A stretch of DNA of 49,305 bases, taken from NCBI GenBank assembly GCA_019455285.1, contig JACFMS010000024.1, positions 1-49,305 on the forward strand, read 5' to 3'. This DNA is from Sphingomonadales bacterium (GTDB taxonomy: Bacteria > Pseudomonadota > Alphaproteobacteria > Sphingomonadales > Govanellaceae). Below are positions 1-49,305 of the stretch, piece after piece (position 1 is the stretch's first letter; the number at the start of each line of letters is the position of its first letter). The notes beneath the pieces are model-generated. The model was not told where the DNA came from. It ran no database searches and saw nothing but the letters and a program-made list of their open reading frames with translations. Both the position numbers and the translations under genes were made by a program.

Positions 1-531
1 AAGCTTATTGGCGGAGCTGGCGGCGGCGATCACGCGGGCTCCCAGCGCCTTGCCCAGCTCCACCGCCGCCAAGCCGACGCCGCCCGCCGCGCCCAACACC
101 AGAAGCGTCTCGCCTGGGCAGAGGCGGCCGCGATCAGCCAGGGCATGAATCGCGGTGCCGTAGACGACAATGAAGCCGGCGGCGGTAATGAAATCCATGG
201 CCTCGGGCAGGATCACGGCGGCGGTTTCCGGAACCACGGCCTCCTCGGCGTAGCCGCCCCAGCCGGTGCGCGCCAGCACCCGGTCACCGACGTGAAGCCG
301 GCTGACGCCCGCGCCCACCTCGCTGACCACGCCGGCCACTTCGCTGCCCGGCGAGAAGGGAAAGTCGGGCTTGTCCTGATAGCGGCCGCGAATGATCAGC
401 GTATCCGCCAGATTGACGCCGGCGGCATGGATGGCGACCCGGACATGGCCAGGCTTCATGGCCGGCGGCGGAACGGACGCGCATACCAGGGTTTCCGGCC
501 CGCCAAAAGCCTTGCATAAGACCGCGCGCAT
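1..531 (-). CDS. NADPH:quinone oxidoreductase-like protein (MDR superfamily), 3' end cut by the window edge
   Basis: The first 177 codons are present and the frame runs off the left edge. The translation begins MRAVLCKAFGGPETLV and has the GroES-like N-terminal half of medium-chain dehydrogenase/reductases (SEVAGVVSEVGAG, VGDRVLA). It then enters the Rossmann fold at VLGAAGGVGLAAVELGKALG, the NADPH-binding glycine motif. No catalytic-zinc cysteine pattern is visible, which fits the zinc-free quinone reductase branch. Expected role: NADPH-dependent reduction of quinones or enones in the cytoplasm. The ATG is preceded by a strong GGAGGGGG ribosome site. The gene is divergent from sspB, with about 130 bp between them. 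Exact substrate unknown. Confidence 0.85.
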   Translation of the reverse strand, partial: MRAVLCKAFGGPETLVCASVPPPAMKPGHVRVAIHAAGVNLADTLIIRGRYQDKPDFPFSPGSEVAGVVSEVGAGVSRLHVGDRVLARTGWGGYAEEAVVPETAAVILPEAMDFITAAGFIVVYGTAIHALADRGRLCPGETLLVLGAAGGVGLAAVELGKALGARVIAAASSANKL

Positions 532-661
532 GGTTCCCCCTCCTTCCATCTTGCCGGCGGAATTTCAGACTCGCGACGGCGCGGCGAACGTACTATAAAA
601 TGTCACGACCTTGAATGAAGTTCTCCGTGGCCGCTGGCGGCCGGAGCGCGGCGGCAGGCAG

Positions 662-1168
662 ATGGCGGATAAGAATCGCATTTTATACGATGACCTTGTT
701 CAAAACGCCCTCATCGGCGTGGTGCGGCAGGTGCTGGCTGATACCGCGGCCCATGGCTTGAAAGGGGCGCATCATTTCTACATCGCCTTTCGCACCGACC
801 ATCCCGGCGTCTCCATCCCCGCCTACCTGAAGGAACGCTACAAGGAAGAGATGACGGTGGTTCTACAGAACCAATTCTGGGACCTGAAAGTGACCGACGA
901 TCATTTCGAGGTGGGTCTCAGCTTCAACCAGAAGCCGGCGCATCTGGTCATTCCCTTCGATGCCCTGACCGGTTTTCTTGACCCCAGCGTTGAGTTTGGT
1001 TTGCAGTTCCAGCGCGGCAGCGCCGCCGCCAAGAAAAAATCTGCCGCCGGCCATGCCGCCAAGAACACCGCCGTCGGAGAGACGGAGATGCCGCCCGAGG
1101 ATGACGGTCCTGCCTCCGGCGGCGATGCCAACGTCGTCGCCCTCGACCGCTTCCGCAAGAAGAAGTAG
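662..1168 (+). CDS. sspB: SspB-alpha, ClpXP protease adaptor
   Basis: This 168-residue protein matches the alphaproteobacterial SspB family: a core of about 115 residues containing the stretch [20 protein letters not shown] and the later pair [14 protein letters not shown], then a low-complexity Ala/Lys/Glu linker. It ends [11 protein letters not shown], which resembles the ClpX-docking tail that tethers the adaptor. The family delivers ssrA-tagged and some regulatory substrates to ClpXP. The frame is open 17 codons further upstream, but the ATG at 662 begins the conserved [17 protein letters not shown] and is preferred. The ribosome site is weak (GGCAGGCAG). fumC follows on the same strand about 40 bp downstream, so the two may be cotranscribed. 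Confidence 0.9.
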
Positions 1169-1206
1169 GGTTGCCTCGGAACCACTCGGTTCAAGGAGGC
1201 AGCATC

Positions 1207-2607
1207 ATGTCCCCCGCTAATACCCGCCGCGAAAGCGACACTTTCGGCCCCATCGAGGTGCCAGCCGACCGCTATTGGGGGGCGCAGACCCAGCGCTCGC
1301 TCCTAAATTTCCCCATCGGCGAGGAGCGTATGCCGCTGCCGCTCATCCGCGCGCTCGGCATTATTAAAAAAGCCGCGGCGCTGGCAAACCAACGCCTCGG
1401 CGTACTGGAGGAAGGGCTGGCGGCAGCCATCGCGCAAGCCGCCGACGAAGTGATCGAGGGTGCGCTCGAAGACCATTTCCCGCTCGTGGTGTGGCAGACC
1501 GGATCGGGCACCCAGAGCAACATGAATGTCAACGAGGTGATCGCCAACCGCGCCAATGTGCTGTTGGGCGGTGATCTGGGCGCCAAAAGCCCGGTTCACC
1601 CCAATGATCACGTCAACCGCTCGCAATCCTCCAACGACACCTTCCCCACCGCCATGCACGTCGCCGCCGCGCTGGAAATCAATCACCGGCTGCTGCCGGC
1701 GCTGGAAGCCATGCGCGCCATCCTGGCCGCCAAGGCGGCGGCCTGGGACGATATCGTCAAGATCGGCCGCACCCATTTGCAAGACGCCACGCCGTTGACT
1801 CTGGGTCAGGAATTCTCGGCTTACGCCCACCAGATCGCCACTGGCATTGAACGCCTGCATGCGAGCTTGAACCGGCTTTACGAACTGGCTCAGGGCGGCA
1901 CCGCTGTCGGCACCGGCCTGAATGCGCCCATGGGCTTTGATGTGGCGGTGGCGGCGGAAATCACCCGCCTGACCGGCCTGCCGTTCCTTGCCGGGCGCAA
2001 CAAGTTCGAGGCGTTGGCCGCCCATGACACCCTGGTCGAGGTGTCGGGGGTATTAAATACCATCGCCGTCGGCTGCATGAAGATCGCCAACGACATTCGG
2101 CTCTTAGGATCCGGCCCGCGCTGTGGACTGGGTGAGTTACGGCTGCCGGAAAATGAACCCGGTTCGTCGATCATGCCGGGCAAGGTCAATCCGACCCAGG
2201 CCGAGGCCTTGACCATGGTCGCCTGCCAGGTGATGGGCAACCACATGACGATCACCATCGCCGGCAGCCAAGGCCATCTGGAGCTCAATGTCTATAAGCC
2301 GGTGATTGCCTATAATCTGTTGCAGTCGATCCGCCTCTTGGCCGACGCCTGCCACAGTTTTACCGCGCGCTGCCTGATAGGACTGGAGCCGGATCGCGCC
2401 CGCATCGCGGAGCTGGTTGACCGCTCGCTGATGCTGGTTACCGCTCTGGCCCCGAAGATCGGCTACGACGAGGCGGCCAAGGTCGCCAAGCACGCCCACG
2501 AGAAGGGTCTGACGCTCTTACAATCGGCGCTGGAGCTTGGCGTGGTGACGAAAGAGGAATTTTTCCGCCTGGTGGACCCCAAGCGCATGACCAGGCCGGG
2601 AGAATGA
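1207..2607 (+). CDS. fumC: Class II fumarate hydratase
   Basis: Fumarase converts fumarate to L-malate in the TCA cycle. At 466 residues it has the family's normal length. It carries the aspartase/fumarase signature [15 protein letters not shown] from about residue 319, plus [18 protein letters not shown] and the [12 protein letters not shown] segment of the active site. Class II enzymes are homotetrameric, iron-free and oxygen-stable. The frame is open from 1171, but the ATG at 1207 has the sequence AAGGAGG eight bases upstream, which decides the start. A small ribbon-helix-helix gene begins 3 nt after the stop and is probably coupled to it. Confidence 0.97.
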
Positions 2608-2610
2608 CTG

Positions 2611-2829
2611 TTGACGCAGCTGAAAAAACGCTCGGTCAGCATCGCCGGCCACCGTACCTCAATCTCACTGGAAGACGCTTTTTGGTCGGCGTTGCAGCGC
2701 ATCGCCCGCCGGCGCGGGTTGACGCTCGCCGCGCTGGTCAGCGAAATCGACAGCGCCCGCACTGGCAATCTATCAAGCGCGCTTAGGGTTTATGTCTTGG
2801 AAAATCGAGCCTTGCTGGAGGACGGCTAA
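2611..2829 (+). CDS. Ribbon-helix-helix domain protein
   Basis: A 72-residue protein with a likely TTG start 3 nt after the fumC stop; GGGAGA at the fumC end can serve as ribosome site. The sequence KKRSVSIAGHRTSISLEDAFW followed by LQRIARRRGLTLAALVSEID has the beta-strand plus two-helix pattern of the RHH_4 type of ribbon-helix-helix proteins, which usually dimerise and bind DNA. Members of this family often sit next to fumC in alphaproteobacteria, but their targets are unknown to me. An alternative upstream start at 2604 is in another frame and loses the domain. It converges with the AsmA-family gene, whose stop is 2 nt away. Confidence 0.75.
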   Translation: MTQLKKRSVSIAGHRTSISLEDAFWSALQRIARRRGLTLAALVSEIDSARTGNLSSALRVYVLENRALLEDG

Positions 2830-2831
2830 GG

Positions 2832-5800
2832 CTACTGCTGCGGCTGTTCCGCCGGCGCTTTCTTCTTATCGAGCTTTTTCAACAGTTCCTGGAACAGAAC
2901 CTTGCCGGCGTCTTCCGGCTTAGTGGGCGCGGGTTGCGTGCTCGGCTGCGCTTCACTGGGCGCGGTGGTTGTGCCCTCGGTCGCCGGCGCGGTTTCGGTG
3001 GTTGCCGGCTGCTGACCTTGCAACAGCTGTTTCAGGCCGCCGCCCGAGGTGGTGCTTTGCAATATGGCGCGGCCAATCTCCATCGCCATGTGGTTACGAA
3101 AAGCCTTGGTGTCATAAGTAACAATCGGCGCGCTCAACGCGCCGCCGATATTCACGCCAATCGGGGGTACCTGCGGCTGATCGTTCAATTGCAGCTTGCC
3201 GGCGGACGCCACCGACCAGTTGGGCAGGCTGGCTTTTGCGCCCAGTAGCGCCTTGGCCGCCTCCAATTCAACCACCAGATTGGACAAATCAAGCTCGCCA
3301 TCTTTGGAGGTAATGGTTCCGGCAAAGCCCTTATGCTTGGTTTGCCCGCCGGCCAATGCGCCACCGATCAAGGAGCCAAGGCCGCCGGTGTCTCTTAAGG
3401 TCTTCAAGCCGCTGGCAAGCCTCGGCATGTCAATGCCGCGCACAATGCCATCGGAAAGACCGATCAGGGCTTTGCCATCGATAGAGCGCGCCAGATCATA
3501 GGGGCTGGCGCCCGCGCCGGAAAAGGCGCCGCTTAAATTCATCGTGCCGGTTACCGCCTTGGTATTCGCCGCCGTGGTCAATGCCTTTTCCATGGAGGCG
3601 TTGCGAATATCGAATTTCAGATTGAGCGGACTGTTGGCTGCGCCGCCAAAGGCGAAATCAAGCGCCACCTCGCCGTCGAACAGCTTGCCGGTCAGACCGT
3701 CGATACGCATTTGGCCGTTATTCACGACCACTGTCAACTTAGGCTGTTCGAAGCGATAGCCACGAGCGGTAAGGCTGTCGGCGCGCAACTTTACATTGGC
3801 GTCGAACGTTTTCAGCCAAGCCGTATTGAACGGTTCTTTGGACCAGGGACGAGGCGGCGGCGGCGCATCTTTTTTCGCCTTTTCCGGTTTTGGCGCCGGC
3901 TTCATGAAGCGATCAAGCTCGATCGCCCCAGCGGTGAAATCGCCGCTGATCATGGGCCGCGCGCCAGCCAAATTGACGGTAGCCGCGCCATTGACCTTGA
4001 CCGGCCCGAACTGGCCAGACAGGCCCTTGATGTTTAAGGTCTTTTCGCTCCTGGCGATATCCGTCGCCAAATTCAGCGCGCCCAATGGCTCGGCGTCCTC
4101 GGCAAAGCCAACGCCGAGCCCGCGCACGAACGCCCGGGCATCCTTGCCGCTGACCTTGACCTTCATCTCATAAGTCATGGCTTCCCCGCCGCGATGGAGG
4201 GTGCCGGTGATGGCCGCTTGCCCCCCGGCCACGTCGGCTTTCAGATCAAGGTCGAGGGCGGTGGCCGGACCCTTCAATGTGCCACGCAGGGAAATCGGCT
4301 TATCGTCCTGAGGCGCCGGCGCGCGCAGGCCCAGTTCCCATTGGCCGATGATCGCCGAGAGGGAATTGCCGGCCAGCGTGATGGTGGCGTCCAGCGAGCG
4401 GAAACCTTCCTTGCCCTTCTCCGCCGGCGTCATCGCGCCGGTACCGGAGAACCGCGACGGTCCCAGCGCGCCGGAGGTATTAAAGGCGATGCGGTCAGGC
4501 GCGCCATCCAGGGAAAACGTGATGTCCACCGGACCGCTCTTGACGGCGTTGGGCGGCAACGGCAGCAGCCCCGGCGCGACCCGGTGGGCCTCAGTCAACG
4601 ATTTGCCGGAAATTTTGCCGCTCAGTTTATAGCGTTGTTTGTCACCTTCGCCGCGCACCGTGCCCGTCATATCGACCGCCAGGCCGGCAAGCGCGGCGGC
4701 GCTCAATTTGCGGATGGCAAGACCACCCTCGACCATGGACAGATCGACGGCAAGGTCGCTCCCCTTCAGCTCTTCGCAGGAAAACTGCCCAATGCGCGTC
4801 TTGACGGTCATGGTGGTGGGCGTTTCCGCCTTGGGCGTTGCTGGCGGCGTTGCCGGCTTGGCGGCGTCATCGCCAAATGTGCATGTGCCTTTGGCGACAT
4901 AGCCGTCAAGGTTCAAGCGGTCGACGGTAGCGTCAAGGGTGAGGGTCCGCGGCGTGCCTAAGTCATAGCGCAGCACGCCCTTGGCCGTCGTGGCGTCCAG
5001 CTTCACGGTGGCGTCCTTGGCGATCACCGCCGCCGGGAGAACCGTCAACGCGCCATCCAGAGAGAATGCCTGCAAGCGGTTGGCGCTGACGTCGGCGGGA
5101 ACCGCCTCCAGCCATTGCAGGAGATCGCGCAGGCTTTTCGACGACATCTTCACCCGGCCATCGAAACGGCGATCGCCATCCCGCGCCAGCGCGCCGGAGA
5201 GCGTGACGTCGGTAGTGCCGGGCAGCCGCAGGTGCGCCCGGCTGATCGTGGTCTCACGCGGCGAGGTGACGAGCTTTATCTCAGCCTGCTGCATGCTCTG
5301 CCCACGATACTTGATGGCATCCGCCGTCATCTCGATGGGGCCGCTGAAATCGCCGAGATCAACGGCCTTCAACAAATCGTCCGGGGTCATCGCCGGCGCA
5401 TCTTCGGGCTTTGGCGGCAGGGCGGCCAAGATGACGTCAAGATCGAGAGACGACGCCTTTAGGACGGCGTCGATGGTGGGCGCATCGCTTAAGCCCAGAG
5501 TCAGACTGCCGGCAAGCTGGCTTTCCCCAAGCGAGGCCTGCAAATCGGATACCGTGACCTTATCATTGCCATAGGCGATCTTGCCTTGCGCTTGGAGCGG
5601 CTGATCGAAGGCCATGGCCTCCTCCTTGCCGCCGCCGAGTCGCTTCGCGGCTGCCAGCAGCGACGTCAGCTTGTCCGCCTCGGCGGAAAATTCGCCGCTA
5701 AATCCAAGGGCGTCTGCCAAGCGAGCGTTGCCATCGAGGCGGACCTCGGCCTCGCCCAGCCCCAGTTTGGCCTTGACCGGGGCCACTCCCTTGTCGTCCT

Positions 5801-6416
5801 GCCGGCCCATTGAAAGATCAAGCTTTATGGGCACGTCGCGGTAGGAGAGCCGCCCCTCGGCGTCAAAGGGACCCGCCATGCCGTCGGCCGACAGGGAGAG
5901 GTTGATGTCCTGAGCCAGATGGCGCTTGTTGGTCGCCAGGTCGACGTAACTTAAGGCGCCATCCTTGATGACGAACCGCTGCAGCGAGATGGCGCCGTCC
6001 GAAGCTTCCGCCTCCCCCTCTTTCTTGGTGCTGGCAAATTCCCAGTTCTTGCGTCCGTCGGGCAGCACTTCCAGGGCGATAACCGGCTTTATCAGAACGA
6101 TTTTTTGGACCTCGACCCGGCCAAAAAGCAGCGGCCAGAAGCCGACCCGGACCTCCAGGGCGTCCAGGGTCGCCATGTCTTTGGCCTCGCCCTCGGGCAG
6201 GTTGGCCAACGCCACCTTCTCGGCGGTCAGCGACGGCATCGGCAGGATGGCGAAGGAAACGTCCCCCTCGATGCGCACGTCGCGCCCGGTGGCGGCCTCG
6301 GCAACGCTTTCGATCTCGCCGCGGTATTTGTTCCAATCCAGGAAGCTCGGCACGATCAGCGCCGCTGCGATGAGCGCCGCCACCACCACGCCGGCTATGA
6401 TGAGACCCTTCCTCAA
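2832..6416 (-). CDS. AsmA family protein, large periplasmic membrane-anchored protein
   Basis: A 1194-residue protein with one N-terminal membrane segment (roughly residues 4-24, LIIAGVVVAALIAAALIVP), then WNKYRGEIESVAEAATGRDV, the usual opening of AsmA proteins. Most of the length is beta-rich repeat-like sequence, and the AsmA C-terminal domain is visible around TGTMNLSGAFSGAGASPYDL. The last 90 residues are a Pro/Thr/Gln-rich tail ending in a Lys-rich helix. AsmA-like proteins belong to the bridge-forming repeating-beta-groove group implicated in moving lipids between inner and outer membranes. The specific cargo here cannot be told. It is convergent with the fumC cluster and divergent from the thioesterase gene. 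Confidence 0.88.
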   Translation of the reverse strand: MRKGLIIAGVVVAALIAAALIVPSFLDWNKYRGEIESVAEAATGRDVRIEGDVSFAILPMPSLTAEKVALANLPEGEAKDMATLDALEVRVGFWPLLFGRVEVQKIVLIKPVIALEVLPDGRKNWEFASTKKEGEAEASDGAISLQRFVIKDGALSYVDLATNKRHLAQDINLSLSADGMAGPFDAEGRLSYRDVPIKLDLSMGRQDDKGVAPVKAKLGLGEAEVRLDGNARLADALGFSGEFSAEADKLTSLLAAAKRLGGGKEEAMAFDQPLQAQGKIAYGNDKVTVSDLQASLGESQLAGSLTLGLSDAPTIDAVLKASSLDLDVILAALPPKPEDAPAMTPDDLLKAVDLGDFSGPIEMTADAIKYRGQSMQQAEIKLVTSPRETTISRAHLRLPGTTDVTLSGALARDGDRRFDGRVKMSSKSLRDLLQWLEAVPADVSANRLQAFSLDGALTVLPAAVIAKDATVKLDATTAKGVLRYDLGTPRTLTLDATVDRLNLDGYVAKGTCTFGDDAAKPATPPATPKAETPTTMTVKTRIGQFSCEELKGSDLAVDLSMVEGGLAIRKLSAAALAGLAVDMTGTVRGEGDKQRYKLSGKISGKSLTEAHRVAPGLLPLPPNAVKSGPVDITFSLDGAPDRIAFNTSGALGPSRFSGTGAMTPAEKGKEGFRSLDATITLAGNSLSAIIGQWELGLRAPAPQDDKPISLRGTLKGPATALDLDLKADVAGGQAAITGTLHRGGEAMTYEMKVKVSGKDARAFVRGLGVGFAEDAEPLGALNLATDIARSEKTLNIKGLSGQFGPVKVNGAATVNLAGARPMISGDFTAGAIELDRFMKPAPKPEKAKKDAPPPPRPWSKEPFNTAWLKTFDANVKLRADSLTARGYRFEQPKLTVVVNNGQMRIDGLTGKLFDGEVALDFAFGGAANSPLNLKFDIRNASMEKALTTAANTKAVTGTMNLSGAFSGAGASPYDLARSIDGKALIGLSDGIVRGIDMPRLASGLKTLRDTGGLGSLIGGALAGGQTKHKGFAGTITSKDGELDLSNLVVELEAAKALLGAKASLPNWSVASAGKLQLNDQPQVPPIGVNIGGALSAPIVTYDTKAFRNHMAMEIGRAILQSTTSGGGLKQLLQGQQPATTETAPATEGTTTAPSEAQPSTQPAPTKPEDAGKVLFQELLKKLDKKKAPAEQPQQ

Positions 6417-6441
6417 GCTTTATTGACCTTTGGCGCTGTCC

Positions 6442-6469
6442 TTGTGTCGACTTGAGAGTAGGCTATAAA
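6442..6469 (+). promoter_or_regulatory. Candidate sigma70-type promoter for the thioesterase gene
   Basis: TTGTGT at 6442-6447 and TATAAA at 6464-6469 are separated by 16 bp, in the intergenic space between the divergent AsmA-family gene and the thioesterase gene. The expected start of transcription is about 6476, giving a leader of roughly 50 nt. This is pattern matching only. Confidence 0.45.
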
Positions 6470-6529
6470 GGCATATGAGGACAATGATGCTAATCAGGAT
6501 TTACGGCAAAACCATGACTGACGCCCGGC

Positions 6530-7039
6530 ATGATCGAGTCTGCGCCTATTACCCTTGAACGGCGCTTGGTGCCGCCGGCCTGGGTTGACCATAACGGTCA
6601 TATGAACGTCGCCCATTATGCGGCGCTGTTTGATCGCGCGCTCGAAGGGTTTTTCGAGCTGGTGGGCCTGGGCCGCGCCTATGCCGCCGCAAAGGGATCG
6701 GCGATGTTCGTGGTGGAAACCCATTTTACCTACCAGCAGGAGCTCGTGGCAGGAGATCCGGTGGCGGTGCGCCTGCAACTTCTTGACCGCGACCGCAAGC
6801 GCATCCACTGTTTCATGGAAATGTATCAGGAACGCGATGATTTCCTGGCCGCCACCTCGGAGCAGATCGCGGTCCATGTCGACCTGAAAAACCGGAAAAG
6901 CCTGTCTATCCCGGCCCATGAGTTGGCGACCCTGACCGCTTATCTGGAAGCCCATCGCCGTATCGCCCGGCCCAAGGAGGTCGGCCACAAGATCGGCATC
7001 CGCCGCCGCCGGCCGGTGTCGTTGCCGGCGGCAAGCTGA
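6530..7039 (+). CDS. Hotdog-fold acyl-CoA thioesterase
   Basis: A 169-residue protein of the 4HBT/hotdog type. VPPAWVDHNGHMNVAHYAALFDRA contains the Asp-His-x-x-His-Met-Asn pattern with the catalytic Asp seen in 4HBT enzymes, followed by THFTYQQELVAGDPV. These enzymes hydrolyse acyl-CoA thioesters. Similarity in style to thioesterases linked to carnitine and betainyl-CoA breakdown is possible, but no carnitine dehydrogenase is nearby, so substrate is open. The tail after residue 145 (RRRRPVSLPAAS) is basic. The ATG has no clear ribosome site. The helicase gene begins 34 nt downstream but appears to have its own promoter. Confidence 0.8.
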   Translation: MIESAPITLERRLVPPAWVDHNGHMNVAHYAALFDRALEGFFELVGLGRAYAAAKGSAMFVVETHFTYQQELVAGDPVAVRLQLLDRDRKRIHCFMEMYQERDDFLAATSEQIAVHVDLKNRKSLSIPAHELATLTAYLEAHRRIARPKEVGHKIGIRRRRPVSLPAAS

Positions 7040-7064
7040 CAAACCGGTCGACCTTGGTTATAAA
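7036..7064 (+). promoter_or_regulatory. Candidate promoter of the UvrD/PcrA helicase gene, possibly giving a leaderless mRNA
   Basis: CTGACA at 7036-7041 and TATAAA at 7059-7064 are spaced by exactly 17 bp, close to the sigma70 consensus. The predicted start of transcription (about 7071) falls only a few bases before the helicase ATG at 7074, and no Shine-Dalgarno sequence is visible before that ATG. The -35 overlaps the end of the thioesterase gene. Confidence 0.5.
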
Positions 7065-7073
7065 CTCGGCCCC

Positions 7074-9320
7074 ATGCCCGATCCCTTCGATTTAAATGAG
7101 CTGGCCACGCCGGCGCACGATGCTCCCGCCGCCTATCTGGAGACCTTAAACGATCGCCAGCGCCAGGCGGTGGAAGCGCTCGACGGCCCGGTATTGGTGC
7201 TGGCCGGCGCCGGCACCGGCAAGACCCGGGTGTTGACCACAAGGCTCGCCCACCTCCTCGCCACCGGCCGCGCCTATCCCAGCCAAATCCTCGCCGTCAC
7301 GTTTACCAACAAAGCGGCGCGGGAAATGCAGGAACGGGTCGGCCGCCTCATTGGCGGGGTGGTAGAGGGTATGCCGTGGCTGGGCACCTTTCACGCCGTG
7401 GCGGCGAAAATCCTGCGCCGCCATGCCGAGCTTGTCGGGCTGAAGTCGAATTTCACCATTCTCGACACCGACGATCAGATCAGATTGCTCAAGCAAGTGA
7501 TCGCCGCCGCCGACCTCGATGAAAAGCGCTGGCCGGCGCGTGGCCTTGCCGGCCTCATCGACCAATGGAAAAACCGCGGCCTTACTCCCGATAAAATCGG
7601 CGCCGGCGAGGCGCAGCGCTTCGCCGACGGGCGCGGCGCGATGCTTTATAAAGCCTATCAGGAACGCTTGAGAACCTTGAACGCCGTCGATTTCGGCGAT
7701 CTTTTGCTGCACAATCTGACGATTTTCCAGCAGCATCCGGACGTGCTCGCCGACTACCAGCGGCGCTTCCGTTATATCCTGGTGGATGAATATCAAGACA
7801 CCAACATCAGCCAATATTTATGGCTGCGGTTGTTGGCGCAACAGCACCGCAACATCTGCTGCGTCGGCGATGACGATCAATCGATCTACGGCTGGCGCGG
7901 CGCGGAAGTGGGCAACATCCTGCGCTTTGAAGCCGATTTTCCCGGCGCCAAGGTGATCCGGCTGGAACAGAATTACCGCTCGACGCCGCAAATACTCGCC
8001 GCCGCTGCGGGGCTCATTGCCGAGAACAAAGGCCGGCTCGGCAAAACGTTATGGACCGAAGCCGGACATGGCGAAAAAGTGGTGGTGCGCGGCGTCTGGG
8101 ACGGCCCCGAGGAAGCCCGCGTAGTGGCAGAAATGATTGAACGTTTGCAGGCGCAGGGCCATGCCCTACGGGAAATCGCCGTGCTGGTGCGCGCCGGCTT
8201 CCAGACCCGCGAGTTTGAAGAACGATTCCTCAACATCGGTCTGCCCTATCGCATTATCGGCGGCCCGCGATTTTATGAGCGGCTGGAAATCCGCGATGCG
8301 CTTGCCTACCTGCGGCTAATCCATCAAGGCAATGATGATCTGGCGTTCGAGCGCATCATCAACACGCCTAAACGTGGACTTGGCCCGGCGGCGCTGCAAG
8401 CCTTGCACATCACCGCCCGCACCGGCCAGATGCCGCTCCTGCGCGCCGCCCAGGCGCTCCTTGAAACCGAGGACTTAAAACCGGCCGCGCGTCGGGCGCT
8501 GGGACAATTCGTTGCCGACATTGAGCGCTGGCGCGGTCTGATGGAGGCGGTCAGCCACATCCAACTTGCCGAAACGGTGCTGGAAGAATCAGGCTATATC
8601 GCGCTATGGCGCGAAGATCGCTCGCCAGAAGCGCCGGGGCGGTTGGAAAACCTCGCCGAACTGGTGCGCGCCATGAGCGCCTTCGATAACCTGGGCGGAT
8701 TCTTGGAGCACGTCAGCCTAGTGATGGAAAATAACGAAGGCGGCGGCGACGACAAGGTCAGCGTCATGACCTTGCACGCGGCGAAAGGGTTGGAATTCAA
8801 CACCGTGTTCCTGCCCGGTTGGGAAGAGGGCGTGTTTCCTAATCAGCGGGCGCTGGATGAAGGCGGCGCGCCGGCCTTGGAGGAAGAACGGCGGTTAGGT
8901 TATGTCGGGCTCACCCGCGCCCGGCGGCGGGCAATTATTCTGCATGCCGCCAATCGGCAAGTGTTCGGTAAATGGCAATCGAGTCTGCCGTCGCGCTTCA
9001 TCGATGATCTGCCGGTCGAGCATGTGGTTCATGAAGGCGGCGCCGGGCTTTATCGCGGCCGCGTCAAGACCTGGGAACAGGAAGCGCCTGATGAGCACTT
9101 GATGGCCTGGACCGCGCCGCGCCGCCGGCCCGCAGTGATTGAAGCGACGCCGCGCCGCGCGCCGGTTGTTGAGAGCCCCTCATTCAATATCGGCGAGCGG
9201 GTGTTTCACGATAAATTCGGCTACGGCACGGTGCGCGCGGTGGACGGCAACAAGCTGGAAATCGAATTCGAGCATGGCGCGCCCAAGCGCGTCATGGCCG
9301 GCTTCGTGCGGGCGGCGTGA
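7074..9320 (+). CDS. uvrD: UvrD/PcrA-type superfamily 1 DNA helicase
   Basis: A 748-residue 3'-to-5' SF1A helicase. Visible motifs: the Q-motif region LNDRQRQAVEA, Walker A AGAGTGKT at 44-51, Walker B with DEYQDT near residue 238, GDDDQSIYGWRGA, QNYRSTPQIL, VMTLHAAKGLEF, and EERRLGYVGLTRARR. The C-terminal ~60 residues (FHDKFGYGTVRAVDGNKLEIEFEHG) form the Tudor-like domain of PcrA/UvrD that contacts RNA polymerase. Expected roles are nucleotide excision repair, mismatch repair and clearing stalled polymerase. The stop overlaps the GTG start of prmA as GTGA, indicating translational coupling. UvrD and PcrA cannot be separated by eye. Confidence 0.95.
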   Translation: MPDPFDLNELATPAHDAPAAYLETLNDRQRQAVEALDGPVLVLAGAGTGKTRVLTTRLAHLLATGRAYPSQILAVTFTNKAAREMQERVGRLIGGVVEGMPWLGTFHAVAAKILRRHAELVGLKSNFTILDTDDQIRLLKQVIAAADLDEKRWPARGLAGLIDQWKNRGLTPDKIGAGEAQRFADGRGAMLYKAYQERLRTLNAVDFGDLLLHNLTIFQQHPDVLADYQRRFRYILVDEYQDTNISQYLWLRLLAQQHRNICCVGDDDQSIYGWRGAEVGNILRFEADFPGAKVIRLEQNYRSTPQILAAAAGLIAENKGRLGKTLWTEAGHGEKVVVRGVWDGPEEARVVAEMIERLQAQGHALREIAVLVRAGFQTREFEERFLNIGLPYRIIGGPRFYERLEIRDALAYLRLIHQGNDDLAFERIINTPKRGLGPAALQALHITARTGQMPLLRAAQALLETEDLKPAARRALGQFVADIERWRGLMEAVSHIQLAETVLEESGYIALWREDRSPEAPGRLENLAELVRAMSAFDNLGGFLEHVSLVMENNEGGGDDKVSVMTLHAAKGLEFNTVFLPGWEEGVFPNQRALDEGGAPALEEERRLGYVGLTRARRRAIILHAANRQVFGKWQSSLPSRFIDDLPVEHVVHEGGAGLYRGRVKTWEQEAPDEHLMAWTAPRRRPAVIEATPRRAPVVESPSFNIGERVFHDKFGYGTVRAVDGNKLEIEFEHGAPKRVMAGFVRAA

Positions 9321-10222
9321 CGGTGCAGGAAATCAACACCTGGAAAGTAACACTGACCGTCACCGAGGCCGAGGTGCCGGCGGTGGAAGAGGCGCTGAGC
9401 GCATTGGGCGATGAGGATCATCCGCCGACCTTCGCTTCGTTCGAGGCCGACGAGAAAGGCTATGCCTGGACGGTGGAAGCCTACTACTTCGGCAACGCGC
9501 CGGAAGAACAAGCCATAAACAATGCTTTGCAACCTTTTGGCGCGTCATGGGCGCTGTGCCCGGTTGAAGACGCGGATTGGGTCGGTCAATCATTGCGTCT
9601 GTTGGCGCCGGTGCTGATCGGCCGCTTTTTCGTGCATGGCCATCACGACGCCGATAAAATTCCGCCATTTGCCGTGCCCTTGGAAATCGAGGCCGGGCAA
9701 GCCTTCGGCTCCGGCAACCACGAAACCACGCAATGTTGTCTGGCCGCCATTGATTGGCTGGGCGGCCGCGTTGCGCCAAGACTGGTTTGGGATGTCGGCT
9801 GCGGCTCCGGCATTCTCGCCATCGCCATGGCCAAGGTATGGCGCAGCGCGCGCGGCATCGCCAGCGATATTGATCCCATCGCGGTGCACGTGGCGCGGCA
9901 GAACGCCGGCATCAATCATGTCGCCACCATCGGACGTCCGATCATGCCCGGGCGCATCGCCTTCATCACCGCCGCCGGACTTGCTGCGCCGCAAGTGCAC
10001 GGCAGCAAACCTGATATCCTGGTTGCCAATATTCTGCTTAATCCACTGATCAAGCTTGCGCCCGCCATTGCCGCCTGCATGCGGACAGACGGCATCGCCG
10101 TGCTGTCGGGAATTTTGGAAAAGCAGGAGGCGGCGCTGATGGCCGCCTATCGCTGTCAAGGATTTTCCTTGCTTAAACGGTTTCGCCGCAACGGCTGGAG
10201 CGCGGTAGTACTAACGCGGTGA
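9317..10222 (+). CDS. prmA: Ribosomal protein L11 methyltransferase
   Basis: PrmA trimethylates ribosomal protein L11 using S-adenosylmethionine. The 301-residue length is typical. The N-terminal ~110 residues form the substrate-recognition domain. The methyltransferase core shows AFGSGNHETT, the SAM-binding motif I DVGCGSGILAIAMAK from residue 159, the acidic loop DIDPIAV, and motif IV VANILLNPLIKLAP. The start is GTG and overlaps the helicase stop by four bases. Its pairing with a helicase is a cotranscription arrangement rather than an obvious functional link. The downstream repeat 10229-10318 lies between prmA and convergent ligA and probably ends both transcripts. Confidence 0.93.
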   Translation: MTVQEINTWKVTLTVTEAEVPAVEEALSALGDEDHPPTFASFEADEKGYAWTVEAYYFGNAPEEQAINNALQPFGASWALCPVEDADWVGQSLRLLAPVLIGRFFVHGHHDADKIPPFAVPLEIEAGQAFGSGNHETTQCCLAAIDWLGGRVAPRLVWDVGCGSGILAIAMAKVWRSARGIASDIDPIAVHVARQNAGINHVATIGRPIMPGRIAFITAAGLAAPQVHGSKPDILVANILLNPLIKLAPAIAACMRTDGIAVLSGILEKQEAALMAAYRCQGFSLLKRFRRNGWSAVVLTR

Positions 10223-10228
10223 GTCAAT

Positions 10229-10318
10229 GATCACCTCACCCAACCCTCTCTCCTCAAGGAGAGGGCTTTCTTCCCTTCTCCTTGGAGGAGAAGGTGCGCG
10301 AAGCGCGGATGAGGTGAC
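10229..10318. repeat. Intergenic palindromic repeat (CCTCACCC / CCCTCTCC family), copy 1
   Basis: About 90 bp made almost wholly of inverted repeats: CACCTCACCC near the start against GATGAGGTGA at the end, with inner hairpins around 10244-10265 (CCCTCTC and GAGAGGG arms) and 10273-10294 (CTTCTCC and GGAGAAG arms). It fills the gap between convergent prmA and ligA and could act as a two-way terminator. The same motif set recurs at 37706-37823. Confidence 0.75.
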
Positions 10319-10321
10319 AGT

Positions 10322-14087
<3,766 letters not shown>

Positions 14088-14112
14088 GGCCAGGCCTCGT
14101 CTGTGCGTGGTC

Positions 14113-14964
14113 CTAAAAGATCGTATCCCACATCTGGCCGAACCACGAACGCTCGGACGGGGCGGCCTGAAGTTTGGTATTGGTAAGCAGAGCGTAGCTA
14201 TGCTTATACCACTTGCTGCCCGGGTAGTTTGCCCCGAGGACAGCACCGGCGGCCTGCGCTTCCTCGATCATGCCGAGGGCGAGGTAGGATTCAACCATGC
14301 GATGCAACGCCTCGGGCGCGTGGGTGGTGGTCGGGTACTTTTCCACCACCGTGCGGAAGCGGATGGCGGCTCCCAGATGCTCCGTCGTGCGCTGATAGAA
14401 ACGGCCGATTTCCATTTCTTTTCCAGCCAGATGGTCATGGGTCAGCTCGATCTTGAGGCGAGCGTCCTGGGCATAATCGGATTGCGGAAAGCGGCGCACC
14501 ACCTCGCCCAGTGCGTTGAGCGCCTGCTCGGTCATTTTCTGATCGCGGCCGACATCGGAGATTTGCTCATAATAGCACATGGCGATCAAATAGTAGGCGT
14601 AGGGTGCATCCTTATTACCGGGGTGGAGCGCCAGAAAGCGTTCAGCGGCCAGGATCGCGTCCTCATACTTGTTCGCCATATAATAAGAGTAGGCTGACAT
14701 CAGCTGCGCCCGGCGCGCCCATGCCGAGTAGGGATGCTGGCGCTCGACTTCATCAAACGCCACGGCGCCGTTGCGGTATTCACCGTCATCAACATAGTTG
14801 CCGGCGATGTTATAGAGCGTCGAGACATCACGCTCCTCATACTCATCCTTTGACTTGCTGCTGCAAGCGCCAAGCGCCAGCGCTAAGAGCGTCAGCGCTG
14901 CCGCCACACCTACCGACCGGGTGCCCGATCGCCAAAAAATTCCCTCGACCACTGAACCGCCCAT
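14113..14964 (-). CDS. bamD: Outer membrane assembly lipoprotein BamD (ComL)
   Basis: BamD is the essential lipoprotein partner of BamA in folding outer-membrane beta-barrels. The 283-residue product has a signal peptide ending in the lipobox LGAC (Cys34), then tetratricopeptide repeats: YNIAGNYVDDGEYRNGAVAF, SAYSYYMANKYEDAILAAERF and similar. The frame is open 38 codons upstream; the ATG at 14964 gives a sensible signal peptide, but no good ribosome site is seen, and a GTG four codons inside is an alternative. The gene heads the bamD-recN-ligA set. In many alphaproteobacteria lpxC separates it from ftsZ; here a divergent regulator gene does. Confidence 0.93.
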   Translation of the reverse strand: MGGSVVEGIFWRSGTRSVGVAAALTLLALALGACSSKSKDEYEERDVSTLYNIAGNYVDDGEYRNGAVAFDEVERQHPYSAWARRAQLMSAYSYYMANKYEDAILAAERFLALHPGNKDAPYAYYLIAMCYYEQISDVGRDQKMTEQALNALGEVVRRFPQSDYAQDARLKIELTHDHLAGKEMEIGRFYQRTTEHLGAAIRFRTVVEKYPTTTHAPEALHRMVESYLALGMIEEAQAAGAVLGANYPGSKWYKHSYALLTNTKLQAAPSERSWFGQMWDTIF

Positions 14965-15244
14965 GACTGATCTACGTATACCCTTCGATAAACCTTGGAG
15001 CGAACTATCTAGATACCTATTCCCGAGGTAAGTGGATTGAGCATGCACCCGAACATTTTTTGTGCTACTCGTTGCCACAGCCCGACGTCGTTCTCGCCCT
15101 GGCGGCGACGGCGACGACGGATTACCGGGAAAGAACCTTGACCCGTTCGACCCGATTCGAAACCCCTAACGGCCCCGGATCGGGCAGAGAAGATACCCTA
15201 TAACGTCTTACAAGCAAACAATAGCAGTCCGTTGGAGCAGTGCG

Positions 15245-15754
15245 ATGACCGAACCTAAATCCAAGAGTGGCCGTCCGGCCGGCAAAAAGGCCCCCCAAGC
15301 GGCCCCCAGGGCGGCTGGCGGCCGTCGCCGCGGCGCGCGGCAAAGCCCCTTTGCCAAGAAGGTCGACGTTCATGTCGGCGACCGGCTGCGGCAGCGCCGC
15401 AGCATGATGGGCTATACTCAGGAGTCCCTGGCCCATCTCCTCAATCTTTCCCATCAGCAGGTGCAAAAATACGAAACCGGCGCCAACCGCATCAGCGCCG
15501 GCCGGCTTTATGAGCTGGCGAAGACCTTGGGCGTCACCATCGGCTTCTTCTTTGAAGGCTTTGATGAGGAAATGCCGGCGGGCGAACCCAAGCACGGCGG
15601 CACCAACCGCTCGGCCATCGAAGTGGCGCAAAACTTCGCCGAGATCAAGGATCCGGCGGTCAAATCCACACTCTCCAGCCTGGTCAAGATGCTGGCCAGC
15701 CATGAGCGTGAGCGCGAAGTGGCCAAAGCGGCGCCGCAACGCAAGCGCGCCTGA
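15245..15754 (+). CDS. XRE/Cro-CI family transcriptional regulator
   Basis: A 169-residue DNA-binding protein. The first 40 residues are basic and disordered-looking (Lys/Arg/Ala/Gly rich). A helix-turn-helix domain follows at about 44-100: VGDRLRQRRSMMGYTQESLA, then LNLSHQQVQKYETGANRISA, with the classic TQESLA and SHQQVQKYE helices. The C-terminal third is helical and charged. Regulators of this form occur in several copies in alphaproteobacterial genomes. The start has GGAG eight bases upstream, and a -10-like TATAAC lies at 15199-15204. It is divergent from bamD across about 280 bp and convergent with ftsZ. Targets cannot be read from the sequence. Confidence 0.9.
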   Translation: MTEPKSKSGRPAGKKAPQAAPRAAGGRRRGARQSPFAKKVDVHVGDRLRQRRSMMGYTQESLAHLLNLSHQQVQKYETGANRISAGRLYELAKTLGVTIGFFFEGFDEEMPAGEPKHGGTNRSAIEVAQNFAEIKDPAVKSTLSSLVKMLASHEREREVAKAAPQRKRA

Positions 15755-15783
15755 CCATCCATATCATTTGAATACAAATAGTT

Positions 15784-15812
15784 AGCGGCCCGGGTGGGGA
15801 ACCCGGGCCGCT
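15784..15812. terminator. Strong hairpin between the XRE gene and ftsZ, likely bidirectional terminator
   Basis: A perfect 12-bp stem (AGCGGCCCGGGT against ACCCGGGCCGCT) closes a 5-nt loop, sited between the two convergent stops. No long T-run follows on the plus side (CGCGTCTTC); the minus side reads AACTATTTGTATT. It most likely ends the dcw transcript. Confidence 0.75.
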
Positions 15813-15844
15813 CGCGTCTTCAGGGGTAGTTAAGGCGTGCGCCG

Positions 15845-17338
15845 TCAGTTGGCCTGGCGGCGCAAAAAGGTCGGGATGTCGAGCTGGTCGGCCATTTTCG
15901 TCCGACCGCCGCCGGATACTCGTTCGCCGGCAGTCAGGCGAGCCGGGGATGGCGCGGCGACCGCCGGTTCCCGGCGTTCCACGGTGACCGTGATGCGAGG
16001 CTCGGCCTGCTCGGCGCGGAACAGGTCTGGAGCCTGATCCGCATCCGTCGGGCGACGGCTGCGGCCGGTCATGCGCTCAAACCAGGACGGCCCCTTCTTT
16101 TCGGGCTGCGGCGCGGAGGCCGCCACGGCCTCCATCACCGGCTCGGCCTCGGCCAGACTCTCCACCGCGGGACGACTCAACTCCAGAGGCGCCGGGGCGA
16201 TGAAAAGATCGTCGCTGACCGCTTCTTCCGCCGCCGCCTCGACCCGCGCCGCCACCGGCTCGTTGACCGGTTCAGCGGTGGTGATGCTGGTGACCGCGCG
16301 CTCCACCAGCGAGGCTTTATCGATGCTCGCCATGCGCTGCTCGATGGTCGTGCGCAGGTCCTGCGCCGCCACGCCCGAATCGATGCCGGTCGCCACCACC
16401 GACACCCGCATCTGGCCGTTGAGCGAATCATCCAGCGCCGATCCAACCAGAATGTTGGCGTCAGCGTCCACTTCGGCCCGAATGCGGTTCGCCGCTTCAT
16501 CTACCTCGAACAGCGTAAGGTCCATGCCGCCGGTGATGTTGATCAGCACCCCCTTGGCCCCCTTCATAGATACTTCGTCGAGGAGCGGGTTGGAGATCGC
16601 CGCTTCGGCGGCTTCCAGCGCGCGATTCTCCCCTTCCGCCTCGCCGGTGCCCATCATCGCCTTGCCCATTTCGCTCATCACCGTGCGTACGTCGGCAAAG
16701 TCGAGATTGACGAGGCCGGGCATGACCATCAGGTCGGTCACGCCGCGCACGCCGGAGTGCAGCACTTCGTCCGCCATCATGAAGGCGTCGGCGATGGTGG
16801 TCTTCTCGGTGGCGATGCGGAACAAGTTCTGATTGGGAATGATGATCAGGGTATCGACGAACTTCTGCAGTTGGGCAATGCCGTCTTCAGCCAAGCGCAT
16901 GCGCTTGGCGCCTTCGAATTGGAACGGCTTTGTGACCACGCCGACGGTGAGGATGCCTTTCTCGCGAATCGCTTCGGCGATGATCGGCGCCGCGCCGGTG
17001 CCGGTGCCGCCGCCCATGCCGGCGGTGATGAACACCATGTGGCTGCCGGTGACGTGCTCCATGATTTCAGCCAAGCTTTCCTCGGCCGCCGCACGGCCGA
17101 CGTCGGGCCGCGCGCCGGCGCCGAGGCCTTGAGTAAGATGCGCCCCCAATTGAATGCGCAGGGAAGCCGCAGAGTGCAGCAACGCCTGAGCGTCAGTGTT
17201 GGCGGCGATGAAATCTACGCCCTGTAAATTGGCGCGGATCATGTTGTTGACCGCGTTACCGCCGGCGCCCCCAACGCCGATGACGGTAATGCGCGGCTTG
17301 AGCTCGGTCAGCTCGGGTAAGCTTAGTGATATTGTCAT
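15845..17338 (-). CDS. ftsZ: Cell division GTPase FtsZ
   Basis: FtsZ polymerises at midcell and scaffolds the divisome. The GTP-binding core has [11 protein letters not shown], the tubulin signature [10 protein letters not shown] at about 109-118 and [12 protein letters not shown] long Ala/Glu/Pro-rich linker follows and ends in the conserved C-terminal peptide [12 protein letters not shown], which docks FtsA and other partners. At 497 residues it is longer than enteric FtsZ because of this linker, as in many alphaproteobacteria. A GTG four codons upstream is in frame, but GTGGAG there is the ribosome site, so the ATG at 17338 is the start. The 63-nt gap from ftsA is the largest inside the cluster, leaving room for a private signal. 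Confidence 0.98.
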
Positions 17339-17401
17339 GCTATTCTCCACTACCCCTGTGTCTATGATCTGGTACTCAACACTAAAAACATTGCGCCGCG
17401 C

Positions 17402-18640
17402 TTAGAAATTATCGCGCAGCCAGCGGCCGACGCGCGCCAATCGGCCCTGCGGTTCGCGGGCCGCCAGACGGGCGTAGGCTTCGATGGGTCCGCTGGTGGC
17501 GTAGGTCAGCACGCCCACCGCGCTTGCAAACGCCGGACCCTGCGTCAGATCCGCCAGCCCGCTGACGCCGGAGGGCTGGCCGATCCGCACCCGTTTGTCG
17601 AGAATGCGGCCGGCAAGGTCACGCACGCCCGAAAGTTGCGAGGCGCCGCCGGTAAGCACCAGACGGCGGCCGGCGAGCTTGTCGAAGCCGCTGTCGACCA
17701 GGCGGTCGCGGACCAGCTCGAAGGTTTCTTCGATGCGCGGCCGAATGATGCCGACCAGCATGGAGCGCGGAATGCGGCTGGCGCTGTCGCCATCGGCTTC
17801 GCCAAGCTGCGGCACGTCGATCACCTCGCGATCATCCGCCGGGCCGGCGAGCGCGCTGCCGTAAAGCGTCTTCATCCGCTCGGCGTGGGCAATGGGCGTC
17901 AACAGCCCGCGGGCAATGTCGTTCGTCACATGATGGCCGCCCACCGGCACGACATCGGTAAAGACCAACGCGCCATCCAGAAAAACCGCGATCGACGTAG
18001 TGCCGCCGCCCATGTCAACGACAATGGTGCCAAGGGCTTTTTCGTCTTCCACCAGCGTGGCCAAGCCCGAGGCGTAAGGCGCGGCGACCAGCCCCGCCAC
18101 CTTCAGATGACCACGGTTGACGCAGGCTTCCAGATTGCGCACCGGCCCCGGCGCGGCAGACACCAGATGCATCGTCAAGCTCAAGCGGTCGCCGATCAGC
18201 CCGCGTGGATCCCGCACCCCTTCCGCACCGTCGACGCTAAAGGCAACCGGCATGGCGTGAATGATGTCGCGCCCGTCGGCGTCATAGCCGGCGCGGCCAT
18301 GATCGAGCGCGTGCTGCATATCCACCTGGCCGATTTCATGGCCAGCCACCGAGACGTCCACCGTCACCGCCTCTGACGCAAGATCGCCGCCGGTAACCGC
18401 CACATAAGCCGAATCCACCGCCAAGCCCGCCATGCGTTCGGCGGTGTCCACAGCGGCGCGGATGGAGGTTTCGGTTTCCTCCATGTCGACCACCACCCCG
18501 GACTTGATGCCGGTGGATACCTGATGGCCAATCCCAATGACGCGAAAGCCGCCATCTTCGGTCAGCCGCGCAATGAAGCAGCAAACTTTGGTCGACCCCA
18601 CATCGAGCGCGGCAATTATTTTATCGCGATGCGCTGCCAT
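17402..18640 (-). CDS. ftsA: Cell division actin-like protein FtsA
   Basis: FtsA is an actin-fold ATPase that ties FtsZ filaments to the inner membrane and recruits later division proteins. The 412-residue product opens with ALDVGSTKVCCFIARL (phosphate loop 1), has the VDMGGGTTSIAVF second phosphate loop, and an adenosine-site VLTGGASQLSGV. The final GRLARVGRWLRDNF is the amphipathic membrane-targeting helix. It starts 2 nt after the ftsQ stop. The FtsA-specific 1C domain (EVSVAGHEIG style segment around residue 105) is present. High confidence by motif and position. Confidence 0.97.
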   Translation of the reverse strand: MAAHRDKIIAALDVGSTKVCCFIARLTEDGGFRVIGIGHQVSTGIKSGVVVDMEETETSIRAAVDTAERMAGLAVDSAYVAVTGGDLASEAVTVDVSVAGHEIGQVDMQHALDHGRAGYDADGRDIIHAMPVAFSVDGAEGVRDPRGLIGDRLSLTMHLVSAAPGPVRNLEACVNRGHLKVAGLVAAPYASGLATLVEDEKALGTIVVDMGGGTTSIAVFLDGALVFTDVVPVGGHHVTNDIARGLLTPIAHAERMKTLYGSALAGPADDREVIDVPQLGEADGDSASRIPRSMLVGIIRPRIEETFELVRDRLVDSGFDKLAGRRLVLTGGASQLSGVRDLAGRILDKRVRIGQPSGVSGLADLTQGPAFASAVGVLTYATSGPIEAYARLAAREPQGRLARVGRWLRDNF

Positions 18641-18642
18641 GA

Positions 18643-19563
18643 CTATACGCGTCCTCCCTTAACGCCGGCATCCACTTCCAATTGCCGGCGATGCACTTCC
18701 TCCGCTGTCAGCCGCAAGACCAAGCGATCGGGTTGACGCAGATCGACGATCTGTATCTCCCGATCCAGAATACGGTGCTGCGCCTGCAACTGCGCCAGCC
18801 GTCGCCACGCCTGCGCCTCGCCGCCGTCGGGCAGACGCACCCGCACGCCATTCTTAAACACCACATCCCAGCGCCGATCGGCGACGCGAACCGCCGCCTG
18901 CATATCGCGATAAAGGGTCGGCTCAGCGCGCAAGATCGGCGCCAGGCGCGCCGCGGCGCGCTCCGCGCCGACGCCCACCACTTGCGGCAGATCGGCAAAT
19001 TCGGCCAGGCCGGCGGTAGTGATTACCGCGCCTTCGTCATCAATCAGCGCCAACAGCCCCTGCTGCTGCCACACCGCGATGGGCTTGCGTTCGGTAATCT
19101 GCACCCGCAGATGATTGGGCAGCTCGCGGGCCACCACCACGGACTTCACCCAGCCGATCATGGCCACACGGTTGCGAATCTCATCGATGTCGACAGCGAA
19201 GATCGGCGTCCCCGACGGCACCGCCACGGCTTCCAAGATGTCGGCCCGACTAAGACGCCGTAAGCCGCTGACCGTCACTTCATCGATCACAAGGCCGGTC
19301 TTGATGGCTTGCCTGTCAATCTGCTTGCTCACGCTACCGACCATGTCGGCAATGGCGCCGCTTTGCCAACCAATCAAGGCGGCAATCGCCATAGCGCCAA
19401 TCACCGCCGGTACAGCGATGCGGCGCACCTTTTGCACCCGGCGGCGGCGAACCAGCGTCGCCTCGCGCTCACCGCGGCGGGGTGATGATTCAATCTCCCG
19501 CGAGGCGCGCAGCGAGGAAGTTCGAGTTCTGGGGCCAAAGCCGAGATCGCGTTCCGCTTTCAT
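18643..19563 (-). CDS. ftsQ: Cell division protein FtsQ
   Basis: FtsQ is a bitopic inner-membrane protein linking cytoplasmic and periplasmic division proteins. The 306 residues comprise an Arg-rich cytoplasmic tail (1-48), one transmembrane helix at about 49-66 (IAVPAVIGAMAIAALIGW), a POTRA domain from about 91 (LVIDEVTVSGLRRLSRADIL) and the FtsQ beta domain, with ITERKPIAVWQQQG and DLPQVVG. Its ATG overlaps the ddl stop by four bases and it is followed at 2 nt by ftsA, so production is likely tied to the Mur enzymes. Confidence 0.95.
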   Translation of the reverse strand: MKAERDLGFGPRTRTSSLRASREIESSPRRGEREATLVRRRRVQKVRRIAVPAVIGAMAIAALIGWQSGAIADMVGSVSKQIDRQAIKTGLVIDEVTVSGLRRLSRADILEAVAVPSGTPIFAVDIDEIRNRVAMIGWVKSVVVARELPNHLRVQITERKPIAVWQQQGLLALIDDEGAVITTAGLAEFADLPQVVGVGAERAAARLAPILRAEPTLYRDMQAAVRVADRRWDVVFKNGVRVRLPDGGEAQAWRRLAQLQAQHRILDREIQIVDLRQPDRLVLRLTAEEVHRRQLEVDAGVKGGRV

Positions 19564-20456
19564 CGCTGCACCCCCGCGTCATCAACCAGCCAAGCCACCA
19601 GGTCGGCAAAGGAAATGCCCTTGTGGGCGGCGATCTCGGGCACCAGGGACAGCGGCGTCATGCCGGGCTGGGTGTTGGTTTCCAGGATATAGAATTCGTC
19701 CGCCGCTTCATGGTAGCGGAAGTCCGTGCGCGTCACGCCGCGACAACCCAGGACATGGTGCGCCCGTTCGGCATAGTCGAGCACCCGATCATAGGCCTTG
19801 GCGGCAAGCGGCGCCGGCATCACATGCACGGCCAGGCCCGCGGTGTATTTCGCGGCATAATCATAGAACCCCGATTTGGGACGGATCTCGATAGCGCCCA
19901 GCGCCCGCCCATCCATCACCGCCACCTGAATCTCGCGCCCCGGAATGTAGCGCTCCACCAGCACCCGCGACGGCGCATCGGATAAATCCCAATTGTCGCC
20001 CGGCTGCACGATATGGACGCCAACGCTGGAGCCTTCATTCAAGGGTTTGACCACGAACGGCCGCGCCATCGGCTCTTCTTGCAAAAGCTCATCGCGGCTG
20101 AGCACCCGGCCCTCGGCGCAAGGGATACCGACCCCGGCGAAGAGATGCTTGGCCACCGGCTTATCCATCGCCACCGCCGAGGCCAGAACGCCGGAATGGG
20201 TGTAAGGGATATTGAGAATTTCCAGCAAGCCTTGGATCGCGCCGTCCTCGCCCCAGCGGCCATGGAGCGCATTGAACGCCACGTCGGGCTTGATGCGCGC
20301 CAACACGGCAGCAATATCGCGCTGGACGTCAATTTCGCTGACGCGAAATCCAATCTCGCCCAGCGCCTTGGATACCGCCTTGCCGCTGACCAGCGAAACC
20401 TCGCGTTCAGCTGACCAGCCGCCCATCAGCACCGCGATATGACGTCCTTTCGTCAT
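19560..20456 (-). CDS. ddl: D-alanine--D-alanine ligase
   Basis: Ddl joins two D-Ala residues with ATP, supplying the dipeptide that MurF adds. The 298-residue ATP-grasp protein begins [22 protein letters not shown], contains [19 protein letters not shown], the ATP-binding [13 protein letters not shown], and the metal-binding [20 protein letters not shown]. The frame is open 16 codons upstream, but the ATG at 20456 overlaps the murB stop as ATGA and starts the conserved sequence. Position between murB and ftsQ is the usual DdlB location. Confidence 0.96.
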
Positions 20457-21391
20457 GCGCCGCGTCTCCCGACGGCAGGGCGGCCGATGATGCGGATCTC
20501 CCATTGCAGATCGACGCCGGAGGTCGCCCGCACCCGGCGGCGCACTTCCTCGCCCAGAGTCTCAATATCCTCGGCGGTGGCGTTACCGGTGTTGAGAAGG
20601 AAGTTGCAGTGTTTCTCCGACACCTGCGCGCCGCCGACCCGCAACCCCCGGCAGCCGGCGGCATCGATGAGCTGCCAAGCCCGCGCGCCTGGCGGGTTCT
20701 TGAAGGTGCTGCCGCCGGTACGGGTGCGCAGCGGCTGGCTGTCCTCCCGCGCAGCATTAATTTCTTCCATGCGCGCGGCGATGGCGGCCGGATCATCGGG
20801 CGTACCGGCAAATTCCCCGGCGAGGAAGACCACATCCTCCGCCACATTGATATGGCGGTAGGTAAAGCCCATGTCGTCAGCGGCAAGCCGCAGCCGTTGC
20901 CCGCTCCGGGTAACGGCGTCGGCGGCGAGCAAAATATCGGCAACCTCGCGGCCATACGCCCCGGCATTCATGCGCAGCGCGCCGCCGACGGTGCCAGGAA
21001 TGCCGCGCAGGAATTCCAGGCCGGCCAAACCGGCATCACGAGCAAAGGCGGCGACGCTGACGTCGCTGGCCCCGGCGCCGGCGATCACCACATTGTCGCG
21101 GCGCTTGATGTCGCGGAAAGCGCGGCCCAGACGAATGACCACGCCGTCGACGCCACCGTCGCGCACCAAGAGATTGGAGCCAAGGCCGATCACCGTCACC
21201 GGCACATCCGACGGACAGGCCGCCAGAAACGCCGCCAGATCGTCGGCATCCTCAGGCGTGAACAGAACTTCCGCCAGCCCGCCAACGCGAAACCAGGTCA
21301 GCTCGGCAAGGCTTGCGTTCATCTCAAGCGGACCGCGCGTCGCCGGCAGGCGATCAAGGAGCGTCTCGGCAATGCGGCTGGCCGCCATCAT
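20453..21391 (-). CDS. murB: UDP-N-acetylenolpyruvoylglucosamine reductase
   Basis: MurB reduces UDP-GlcNAc-enolpyruvate to UDP-MurNAc with NADPH and FAD. The 312 residues hold [15 protein letters not shown], the FAD-binding [18 protein letters not shown], and [18 protein letters not shown]. The segment [20 protein letters not shown] carries the catalytic serine region of the type I/II family, and the C-terminal [10 protein letters not shown] completes the fold. Four-base overlaps join it to murC upstream and ddl downstream. Confidence 0.96.
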
Positions 21392-22824
21392 GCGCGCCTT
21401 CCCGCCGTTTTCTGGTTGCCGATCCGGGCGGACAACTGTTCCGGCAGCGCATAGGCCCAGGCCGAAATGGATCCCGCGCCCAGGCAGATCACCACGTCGC
21501 CGGCGCCGGCTTCCGCGGCCACCATTTCGGCCAGCGCCTCGGGACCGGACAACGGCAACACCCGACGATGGCCGCGCGCGCGCAAGCCCTCGACGAAAGA
21601 GTCGCGGTCGATGCCGGCGATCGGTTCCTCGCCGGCGGTATAGACGTCAGCGACGATCACCGTATCGGCGTCGTTAAAGCAGGTGCAGAATTCCTCGAAC
21701 AGGTTTTTCAGCCGGGTGAAGCGATGCGGCTGCACCACCGCGACAACCCGGTTGGCGTAGGCCTGCCGCGCCGCTTTTAATACCGCCGCAATTTCAACCG
21801 GATGATGCGCGTAGTCGTCGATAATACTGATACCACTCACTTCGCCGACCTTGGTGAACCGTCGCTTGACGCCGGCGAAACCGGCGAACGCCTGCTTTAC
21901 TATATCGTCAGCGATTCCCATTTCAACAGCAACGGCGATTACCGCCAAAGAATTTTGCACGTTATGGACGCCGGGCATCGGCAAGATCACGCCTTCGATG
22001 CGGCGAATGTTGTCGGTCTGGCGATCGCGTATTTCCACATCATAGTGGGCGCAGCCGTTGGTAAAGCCGAGGTTCACGCCCCGCACATCCGCCTGCGGGC
22101 TGAAGCCATAGGTTACGATGCGGCGATCGATGACGCGGCCGATTAGCGCTTGCACTTCCGCATGGTCGATGCACAGCACGGCGAAACCGTAAAATGGCAC
22201 GTTCTCCACAAAGCGCAGGAAGGCGGCTTTCTCAGCCTCAAAGTCGCCGTAGAAATCGAGATGCTCAGGATCGATATTGGTCACCACCGCGATGGTCGAG
22301 GGCAGCTTGACGAAGGTGCCATCGGATTCGTCGGCCTCCACCACCATCCAATCGCCGCTCCCCAGCCGCGCATTGGTGCCATAGGCATTGATGATGCCGC
22401 CGTTGATCACTGTCGGGTCATAGCCGGCGCTATCGAACAGCGCCGCCATCATCGAAGTGGTGGTGGTCTTGCCGTGGGTGCCGGCCACCGACACGCACCA
22501 CTTCAGACGCATCAGTTCGGCCAGCATTTCGGCGCGGCGCACGACGGGGGTAAGCTGAGCGCGGGCGGCGACAAGTTCCGGGTTGTCGGCCTTGATGGCG
22601 GTGGACACCACCACCACCCGCGCCTCGCCGAGGTTTTCCGCCTTATGGCCGATGGCCACTGGCACGCCCAGGGCGCGCAGGCGCTTGACATTGGCGTTTT
22701 CCGAAATGTCGCTGCCTTGCACGTCATAGCCGAGGTTGTGCATGACTTCGGCGATGCCGCTCATGCCGATGCCGCCGATGCCAACGAAATGAATGCGGCC
22801 GATTTGGAATGGCATGCGGCTCAT
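21388..22824 (-). CDS. murC: UDP-N-acetylmuramate--L-alanine ligase
   Basis: MurC adds L-Ala to UDP-MurNAc. The 478-residue Mur ligase has the N-terminal UDP-binding [17 protein letters not shown], the P-loop [12 protein letters not shown] at about 114-125, and [13 protein letters not shown]. The C-terminal domain has [12 protein letters not shown] and [17 protein letters not shown], both typical of MurC. It overlaps murG and murB by four bases each. Length and all ligase motifs are intact. Confidence 0.97.
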
Positions 22825-23990
22825 GGCCGTCCTCCGGTCATGGCCAAGCCGTGATCGCGGCCCGGCAGCGGCAGAATATCCAACGGACCGAACGCCACCA
22901 CCACTTGCTCCACCAGATCAGCCAGCGCCGCCGCGGCATCGACGCGACCGGTGGCGGCGGCGGCGTGAGCTGCTGCTGCGAGTTTGTAGGAATTGCGCGC
23001 GAAATTCTGCAATATCTTGGCCAATGCAGGGGGCGTAAAATCTTCCTGCCGGATCACCCACGCGCCGCCCGCCGCCACCAGTTCCTGGGCGTTCGCCCAT
23101 TGGTGATCGTCGGTGGCGGTGGGCAACGGCACCAGAATCGACGGCCGCCCGGCGGCGCTCAGTTCGGTAACGGTGGAAGCGCCGGCGCGCGCGATCACCA
23201 GATGGGCTTCGGCCAGCCGTTGCGGCAAGTCATCAAGAAAGGCCGCCGTTTCCACCCGCACCTTGGTCGCCGCGTAAGCCGCACGCACCGCCGGCATGTC
23301 TTCCTCCCGGCATTGCTGGACCACGCTCAAGCGCTGCTGCGCCGCGCGCGGCAGCGCGGAGATCGCCGCCGGCACCACCTCGCTTAAAATTTGCGCGCCC
23401 TGGCTGCCGCCGATCACCAACAGCCGGAACTCGCCATCGGGCTCGGGCGGCGTGTAGGCGGAGCCGGAGAGCGCCGCCACCGCGCGGCGAATAGGATTGC
23501 CGGTGACCACCACGTATTGGCGATCGGCGGGTGGACGGCGCTCCGTCTCCTCGAATGATAACGCCACCGCCGCCGCCAGGCGGGACAGAAACCGGTTGCT
23601 GCGGCCGAACACGGCGTTTTGTTCATGCAGACACAGCGGAATGCCGAGGAGCGCCGCCGCCAGCCCCGTCGGCAGCGATGGATAACCGCCGAAGCCGACA
23701 ACACAGGCAGGACGCGTCCGGCGCAGGATGGCGATCGCCTGAACGATGCTCAGGAGCATGCTCCAGATGCCGAGCAGCCGACCGATGAGACCGCCCTGCA
23801 ATCTCGCGCTGTTCAGGTCGTGTACCGGCAGGCCGGGAAAGAGATGCGCATACCGCAGGCCGCGCCAGTCGGTAACCAGCATCGGACGGTGACCGCGCCG
23901 CGCCAGCTCCACCGCCAAGGCGTGCGCCGGAATGACGTGACCGCCGGTGCCGCCAGCGGCCAGCGCGATGGTGTAGCGCCGGCGCATCAT
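22821..23990 (-). CDS. murG: UDP-GlcNAc:undecaprenyl-PP-MurNAc-pentapeptide GlcNAc transferase
   Basis: MurG converts lipid I to lipid II on the cytoplasmic face of the membrane. The 389-residue GT-B enzyme has the glycine loop [12 protein letters not shown] at about 11-22, [29 protein letters not shown], and the donor-site [23 protein letters not shown]. The open frame extends 17 codons upstream, but ATG at 23990 overlaps the ftsW stop as ATGA and is the natural start; a second ATG follows directly. The 15 residues after the catalytic fold form a His/Pro-rich tail. Confidence 0.96.
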
Positions 23991-25129
23991 GCCCGCCTCC
24001 TGGGGATAGGCCGGGCCGGTACATAGTTCTGCTGCCGGCACAATGCCAGAATCATGCCCATGGTGACGCCGATGGCGAGCATGGAGGAGCCGCCATAACT
24101 GACAAACGGCAGCGTCATGCCCTTGCTGGGCAGCACCGCCAGATTGACGCCGATGTTGATGTAAGCCTGCAAGCCGAACTGCATCAACAGGCCCGAAGTG
24201 GCCAGAAACACGAAGGGGTCGTGTTCCTTCACCAGATTGATCAGGCCGCGCACCACGATGACGGCGAACACCAACAACAGCCCGAGGCAGAGGATGACGC
24301 CGAACTCTTCGCCGGCCACCGCAAAAATAAAATCGGTGTGCGCGTCCGGCAGCACCCGCTTGACCAGTCCTTCCCCAGGGCCGCGTCCGAACAGACCGCC
24401 GGTGCGAAAGGCATTCAAGGCGGTGTCGATCTGATAGGTATCGCCGGTGGAGGGATCAAGGAAGCGGTCGATGCGGCTGGTCACATGGGGCAAAAATACG
24501 TAAGCGGCGATCACGCCAAGGACGCAGACAACGCCACACCCCAACACCCAGATCATCGGCAGGCCGGCGAGGAAAAACTGGCCAAGCCAGACCAGAGTGA
24601 TGAGGATGGTCTGGCCGATATCGGGTTGCAGCACCAACGAAGCCGCCACCGCCAGATAAAGGGCAATGGCGATCTTGCGGCCGGGAAAGCTCGGCTCGCG
24701 CATTTGCTCGGAAAACATCCAGGCGCACACCACCACGAAGGCAGGCTTTAAAAACTCCGAGGGTTGCAGGGTAAAGCTGGCGATCGGCAGCCAACGCTGC
24801 GAGCCCTTGATTTCCGGCCCCACGAACGCGGCGGCCAACACCAGGCCTAAGCAGATCGGCAGCATAACGACGGCGATGCGGCGCACCGATTTCGGCGAGG
24901 CCAGCGAGATGGCGAACATGATGCACAGCGTGATCGCCAGATAGACCACCTGCCGTTCGGCGAAATGGAAAGAATTAAGCCCCAGCCGCTCGGCCACGGC
25001 GACGCTGGCGCCGATGGTCAAGAGCAGGCCCGAGCCGATGAGAATGAACAGGCTCAACAAGAGCCAGCGGTCCACCGTCCACCACCATTGGCCGAGAAGA
25101 CTGCGGTCGGTGCGGGTGAACGGCGCCAT
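23987..25129 (-). CDS. ftsW: Lipid II polymerase FtsW (SEDS family)
   Basis: FtsW is the septal glycosyltransferase of the SEDS family working with FtsI. The 380-residue polytopic protein has about ten membrane helices, a short cytoplasmic N-terminus (FTRTDRSLLGQWWWTVD), GSQRWLPIASFTLQPSEFLKP, the periplasmic loop around YQIDTALNAFRTGGLFGRGPGEG, and the C-terminal LPFVSYGGSSMLA, all diagnostic. The start overlaps the murD stop as TGATG. It is encoded between murD and murG as in most proteobacteria. Confidence 0.96.
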   Translation of the reverse strand: MAPFTRTDRSLLGQWWWTVDRWLLLSLFILIGSGLLLTIGASVAVAERLGLNSFHFAERQVVYLAITLCIMFAISLASPKSVRRIAVVMLPICLGLVLAAAFVGPEIKGSQRWLPIASFTLQPSEFLKPAFVVVCAWMFSEQMREPSFPGRKIAIALYLAVAASLVLQPDIGQTILITLVWLGQFFLAGLPMIWVLGCGVVCVLGVIAAYVFLPHVTSRIDRFLDPSTGDTYQIDTALNAFRTGGLFGRGPGEGLVKRVLPDAHTDFIFAVAGEEFGVILCLGLLLVFAVIVVRGLINLVKEHDPFVFLATSGLLMQFGLQAYINIGVNLAVLPSKGMTLPFVSYGGSSMLAIGVTMGMILALCRQQNYVPARPIPRRRA

Positions 25130-26544
25130 CAGCGTCCCTCCCCGGCAAATGCCAGTTCGGTATGCGTCACAACGCGCCCGACCAGTTCCTTGAAGGCGCG
25201 GCCGCGCGCCTCGTAGTCCGAAAACTGATCGAACGAGGCGCAGGCCGGCGACAGGAGCACCGTTGCCGGCGCGCCGTCTTTCATGGCGTCGGCATGAGCC
25301 ATGGTCACTGCTGCGTTAAGATCGCCGGCGATCACATGATCGACTTTGCCATTTAACGAGGCGGCAAAATCCTTGGCTGCCTCGCCGATGAGGTAGGCGC
25401 GGCGAATGCGCGGAAACAGCGGCGATAACTCCGATAGGTCTGCGGTCTTCGGCCGGCCGCCGGCGATCCAGTAGATCCGCTCGAAGGTGGCGAGCGCCTT
25501 TGATGCGGCATCAACATTGGTGGCCTTGGAGTCGTTGACGAATTCGATGTTTCCCGCCACCGCCACCCGCTCGATACGGTGTTCGAGCCCCGGAAACGTC
25601 ATCAGGGCGCGAAACGCCGCGCCCGCCGGCACGCCCAGCGCGCGCGCCGCGGCGTAGGCCGCAGCGGCATTCTGCCAGTTATGCCGGCCGCGCAGCGCCA
25701 CTGCGCCGGCAAGATTGCCGATCGGCACCATCGCTCCTTCGATGCCGTCCAGCAGAATACCATCCTTGACCCCGATGCCGCCGCCCGGCACATAATCGGC
25801 GGAAATCGGGATCACCCGCTGATTGTGCGCGGCGGCAAGCCGGGACGCAAAGCGGATGCCATGGGCGTCGTCAACGCCGATCACCGCCGCATGGTTTGTC
25901 GTCTGGCCGGCAAAAAGCCGTTCCTTGACCGCTTCATAGTGCGCCATATCGCCATGACGGTCGAGATGATCGGGGGTAATATTGAGAAGCACAGCAACGT
26001 CGGGGACGAAGCTCTGCATCAGGTCGATCTGGTAGGACGACACCTCCAACACATAAATGCCGCCCTCGGGCAAGGGATCGAGATCGAGAACGGCGCGGCC
26101 GATATTGCCGCCCACCGCCGCCGCATGATCGGTTTTTTGCAACACATGGCCGATGAGCGCCGTGGTCGTCGACTTGCCGTTGGTGCCGGTCACCGCCACC
26201 ACTGAAGCAATCGGCAGATCGGCGCGGGCCTGGGCGAACAGCTCCATGTCGCCGATGACCGGCACGCCGGCTGCTTGCGCAGCGGCAATATAGGGATGCG
26301 GCGCGGGATGGGTGAGCGGCACGCCGGGACTGACCACAAAAGCCGCCACCTCGCGCCAGTTGACGGCGCCAAGATTGATAACTTCCGCGCCCAGCTTTTT
26401 TGCCGCGGCGCACTTCTCGGCATTGTCATCACCGGCGAGCACCCGCGCGCCGCCGCTGACGAGCGCCTCGACGCTGGCCAGACCGGAACGGGCGAGACCA
26501 AACACCGCTACCGTCTTGCCCTGATATGCATGCACTGTAATCAC
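25129..26544 (-). CDS. murD: UDP-N-acetylmuramoyl-L-alanine--D-glutamate ligase
   Basis: MurD adds D-Glu to UDP-MurNAc-L-Ala. The 471-residue product has a Rossmann-like start (GKTVAVFGLARSGLASVEAL), the ATP P-loop GTNGKSTTTAL at about 120-130, NITPDHLDRHGDM, and the C-terminal FVNDSKATNVDAASKAL motif. The frame is open to an ATG within mraY, but GTG at 26544 sits 8 nt after the mraY stop with TGAGG upstream and yields the standard N-terminus, so I prefer it. Confidence 0.94.
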   Translation of the reverse strand: MITVHAYQGKTVAVFGLARSGLASVEALVSGGARVLAGDDNAEKCAAAKKLGAEVINLGAVNWREVAAFVVSPGVPLTHPAPHPYIAAAQAAGVPVIGDMELFAQARADLPIASVVAVTGTNGKSTTTALIGHVLQKTDHAAAVGGNIGRAVLDLDPLPEGGIYVLEVSSYQIDLMQSFVPDVAVLLNITPDHLDRHGDMAHYEAVKERLFAGQTTNHAAVIGVDDAHGIRFASRLAAAHNQRVIPISADYVPGGGIGVKDGILLDGIEGAMVPIGNLAGAVALRGRHNWQNAAAAYAAARALGVPAGAAFRALMTFPGLEHRIERVAVAGNIEFVNDSKATNVDAASKALATFERIYWIAGGRPKTADLSELSPLFPRIRRAYLIGEAAKDFAASLNGKVDHVIAGDLNAAVTMAHADAMKDGAPATVLLSPACASFDQFSDYEARGRAFKELVGRVVTHTELAFAGEGR

Positions 26545-26552
26545 CCGCGACC

Positions 26553-27641
26553 TCAGCGTAACTTCAACGTAGACAAGCCAACGATCGCCAGAATGACGGC
26601 GATGATCCAAAAGCGGATCACCACCGTCGATTCCGCCCACCCCTTTTCTTCATAGTGATGATGCAAGGGGGCCATGCGGAACACCCGCTTGCCGGTCAGC
26701 TTGAAAGACGCCACCTGGACCATCACCGACACCGTCTCCAGCACAAACAATCCGCCGACAATGGCGAGCACGATTTCATGCTTAGTGACGACGCCGACCG
26801 CGCCCAGCGCCCCGCCCAACGACAGCGAGCCGGTGTCGCCCATGAACACCATGGCGGGCGGCGCGTTAAACCACAAAAAACCCAACCCCGCGCCGACGAT
26901 GGCGCCGCAAAATACCGCCAGCTCGCCCGAACCCGGCACCGGCAGGAGCTGCAGATACTGGGCAAAAACCAGATTGCCCGCCACATAGGCGATCAAGGCA
27001 AAGGTCGCGGCGGCGATAATCACCGGCATGGTCGCTAAGCCATCCAAACCGTCGGTGAGATTGACCGCGTTGCCGGCGCCAATGACGACGATAAGGCCAA
27101 ATAAAATGTACGCCGGCCCAAAATCGAGGATGGCGTTCTTTAAGAGCGGAATCGCCACCTTGCCGGAAAGCTCCGGCCCCGAGGCCAGCATGATCCAAAT
27201 GATGGCGACGCCGGCGATGAGGCCTTCTATCAATAATTTCAATTTGCCGGGAAAGCCCTTGGGATTGCGCTTGGTGACTTTCAGATAGTCGTCGAGAAAG
27301 CCGACGCCGCCGAACCCCAAGGTGACCAGCAGCACCGCCCAGACATACTGGTTGGTCAAGTCCGCCCAAAGAAGCGTGCCCACCGACAGCGCCAACAAAA
27401 TCAGCACGCCGCCCATGGTCGGCGTGCCCTGCTTGGTGATGAGATGGCTTTGCGGCCCATCGTCGCGAATGGGCTGGCCTTTCTTCTGCTTGCTCTTCAG
27501 CCAGCGGATGAGCTGCGGGCCGACAAGAAAGCTGACCAGAAGCGCCGTCATCACCGCGCCGCCGGTGCGGAAAGTGAGGTACTTGAATACATTAAAAAGC
27601 GGCACCGAGCTGCTTAAGGGATAAAGGAGGTGATAGAGCAT
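26553..27641 (-). CDS. mraY: Phospho-N-acetylmuramoyl-pentapeptide transferase
   Basis: MraY makes lipid I by transferring phospho-MurNAc-pentapeptide to undecaprenyl phosphate. The 362-residue, roughly ten-helix membrane enzyme shows [20 protein letters not shown], the Asp-rich FLDDYLKV near 115, the catalytic [13 protein letters not shown] at 191-203, and the cytoplasmic histidine loop [13 protein letters not shown]. All expected catalytic Asp/His residues are present. It begins 9 nt after the murF stop. Confidence 0.97.
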
Positions 27642-27650
27642 CGCCGCCTC

Positions 27651-29099
27651 CTATCCGGTCGCCGCCAGACGCCGCTCGCCGCGATCAAGGGCAAGGAGCG
27701 CATTGACCACCTTGACCATCGCCATCGACAGCGAACCCTTCACCATCACCACATCGTTGGGCATGAGGTTGGCGATGAGCGTCCGCGCCGCCTCGTCCGC
27801 CGTCGCCACCTGAGCAAGAAGCTGATTGGCGGGCAGCGCTTTCGCCAAGTGCGACATCAGCTCGCCGACCGTGATCACCTGATCGACATCGGCCTCGGCG
27901 ATGGCGGCAGCAAGGCCGGCATGCAGGCGTGGGCCGGCTTCGCCTAATTCACGCATGTCGCCCAACACAGCGATGCGGCGGCCGCGGCTGGACTTCACCG
28001 ATCCCGGCGCGGCCACGGTGATATTGCCCAGGGTATCGAGCGCGGCGCGCATGGAGGCCGGATTGGCGTTGTAGCTTTCATCGACCACCAGAATGGAATA
28101 GCGGCCATCGACTCTGACCTTATGGCGCTGACCACGGCCCTTGACCGGCATCATATCGGCGAGCGCCAAGGCCGCCAGACCCAGATCGGCGTCAAAGGCC
28201 TTCACCGTCGCCAGCACCGCCAAGCTGTTTTGCACCCAGTGCCGGCCCGGCGCGCCCACCTTGTAGATGACAGTCTCGTCCAGCACCCGGGCCGTGATGC
28301 AGCTTACATCCTCCAGGAGCGCATGCTTCATCACCCGCACGTCGGCGTCCTCAGCAAAACCGTAGCTGATGATGCGAGCCACCCCCGCCGCCTTGGCGAT
28401 GGCGGCAAGGTGATCGAAGAAGCGATTATCACGGTTGAGAATGGCGACGCCGCCCGGTTCTAGTCCTGCAAAAATTTCCGCCTTGGCGTCGGCGATGGCT
28501 TCCAGGCTCGGAAAGAAAGCGCTATGCGCCTGCTCGACGCCAGTAATGAGCGCCACCTGCGGCCGCACCAGCCGGCTGAGCGGCGTCAGTTCGCCAGGAT
28601 GATTCATGCCCAGTTCAAAGACGCCAAATTCGCTCGCCGCCGGCATGCGGGCCAAACTTAAAGGAACCCCGATGTCGTTATTGAAGCTTGCCGCGCTGGC
28701 GTGCGTCGTCTGGCCGCGACCGAGCGCCAGGCGCAGCGCCTCCTTGGTGCTGGTCTTGCCGACGCTGCCGGTCACCGCGACGATCTTGGCGGTAGCGCGC
28801 GACCGCGCCGCGCGCGCCATGCGGGTCAGCGCCTCTCGCGTATCGTTGACCAGGATGAGCGGTCCCTTGGCGTCGCCGACAACCCGCGACACCAGAGCGG
28901 CGGCGGCATCCTTGGCGAACGCTGTCGGGACGAACTCATGCCCGTCCGCCTGCGTGCCTTGCAGGGCGACGAACAGATCGCCGGCTTCCAGCGTGCGGGT
29001 ATCGATGGAAATGCCGAATACTTCCCAGCCGTCGCCGCCAATGATCTCACCGCCGGTAACCGCTGCGATGTCGCTGGCCGTCCACAACGCAGTGCTCAT
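27651..29099 (-). CDS. murF: UDP-MurNAc-tripeptide--D-alanyl-D-alanine ligase
   Basis: MurF adds D-Ala-D-Ala to complete the pentapeptide. In 482 residues it has the N-terminal IDTRTLEAGDLFVAL, the P-loop TGSVGKTSTKEAL at about 110-122 (GSxGKT is typical of MurF), ELGMNHPGELTPLSRLVRP, and YNANPASMRAALDTL in the C-terminal domain. It overlaps murE by four bases. It depends on the product of ddl, ten genes further on in the same cluster. Confidence 0.96.
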   Translation of the reverse strand: MSTALWTASDIAAVTGGEIIGGDGWEVFGISIDTRTLEAGDLFVALQGTQADGHEFVPTAFAKDAAAALVSRVVGDAKGPLILVNDTREALTRMARAARSRATAKIVAVTGSVGKTSTKEALRLALGRGQTTHASAASFNNDIGVPLSLARMPAASEFGVFELGMNHPGELTPLSRLVRPQVALITGVEQAHSAFFPSLEAIADAKAEIFAGLEPGGVAILNRDNRFFDHLAAIAKAAGVARIISYGFAEDADVRVMKHALLEDVSCITARVLDETVIYKVGAPGRHWVQNSLAVLATVKAFDADLGLAALALADMMPVKGRGQRHKVRVDGRYSILVVDESYNANPASMRAALDTLGNITVAAPGSVKSSRGRRIAVLGDMRELGEAGPRLHAGLAAAIAEADVDQVITVGELMSHLAKALPANQLLAQVATADEAARTLIANLMPNDVVMVKGSLSMAMVKVVNALLALDRGERRLAATG

Positions 29100-30550
29100 C
29101 GCCTGCCTCCCGCCGTTTCCAGGAGCGAGAGCGCGTCCCGAACTTCCACCACGTCGTTGAACTCCTTGACTTCGCTGCCGATAATCTGGCCGGTTTCATG
29201 GCCTTTGCCGGCGACCACCAACACATCATCCGCTGTCAGCGAGATCACCGCCGCTCTTATCGCCTCGCGGCGGTCGCCGATTTCGTGGGCCGCCGGACAG
29301 CCGGCGAGAACTTCCTGACGAATGAGCGCCGGCACTTCCGAGCGCGGATTGTCGTCGGTGACGAACACCCGGTCGGCGAGGTCCGCCGCCACCTGACCCA
29401 TCAACGGCCGCTTACCGCGATCACGATCGCCGCCGCAGCCAAATACCACCACAAGTTTGCCGCGGGTGTGCGGACGCAATGCGGTAAGCACGTTGCCCAG
29501 CGCATCCGGCGTGTGCGCGTAATCGACGTAAACGCGCGCGCCTGCCGGATGCCGCCCGGCAAGCTGCAAGCGTCCCGGCACGGCGCGTAAGTGCTGAATC
29601 GCCTCAATGACCGCCTCCGCCGCGCCGCCGCAACCGATGACCAAGCCGGCGGCCACCAGCGCGTTGGTGGCCTGGAAAGTGCCCACCAGCGGCAGCGTCA
29701 AATCACGAACCTGGCTGCGATAAGCGATGGTCAGCACTTGTCCGCCTTCGACGGGTTGACGGGATAACAGCCGCAAATCACCCTCGCCGCCGACGCCGAT
29801 GACCTTATGGCCGCGCGCCCAGCACAGGCTTTCCAATTCTGCGCCGTAGGGATCGTCGAGATTGATCACCGCGATGCCGCCCGGGCGCATCACTTCGCCA
29901 AACAGCCGCGCCTTGGTGAAGAAGTAGTCTTCCTCGCTTTTGTGATAGTCCATGTGATCGCGGCTGAGGTTGGTGAACGCCGCCGCGCGCAAATTCAGGC
30001 CATCGAGACGAAACTGCGCCAGGCCGTGACTGGAAGCCTCGCAGGCCACGTGCTCGATGCCGCGCTCCTTCAAATCTCGCAAGGCCTCATGGAGGGTAAT
30101 CGGATCAGGCGTCGTCAACTGCAACGGCTTTTCATAGCCTGGCGCCATGACGCCGAGCGTGCCGATGCTGGCCGACGGGAAACCCAGTTGCTGCCAGATC
30201 TGACGGGCAAAGCTCGCCACCGAGGTCTTGCCGTTGGTGCCGGTCACCGCGGCGATGGTATCCGGTTGCGGGCCATAGAAGCGCGCCACCAGGGAGGCGA
30301 AGCGGCGACGCGGGTTGGTTGCCGCCAGCCGATAGACTTCACCGTCGGGAATCTGCGTATCGGGCGCGGTCAGCACCGCCACCGCGCCGCGGGCGATGGC
30401 GTCGGCGACATAGCGCGCGCCATCGGTCTTGGTGCCGGGAAAAGCGGCGAACAGATAGCCGGGGCGCACTCGGCGGCTATCTTCCGCCAAGCCGGCGATC
30501 TCCAGGACGCTCGCTCGTCCATTGCCGTCGATGAGTTCCGAAAGCAGCAT
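29096..30550 (-). CDS. murE: UDP-MurNAc-L-alanyl-D-glutamate--2,6-diaminopimelate ligase
   Basis: MurE adds the third peptide residue. The 484-residue protein contains EDSRRVRPGYLFAAFPG, the P-loop VTGTNGKTSVASF from about 102, FTNLSRDHMDYHKSEEDY, and VDYAHTPDALGNVL. The sequence DDNPRSE near residue 400 carries the DNPR signature that marks enzymes using meso-diaminopimelate rather than lysine, as expected for a Gram-negative wall. It starts 1 nt after the ftsI stop. Confidence 0.97.
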   Translation of the reverse strand: MLLSELIDGNGRASVLEIAGLAEDSRRVRPGYLFAAFPGTKTDGARYVADAIARGAVAVLTAPDTQIPDGEVYRLAATNPRRRFASLVARFYGPQPDTIAAVTGTNGKTSVASFARQIWQQLGFPSASIGTLGVMAPGYEKPLQLTTPDPITLHEALRDLKERGIEHVACEASSHGLAQFRLDGLNLRAAAFTNLSRDHMDYHKSEEDYFFTKARLFGEVMRPGGIAVINLDDPYGAELESLCWARGHKVIGVGGEGDLRLLSRQPVEGGQVLTIAYRSQVRDLTLPLVGTFQATNALVAAGLVIGCGGAAEAVIEAIQHLRAVPGRLQLAGRHPAGARVYVDYAHTPDALGNVLTALRPHTRGKLVVVFGCGGDRDRGKRPLMGQVAADLADRVFVTDDNPRSEVPALIRQEVLAGCPAAHEIGDRREAIRAAVISLTADDVLVVAGKGHETGQIIGSEVKEFNDVVEVRDALSLLETAGGRR

Positions 30551-30551
30551 C

Positions 30552-32291
30552 CTATTCCTCTCTCACCGGCAACAGCAGCGCGTTGCGGATGGCGTTTTCC
30601 TGATCCTGGCGCGGGCTGACGCCCAGCATCGGTCCGATGCGGGCGATGACGCGGCCGACCACCGGCGCCGCCGTCCAGCCGCCGGTGGCGTAGCCGAAGG
30701 TTTCCGGCGTGCCCTTGGGCTCGTCAATGATGGCAAGCACCACGTAGCGCGGTTCATCGGTCGGGAAGGTGGCAATGAAAGATGACAGCAAAGCATTGCG
30801 ACGATAGCCGCCGGCCGCGGATTTCTCGGCGCTGCCGGTTTTGCCGCCAACCTCGAAGCCCGGCACGTCTGCTTTCCCGCCAGTGCCTTCGATCACCGCC
30901 AAGCGCAACAGCCGCCGCATGGTGGCGCTGGTTTCGGAAGACAAAACCCGCCGCGCTTCAACGCTGGTGGAATTATCGGCATCCTGCGCCAGCAAGGTAG
31001 CGGGAATGAGACGGCCGCCGTTGACCACCGCCGCCATGCCGGCGGCAAGATGCAGCGGCGTGATGGCGATGCCATGACCGAAAGCGACAGTCATGGTGCT
31101 GATCTCGCGCCAGGGATGGGGCAACAGCGGCTCGGCTGCTTCCGTCAACTCGATCTGCGGCCGCTTCAGAAGCCCAAGACGATCGAGATAGGCGCGCTGG
31201 GTTTCGGCGCCGATTTCCATGCCCATGCGCGCGGTGCCGATATTGGAGGAGTGGATGAACACCTCCGGCAGGCTCATCCAGCGCGCCTTGGCATGGTAGT
31301 CATTGATGGTGAAGCGGGCGATTTTTAACGGCTTCGTCGCATCGTAGGTCGACTCAAGACGCGCATGACCGCTATCGAGCGCCATGGCGACGGTAAAGGT
31401 TTTCAAGCCCGAGCCCAATTCATAGACGCCCTGAACGGCGCGGTTGAACAGCGTCTCCTTGCGCGAGGCTTTTGGCTCGTTGGGGTCATAGTCCGGCAGC
31501 GAGACCATGGACAACACCTCACCGGTGCGAGCATCGAGCACCAGTCCCGCCGCGCCGATGGCGGAAAAGGCGTCAACCGCATTGGCCAGCTCCTCGCGCA
31601 AAATGTGCTGCACCCGCACATCGAGGGCGAGCTTGAGCGGCTCATGCAACGAGTGCGGATTCATCAAGCGGCTGTCAAAGAAACGCTCGATGCCGGCCAA
31701 CCCTCTGCCGTCGATATCGACGAAGCCCAGCACATGCGCCGCCAGCCGGCCTTGCGGATAAACGCGGCGGTCTTCATCCTCGAAGGCGAACCCCGGGATG
31801 CCGAGGCTGTTGATGCGCCACTTTTCCGCGGGCGTCAGGTTGCGCTTGATCCACACAAAGCGCGAATCGGCGGACAAGCGGTTGACAATATCGGCGCGGT
31901 TGATATCAGGCAGCGCCACCTGCAACTTATCAAGGGCGTCATCGACATCGATGACGCGCTTAGGGTCGGCGTAAAGCGACGCGGTTTTCAGATTGGTCGC
32001 CAGCACCACGCCGTTGAGATCGACGATATCGGCGCGGGCGGTCAGTACCGGCGCGCGGCCTTGGGCGGCGATGGTGGTTTCCACCACGCGCTCAAAAAAC
32101 CCGAGATCAAGCAGGCGCACGCCCATGACCACAAAACCGATGAAGAACATGGCGGCGGTGACAAGCACCCGATTGCGCGCCACTTCCATGGCTTCCTTGC
32201 GCACGCCGTCGATCCGAAAACGGCGCGCGCCCCGCGCCAGGGGCGGCGGGGCGTCGCGGCGGTCGGGTGATGGCCGCTGTCCGCTAATCAT
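30552..32291 (-). CDS. ftsI: Septal peptidoglycan transpeptidase FtsI (PBP3)
   Basis: FtsI cross-links septal peptidoglycan. The 579-residue class B penicillin-binding protein has a cytoplasmic tail, one membrane helix at about 42-62 (VLVTAAMFFIGFVVMGVRLL), a pedestal domain, and the transpeptidase domain with all three motifs: SxxK as SGLK (Ser294), SSN at 348-350, and KTG at 484-486. Its start overlaps ftsL by eight bases; an in-frame Met at residue 35 is a weaker alternative that still precedes the membrane helix. It pairs with FtsW encoded in the same cluster. Confidence 0.96.
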   Translation of the reverse strand: MISGQRPSPDRRDAPPPLARGARRFRIDGVRKEAMEVARNRVLVTAAMFFIGFVVMGVRLLDLGFFERVVETTIAAQGRAPVLTARADIVDLNGVVLATNLKTASLYADPKRVIDVDDALDKLQVALPDINRADIVNRLSADSRFVWIKRNLTPAEKWRINSLGIPGFAFEDEDRRVYPQGRLAAHVLGFVDIDGRGLAGIERFFDSRLMNPHSLHEPLKLALDVRVQHILREELANAVDAFSAIGAAGLVLDARTGEVLSMVSLPDYDPNEPKASRKETLFNRAVQGVYELGSGLKTFTVAMALDSGHARLESTYDATKPLKIARFTINDYHAKARWMSLPEVFIHSSNIGTARMGMEIGAETQRAYLDRLGLLKRPQIELTEAAEPLLPHPWREISTMTVAFGHGIAITPLHLAAGMAAVVNGGRLIPATLLAQDADNSTSVEARRVLSSETSATMRRLLRLAVIEGTGGKADVPGFEVGGKTGSAEKSAAGGYRRNALLSSFIATFPTDEPRYVVLAIIDEPKGTPETFGYATGGWTAAPVVGRVIARIGPMLGVSPRQDQENAIRNALLLPVREE

Positions 32292-32772
32292 GCTGCCGCT
32301 CCGTCAGCGTGGTATGAATGCGAACCAGTAAGTCGTTGCCAGGGTCATGCCTGACTTCCTGGTAGCGTTCTTCCGCCTCCTCCCGGTCTGGCGCAGGCGC
32401 AGGCGTTGGCGCCGGGCGCAGGGCCGGCGCTCGCACCGGCGTCGGCTGCACAATCCTGAAATCATCGGCCTGCGCCACCACGGTGGAAGGATTGTCGCGC
32501 AGCGGCACTTCTTCGATCGACCCGATGATTTGCCCGGCCTGGGTGGGACGCAGCGCCAGATAGCGATTGCCCAGCGTCTCCAGCCGTTCCGGCCGCGCCA
32601 GATAGGTCCATTCGGCGCGCAGCACCTTGATCGCCGCCTCGTCGGCGGTGATCTGGCTTTTGAGCGCCCGCACCTCTTCCTGCACGCGTTCGGTATTATA
32701 CTTCAATTGGTATAGCCCGACACCGGCGGCAACGACGACCGCCAGGGCGGCGATGTTGGCAAGCCTGATCAT
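32284..32772 (-). CDS. ftsL: Cell division protein FtsL
   Basis: FtsL is a small bitopic protein that forms the FtsQLB complex and activates FtsWI. The 162-residue product begins [20 protein letters not shown] (short cytoplasmic tail plus membrane helix), followed by a coiled coil with [19 protein letters not shown] and [17 protein letters not shown], then a Pro/Ala/Glu-rich tail of about 60 residues. Primary sequence conservation is low, so the call rests on topology and on its place between rsmH and ftsI. The ATG at 32772 overlaps the rsmH stop as ATGA. Confidence 0.88.
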
Positions 32773-33725
32773 AGGGCTCTCTCCAGGGGCCAAGGGGCGG
32801 CCGCGGTACGGCAGGCGGCGCGCAGACGGGCGGAGCGGGCGCGCGGGTTCAGCGCCGCTTCCTCCTCGCTCGGCCGCACGGCTTTTTTCGTCATAAGGGT
32901 AAAACTTGGCGGGGTTAAGGCGACATTGGGGCGGTGACGCGACGGGCCGCCGACCTCGCCGGAGCGCTGCCGCAGGAACGCCTTGACGATACGGTCCTCC
33001 AGCGAATGGAATGACACCACGATGAGCCGACCGCCGGCGCCGATGAGGCGCTCGGCCGCCGCCAGTCCACCCTCCAATTCGCCCAGTTCATCGTTGACCG
33101 AAATCCGCAACGCCTGGAAGGTGCGGGTCGCGGGATGGATGGCCTGATGCCCCGGCACGGCGCGCTCGACGATCTTTGCCAACTCGCCGGTGCGAGTGAT
33201 CGGGCGGTCGCCGCGCACCGCGACGATGGCGCGGGCGATGCGCCGCGAGTGACGCTCTTCGCCGTACTTGTAGATCAGATCAGCCAGTTCCTCGGCGCTG
33301 AGCGAGTTGACGAGATCGGCGGCGCTCGGCCCCTCGCGCCCCATGCGCATATCCAGGGGACCGTCGGCTTGAAAGGAAAAGCCGCGCCCCGCCTCATCCA
33401 GTTGCATGGAGGAGACGCCAAGATCAAGCACCACGCCATCGACGCGGGACACGCCAACGCCGCCCAAAAGCTCGATCATGTCGCCAAAGCGGCCGGAAAG
33501 AAAATGAAAGCGCTCGCCATAAGCCGCCGTCAGCGCCGCCGCATAGGGCGCCACCGTCGGATCGCGGTCGATGCCATAGACCGTGCACTTGGCGGCATCC
33601 AGGATGGCGCGGCTGTAGCCGCCGGCGCCGAAGGTGCCGTCGACGAAAACCTCACCGTCGCGGGGATTTAAGAACTCCACCACTTCCCGGCGCAGCACGG
33701 AGAGATGGGGCGGCTTTGAACTCAT
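32769..33725 (-). CDS. rsmH: 16S rRNA (cytosine-1402-N4)-methyltransferase
   Basis: RsmH (formerly MraW) methylates C1402 of 16S rRNA in the decoding centre. The 318-residue protein begins [15 protein letters not shown], has the SAM-binding [16 protein letters not shown] at about 27-42, [21 protein letters not shown], and [19 protein letters not shown], plus the [13 protein letters not shown] segment near the end. It lies second in the dcw cluster, overlapping mraZ and ftsL by four bases each. Confidence 0.97.
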
Positions 33726-34171
33726 GCCAGGCCCCCGTTCTGCGCCAGATTTTTCTGCACCAGCGCCTGCGCCTTGGCATTGAACGCCTCTAACGCGGCG
33801 GGTTGCCAGATCTGGAAGGTTTTGCCGCGCCCGACAAACGCGGCGTGTTCGTCGATGCCGGCATGGGCCAACAGATCGGCGGGCAACAGGATGCGGCCCT
33901 CGGGATCAAAGGCGAGCTGACGGCTGTCAGCGAGAATCGACGCCGACAGCGCCTGCCGGGGATCGCTCAACGACGCCACTTCGTCCACTTCCGCCGAATG
34001 GCGCTCCATGTAGGCGAGATCCGCGCCGATGATCGCCGGCAACAGCGGCGAGCGATAAAGCACCACGCCCGGCCACTCGCCGTTCGCCAGCGCGGCGCGG
34101 AAACTGGCGGGGACGGAAACCCTGCCCTTCCGGTCGACCTTGTTGACGAATGTGGACAGAAACAACGGCAT
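33722..34171 (-). CDS. mraZ: Transcriptional regulator MraZ
   Basis: MraZ is an AbrB-fold DNA-binding protein that in Escherichia coli represses its own dcw operon by binding TGGG repeats. The 149-residue product has two SpoVT-AbrB halves, marked by [17 protein letters not shown] at about 12-28 and [18 protein letters not shown], each with the DxxGR core. It is the first gene of the cluster. A ladder of TGGG boxes sits 120-190 bp upstream of its start, supporting autoregulation. The leader is about 160 nt. Confidence 0.95.
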
Positions 34172-34295
34172 GAAGCGGCCTGATTATTGGTGTCTGCCGG
34201 TTGGTCTGACCGGCAACGGCTGAATGAGCGGTGATTTTTCCCCGAGTTCCTCCCGCGGCAGGCCCCTGTTTTCAAAGGCAAGACGAGTCGTTTGT

Positions 34296-34360
34296 TGGGT
34301 TCTCATTGGATTACCATGGGCACCTATGGGCGTCAATGGGATTACATGGTATAAAATGGG
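34296..34360. promoter_or_regulatory. MraZ operator: seven TGGN boxes, six at an exact 10-bp period
   Basis: On the plus strand TGGG occurs at 34296, TGGA at 34307, TGGG at 34317, 34327 and 34337, TGGT at 34347 and TGGG at 34357. The last six are exactly 10 bp apart and the first is 11 bp away. Escherichia coli MraZ is known to bind TGGG repeats separated by about 5 bp, also a 10-bp period. The boxes run from the dcw promoter spacer into the early transcribed region and lie on the strand opposite to mraZ. Confidence 0.8.
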
Positions 34361-34378
34361 TGTTAACAAGACGTTAAA
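34341..34378 (-). promoter_or_regulatory. Candidate dcw (mraZ) promoter
   Basis: Reading on the minus strand, TTGTTA (34369-34364) and TGTAAT (34346-34341) are separated by 17 bp. An overlapping alternative is TTTAAC (34378-34373) with TTATAC (34354-34349) at 18 bp. Either puts transcription start about 160-170 nt before mraZ. The element is interleaved with MraZ boxes and the CtrA-type site. Confidence 0.55.
34362..34377 (-). promoter_or_regulatory. Perfect CtrA-type site at the dcw promoter
   Basis: The minus strand reads TTAACGTCTTGTTAAC, which is TTAA-N7-TTAAC, the full consensus of the alphaproteobacterial cell-cycle regulator CtrA. It overlaps the -35 region of the candidate dcw promoter. 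CtrA control of division genes is established in Caulobacter; its use here is inferred. Confidence 0.6.
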
Positions 34379-34414
34379 CGCCTAGAACAAACCGTGAAAG
34401 GCACACGAAATACA

Positions 34415-34449
34415 GGTGTTACCGCTGCGTTGCGCATGGCGGTAACGCC
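34415..34449. terminator. Hairpin between rnpB and the dcw promoter
   Basis: An 11-bp outer stem (GTTACCGC against GCGGTAAC plus three further pairs including one G-U) and a 4-bp inner stem (TGCG/CGCA) enclose a 3-nt loop, with a 2-nt bulge. It lies about 40 nt beyond the 3' end of rnpB and upstream of the dcw promoter on the same strand. No strong T-run follows, so termination or RNA-end protection is likely but unproved. Confidence 0.45.
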
Positions 34450-34486
34450 ATCGTTGTTATTGGGACGACATGGGAAAAATGAGTAG

Positions 34487-34934
34487 GGGTCAGATGGTCT
34501 ATAAGCCGGGTTCTGTCCTCGGGAGATGATCCCGATGGACGGCCATTCCTCTCGAACGCCCGTTGCCGGACGCCTCTAGCAACCTACCCGGACGGCGGTT
34601 CGGAAGATGCAACCTGCCGCTCGTGGCGGCGCGCCGTCCCTATTTGGTCTTGCTCCCGGTGGGGTTTGCCCTGCCGCTCTTGTTACCAAGCGCGCGGTGC
34701 GCTCTTACCGCACCATTTCACCCTTACCCGCCAAACCGACCGAAGCCGCCGGCGGGCGGTATATTTTCTGTGGCACTTTCCCTGAAGTCGCCTTCGCCGG
34801 ACGTTATCCGGCACCGTATCTCCGGGGAGCCCGGACTTTCCTCCCCACCACCAAAAAGGGCTTAAAGCCATCGCCGCTTGCATACCTGCGCAAGCCCTTT
34901 TTAGCGGTGGGGCGGCCGTCCGACCATCTGACCC
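34487..34934 (-). ncRNA. rnpB: RNase P RNA (bacterial type A)
   Basis: This is the catalytic RNA that trims the 5' ends of tRNA precursors. On the minus strand it shows the universal segments GAGGAAAGTCCGGGCTCC, the GGTAAGGGTGAAA / GCGGTAAGAGCGCACCG block, GAGCAAGACCAAATAGGG, CGGGTAGGTTGCTAGAGG and the 3' element GAGGACAGAACCCGGCTTAT. The ends pair perfectly for 13 bp (GGGTCAGATGGTC with GACCATCTGACCC), forming helix P1 and fixing both ends to within a few bases. A long AAAAAGGGCTT / AAGCCCTTTTT stem forms an extended P3. The 448-nt size is at the upper end of the type A range. Confidence 0.96.
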
Positions 34935-34940
34935 GTCCCC

Positions 34941-34969
34941 AAGATGGCGATGCGGCCGGCTTGCGTCAA
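34941..34969 (-). promoter_or_regulatory. Promoter of rnpB
   Basis: On the minus strand TTGACG (34969-34964) is followed after exactly 17 bp by CATCTT (34946-34941). The predicted start, about 7 nt further on, coincides with the first bases of helix P1 of the RNase P RNA at 34934, which independently supports both calls. Confidence 0.7.
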
Positions 34970-35026
34970 GGCCGGGGATGTTTTACGACAGATGAGCGTC
35001 ATCGAACGGTCGGGAGCGTCAAGCCC

Positions 35027-35236
35027 ATGCGTCATCTGCTCATTTCCTGTTTTGTGCTGGCAAGCCTTGCCGGCTGCTCGAACATCGGCAACATGTTCAG
35101 CGGCAGCGGCCCGGAACGCCCCTTCGATACGGTGACCGCACCCGATACCAAGGATGTCTTGAAGGCAAAGCCTGAGGGTCTGATGGCCGACACCGAAAAC
35201 GCCCAGCACACCGGCATGCCCTTGCAGCCGGAATAA
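35027..35236 (+). CDS. Small lipoprotein of unknown function
   Basis: A 69-residue product with a short signal peptide MRHLLISCFVLASLAGC and a canonical lipobox LAGC (Cys17). The mature part is 53 residues, polar, without repeats or a recognisable domain (ERPFDTVTAPDTKDVLKAKP, then a tail ending MPLQPE). The ATG has GGGAG about 12 bases upstream. The same frame is open back through the antisense of rnpB, but that part is not coding. It is divergent from rnpB and its stop lies 1 nt from the stop of the convergent amidase. Localisation at the inner or outer membrane is not decided; residue +2 is Ser, which favours the outer membrane in enterics. Confidence 0.7.
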   Translation: MRHLLISCFVLASLAGCSNIGNMFSGSGPERPFDTVTAPDTKDVLKAKPEGLMADTENAQHTGMPLQPE

Positions 35237-35237
35237 C

Positions 35238-35975
35238 TCACAGCCCTGTCTGATCCAACAGATCGTCCAATGCAGCGCGGGTCTCGGCATCGGCGATACC
35301 ATCCACTTGGCTGCGCCGGTAATGGCGCTGGAAGGCTTTCACGACACTCTCCGTTGCCAGATCGTATATCCCGCTGACCGCAATGCCGTAGCCGAACCGC
35401 CGCAGACGGATCTGAAAGCCGCGCGCCAAGCGGCCGCTGTCGCCCGGCGCCAACGTTTTGTGGCGGGTAACGCGACGGCGCGGCATCAAGCCGATTCCCG
35501 CCGCCGCCAGCCGCTCCCAATCAAACAATTCGCCGGGATCGGTTTTACGCGCCGGAGCGACGTCGGAATGTCCCAGCACCCGCTGCGGCGGAATGGCGTG
35601 ACGGGCAAGAATATCGCGCGCCAGCTTGACCAGCGCCGCCATCTGCGGCTCGGGAAACGGCCGATAGCCGCCGGCATAGCCGGGATAGGCATGGCCCGGG
35701 TTAACCAGCTCGATGCCGATGGAAATACCGTTGATATCCCGTTCGCCGGCCCATTCGCTGACCCCGGCGTGCCAGGCGCGGCGCGCTTCGTCCACCAGGC
35801 GATAGACCGTTCCATCCTCGTCAATGAGGTAATGCGCGCTGACCTTGGCGGCGGGATCGAGGAGCCGCGCCAACGCCTCAGCCATGGTGCTCATGCCGGT
35901 GTAGTGGAGAAGAAGCAGGCTGATGGCTTTGCCCGATGGGCGCTCATCGTGATTGGGGGATGGCCGCTCGATCAA
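35238..35975 (-). CDS. N-acetylmuramoyl-L-alanine amidase (Amidase_2) with peptidoglycan-binding domain
   Basis: A zinc amidase that cleaves the bond between MurNAc and the L-Ala of the stem peptide. The 245 residues include LLLHYTGM (His24), VSAHYLIDEDG (His48), ARRAWHAGVSEW, IGIELVNPGH, and VLGHSDVAPARKTDPG with His136, Lys144 and Asp146, the expected ligands and catalytic residues. Residues about 170-240 form a PG_binding_1 domain (GSGRLARGFQIRLRRFGYG, DLATESVVKAFQRHYR). No signal peptide is visible, as in cytoplasmic AmpD, although the wall-binding domain is more like exported AmiD. The DMT transporter gene ends 3 nt before its start. Confidence 0.88.
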   Translation of the reverse strand: MIERPSPNHDERPSGKAISLLLLHYTGMSTMAEALARLLDPAAKVSAHYLIDEDGTVYRLVDEARRAWHAGVSEWAGERDINGISIGIELVNPGHAYPGYAGGYRPFPEPQMAALVKLARDILARHAIPPQRVLGHSDVAPARKTDPGELFDWERLAAAGIGLMPRRRVTRHKTLAPGDSGRLARGFQIRLRRFGYGIAVSGIYDLATESVVKAFQRHYRRSQVDGIADAETRAALDDLLDQTGL

Positions 35976-35978
35976 TTC

Positions 35979-36851
35979 CTATAACCCCTTGGCGCGGGCC
36001 AACATGGCCTCGCGGAAGGTTACCACGGAAACGCCGAGAAAGGTGATAATGCCGCCGATCAGCATGCGCGACGTCAAGGTTTCCCCCAACAAGAGGATGG
36101 AGGCGAAGATGCCGAACACCGGCGAGAGCAAAAAGATCGGCGTGACCGTCGAGACCGGATAGCGCTGGTAGAGATAATAGACGCCGCCATGGCCAAACAG
36201 CGACGCGCCAAGGCCGGTATAAAGCACCAGCCCGATGCCGAAGGCCGACAGCTCAGCCAGCTGTTGGCCCTGATCCTGCTCAAACACCAAGCTCAGACCG
36301 ATGAGGGTTAGCGCAATCAGGGTCGATGTCCAGGCCTGCATCTCGAACACCGAGACGTCCTTGACTTGGCGCATGAAAATCGCGCCAAAGGCGTAAGCGA
36401 CCTGCGACAGGGTAAGCACGATGACACCGTCAACATAGGAAAAAACCTTAGGATCGGCGGTCATCAAGGCGACGCCCGAGAACGCCATGGCCAAGCCGCC
36501 GATACGCCACGGTCCCAGCCGTTCGCCGAGAAAAATTACCGCCAATACGGTGGAAAACGGGATCGAGAGCTGGGTAACGATGGATGCCGCCGAAGCGTCG
36601 CCCATGAGCTTAAAGCCAAGAAACAGGGTAGCGAAATGCAGCGGCCCGACGGTAACGGCGGCTAATAGCAGCATCTTCATATTTCCCGGCTTCCACTTCA
36701 GCCAGGGCAGCAGAAAGACCAGCACGATGGTGGCGCGTAAAGCGCCAAACAGCATTGGCGACAGCTCATCGAGTCCCAGCTTCAAGACGACGAGATTGAC
36801 GCCCCAAACGAGGTTGATGGCGAGCGCGAATAGCAAATGGGCGGGCGACAT
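35979..36851 (-). CDS. DMT superfamily (EamA) transporter
   Basis: A 290-residue inner-membrane protein with about ten hydrophobic helices arranged as two EamA repeats: LLFALAINLVWGVNLVVLKLG opens the first and SQVAYAFGAIFMRQVKDVS the second. The C-terminal half has PVSTVTPIFLLSPVFGIFASILL and LLGETLTSRMLIGGIITFLGV, the typical closing motif. The family exports amino acids, nucleobases and other metabolites; the substrate here cannot be inferred. It is transcribed just ahead of the amidase gene with a 3-nt gap, so the two are probably one operon, perhaps with trmJ 95 nt upstream. Confidence 0.88.
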   Translation of the reverse strand: MSPAHLLFALAINLVWGVNLVVLKLGLDELSPMLFGALRATIVLVFLLPWLKWKPGNMKMLLLAAVTVGPLHFATLFLGFKLMGDASAASIVTQLSIPFSTVLAVIFLGERLGPWRIGGLAMAFSGVALMTADPKVFSYVDGVIVLTLSQVAYAFGAIFMRQVKDVSVFEMQAWTSTLIALTLIGLSLVFEQDQGQQLAELSAFGIGLVLYTGLGASLFGHGGVYYLYQRYPVSTVTPIFLLSPVFGIFASILLLGETLTSRMLIGGIITFLGVSVVTFREAMLARAKGL

Positions 36852-36946
36852 GCGGTATCTTTTATGGCTGGAAAGGCCGGGTCCTGCCCGCTTCTCATAG
36901 CACAGAAGCCCGCCCCCGCCAGCGAATTTATCCGATATTTTTTATG

Positions 36947-37699
36947 TCACACCCGCGGCTTGCCGGCCGATCGGCCATAGAGCGCCAACGACTTGATCAT
37001 GCCCCGCAGCGTGCGCACGTCCTGATCGGTCAGGTTCATGCGCAAAAAAATGTTGCGGATATTGCGCATCATGTGAGGGATTTTTTCCGGCGGGCGCAGG
37101 AAACCGGAGAGCGTCAGTTCCGTCGCCAAATGCCCCATCAGATCATTGATCTCCCGTTGCGTCGCCGGCACGGCGTCGCCCAACTGCAGCGCGGCATTTG
37201 GCGTCGCATCCGCCGCCGCTAGCCATTCGTAAGCGATCAGCAGCACCGCTTGCGCGATATTGAGCGAGGAAAAATTCGCGGCCGTCGGGATGGTGATCAG
37301 GGTTTCGGCAAGCACGATCTCCTCGTTGGTCAGCCCCGTCGCCTCGGCCCCGAACAACACGCCGACTTGCCGCCCCATTTGCTCCTTGGCGCGAATTGCG
37401 CGCGCCGCGTGGCGGGGTGTGGCCACCTCCTTCAGCATGCCGCGCGGCCGCGCCGTGGTAGCGTAAACGTCATGGAGATCAGCGACCGCGCTGGCGGCCG
37501 TGGCGAAAACCTCCGCCTCCTCAAGTATCCAATCAGCCCCCGCCGCCGGCGCTTGCGCCGCCGGATTGGGCCAGCCGTCCCGCGGCGCCACCAGGCGGAG
37601 CTTGCGTAAGCCGCAGTTGGCCATGGCGCGGGCGACATGGCCGATGTTCTCGCCCAACTGCGGCCGCACCAGAATGATGATGGGAGTGAGATGAACCAC
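36947..37699 (-). CDS. trmJ: TrmJ-type tRNA/rRNA 2'-O-methyltransferase (SPOUT)
   Basis: A 250-residue SpoU/TrmJ-like enzyme, expected to methylate the ribose of position 32 in some tRNAs. Motif 1 is IILVRPQLGENIGHVARAM, motif 2 VGVLFGAEATGLTNEEI and motif 3 FSSLNIAQAVLLIAYEW, forming the SPOUT knot. The C-terminal extension (HLATELTLSGFLRPPEKIPHM) is typical of TrmJ. An ATG 20 codons upstream lies inside a repeat and encodes a Pro/Arg-rich extension; the GTG at 37699 is preferred because AGGAGAGGG precedes it. That ribosome site is the 3' arm of a perfect 9-bp hairpin. Confidence 0.88.
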   Translation of the reverse strand: MVHLTPIIILVRPQLGENIGHVARAMANCGLRKLRLVAPRDGWPNPAAQAPAAGADWILEEAEVFATAASAVADLHDVYATTARPRGMLKEVATPRHAARAIRAKEQMGRQVGVLFGAEATGLTNEEIVLAETLITIPTAANFSSLNIAQAVLLIAYEWLAAADATPNAALQLGDAVPATQREINDLMGHLATELTLSGFLRPPEKIPHMMRNIRNIFLRMNLTDQDVRTLRGMIKSLALYGRSAGKPRV

Positions 37700-37705
37700 T
37701 TTATT

Positions 37706-37823
37706 CCCTCTCCTGCGAGGAGAGGGAGGGGCCCGCGTCAGCGGGAGGGTGAGGTGCAAAGTTTGGCGTTTGCAGCCACCTCACCCGGCGGCTCTGCCGC
37801 CACCCTCTCCTCATAGGAGAGGG
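37706..37823. repeat. Intergenic palindromic repeat (CCTCACCC / CCCTCTCC family), copy 2
   Basis: A 118-bp block between cysS and trmJ. It has a perfect 9-bp hairpin (CCCTCTCCT / AGGAGAGGG, 3-nt loop) at each end (37706-37726 and 37803-37823), internal GGTGAGGTG and CACCTCACC facing each other, and a GGCGGC / GCCGCC stem. The whole is therefore a large inverted repeat and shares its elements with 10229-10318. On the cysS-trmJ transcript it would fold tightly. Confidence 0.8.
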
Positions 37824-37831
37824 AAGTATAT

Positions 37832-39166
37832 TCACACCCGCCGCCATGTGGTGCCCTGCGGTCCGTCTTCGAGGATGATGCCCTCGGCCAGAAGATCGTC
37901 GCGGATGCGGTCGGCGGTTTTGAAATCCTTGGCCTTGCGGGCGGCCAGACGTTCGGCAATCAAGGCCTCGACGCGCGCCGTATCGTCGCCGCCTTCGCGA
38001 AACCATTCCTCCGCCGACCGCTGCACCAACCCCAGCAAATCGCAGGCGGCGCGCAAGCCTTGTGCATCCTTGGCCGAGGCCAGCGCGTTCAATTCCGCAA
38101 TCGCCTGTGGAGTGTTAAGGTCATCAAGCAAGGCATCCATTACCGCCTCAGGCACTACTGCATCATTCGCCTTCACATCGCCCACCAACCGATACCAGCG
38201 GTCAAGCTGCGCCTTCGCTGCCCGTATGCCATCCTTGGTGAAATCCAACGGCTGGCGATAGTGCGCGCTCAATAAGGTCAAGCGAATGGCCTCGCCGCGG
38301 CCGGGAAATTCCTCCAGGAGATCATGCACGGTGAAGAAGTTTCCCAACGACTTCGACATCTTCTCGCCATTGACGGTGACAAAACCGTTGTGCACCCAGT
38401 AGTTGGCGAGCGCATGGCCGGCGTGCGCGCCTTCGCTTTGCGCAATTTCATTTTCATGGTGAGGAAAAATCAGGTCGATGCCGCCGCCGTGAATGTCGAT
38501 GGTTTGCCCGAGATTCTTCTCGATCATGCACGAGCATTCCAGATGCCAGCCCGGCCGGCCGCGTCCCCACGGACTATCCCAGCCCGGCTGATCAGGCGCG
38601 GACGGTTTCCACAGCACAAAGTCGGCGGGGTCTTTTTTGTAAGAGGCGACCTCGACCCGCGCGCCGGCGATCATTTCATCGCGGTTGCGGTTGGACAGTT
38701 TCCCATATCCCGGCAGCGACGGCACATGAAACAGCACATGACCGTCCGCTTCATAAGCATGGCCGCGCTCGATCAATCGCGCCACCATGGCGATCATCTC
38801 AGCGATATGACCGGTAGCGTGGGGTTCGATATCCGGCGGCAGCGCGTTCAAGGCCGCCATGTCGTCGCGGTACGCTTGTTCGAAGCGCCGGGTAATCTCG
38901 CTTATATCGCCGCCGGTTTCAACAGCCCGCGCCATGATCTTGTCGTCGATGTCGGTGATGTTGCGGGCATAGGTGACGTGATCCGCGCCATAAAGATGGC
39001 GCAGCAGCCGCACCAGCACATCAAACACCACCACCGGTCGCGCATTGCCGATGTGGGCGAAGTCGTAAACCGTCGGTCCGCACACGTAAAGCCGCACATT
39101 CTTGGGATCGATGGGGCGGAAAACTTCCTTCTTGCGGCTTAGGGTATTATACAGCGTCAAGCTCAT
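37832..39166 (-). CDS. cysS: Cysteinyl-tRNA synthetase
   Basis: CysS charges tRNA-Cys. The 444-residue class I synthetase has [16 protein letters not shown] (zinc Cys plus the HIGH-type HIGN), [13 protein letters not shown], the second zinc segment [22 protein letters not shown], and [16 protein letters not shown] with an intact KMSKS near residue 268. The C-terminal anticodon-binding part is present to [16 protein letters not shown]. The ATG overlaps the gltX stop by one base (TGATG), so the two synthetases are coupled. Confidence 0.97.
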
Positions 39167-40509
39167 CAGGCGGCATCCCCGCGCAAGCGTTTTGCCGCCC
39201 GGTCGCGGCCGATCAACGGCAGCAGCGCCGATAAATCCGGCCCATGATCGTGTCCTGTCAGCGCCTTGCGTAACGGCAAAAACAGCGCCTTGCCCTTGGC
39301 CCCGGTTTTCTCCTTCACCCGCGCTGTCCAGACATGCCAGGTGTCATGATCCCAGGGTTCTTGCGGTAACAGCGCGCCCGCCTCGGCAAGGAAATTTTCG
39401 TCCTCAATAATGCCCGCCTGCGGTCCGTTGACCACCTGTGCCCACTCCCGCGCGTCTTTCAGAAACGCCAGATTGGGCCGCACCGCCAGCCAGAATTGTT
39501 CGCTGACGTTATTGATGCCGAGCGCCGCCAGCCGATCGCGCACCGCTGCAAAGGGCATCGCGTGCAGCACCTTGGCGTTGAGATTTTTCAATTCCTCGAC
39601 ATCGAACTTGGCGGTGGCGCGGCCAAAATGCGCAATATCGAAGCCGGCCACCAACTCCTCCAGCGAGGCATGGGACTCCACCGGATCGGAGGTGCCAAGC
39701 CGCGCCAGCAGCGACAACAGCGCCATCGGCTCGAACCCTTCCTCGCGCAAGGTACGCAAGCTTAGGCTGCCGGTGCGCTTGGACAAGGCTTCGCCATGCG
39801 CGCCAACCAGCAGCGGAAAGTGCCCGAATGTGGGCATATGATCGCCCAGCGCTTGATAAATCTGAATTTGCACTGCCGTGTTGGTGACGTGATCCTCGCC
39901 GCGCAGCACGTGGGTGGCGTGAAGCTCCACGTCATCGACCACCGACGGCAGGGTGTAAAGATAGGTGCCGTCGACGCGCACCAGCACCGGATCGCTGACA
40001 CTGGAAAGATCGACGCCGACCTCGCCGCGCACCAGGTCATGCCATACCACGCGCGCATTTTCCTGTAATTTGAAGCGCCAATGCGGCCGCCGTCCCTCGG
40101 CCTCATAGGCGCGGCGCTTCTCGGCGCCCAAATTAAGGCCTTCGCGGTCATAGACCGGCGGCTTGTGGCGGGCAAGCTGAAGCTTGCGCTTCAGTTCCAA
40201 TTCTTCCGCTGTTTCATAGCAGGCGTAAAGCCGGCCCGATGCCTTCAACTGTTCCACCGCCAGCGCATAGCGGTCATAACGGTCGCGCTGACGGACAAAG
40301 GAATCCCAATTCAGGCCGCACCAGGTCAGATCTTCCTGAATGGCTGTCTCAAATGCCGCCGTCGAGCGCTCTTCATCGGTATCGTCAAGACGCAACAGAA
40401 ATTCGCCGCCCTGTTGCCGGGCATAAAGCCAGTTGATCAGCGCCACGCGCAAATTGCCGGCATGTAGATAGCCGGTGGGACTAGGCGCGAAACGGACTTT
40501 GACGGTCAT
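39166..40509 (-). CDS. gltX: Glutamyl-tRNA synthetase
   Basis: GltX attaches glutamate to tRNA-Glu, and in many alphaproteobacteria one of two copies charges tRNA-Gln for later amidation. The 447-residue protein has [20 protein letters not shown] (HIGH motif as HAGN), [35 protein letters not shown], and [19 protein letters not shown], where the KMSKS loop is LSKRT. No zinc-cysteine cluster is seen. Adjacent to cysS with a one-base overlap. Whether it is discriminating or not cannot be told here. Confidence 0.95.
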
Positions 40510-40520
40510 GTCAACGCACC

Positions 40521-40587
40521 GTCATCCCCATGATGAGCGGGGATCCACTCTGATGGCAAGATGGATTCCCGCTTTCGCGGGAATGAC
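40521..40587. repeat. Inverted repeat of the GTCAT(C/T)CCCGC family, copy 1
   Basis: GTCATCCCC ... GCGGGGATCCA at 40521-40547 is mirrored by TGGATTCCCGC ... GCGGGAATGAC at 40562-40587, with a short central spacer. It sits between gltX and the upstream nadE. Intergenic repeats with this sequence are widespread in proteobacteria. A single-arm relative is at 49230-49260. Confidence 0.75.
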
Positions 40588-40642
40588 GCTGAATAATATT
40601 TAGATGCCGGAGTGTGCACGATGATCTCACTTAGTCCGTCAG

Positions 40643-42322
40643 TCATTGCGTCGTTCTAAAGCGGTTGGTGATGGGATAGCGGCGGTCGCGGCCGAAGCTC
40701 TTGCGCGTCACCTTGACGCCGGGCGGCGCTTGCCGGCGCTTGTATTCGGCGATGTAAAGCATTCTCTCCACCCGCGCCACGGTTTCCGCCGCATGGCCGC
40801 GCGCAATGATTTCCTCAGCCGACATTTCCTCCTCGATCAGGCAGGAAAGGATGTCATCCAGCACGGGATAAGGCGGCAGACTGTCCTCGTCCTTCTGGTC
40901 CGCTCGCAACTCCGCCGTCGGCGGCCGAGTGATCACTCGCTCCGGCATGACGCGGCCATCTGGCCCCAGTGCGCCCTGGGGTTTGTGTTGATTGCGCCAG
41001 CGTGACAGCGCGAACACGTCCATCTTGTAGATATCTTTCAACACCGAGTAGCCGCCCGCCATATCGCCGTACAGCGTCGCGTAGCCCACCGACATCTCCG
41101 ATTTATTGCCGGTGGTCAACAGCATGTGGCCGAACTTGTTGCTCAAGGCCATCAATAAAATGCCGCGAATGCGCGCCTGAATATTCTCCTCCGTGGCATC
41201 GGGGCTGGCGGCGGCAAAAACCCCGGACAGCATATGTTGAAACGCCAGCACCGCCGGTTCGATGGGTATGGCATCAAGATGGATCCCCAACAGTTCGGTC
41301 ACCTTGCGCGCGTCTTCCACCGACATGGCGCTGGTAAAACGCGACGGCATCATCACCGCGCGCACTCGCGATGCGCCCAGGGCATCCACCGCCACCGCCG
41401 CCGACAGCGCGCTGTCGACGCCGCCCGAAATGCCTAAGATCACGCCGGGAAATCCGTTCTTTTCCACATAATCGCGCAAGCCCGTCATCATGGCCAGATA
41501 CATGGCCTCAGGGCCTTCAGGAATCGGCGACAGCTTTTGCCGCGCGCACAGCCAGCCCTGGTGCGGATCGTCTTGCCAATGCGTCGCAAGCACGACTTCC
41601 TGCCAAGGCGGCGCCACCGCGGCGAGCGCGGCGTCATGATTGAACACGAACGATGCGCCATCAAATACCAATTCGTCCTGTCCGCCCACTTGATTGACGT
41701 AAACGAGCGGTATGCTGGTTTCGCGCACCCGCGCCAGCGCATGATGAAGGCGACGATCATGCTTGGTAAGCTCCCATGGCGAGCCGTTCAACACCACCAG
41801 CATTTCAGCGCCGGCGCGCGCCAGGTGTTCGGAGACCTCAGCCGACCACATATCCTCGCAGATCATCACGCCAAGACGCACCAAGCGGCCGGCGGTGGTA
41901 TGGAAATCCACTGGCTCGGGCAGTGGTCCCGGGGCGAACACGCGCTTTTCATCAAACACGCCGTAATTCGGCAGATCGCACTTATACCGCACCGCCTTGA
42001 TCTCGCCGCCGGCGATGAACACAGCGGCGTTATAGACCCGGCCGTTCTCCTGCCACGGCGCGCCCAACAGAAGCGCCGGGCTGCCATCGGCGGTATCTTG
42101 CGCCAGCGCGTCGATGATTTCCCGCGATCGCTCCACCACCGCCGGCTTCAGTACCAGGTCCTCGGGCGGATAGCCGACGGTCATGAGTTCGCTCATCACC
42201 ACAAGATCGGCCTTCAGACGCGCGGCTTCAGCCCGCGCGGTGCGAATGCGCGTCAAGTTGCCGGTGATGTCGCCGACAACCGGATTGAGCTGCGCGATGG
42301 CGAGATTGAGACGGTCGGTCAC
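40643..42322 (-). CDS. nadE: Glutamine-dependent NAD+ synthetase
   Basis: NadE performs the last step of NAD+ synthesis, amidating nicotinic acid adenine dinucleotide. The 559 residues form two fused domains. The N-terminal nitrilase-like glutaminase has the catalytic triad regions VMSELMTVGYPPEDLV (Glu), CDLPNYGVFDEKRVF (Lys nearby) and LGVMICEDMWSAEVS (Cys). The C-terminal synthetase has the ATP loop ILGISGGVDSALSAAVAVDA near residue 295, TTGNKSEMSVGYATLYGDM and PPTAELRADQKDEDSLPPY. The fused form uses glutamine rather than ammonia. Its start is 19 nt after the DAHP synthase stop. Confidence 0.97.
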   Translation of the reverse strand: MTDRLNLAIAQLNPVVGDITGNLTRIRTARAEAARLKADLVVMSELMTVGYPPEDLVLKPAVVERSREIIDALAQDTADGSPALLLGAPWQENGRVYNAAVFIAGGEIKAVRYKCDLPNYGVFDEKRVFAPGPLPEPVDFHTTAGRLVRLGVMICEDMWSAEVSEHLARAGAEMLVVLNGSPWELTKHDRRLHHALARVRETSIPLVYVNQVGGQDELVFDGASFVFNHDAALAAVAPPWQEVVLATHWQDDPHQGWLCARQKLSPIPEGPEAMYLAMMTGLRDYVEKNGFPGVILGISGGVDSALSAAVAVDALGASRVRAVMMPSRFTSAMSVEDARKVTELLGIHLDAIPIEPAVLAFQHMLSGVFAAASPDATEENIQARIRGILLMALSNKFGHMLLTTGNKSEMSVGYATLYGDMAGGYSVLKDIYKMDVFALSRWRNQHKPQGALGPDGRVMPERVITRPPTAELRADQKDEDSLPPYPVLDDILSCLIEEEMSAEEIIARGHAAETVARVERMLYIAEYKRRQAPPGVKVTRKSFGRDRRYPITNRFRTTQ

Positions 42323-42341
42323 GCCGCACCGCCTTTCAGGG

Positions 42342-43721
42342 TCACGACGCGGCGGCGAGGTCGGCCATGGCCAGCCGTTCCGCTTTCAGCCCTTCGGCGA
42401 TGAGGAAGGCAAGCTCCAAAGCCTGACTCGCGTTCAAGCGCGGGTCGCAGTGAGTGTGATAGCGTGCGGCAAGCTTGTCGTCGGTGATCATCTCGGCGCC
42501 GCCGATGCATTCGGTGACATTCTGTCCCGTCATCTCGAAATGCACGCCACCGGCATAGGTGCCTTCGGCGCGGTTGATCTCGAAGAACTTGCGCACCTCG
42601 GCCAGGATACGATCAAAAGGCCGCGTCTTATAGCCGCTCGACGACTTGATGGTATTGCCGTGCATCGGATCGGACGACCACACCACCTTGCGTCCCTCGC
42701 GGGTAACGGCGCGCAGGATCGGCGGCAGCTTGTCGTCGATCTTGTCCGATCCCATTCGGCAGATCAGCGTGATGCGCCCCGGCTCATTGAGCGGATTTAA
42801 AATTTCAAGCACCCGCAACAGCTCATCGAGCTTGGTGGAGGGGCCGACCTTACAGCCCAAGGGATTCTTCACCCCACGCAGGAACTCGATATGCGCCTCG
42901 TCGGGCGAACGGGTGCGATCGCCGACCCACAGCATATGTGCCGAGGTGTCGTACCAGTCGCCGGTGGTGCTGTCGACGCGGGTCATGGCCTCTTCATAGC
43001 CCAACAGCAACGCCTCGTGGGAGGTGAAGAAGTCAGTGCCTTGCAGCGCCGGCGTTTCCTCCGGCCGCACGCCGCAGGCGCGCATGAAGTCAAGCGCCTC
43101 GCTGATACGATCGGCCATCGCCTTGTAGCGCTCGCCCCAGGCGCTCTTGGCGACAAAATCCAGGTTCCAGCGATGGACGCTGTGCAGGTTGGCGTAGCCG
43201 CCCTGGGCGAAGGCGCGCAGCAGGTTCAAGGTCGAGGCGGCCTGCAGGTAGGCCCTGAGCATGCGCTTGGGGTCCGGCACCCGCCCTTCCTCGCTAAAAT
43301 CGATGGCATTGATGATGTCGCCCCGGTAGCTCGCCAGCTCGACGCCGTTTTGCACCTCGGTATCCGCCGAGCGCGGCTTGGCGAACTGACCGGCGATGCG
43401 CCCCACCTTGACCACCGGGCAGGAAGCGGCATAGGTCAGCGCCACCGCCATCTGCAACAGCACGCGGAAGGTGTCACGGATGTTGTTGGGATGGAATTCG
43501 GCGAAGCTTTCGGCGCAGTCGCCGCCCTGGAGGAGAAAAGCCCGGCCTTCCGCCACCTCGCCCAGCACCTTCTTCAGCCGCCGCGCCTCGCCGGCGAACA
43601 CCAGCGGCGGGTAGCTGCGCAGTTCATCCTCCACCTGCCGCACCAGTCCGCCATCGGGATAGGCGGGCATTTGCTGAATGGGCTTGTCGCGCCAGCTCGA
43701 CGGGCTCCAGCTTTTACTCAT
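42342..43721 (-). CDS. Class II 3-deoxy-7-phosphoheptulonate (DAHP) synthase
   Basis: This enzyme condenses phosphoenolpyruvate and erythrose 4-phosphate, the first step of the shikimate pathway. The 459-residue sequence is of the plant/Streptomyces (type II) kind: [19 protein letters not shown] at the start, [81 protein letters not shown] and [20 protein letters not shown]. The conserved Cys in GDCAES and the His in MHGN are metal ligands in the family. It lies between gor and nadE, with about 95 nt to gor. Feedback regulation cannot be inferred. Confidence 0.95.
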
Positions 43722-43815
43722 GGTCTTAAGATCCAGTCTTAAAAACAGCCATCAATCGGGGGGCAGGTATAAGCCGCCAAGCCCCCGGATGCCAGCTTTT
43801 ATTGGCTTAACCAGT

Positions 43816-45198
43816 CTACTCCGCCGCTTGCGGCCGCGCCACTGGCTCGCGCATCAGGACGAACTCCTCGGCCGCCGAGGGGTGGACGGCTACCGTGGCG
43901 TCGAAATCGGCCTTTCTCGCCCCGGCCTTGAGGGCGATGGCCAGCCCCTGGATGATCTCGGCGGCGTCCGGCCCCATCATATGCGCCCCCACCACCCGGT
44001 CCGACGCCCGATCGACAATGAGCTTCATCAGCGCCCGCTCGTCGCGGCCCGCCAGGGTGAACTTCATTGGACGGAAGCTTGCCTGATAGACGTCGATGTC
44101 GCCGTATTCATGACGCGCGTCCTCTTCCGACAGGCCCACGGTGCCGATCTGCGGTTGGCTGAACACGGCGGTGGGAATATTGACGTAATCGACCGTGGCC
44201 GGCCCCTTGCCGTAGAGGGTTTCGGCCACCGCCGTCCCCTCCTTGATGGCCACCGGGGTCAGCGCCACCCGGTCGATGACGTCGCCCACGGCGAAAATAT
44301 TGTCCGCCGAAGTGCGAAAATAGGCGTCGACCGCAACCTCGCCGTTCTTGCCCAGGGCGACGCCTGCCGCCTCCAGCCCCAGGCCGCGGGTATTGGGCAT
44401 CCGGCCGGTGGCGAACATCACGGCGTCCACTTCCAGCGTTGACCCGCTGGTCAGGGCAAGGCGCAACGTATCACCCTGGCGCTCGATGGCGGCGACATTG
44501 GTGTTGAGTTTAAGGTCAATGCCCTTCTTGACCAGCTCCGCCGCCAGGCCGTCGCGCAGGTCGCGGTCAAAGCCGCGCAAAATCTGTTCGCCCCGGTAAA
44601 GCTGCGTCACTTTAGACCCTAAGCCATTGAAAATTCCGACAAATTCCACCGCGATATAGCCGCCGCCGACGATCGCGATGCGGCGCGGCAGATCAGCCAG
44701 ATGAAACGCCTCGTTGGAGGTGATGGCATGGCTGATGCCAGGGATTTCCGGGAGCACTGGCCAGGCGCCGGCGGCGATCAGGATATGCCGGGCGCTAACC
44801 GTAGTCACCCCCTCAGGCCCGGACAACTCGATGGTGTGGCGGTCAAGGAGCCGCCCCCGCGCCTGATGCAGGGTCACCCCGGCGTTCTTCAGGGTGTTGA
44901 TGTAAAGGCCGTTCAGGCGGTCGATTTCCCGATCCTTGGCGGCGATCAGTTCAGACCACGAGAAGGCCGGCGCGGCAGCCGCCCAGCCGAAGCCTGGGGC
45001 ATCCTGAAAAGCACCGGAAAATTCTGAAGCGTAGACCAGGAGCTTTTTCGGCACGCAGCCACGAATAACGCAGGTGCCGCCCACCCGGTAATCCTCGCAA
45101 ATGCCGACCCGTGCGCCCATCTGCGCCGCCATGCGGGCGGCCCTCACACCGCCAGAGCCCGCGCCGATGACGAAAAAATCATAGCTGTACATGGCCAT
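43816..45198 (-). CDS. gor: Glutathione-disulfide reductase
   Basis: Gor reduces oxidised glutathione with NADPH and FAD. The 460-residue flavoprotein begins MAMYSYDFFVIGAGSGGVRA (FAD loop), with the redox disulfide in GGTCVIRGCVPKKLL (Cys43 and Cys48). The NAD(P)-binding motif is IAIVGGGYIAVEFVGIF, followed by FATGRMPNTRGLGLEAAGV and FAVGDVIDRVALTPVAI. The C-terminal VAVHPSAAEEFVLMR holds the catalytic His-Pro/Glu pair. Of three possible starts, ATG at 45198 has GGAG five bases upstream. The substrate could in principle be a different thiol, but CVIRGC is the glutathione reductase form. Confidence 0.93.
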   Translation of the reverse strand: MAMYSYDFFVIGAGSGGVRAARMAAQMGARVGICEDYRVGGTCVIRGCVPKKLLVYASEFSGAFQDAPGFGWAAAAPAFSWSELIAAKDREIDRLNGLYINTLKNAGVTLHQARGRLLDRHTIELSGPEGVTTVSARHILIAAGAWPVLPEIPGISHAITSNEAFHLADLPRRIAIVGGGYIAVEFVGIFNGLGSKVTQLYRGEQILRGFDRDLRDGLAAELVKKGIDLKLNTNVAAIERQGDTLRLALTSGSTLEVDAVMFATGRMPNTRGLGLEAAGVALGKNGEVAVDAYFRTSADNIFAVGDVIDRVALTPVAIKEGTAVAETLYGKGPATVDYVNIPTAVFSQPQIGTVGLSEEDARHEYGDIDVYQASFRPMKFTLAGRDERALMKLIVDRASDRVVGAHMMGPDAAEIIQGLAIALKAGARKADFDATVAVHPSAAEEFVLMREPVARPQAAE

Positions 45199-45353
45199 GC
45201 CGCTCCGTTGACCCAACCTGCCTCAATGTAGGGGCGGGCGGCATCGGAGCAAGGGGTTTTTATGATCACGTTTGCGGGAATAAGCCGTCTTCGTCCCACG
45301 GACAAAAACCCAAGTCCGTTTGTGTCAACCCCATCACAAGGAGAAGCATACGC

Positions 45354-45431
45354 ATGTTCGCGCTTCGCATTATGGCCCTGTCGGCCGCGGCCTTGAGCCT
45401 CGTCGCCTGCAGCGGCTATCCGTTCGGTTAA
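45354..45431 (+). CDS. Candidate 25-residue lipoprotein (micropeptide)
   Basis: The ATG is preceded by the strong ribosome site AAGGAGAAG at 45338-45346. The 25 codons encode a complete type II signal peptide (MFALRIMALSAAALSLVAC) with lipobox LVAC and a mature peptide of only seven residues, CSGYPFG, ending in TAA. It is not a known family to me; entericidin-type lipoproteins are somewhat longer. It lies 70 nt upstream of the first phosphodiester-glycosidase-like gene, on the same strand, and a hairpin (45454-45479) intervenes. The alternative is a leader peptide for that gene. Confidence 0.55.
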   Translation: MFALRIMALSAAALSLVACSGYPFG

Positions 45432-45453
45432 GCCCAAATCCCGCTCCTCACCT

Positions 45454-45479
45454 GCGGAGGACCGGCAGCGGCCCTCCGC
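45454..45479 (+). terminator. Hairpin between the tiny lipoprotein and the first glycosidase-like gene
   Basis: GCGGAGG at 45454-45460 pairs with CCTCCGC at 45473-45479 around a 12-nt loop. It is followed by CTTCACTAG rather than a T-run, so it could be a weak terminator, an attenuator or a processing site. The next gene's ribosome site (AGAAAGG) starts about 8 nt later. Confidence 0.4.
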
Positions 45480-45501
45480 CTTCACTAGAAAGGCGCCCAC
45501 G

Positions 45502-46557
45502 ATGAACCCCCTGTTTTTTACTCGCCCCATTCTTACTGCGCTGTTTGTAATTCTTTTTTCATTGCCCTCCGCCGCGCAGGCGGAAGCCTGGCATATTGCC
45601 ACCTTCGAAACATCAAAAACCCAGCCTGTCGCATGTCCGAACTGCCGGGAAGGGTGGGGAGAGGCGATACAGCACGCCCTGCCGCAAAAGGATCTCGGCC
45701 CCAAGATTCTCCGCGGTCATATCATCAAGGTGGATTTAAGCCATCAACGACTGGCGGTCATGGTGACGCGCCGCGTCACCGACGGACCCTGCGCCAACCA
45801 TGTGGGACCTGTCGCTTATACCGATCCGCCGATAGAGGCGCCGTTGCCGGTTTTATTGCGCACCGTTCCTCAGTGGATGGAGGAGAGCGGCGCGGCCCTC
45901 GCCCTCTCCGGCGCGAACTTTCATTTTGATGCTAACCAAGGCGTGCGAGCTGAGCTGCCCTGCGGCGAGGTGATCGGCGTCAATCTCCACGATGGTCACC
46001 TTGACTGGCCGCAGCCAGGCGCGCCGGAGCTTTTGCGTGAGAACATCGACGCCAATCCTCAATGGCCGGCGGATACGTTGCTGATCAATCACGACCGCAC
46101 AGCGCGCGTTCTTAGAGTTCAGGATTACGCCGACCTCAATCAAGCCGCTTTCGCCATTGCCGGTTCCGCACTGTTTACCGAAACCGGGGGAGAGAACAAT
46201 GGCACTGGCACCAAACCGGACAAGAATCTGGCGCGTCTGGGCATCGGCGTGCTGCCCGGCAGGCAACACTTGATCATCATCTTGCTCGAGGGCCGTTCCA
46301 CCACTGTCGATGGTTTCGTCGTCGGCAGCCGGCTCAATCGTCTGCGCCGCCTAATGCATGCATTCGGCGCCGTCGACGCCATCAACCTGGATGGCTCCGG
46401 TTCGGCGCAGGTGGTGGGGCCGGATGGATTCGCCACCACCCCATCCGACCCGGAAGGCGCGCGCCCCATCGCCAATCACCTTGGCTTTCGCCTGGCAGAC
46501 GAGCCTGTGACGTGGACCAGCTATGGTCAGCGGCAGGGAAACAATCAGGGCAATTAG
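45502..46557 (+). CDS. Exported phosphodiester glycosidase-like protein (NAGPA domain), paralogue A
   Basis: A 351-residue protein with a Sec signal peptide (cleavage about AQA-EAW, residue 27-29), so periplasmic or secreted. The order of motifs fits the NAGPA/phosphodiester-glycosidase family: LALSGANFHFD at 133-143, RLGIGVLPGRQHLIIILLEG at 245-264, RRLMHAFGAVDAINLDGSGS at 282-301 (family form NLDGGGSS), and RPIANHLGFRL at 321-331. Relatives remove GlcNAc or other sugars from phosphodiester links. An N-terminal CPNC pair (Cys45, Cys48), Cys97 and Cys154 are shared with the next gene. No substrate can be assigned. Confidence 0.75.
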   Translation: MNPLFFTRPILTALFVILFSLPSAAQAEAWHIATFETSKTQPVACPNCREGWGEAIQHALPQKDLGPKILRGHIIKVDLSHQRLAVMVTRRVTDGPCANHVGPVAYTDPPIEAPLPVLLRTVPQWMEESGAALALSGANFHFDANQGVRAELPCGEVIGVNLHDGHLDWPQPGAPELLRENIDANPQWPADTLLINHDRTARVLRVQDYADLNQAAFAIAGSALFTETGGENNGTGTKPDKNLARLGIGVLPGRQHLIIILLEGRSTTVDGFVVGSRLNRLRRLMHAFGAVDAINLDGSGSAQVVGPDGFATTPSDPEGARPIANHLGFRLADEPVTWTSYGQRQGNNQGN

Positions 46558-46636
46558 GGGTCTGGACCCTAGTCCCTTCACGAGCTTCAGCCTTCATCCG
46601 TCAGATAAGCGCTGCATCAACTCACAGGAGACATTG

Positions 46637-47638
46637 ATGAAAAAGCTGCGCCACGCCCTTGCCGGCATCATTGTATTTGTTCTGGCGAACCTTCCCGTGC
46701 TGGCCGCGGAAAGCCAGCCGCTGGTGGTGGCGCCGTTCACGCTGTCGGAGTCGCAGCTGACGTGCCCCAATTGCTTGGCCGACTGGCGGGCGATTTTGAA
46801 AAACGCCTTAAAGCCGATGCGGCCGGAAGGGATGAAGATCATTGGTGCAGTTGCACTGGTCGACATCTCAGACCCGCGCGTGGTAGTGACGACCAGCAAG
46901 CACGGCGGCACCAAGGAATGTCTTGATCGCACCGGGGTTGCGCCAGGCTATGAAGCGCTGGGCGAGATTCCGCTGCCCATCCGCCTGCGCACGGCGGAAG
47001 AGTGGGCAAAGAAAGTCCGCCTCGATCTCGCCATCAACGCCAATCCGTTCAAGGTTGCTCCTGCTGATGCGGCCGTGAGTTTCGCCTGCGGCGAAGTCAC
47101 CGGCCCCTTTGTAACCGCCGGCGTGGTCGAATGGCCGCCCATCGAGCGCAAGGATATGTTGACGGAAAACGTCGACAGCGATCCGGCGCGGCCGACCTGG
47201 GCGCTGACGTTCAGCAAGGAAAAAACCGTCTTTATTCGCCAGATCAAGTCGTATACGCAGCTGCAAGACTACAACCACGTGATCGCCGGCGTGCCGCTGT
47301 TCATCGGCTATGCCTCGTTCCCGTCCGACACCATGGCCGCCAAAAAGGTGATGAGCCGCATCGGCATCGGCTTCCTGCCTGGCCGACGGGAAGTGCTGAT
47401 CATTCATCTGGCGGGCAAGATCAAGTCCGATGGCGCGGTGGCGCCCGGGTTCCCACGTCAGGGCTTGAGCATTTTGTTCCGCTCGTTCGGCGCGCTTGCC
47501 GCGCTGGAGCTGCCAGGCGGCGATTACGCGCAACTGGCATCCAAGGACGGCCCGATTACGGCGCTGAAAAACTCAAGCGCGCCGCAGCCGGTTGCGGTTC
47601 ACCTCGGCTTTCGCCTAAAAGCGCCGTCAAATCCCTAG
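46637..47638 (+). CDS. Exported NAGPA-like protein, degenerate paralogue B
   Basis: A 333-residue protein with a signal peptide (cleavage about LAA-ESQ, residue 24), 80 nt downstream of paralogue A. It aligns along its length with A: LTCPNCLADWRAIL against VACPNCREGWGEAI, then IPLPIRLRT, LAINANPFKV, FACGEVTGP, SRIGIGFLPGRREVLIIHLAG, and PQPVAVHLGFRL. All four cysteines are kept (43, 46, 95, 151). The signature NLDGSGSA of A is replaced by ELPGGDYA, so the conserved Asp-Gly motif is lost; the protein may be a binding partner or have changed specificity. ATG at 46637 has CAGGAG upstream. Its last 12 bases overlap convergent gabD. Confidence 0.7.
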   Translation: MKKLRHALAGIIVFVLANLPVLAAESQPLVVAPFTLSESQLTCPNCLADWRAILKNALKPMRPEGMKIIGAVALVDISDPRVVVTTSKHGGTKECLDRTGVAPGYEALGEIPLPIRLRTAEEWAKKVRLDLAINANPFKVAPADAAVSFACGEVTGPFVTAGVVEWPPIERKDMLTENVDSDPARPTWALTFSKEKTVFIRQIKSYTQLQDYNHVIAGVPLFIGYASFPSDTMAAKKVMSRIGIGFLPGRREVLIIHLAGKIKSDGAVAPGFPRQGLSILFRSFGALAALELPGGDYAQLASKDGPITALKNSSAPQPVAVHLGFRLKAPSNP

Positions 47639-49081
47639 GCAGACGTATTTCATCTCGGTGAAGTCGTCGATGCCGTACTTGGAGCCTTCGCGCCCCAGGC
47701 CTGACTCCTTCACCCCGCCGAAGGGGGCGACTTCGGTGGAGATGATGCCGGTGTTGACGCCGACGATGCCGTATTCCAGCGCTTCCGAGACGCGGAAGAT
47801 GCGCCCGACGTCGCGGGCGTAGAAGTAGGAGGCAAGACCGAATTCGGTATCGTTGGCCATCCTGATCGCCTCCGCTTCCGTATGAAAGCGGAACAAGGGG
47901 GCGACGGGACCAAAGGTTTCCTCCCGCGTCACTTTCATTTTGGTCGTCACGTCGGCCAAGATGGTGGGCTCGAAGAAGGTGCCGCCCAGCGCGTGACGCT
48001 TGCCGCCCGTCACCACCCGCGCGCCTTTCTCCAGCGCGTCGGCGATGTGCTCCTCGACCTTCGCCACGGCCGCTGCGTCGATCAACGGCCCCTGATCGGT
48101 TTCGCCCTTCAAGCCATCGCCGATGCGCAGCTTGCCCACCGCCGCGGCGAGCTTTTCGGCAAAGGCATCGTAAACCGTATCCTGCACCAGCAGGCGATTG
48201 GCGCACACACAAGTCTGCCCGGTGTTGCGGTATTTCGAGGCCATGGCCCCGGCCACCGCGGCATCCAAGTCGGCGTCATCAAAGACGATGAACGGCGCAT
48301 TGCCCCCGAGCTCCATGGAGGTCTTCTTCACCGTCTTGGCGCACTGCTCTAAAAGCAGCTTGCCGATCTCGGTGGAACCGGTGAACGTTACTTTCCGCAC
48401 TGTCGGGTTGCCGGTCATCTCCCCGCCGATGGCCCGGGCCGAGCCAGTGACCACGGAAAAGACGCCGGCGGGAATGCCCGCCTCCTCGGCCAGCGCGGCG
48501 AGCGCCAGGGCGGAATAAGGCGTTTGCGTCGCCGGCTTGACCACCATGGGGCAGCCGGCGGCCAAGGCCGGGCCGGCTTTGCGGGTGATCATGGCGGAGG
48601 GGAAATTCCACGGCGTGATGGCGGCGCACACCCCGATCGGCTCGCGCATCACCAGAATGCGCTTGTCCACCTGATGGCCGGGGATCATGTCGCCGTAGAC
48701 TCGCTTGGCTTCCTCGGCGAACCATTCGATAAAGGCGGCGGCATAGGCGATCTCGCCCTTGGCTTCGGCCAGCGGCTTGCCCTGCTCGGCGGTCAGAATG
48801 ACGGCAAGGTCATGCTGGTTCGCCATCATTAAATCAAACCAGCGGCGCAAAATTTGCGCCCGCTCCTTGGCGGTCTTGGCCCGCCACGGCCCCCACGCGC
48901 GATTGGCCGCTTCAATGGCGCGCCGCGTCTCGGCCGCGCCCATGTCGGGGATGGTGCCCAATTTTTCGCCCGAGGCGGGATTGGTTACATCAATGGTCCG
49001 GCCGCTGTCGGCCGCCACCCACGCGCCGTCGATATAGCACGCCTGGCGCAGCAATTTGGGGTTCTTCAGGGGCAGCGACAT
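47627..49081 (-). CDS. gabD: NAD(P)-dependent succinate-semialdehyde dehydrogenase
   Basis: GabD oxidises succinate semialdehyde to succinate, ending the GABA shunt. The 484-residue aldehyde dehydrogenase has TPWNFPSAMITRKAGPALAAG, the NAD-site FTGSTEIGKLLL, the catalytic Glu257 in MELGGNAPFIVFDDADLD, and the nucleophile Cys291 in NTGQTCVCANR; the CxC pair is typical of GabD. It ends GREGSKYGIDDFTEMKYVCLGI. The frame is open 42 codons upstream, but ATG at 49081 has GGAGG nine bases upstream and starts the family sequence. No gabT is nearby, so glutarate semialdehyde is another possible substrate. Confidence 0.92.
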   Translation of the reverse strand: MSLPLKNPKLLRQACYIDGAWVAADSGRTIDVTNPASGEKLGTIPDMGAAETRRAIEAANRAWGPWRAKTAKERAQILRRWFDLMMANQHDLAVILTAEQGKPLAEAKGEIAYAAAFIEWFAEEAKRVYGDMIPGHQVDKRILVMREPIGVCAAITPWNFPSAMITRKAGPALAAGCPMVVKPATQTPYSALALAALAEEAGIPAGVFSVVTGSARAIGGEMTGNPTVRKVTFTGSTEIGKLLLEQCAKTVKKTSMELGGNAPFIVFDDADLDAAVAGAMASKYRNTGQTCVCANRLLVQDTVYDAFAEKLAAAVGKLRIGDGLKGETDQGPLIDAAAVAKVEEHIADALEKGARVVTGGKRHALGGTFFEPTILADVTTKMKVTREETFGPVAPLFRFHTEAEAIRMANDTEFGLASYFYARDVGRIFRVSEALEYGIVGVNTGIISTEVAPFGGVKESGLGREGSKYGIDDFTEMKYVCLGI

Positions 49082-49229
49082 TGTTTGACCTCCATCAATT
49101 TTGCCGTAAGGGCGAAGGTAGGCCAAAGGCCTCGGGTGGAGCAAGGTTTTTCCAAAGGTAGGCGGGGTGAAAAACGAGCCTCCTTGATCTTTTAGAGTAG
49201 AGACCACTTCCTAAACTCAACGCAAGATC

Positions 49230-49260
49230 GTCATCCCCGCGGAAGCGGGGAGGTGGATTC
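49230..49260. repeat. Inverted repeat of the GTCAT(C/T)CCCGC family, copy 2
   Basis: GTCATCCCCGC, a 4-nt loop and GCGGGG, followed by GGTGGATTC, in the gabD upstream region. It matches one arm of the repeat at 40521-40587. The rest of the 49082-49305 stretch holds the gabD ribosome site and no other gene that I can support. Confidence 0.65.
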
Positions 49261-49305
49261 ACGGTTGAAGTGCAACGGTTGTAGGAATTCATAGAAGACC
49301 TCTGC

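Follow-up and report, generated by a model that had tools for sequence, protein, structure and literature searches.

A perfect CtrA-type box stands at a fixed place at the head of the host's dcw (division and wall) cluster, is conserved in several families, and is accompanied in the host by CtrA and a ChpT-type protein. The fixed place of the box and its retention in several related families suggest that CtrA helps to time the dcw cluster from its head. We consider it probable that the box belongs to a composite tandem promoter, controlled by CtrA and MraZ, which drives the cluster and in which CtrA activates the first of two promoters, here called P1.

The box and its genomic setting

The window, meaning the whole 49,305-base stretch of DNA that was analysed, contains an exact match to the CtrA-type pattern TTAA-N7-TTAAC, with no mismatches, at positions 34377-34362 of the minus strand (TTAACGTCTTGTTAAC), and the sequence has the TTAA-N7-TTAA(C) form of a CtrA full site. 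This is the sole perfect TTAA-N7-TTAA in the window and lies on the same strand as the dcw cluster. When the window was shuffled, TTAA-N7-TTAAC occurred 0.02 times on average, and two out of 100 shuffles reached one occurrence. No internal CtrA sites were detected within the dcw cluster, where a one-mismatch scan returned only the head box and two places overlapping it.

The initial annotation had described a perfect CtrA-type box that occurs once and abuts the last MraZ box. Both the perfect match and its contact with the CCCAT array (34306-34360, minus strand), whose repeats we take to be MraZ boxes, were borne out; its single occurrence holds for the window only. Across the host genome, TTAA-N7-TTAAC gave nine strand matches at eight places, compared with 12 for the reversed control pattern, and TTAA-N7-TTAA was found at 26 places, compared with 24 for the control. 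Since these counts are no higher than those of the controls, the genome-wide excess that might mark a CtrA regulon is not seen in the host and was dropped as evidence for the box, and its distinguishing features are its place and its conservation. We also considered a CenR site; its TGA-N8-TGA motif (PMC9275681) is absent from TTAACGTCTTGTTAAC by eye.

The box heads a one-strand cluster that runs on the minus strand from mraZ to ftsZ. It opens with mraZ (33722-34171; Pfam PF02381 and NCBIfam MraZ models), rsmH, also called mraW (32769-33725; Pfam PF01795), ftsL (32284-32793; NF049847), ftsI, a penicillin-binding protein transpeptidase identified by profile match (30552-32291), and a Mur ligase gene that we name murE by its position (29096-30550). 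These are followed by murF, mraY, murD, ftsW, murG, murC, murB, ddl, ftsQ, ftsA and ftsZ (15845-29099), which are contiguous and mostly overlap or lie a few nucleotides apart. Between ftsZ and bamD, a 205-amino-acid ORF (15122-15739) has no Pfam match, and no gene there was recognised as lpxC. The neighbour directly upstream of mraZ, which shares its strand, is rnpB, which encodes the RNase P RNA (34486-34931; Rfam RF00010, 312.9 bits); a pairing of the RNase P RNA gene with mraZ is also listed for Pelagibacter (PMC2704228).

The host CtrA matches the NCBIfam equivalog NF045991 at 425.4 bits (cut-off 350) and shares approximately 78% identity over 226 residues with Caulobacter CtrA. An HPTransfase of the ChpT type, which we take to be ChpT, and a DUF1153 protein, presumably of the SciP family, are also encoded. 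The region upstream of ctrA itself carries TTAA half-sites and no perfect N7 site. Beyond the window, 25 sites were placed in the host genome; for 16 of these, flanking ORFs (20 in total) were compared with Pfam. One perfect TTAA-N7-TTAA lies between flgI and fliX (G000:C13:94564; L080:1501) and another upstream of a CheZ gene (G000:C13:102217; L081:1501). By their gene contexts, these two would be as expected for a CtrA flagellar regulon, since CtrA controls such genes elsewhere. The sequence TTAACAAGGAGTTAAC (G000:C38:59467-59483; L089) matches on both strands and is found between genes for a transglutaminase-like cysteine proteinase (Peptidase_C93) and a PAS-domain protein.

Position and conservation among relatives

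All four genomes of the host family (f1) keep the box, as TTAACGTCTTGTTAAC in two of them and as TTAATGTCTTCTTAAC and GTAATATCTCGTTAAC in the others; it is perfect in three, and GTAATATCTCGTTAAC has one mismatch in the left half-site. The nearest named records to the host are the MAGs PRO5 (L013) and J090 (L014), the latter representing in the family alignment a contig shared with L072 (a minus-strand match). Further families also carry the box, and it is kept among relatives at the spacing that a CtrA site requires. Neither of the two findings that the initial annotation named as refuting it, a host without ctrA and loss of the site in close relatives, was therefore encountered.

We collected 212 alphaproteobacterial mraZ upstream regions, of which 191 were left after removal of 21 near-duplicates, including the window itself (a near-duplicate of L013). 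L048 and L067 had too little upstream sequence, and the short regions L103 and L173 stayed in. Those from the wider class represent about one per genus and derive from MraZ matches listed down to an E-value of about 2e-22, so divergent MraZ proteins are under-sampled. TTAA-N7-TTAA occurs in 24 of the 191 regions, compared with 0 to 11 for the fifteen other spacings between 1 and 16 nt; the second-commonest spacing is 6 nt (11/191). One region, L251 (G338), had been added after an earlier pattern match and is therefore not an unbiased row; without it the count is 23/190. A TTGAC anchor, which resembles a -35 element, is present in 110 of the 191 regions, and 16 of these carry the N7 box 10-60 nt upstream of it. 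The distance is exactly 26 nt in ten cases and 25, 29, 35, 36, 36 and 48 nt in the others. Among ten further genomes of the host order, six carry a perfect box, in each case at 26 nt, and three of the four box-less genomes have no TTGAC anchor.

The position of the box was then scanned throughout the order (196 genomes), any gap of N14-44 between box and CCATTGAC being allowed. This yielded 41 matches in 39 genomes, compared with five for the reversed control; the places found are comparable with mraZ coordinates for part of the genomes only, and five matches look off-locus. In 33 of the 41, the distance to TTGAC is exactly 26 nt; these comprise 28 of the 32 genomes of family f180 (the other four lack the box), three of the four f1 genomes, and one genome each of f179 and f175, related genomes here not being independent events. 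In three further f175 genomes the box is located at 36 nt, an additional turn of the helix away. Beyond the order, matches were obtained in 13 of the 23 genomes of family f156; 12 of these have the box at 25 or 26 nt, and one f156 genus has the box in none of its eight genomes. The 26-nt register was seen in five families (f1, f175, f179, f180 and f156).

The box is absent from most other Alphaproteobacteria sampled. A class-wide CtrA box with mismatches was considered and rejected: in the 93 anchored box-less regions, one-mismatch sites are not enriched at spacing 7 (eight sites, the same number as at spacing 8), which indicates that the wiring is limited to certain lineages. An exact pattern with three CCAT boxes was found in four of 385 class genomes, the host's own included, a low count because degenerate boxes are missed.

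Several other features were observed at mraZ. In L170 (G190, family f68), the CtrA-type box and -35 are arranged differently, with just 4 nt between TTAATTATTTGTTAA and the TTGACG downstream of it. Many box-less alphaproteobacterial mraZ regions (e.g., L015-L021 and L135) have TTACT or TACTA at a fixed place 10-17 nt upstream of CCATTGAC; of the 93 anchored box-less regions, 17 have TTACT at -16 and seven have it at -15. This element could represent the -10 of a different upstream mraZ promoter or the site of an additional regulator. By comparison of shared words, one order genome (L109/G425) has the same mraZ upstream region as Kordiimonas aquimaris (L041).

Candidate promoters and competing explanations

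Candidate P1 comprises a -35 element TTGTTA (34369-34364), which overlaps the 3' half of the CtrA site, a 17-nt spacer and a -10 element TGTAAT (34346-34341), all on the minus strand, which puts the CtrA box between about -43 and -29. This -10 lies 16 nt after the TTAA of the box, the offset with the best mean fit to TATAAT among aligned relatives. Candidate P2, some 31 nt further downstream, has its -35 element TTGACG (34336-34331) embedded between MraZ boxes as part of a conserved C[CA]ATTGAC, and a -10 element GGTAAT (34315-34310) that aligns with TGATAT or TGTTAT of relatives. The earlier claim that the box lies over the -35 is thus correct for candidate P1, but the -35 of P2 is not covered. 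P2, being uncovered, could drive the cluster without CtrA. An automatic promoter scan of the window flagged neither P1 nor P2. The array at 34306-34360 has six CCCAT units (one of them ACCAT, the last TCCAA) with a period of 10, as anticipated for a promoter regulated by MraZ; CCCA-N6-CCCA arrays lie upstream of mraZ in most relatives, and the mraZ product is itself recognised by NCBIfam.

For both promoters, CtrA binding, activation, timing and the MraZ loop, we infer the following scheme. Phosphorylated CtrA would bind the full site, overlap the poor -35 of P1 and recruit RNA polymerase, giving extra dcw transcription while CtrA is active, that is, in late, predivisional cells by analogy with Caulobacter. 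P2 would provide basal transcription. MraZ, the product of the first gene, would bind the CCCAT array, which covers the -10 of P1 together with the whole of P2, and damp both promoters.

An alternative that we regard as unlikely is that CtrA binds the box but acts on P2 from upstream, centred near -67 to -69 in a class I-like manner, P1 being no promoter at all. The position lock is to the TTGAC element of P2, the three f175 genomes with the box at 36 instead of 26 nt keep the helical face, and of the two candidate promoters P2 has much the wider conservation, C[CA]ATTGAC being found in 127 of the 212 mraZ upstream regions. Full sites in Caulobacter, however, sit near the -35 of the promoter that they activate (PMC4287350), and a TATAAT-like hexamer follows the box at a fixed 16 nt. 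In 33 aligned sequences, this hexamer has the best mean match to TATAAT (3.97 of 6) among offsets 6-21; as a P1 -10 it is variable among relatives, with 23 of the 33 reaching four matching positions and nine reaching five.

Somewhat more doubtful again is a repressive role, in which CtrA would block RNA polymerase at P1 or compete with MraZ. The box overlaps the candidate -35, and CtrA represses minCD in S. meliloti (PMC4433202), but the half-sites through which it represses in Caulobacter overlap the -10, and full sites near the -35 activate (PMC4287350, PMC6180460).

AT-rich stretches are common upstream of promoters, and the box might be an UP-like element that carries TTAA twice by coincidence, or else the site of a different regulator; we find either improbable. 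Regulators reported at the mraZ of Rhodobacter include NtrX (PMC7240162) and, by a ChIP signal that is doubtful, CenR (PMC9275681), but the CenR and NtrX motifs (TGA-N8-TGA and GCA-N9-TGC) are unlike the box. Strong enrichment is confined to spacing 7, the CtrA spacing, and in the 33 aligned sequences the spacer is variable at its first four positions, with T at positions five and six in 29 and 32 sequences, respectively; the half-sites are conserved, in part because the search required them. Because of the position lock, with 26 nt fixed in 33 order genomes and an equivalent arrangement in a family outside the order, we reject a functionless chance match in an AT-rich intergenic stretch as very unlikely indeed, despite genomic motif counts at background.

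We therefore return to a composite promoter in which CtrA activates P1. Its generalization to a set of families within the Alphaproteobacteria, with CtrA timing the whole of the division and wall cluster through one composite promoter that locks a CtrA full site, two promoters and an MraZ operator array in one register, seems to us about evenly balanced between true and false. If it is true, the division output of CtrA would be set at the cluster head instead of at individual fts genes, and evolution would have retained this arrangement or acquired it repeatedly. Mutating the dcw-head promoter should then break the link between the cell cycle and the synthesis of wall and septum.

Relation to known CtrA systems

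The box resembles Caulobacter full-site promoters in its motif, its spacing and its place relative to the candidate -35, and the host CtrA is orthologous. Full sites near the -35 are described for Caulobacter genes that peak in predivisional cells (PMC4287350), and the fla2 promoters of R. sphaeroides also have a CtrA site near the -35 (PMC6180460). In Caulobacter, however, the CtrA motifs named for division genes are those of ftsK, ftsQ and mipZ (PMC4287350), whereas the host box heads the whole mraZ-to-ftsZ cluster and is interlocked with MraZ boxes.

Genes with predicted CtrA motifs in S. meliloti include mraZ (PMC3616915, PMC4414408), which makes mraZ a predicted CtrA target there as in the host. 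That assignment is a matrix prediction, and the relevant passages of these reports describe no fixed register to an MraZ-box promoter. In S. meliloti, ChIP-seq revealed direct control by CtrA for no characterised division genes other than minC and minD (PMC4433202). In Hyphomonas neptunium, the TTAA-N7-TTAAC consensus was obtained by ChIP-seq and division genes are likewise direct targets, but these are ftsAKQZ and ftsB (PMC7200025). A two-component regulator at the dcw head is also known from R. sphaeroides, where NtrX binds upstream of mraZ and controls mraZ-mraY and ddlA-ftsA (PMC7240162); there the regulator is NtrX, with the motif GCA-N9-TGC, and the CenR ChIP signal at mraZ was judged to be possibly indirect or an artefact (PMC9275681).

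Within the passages of the literature that link CtrA with mraZ or dcw, we found no account of an mraZ promoter that carries a CtrA box in a locked position. The initial annotation had proposed a wiring different from that of Caulobacter; the difference stands with respect to Caulobacter, the S. meliloti ChIP-seq data and the Hyphomonas targets, but a CtrA motif at mraZ had already been predicted in S. meliloti. The division targets of CtrA are rewired between species, and those studied so far differ in their targets. A locked dcw-head box, which most members of some families possess and other families lack, offers a clean natural experiment on the rewiring of a cell-cycle master regulator.
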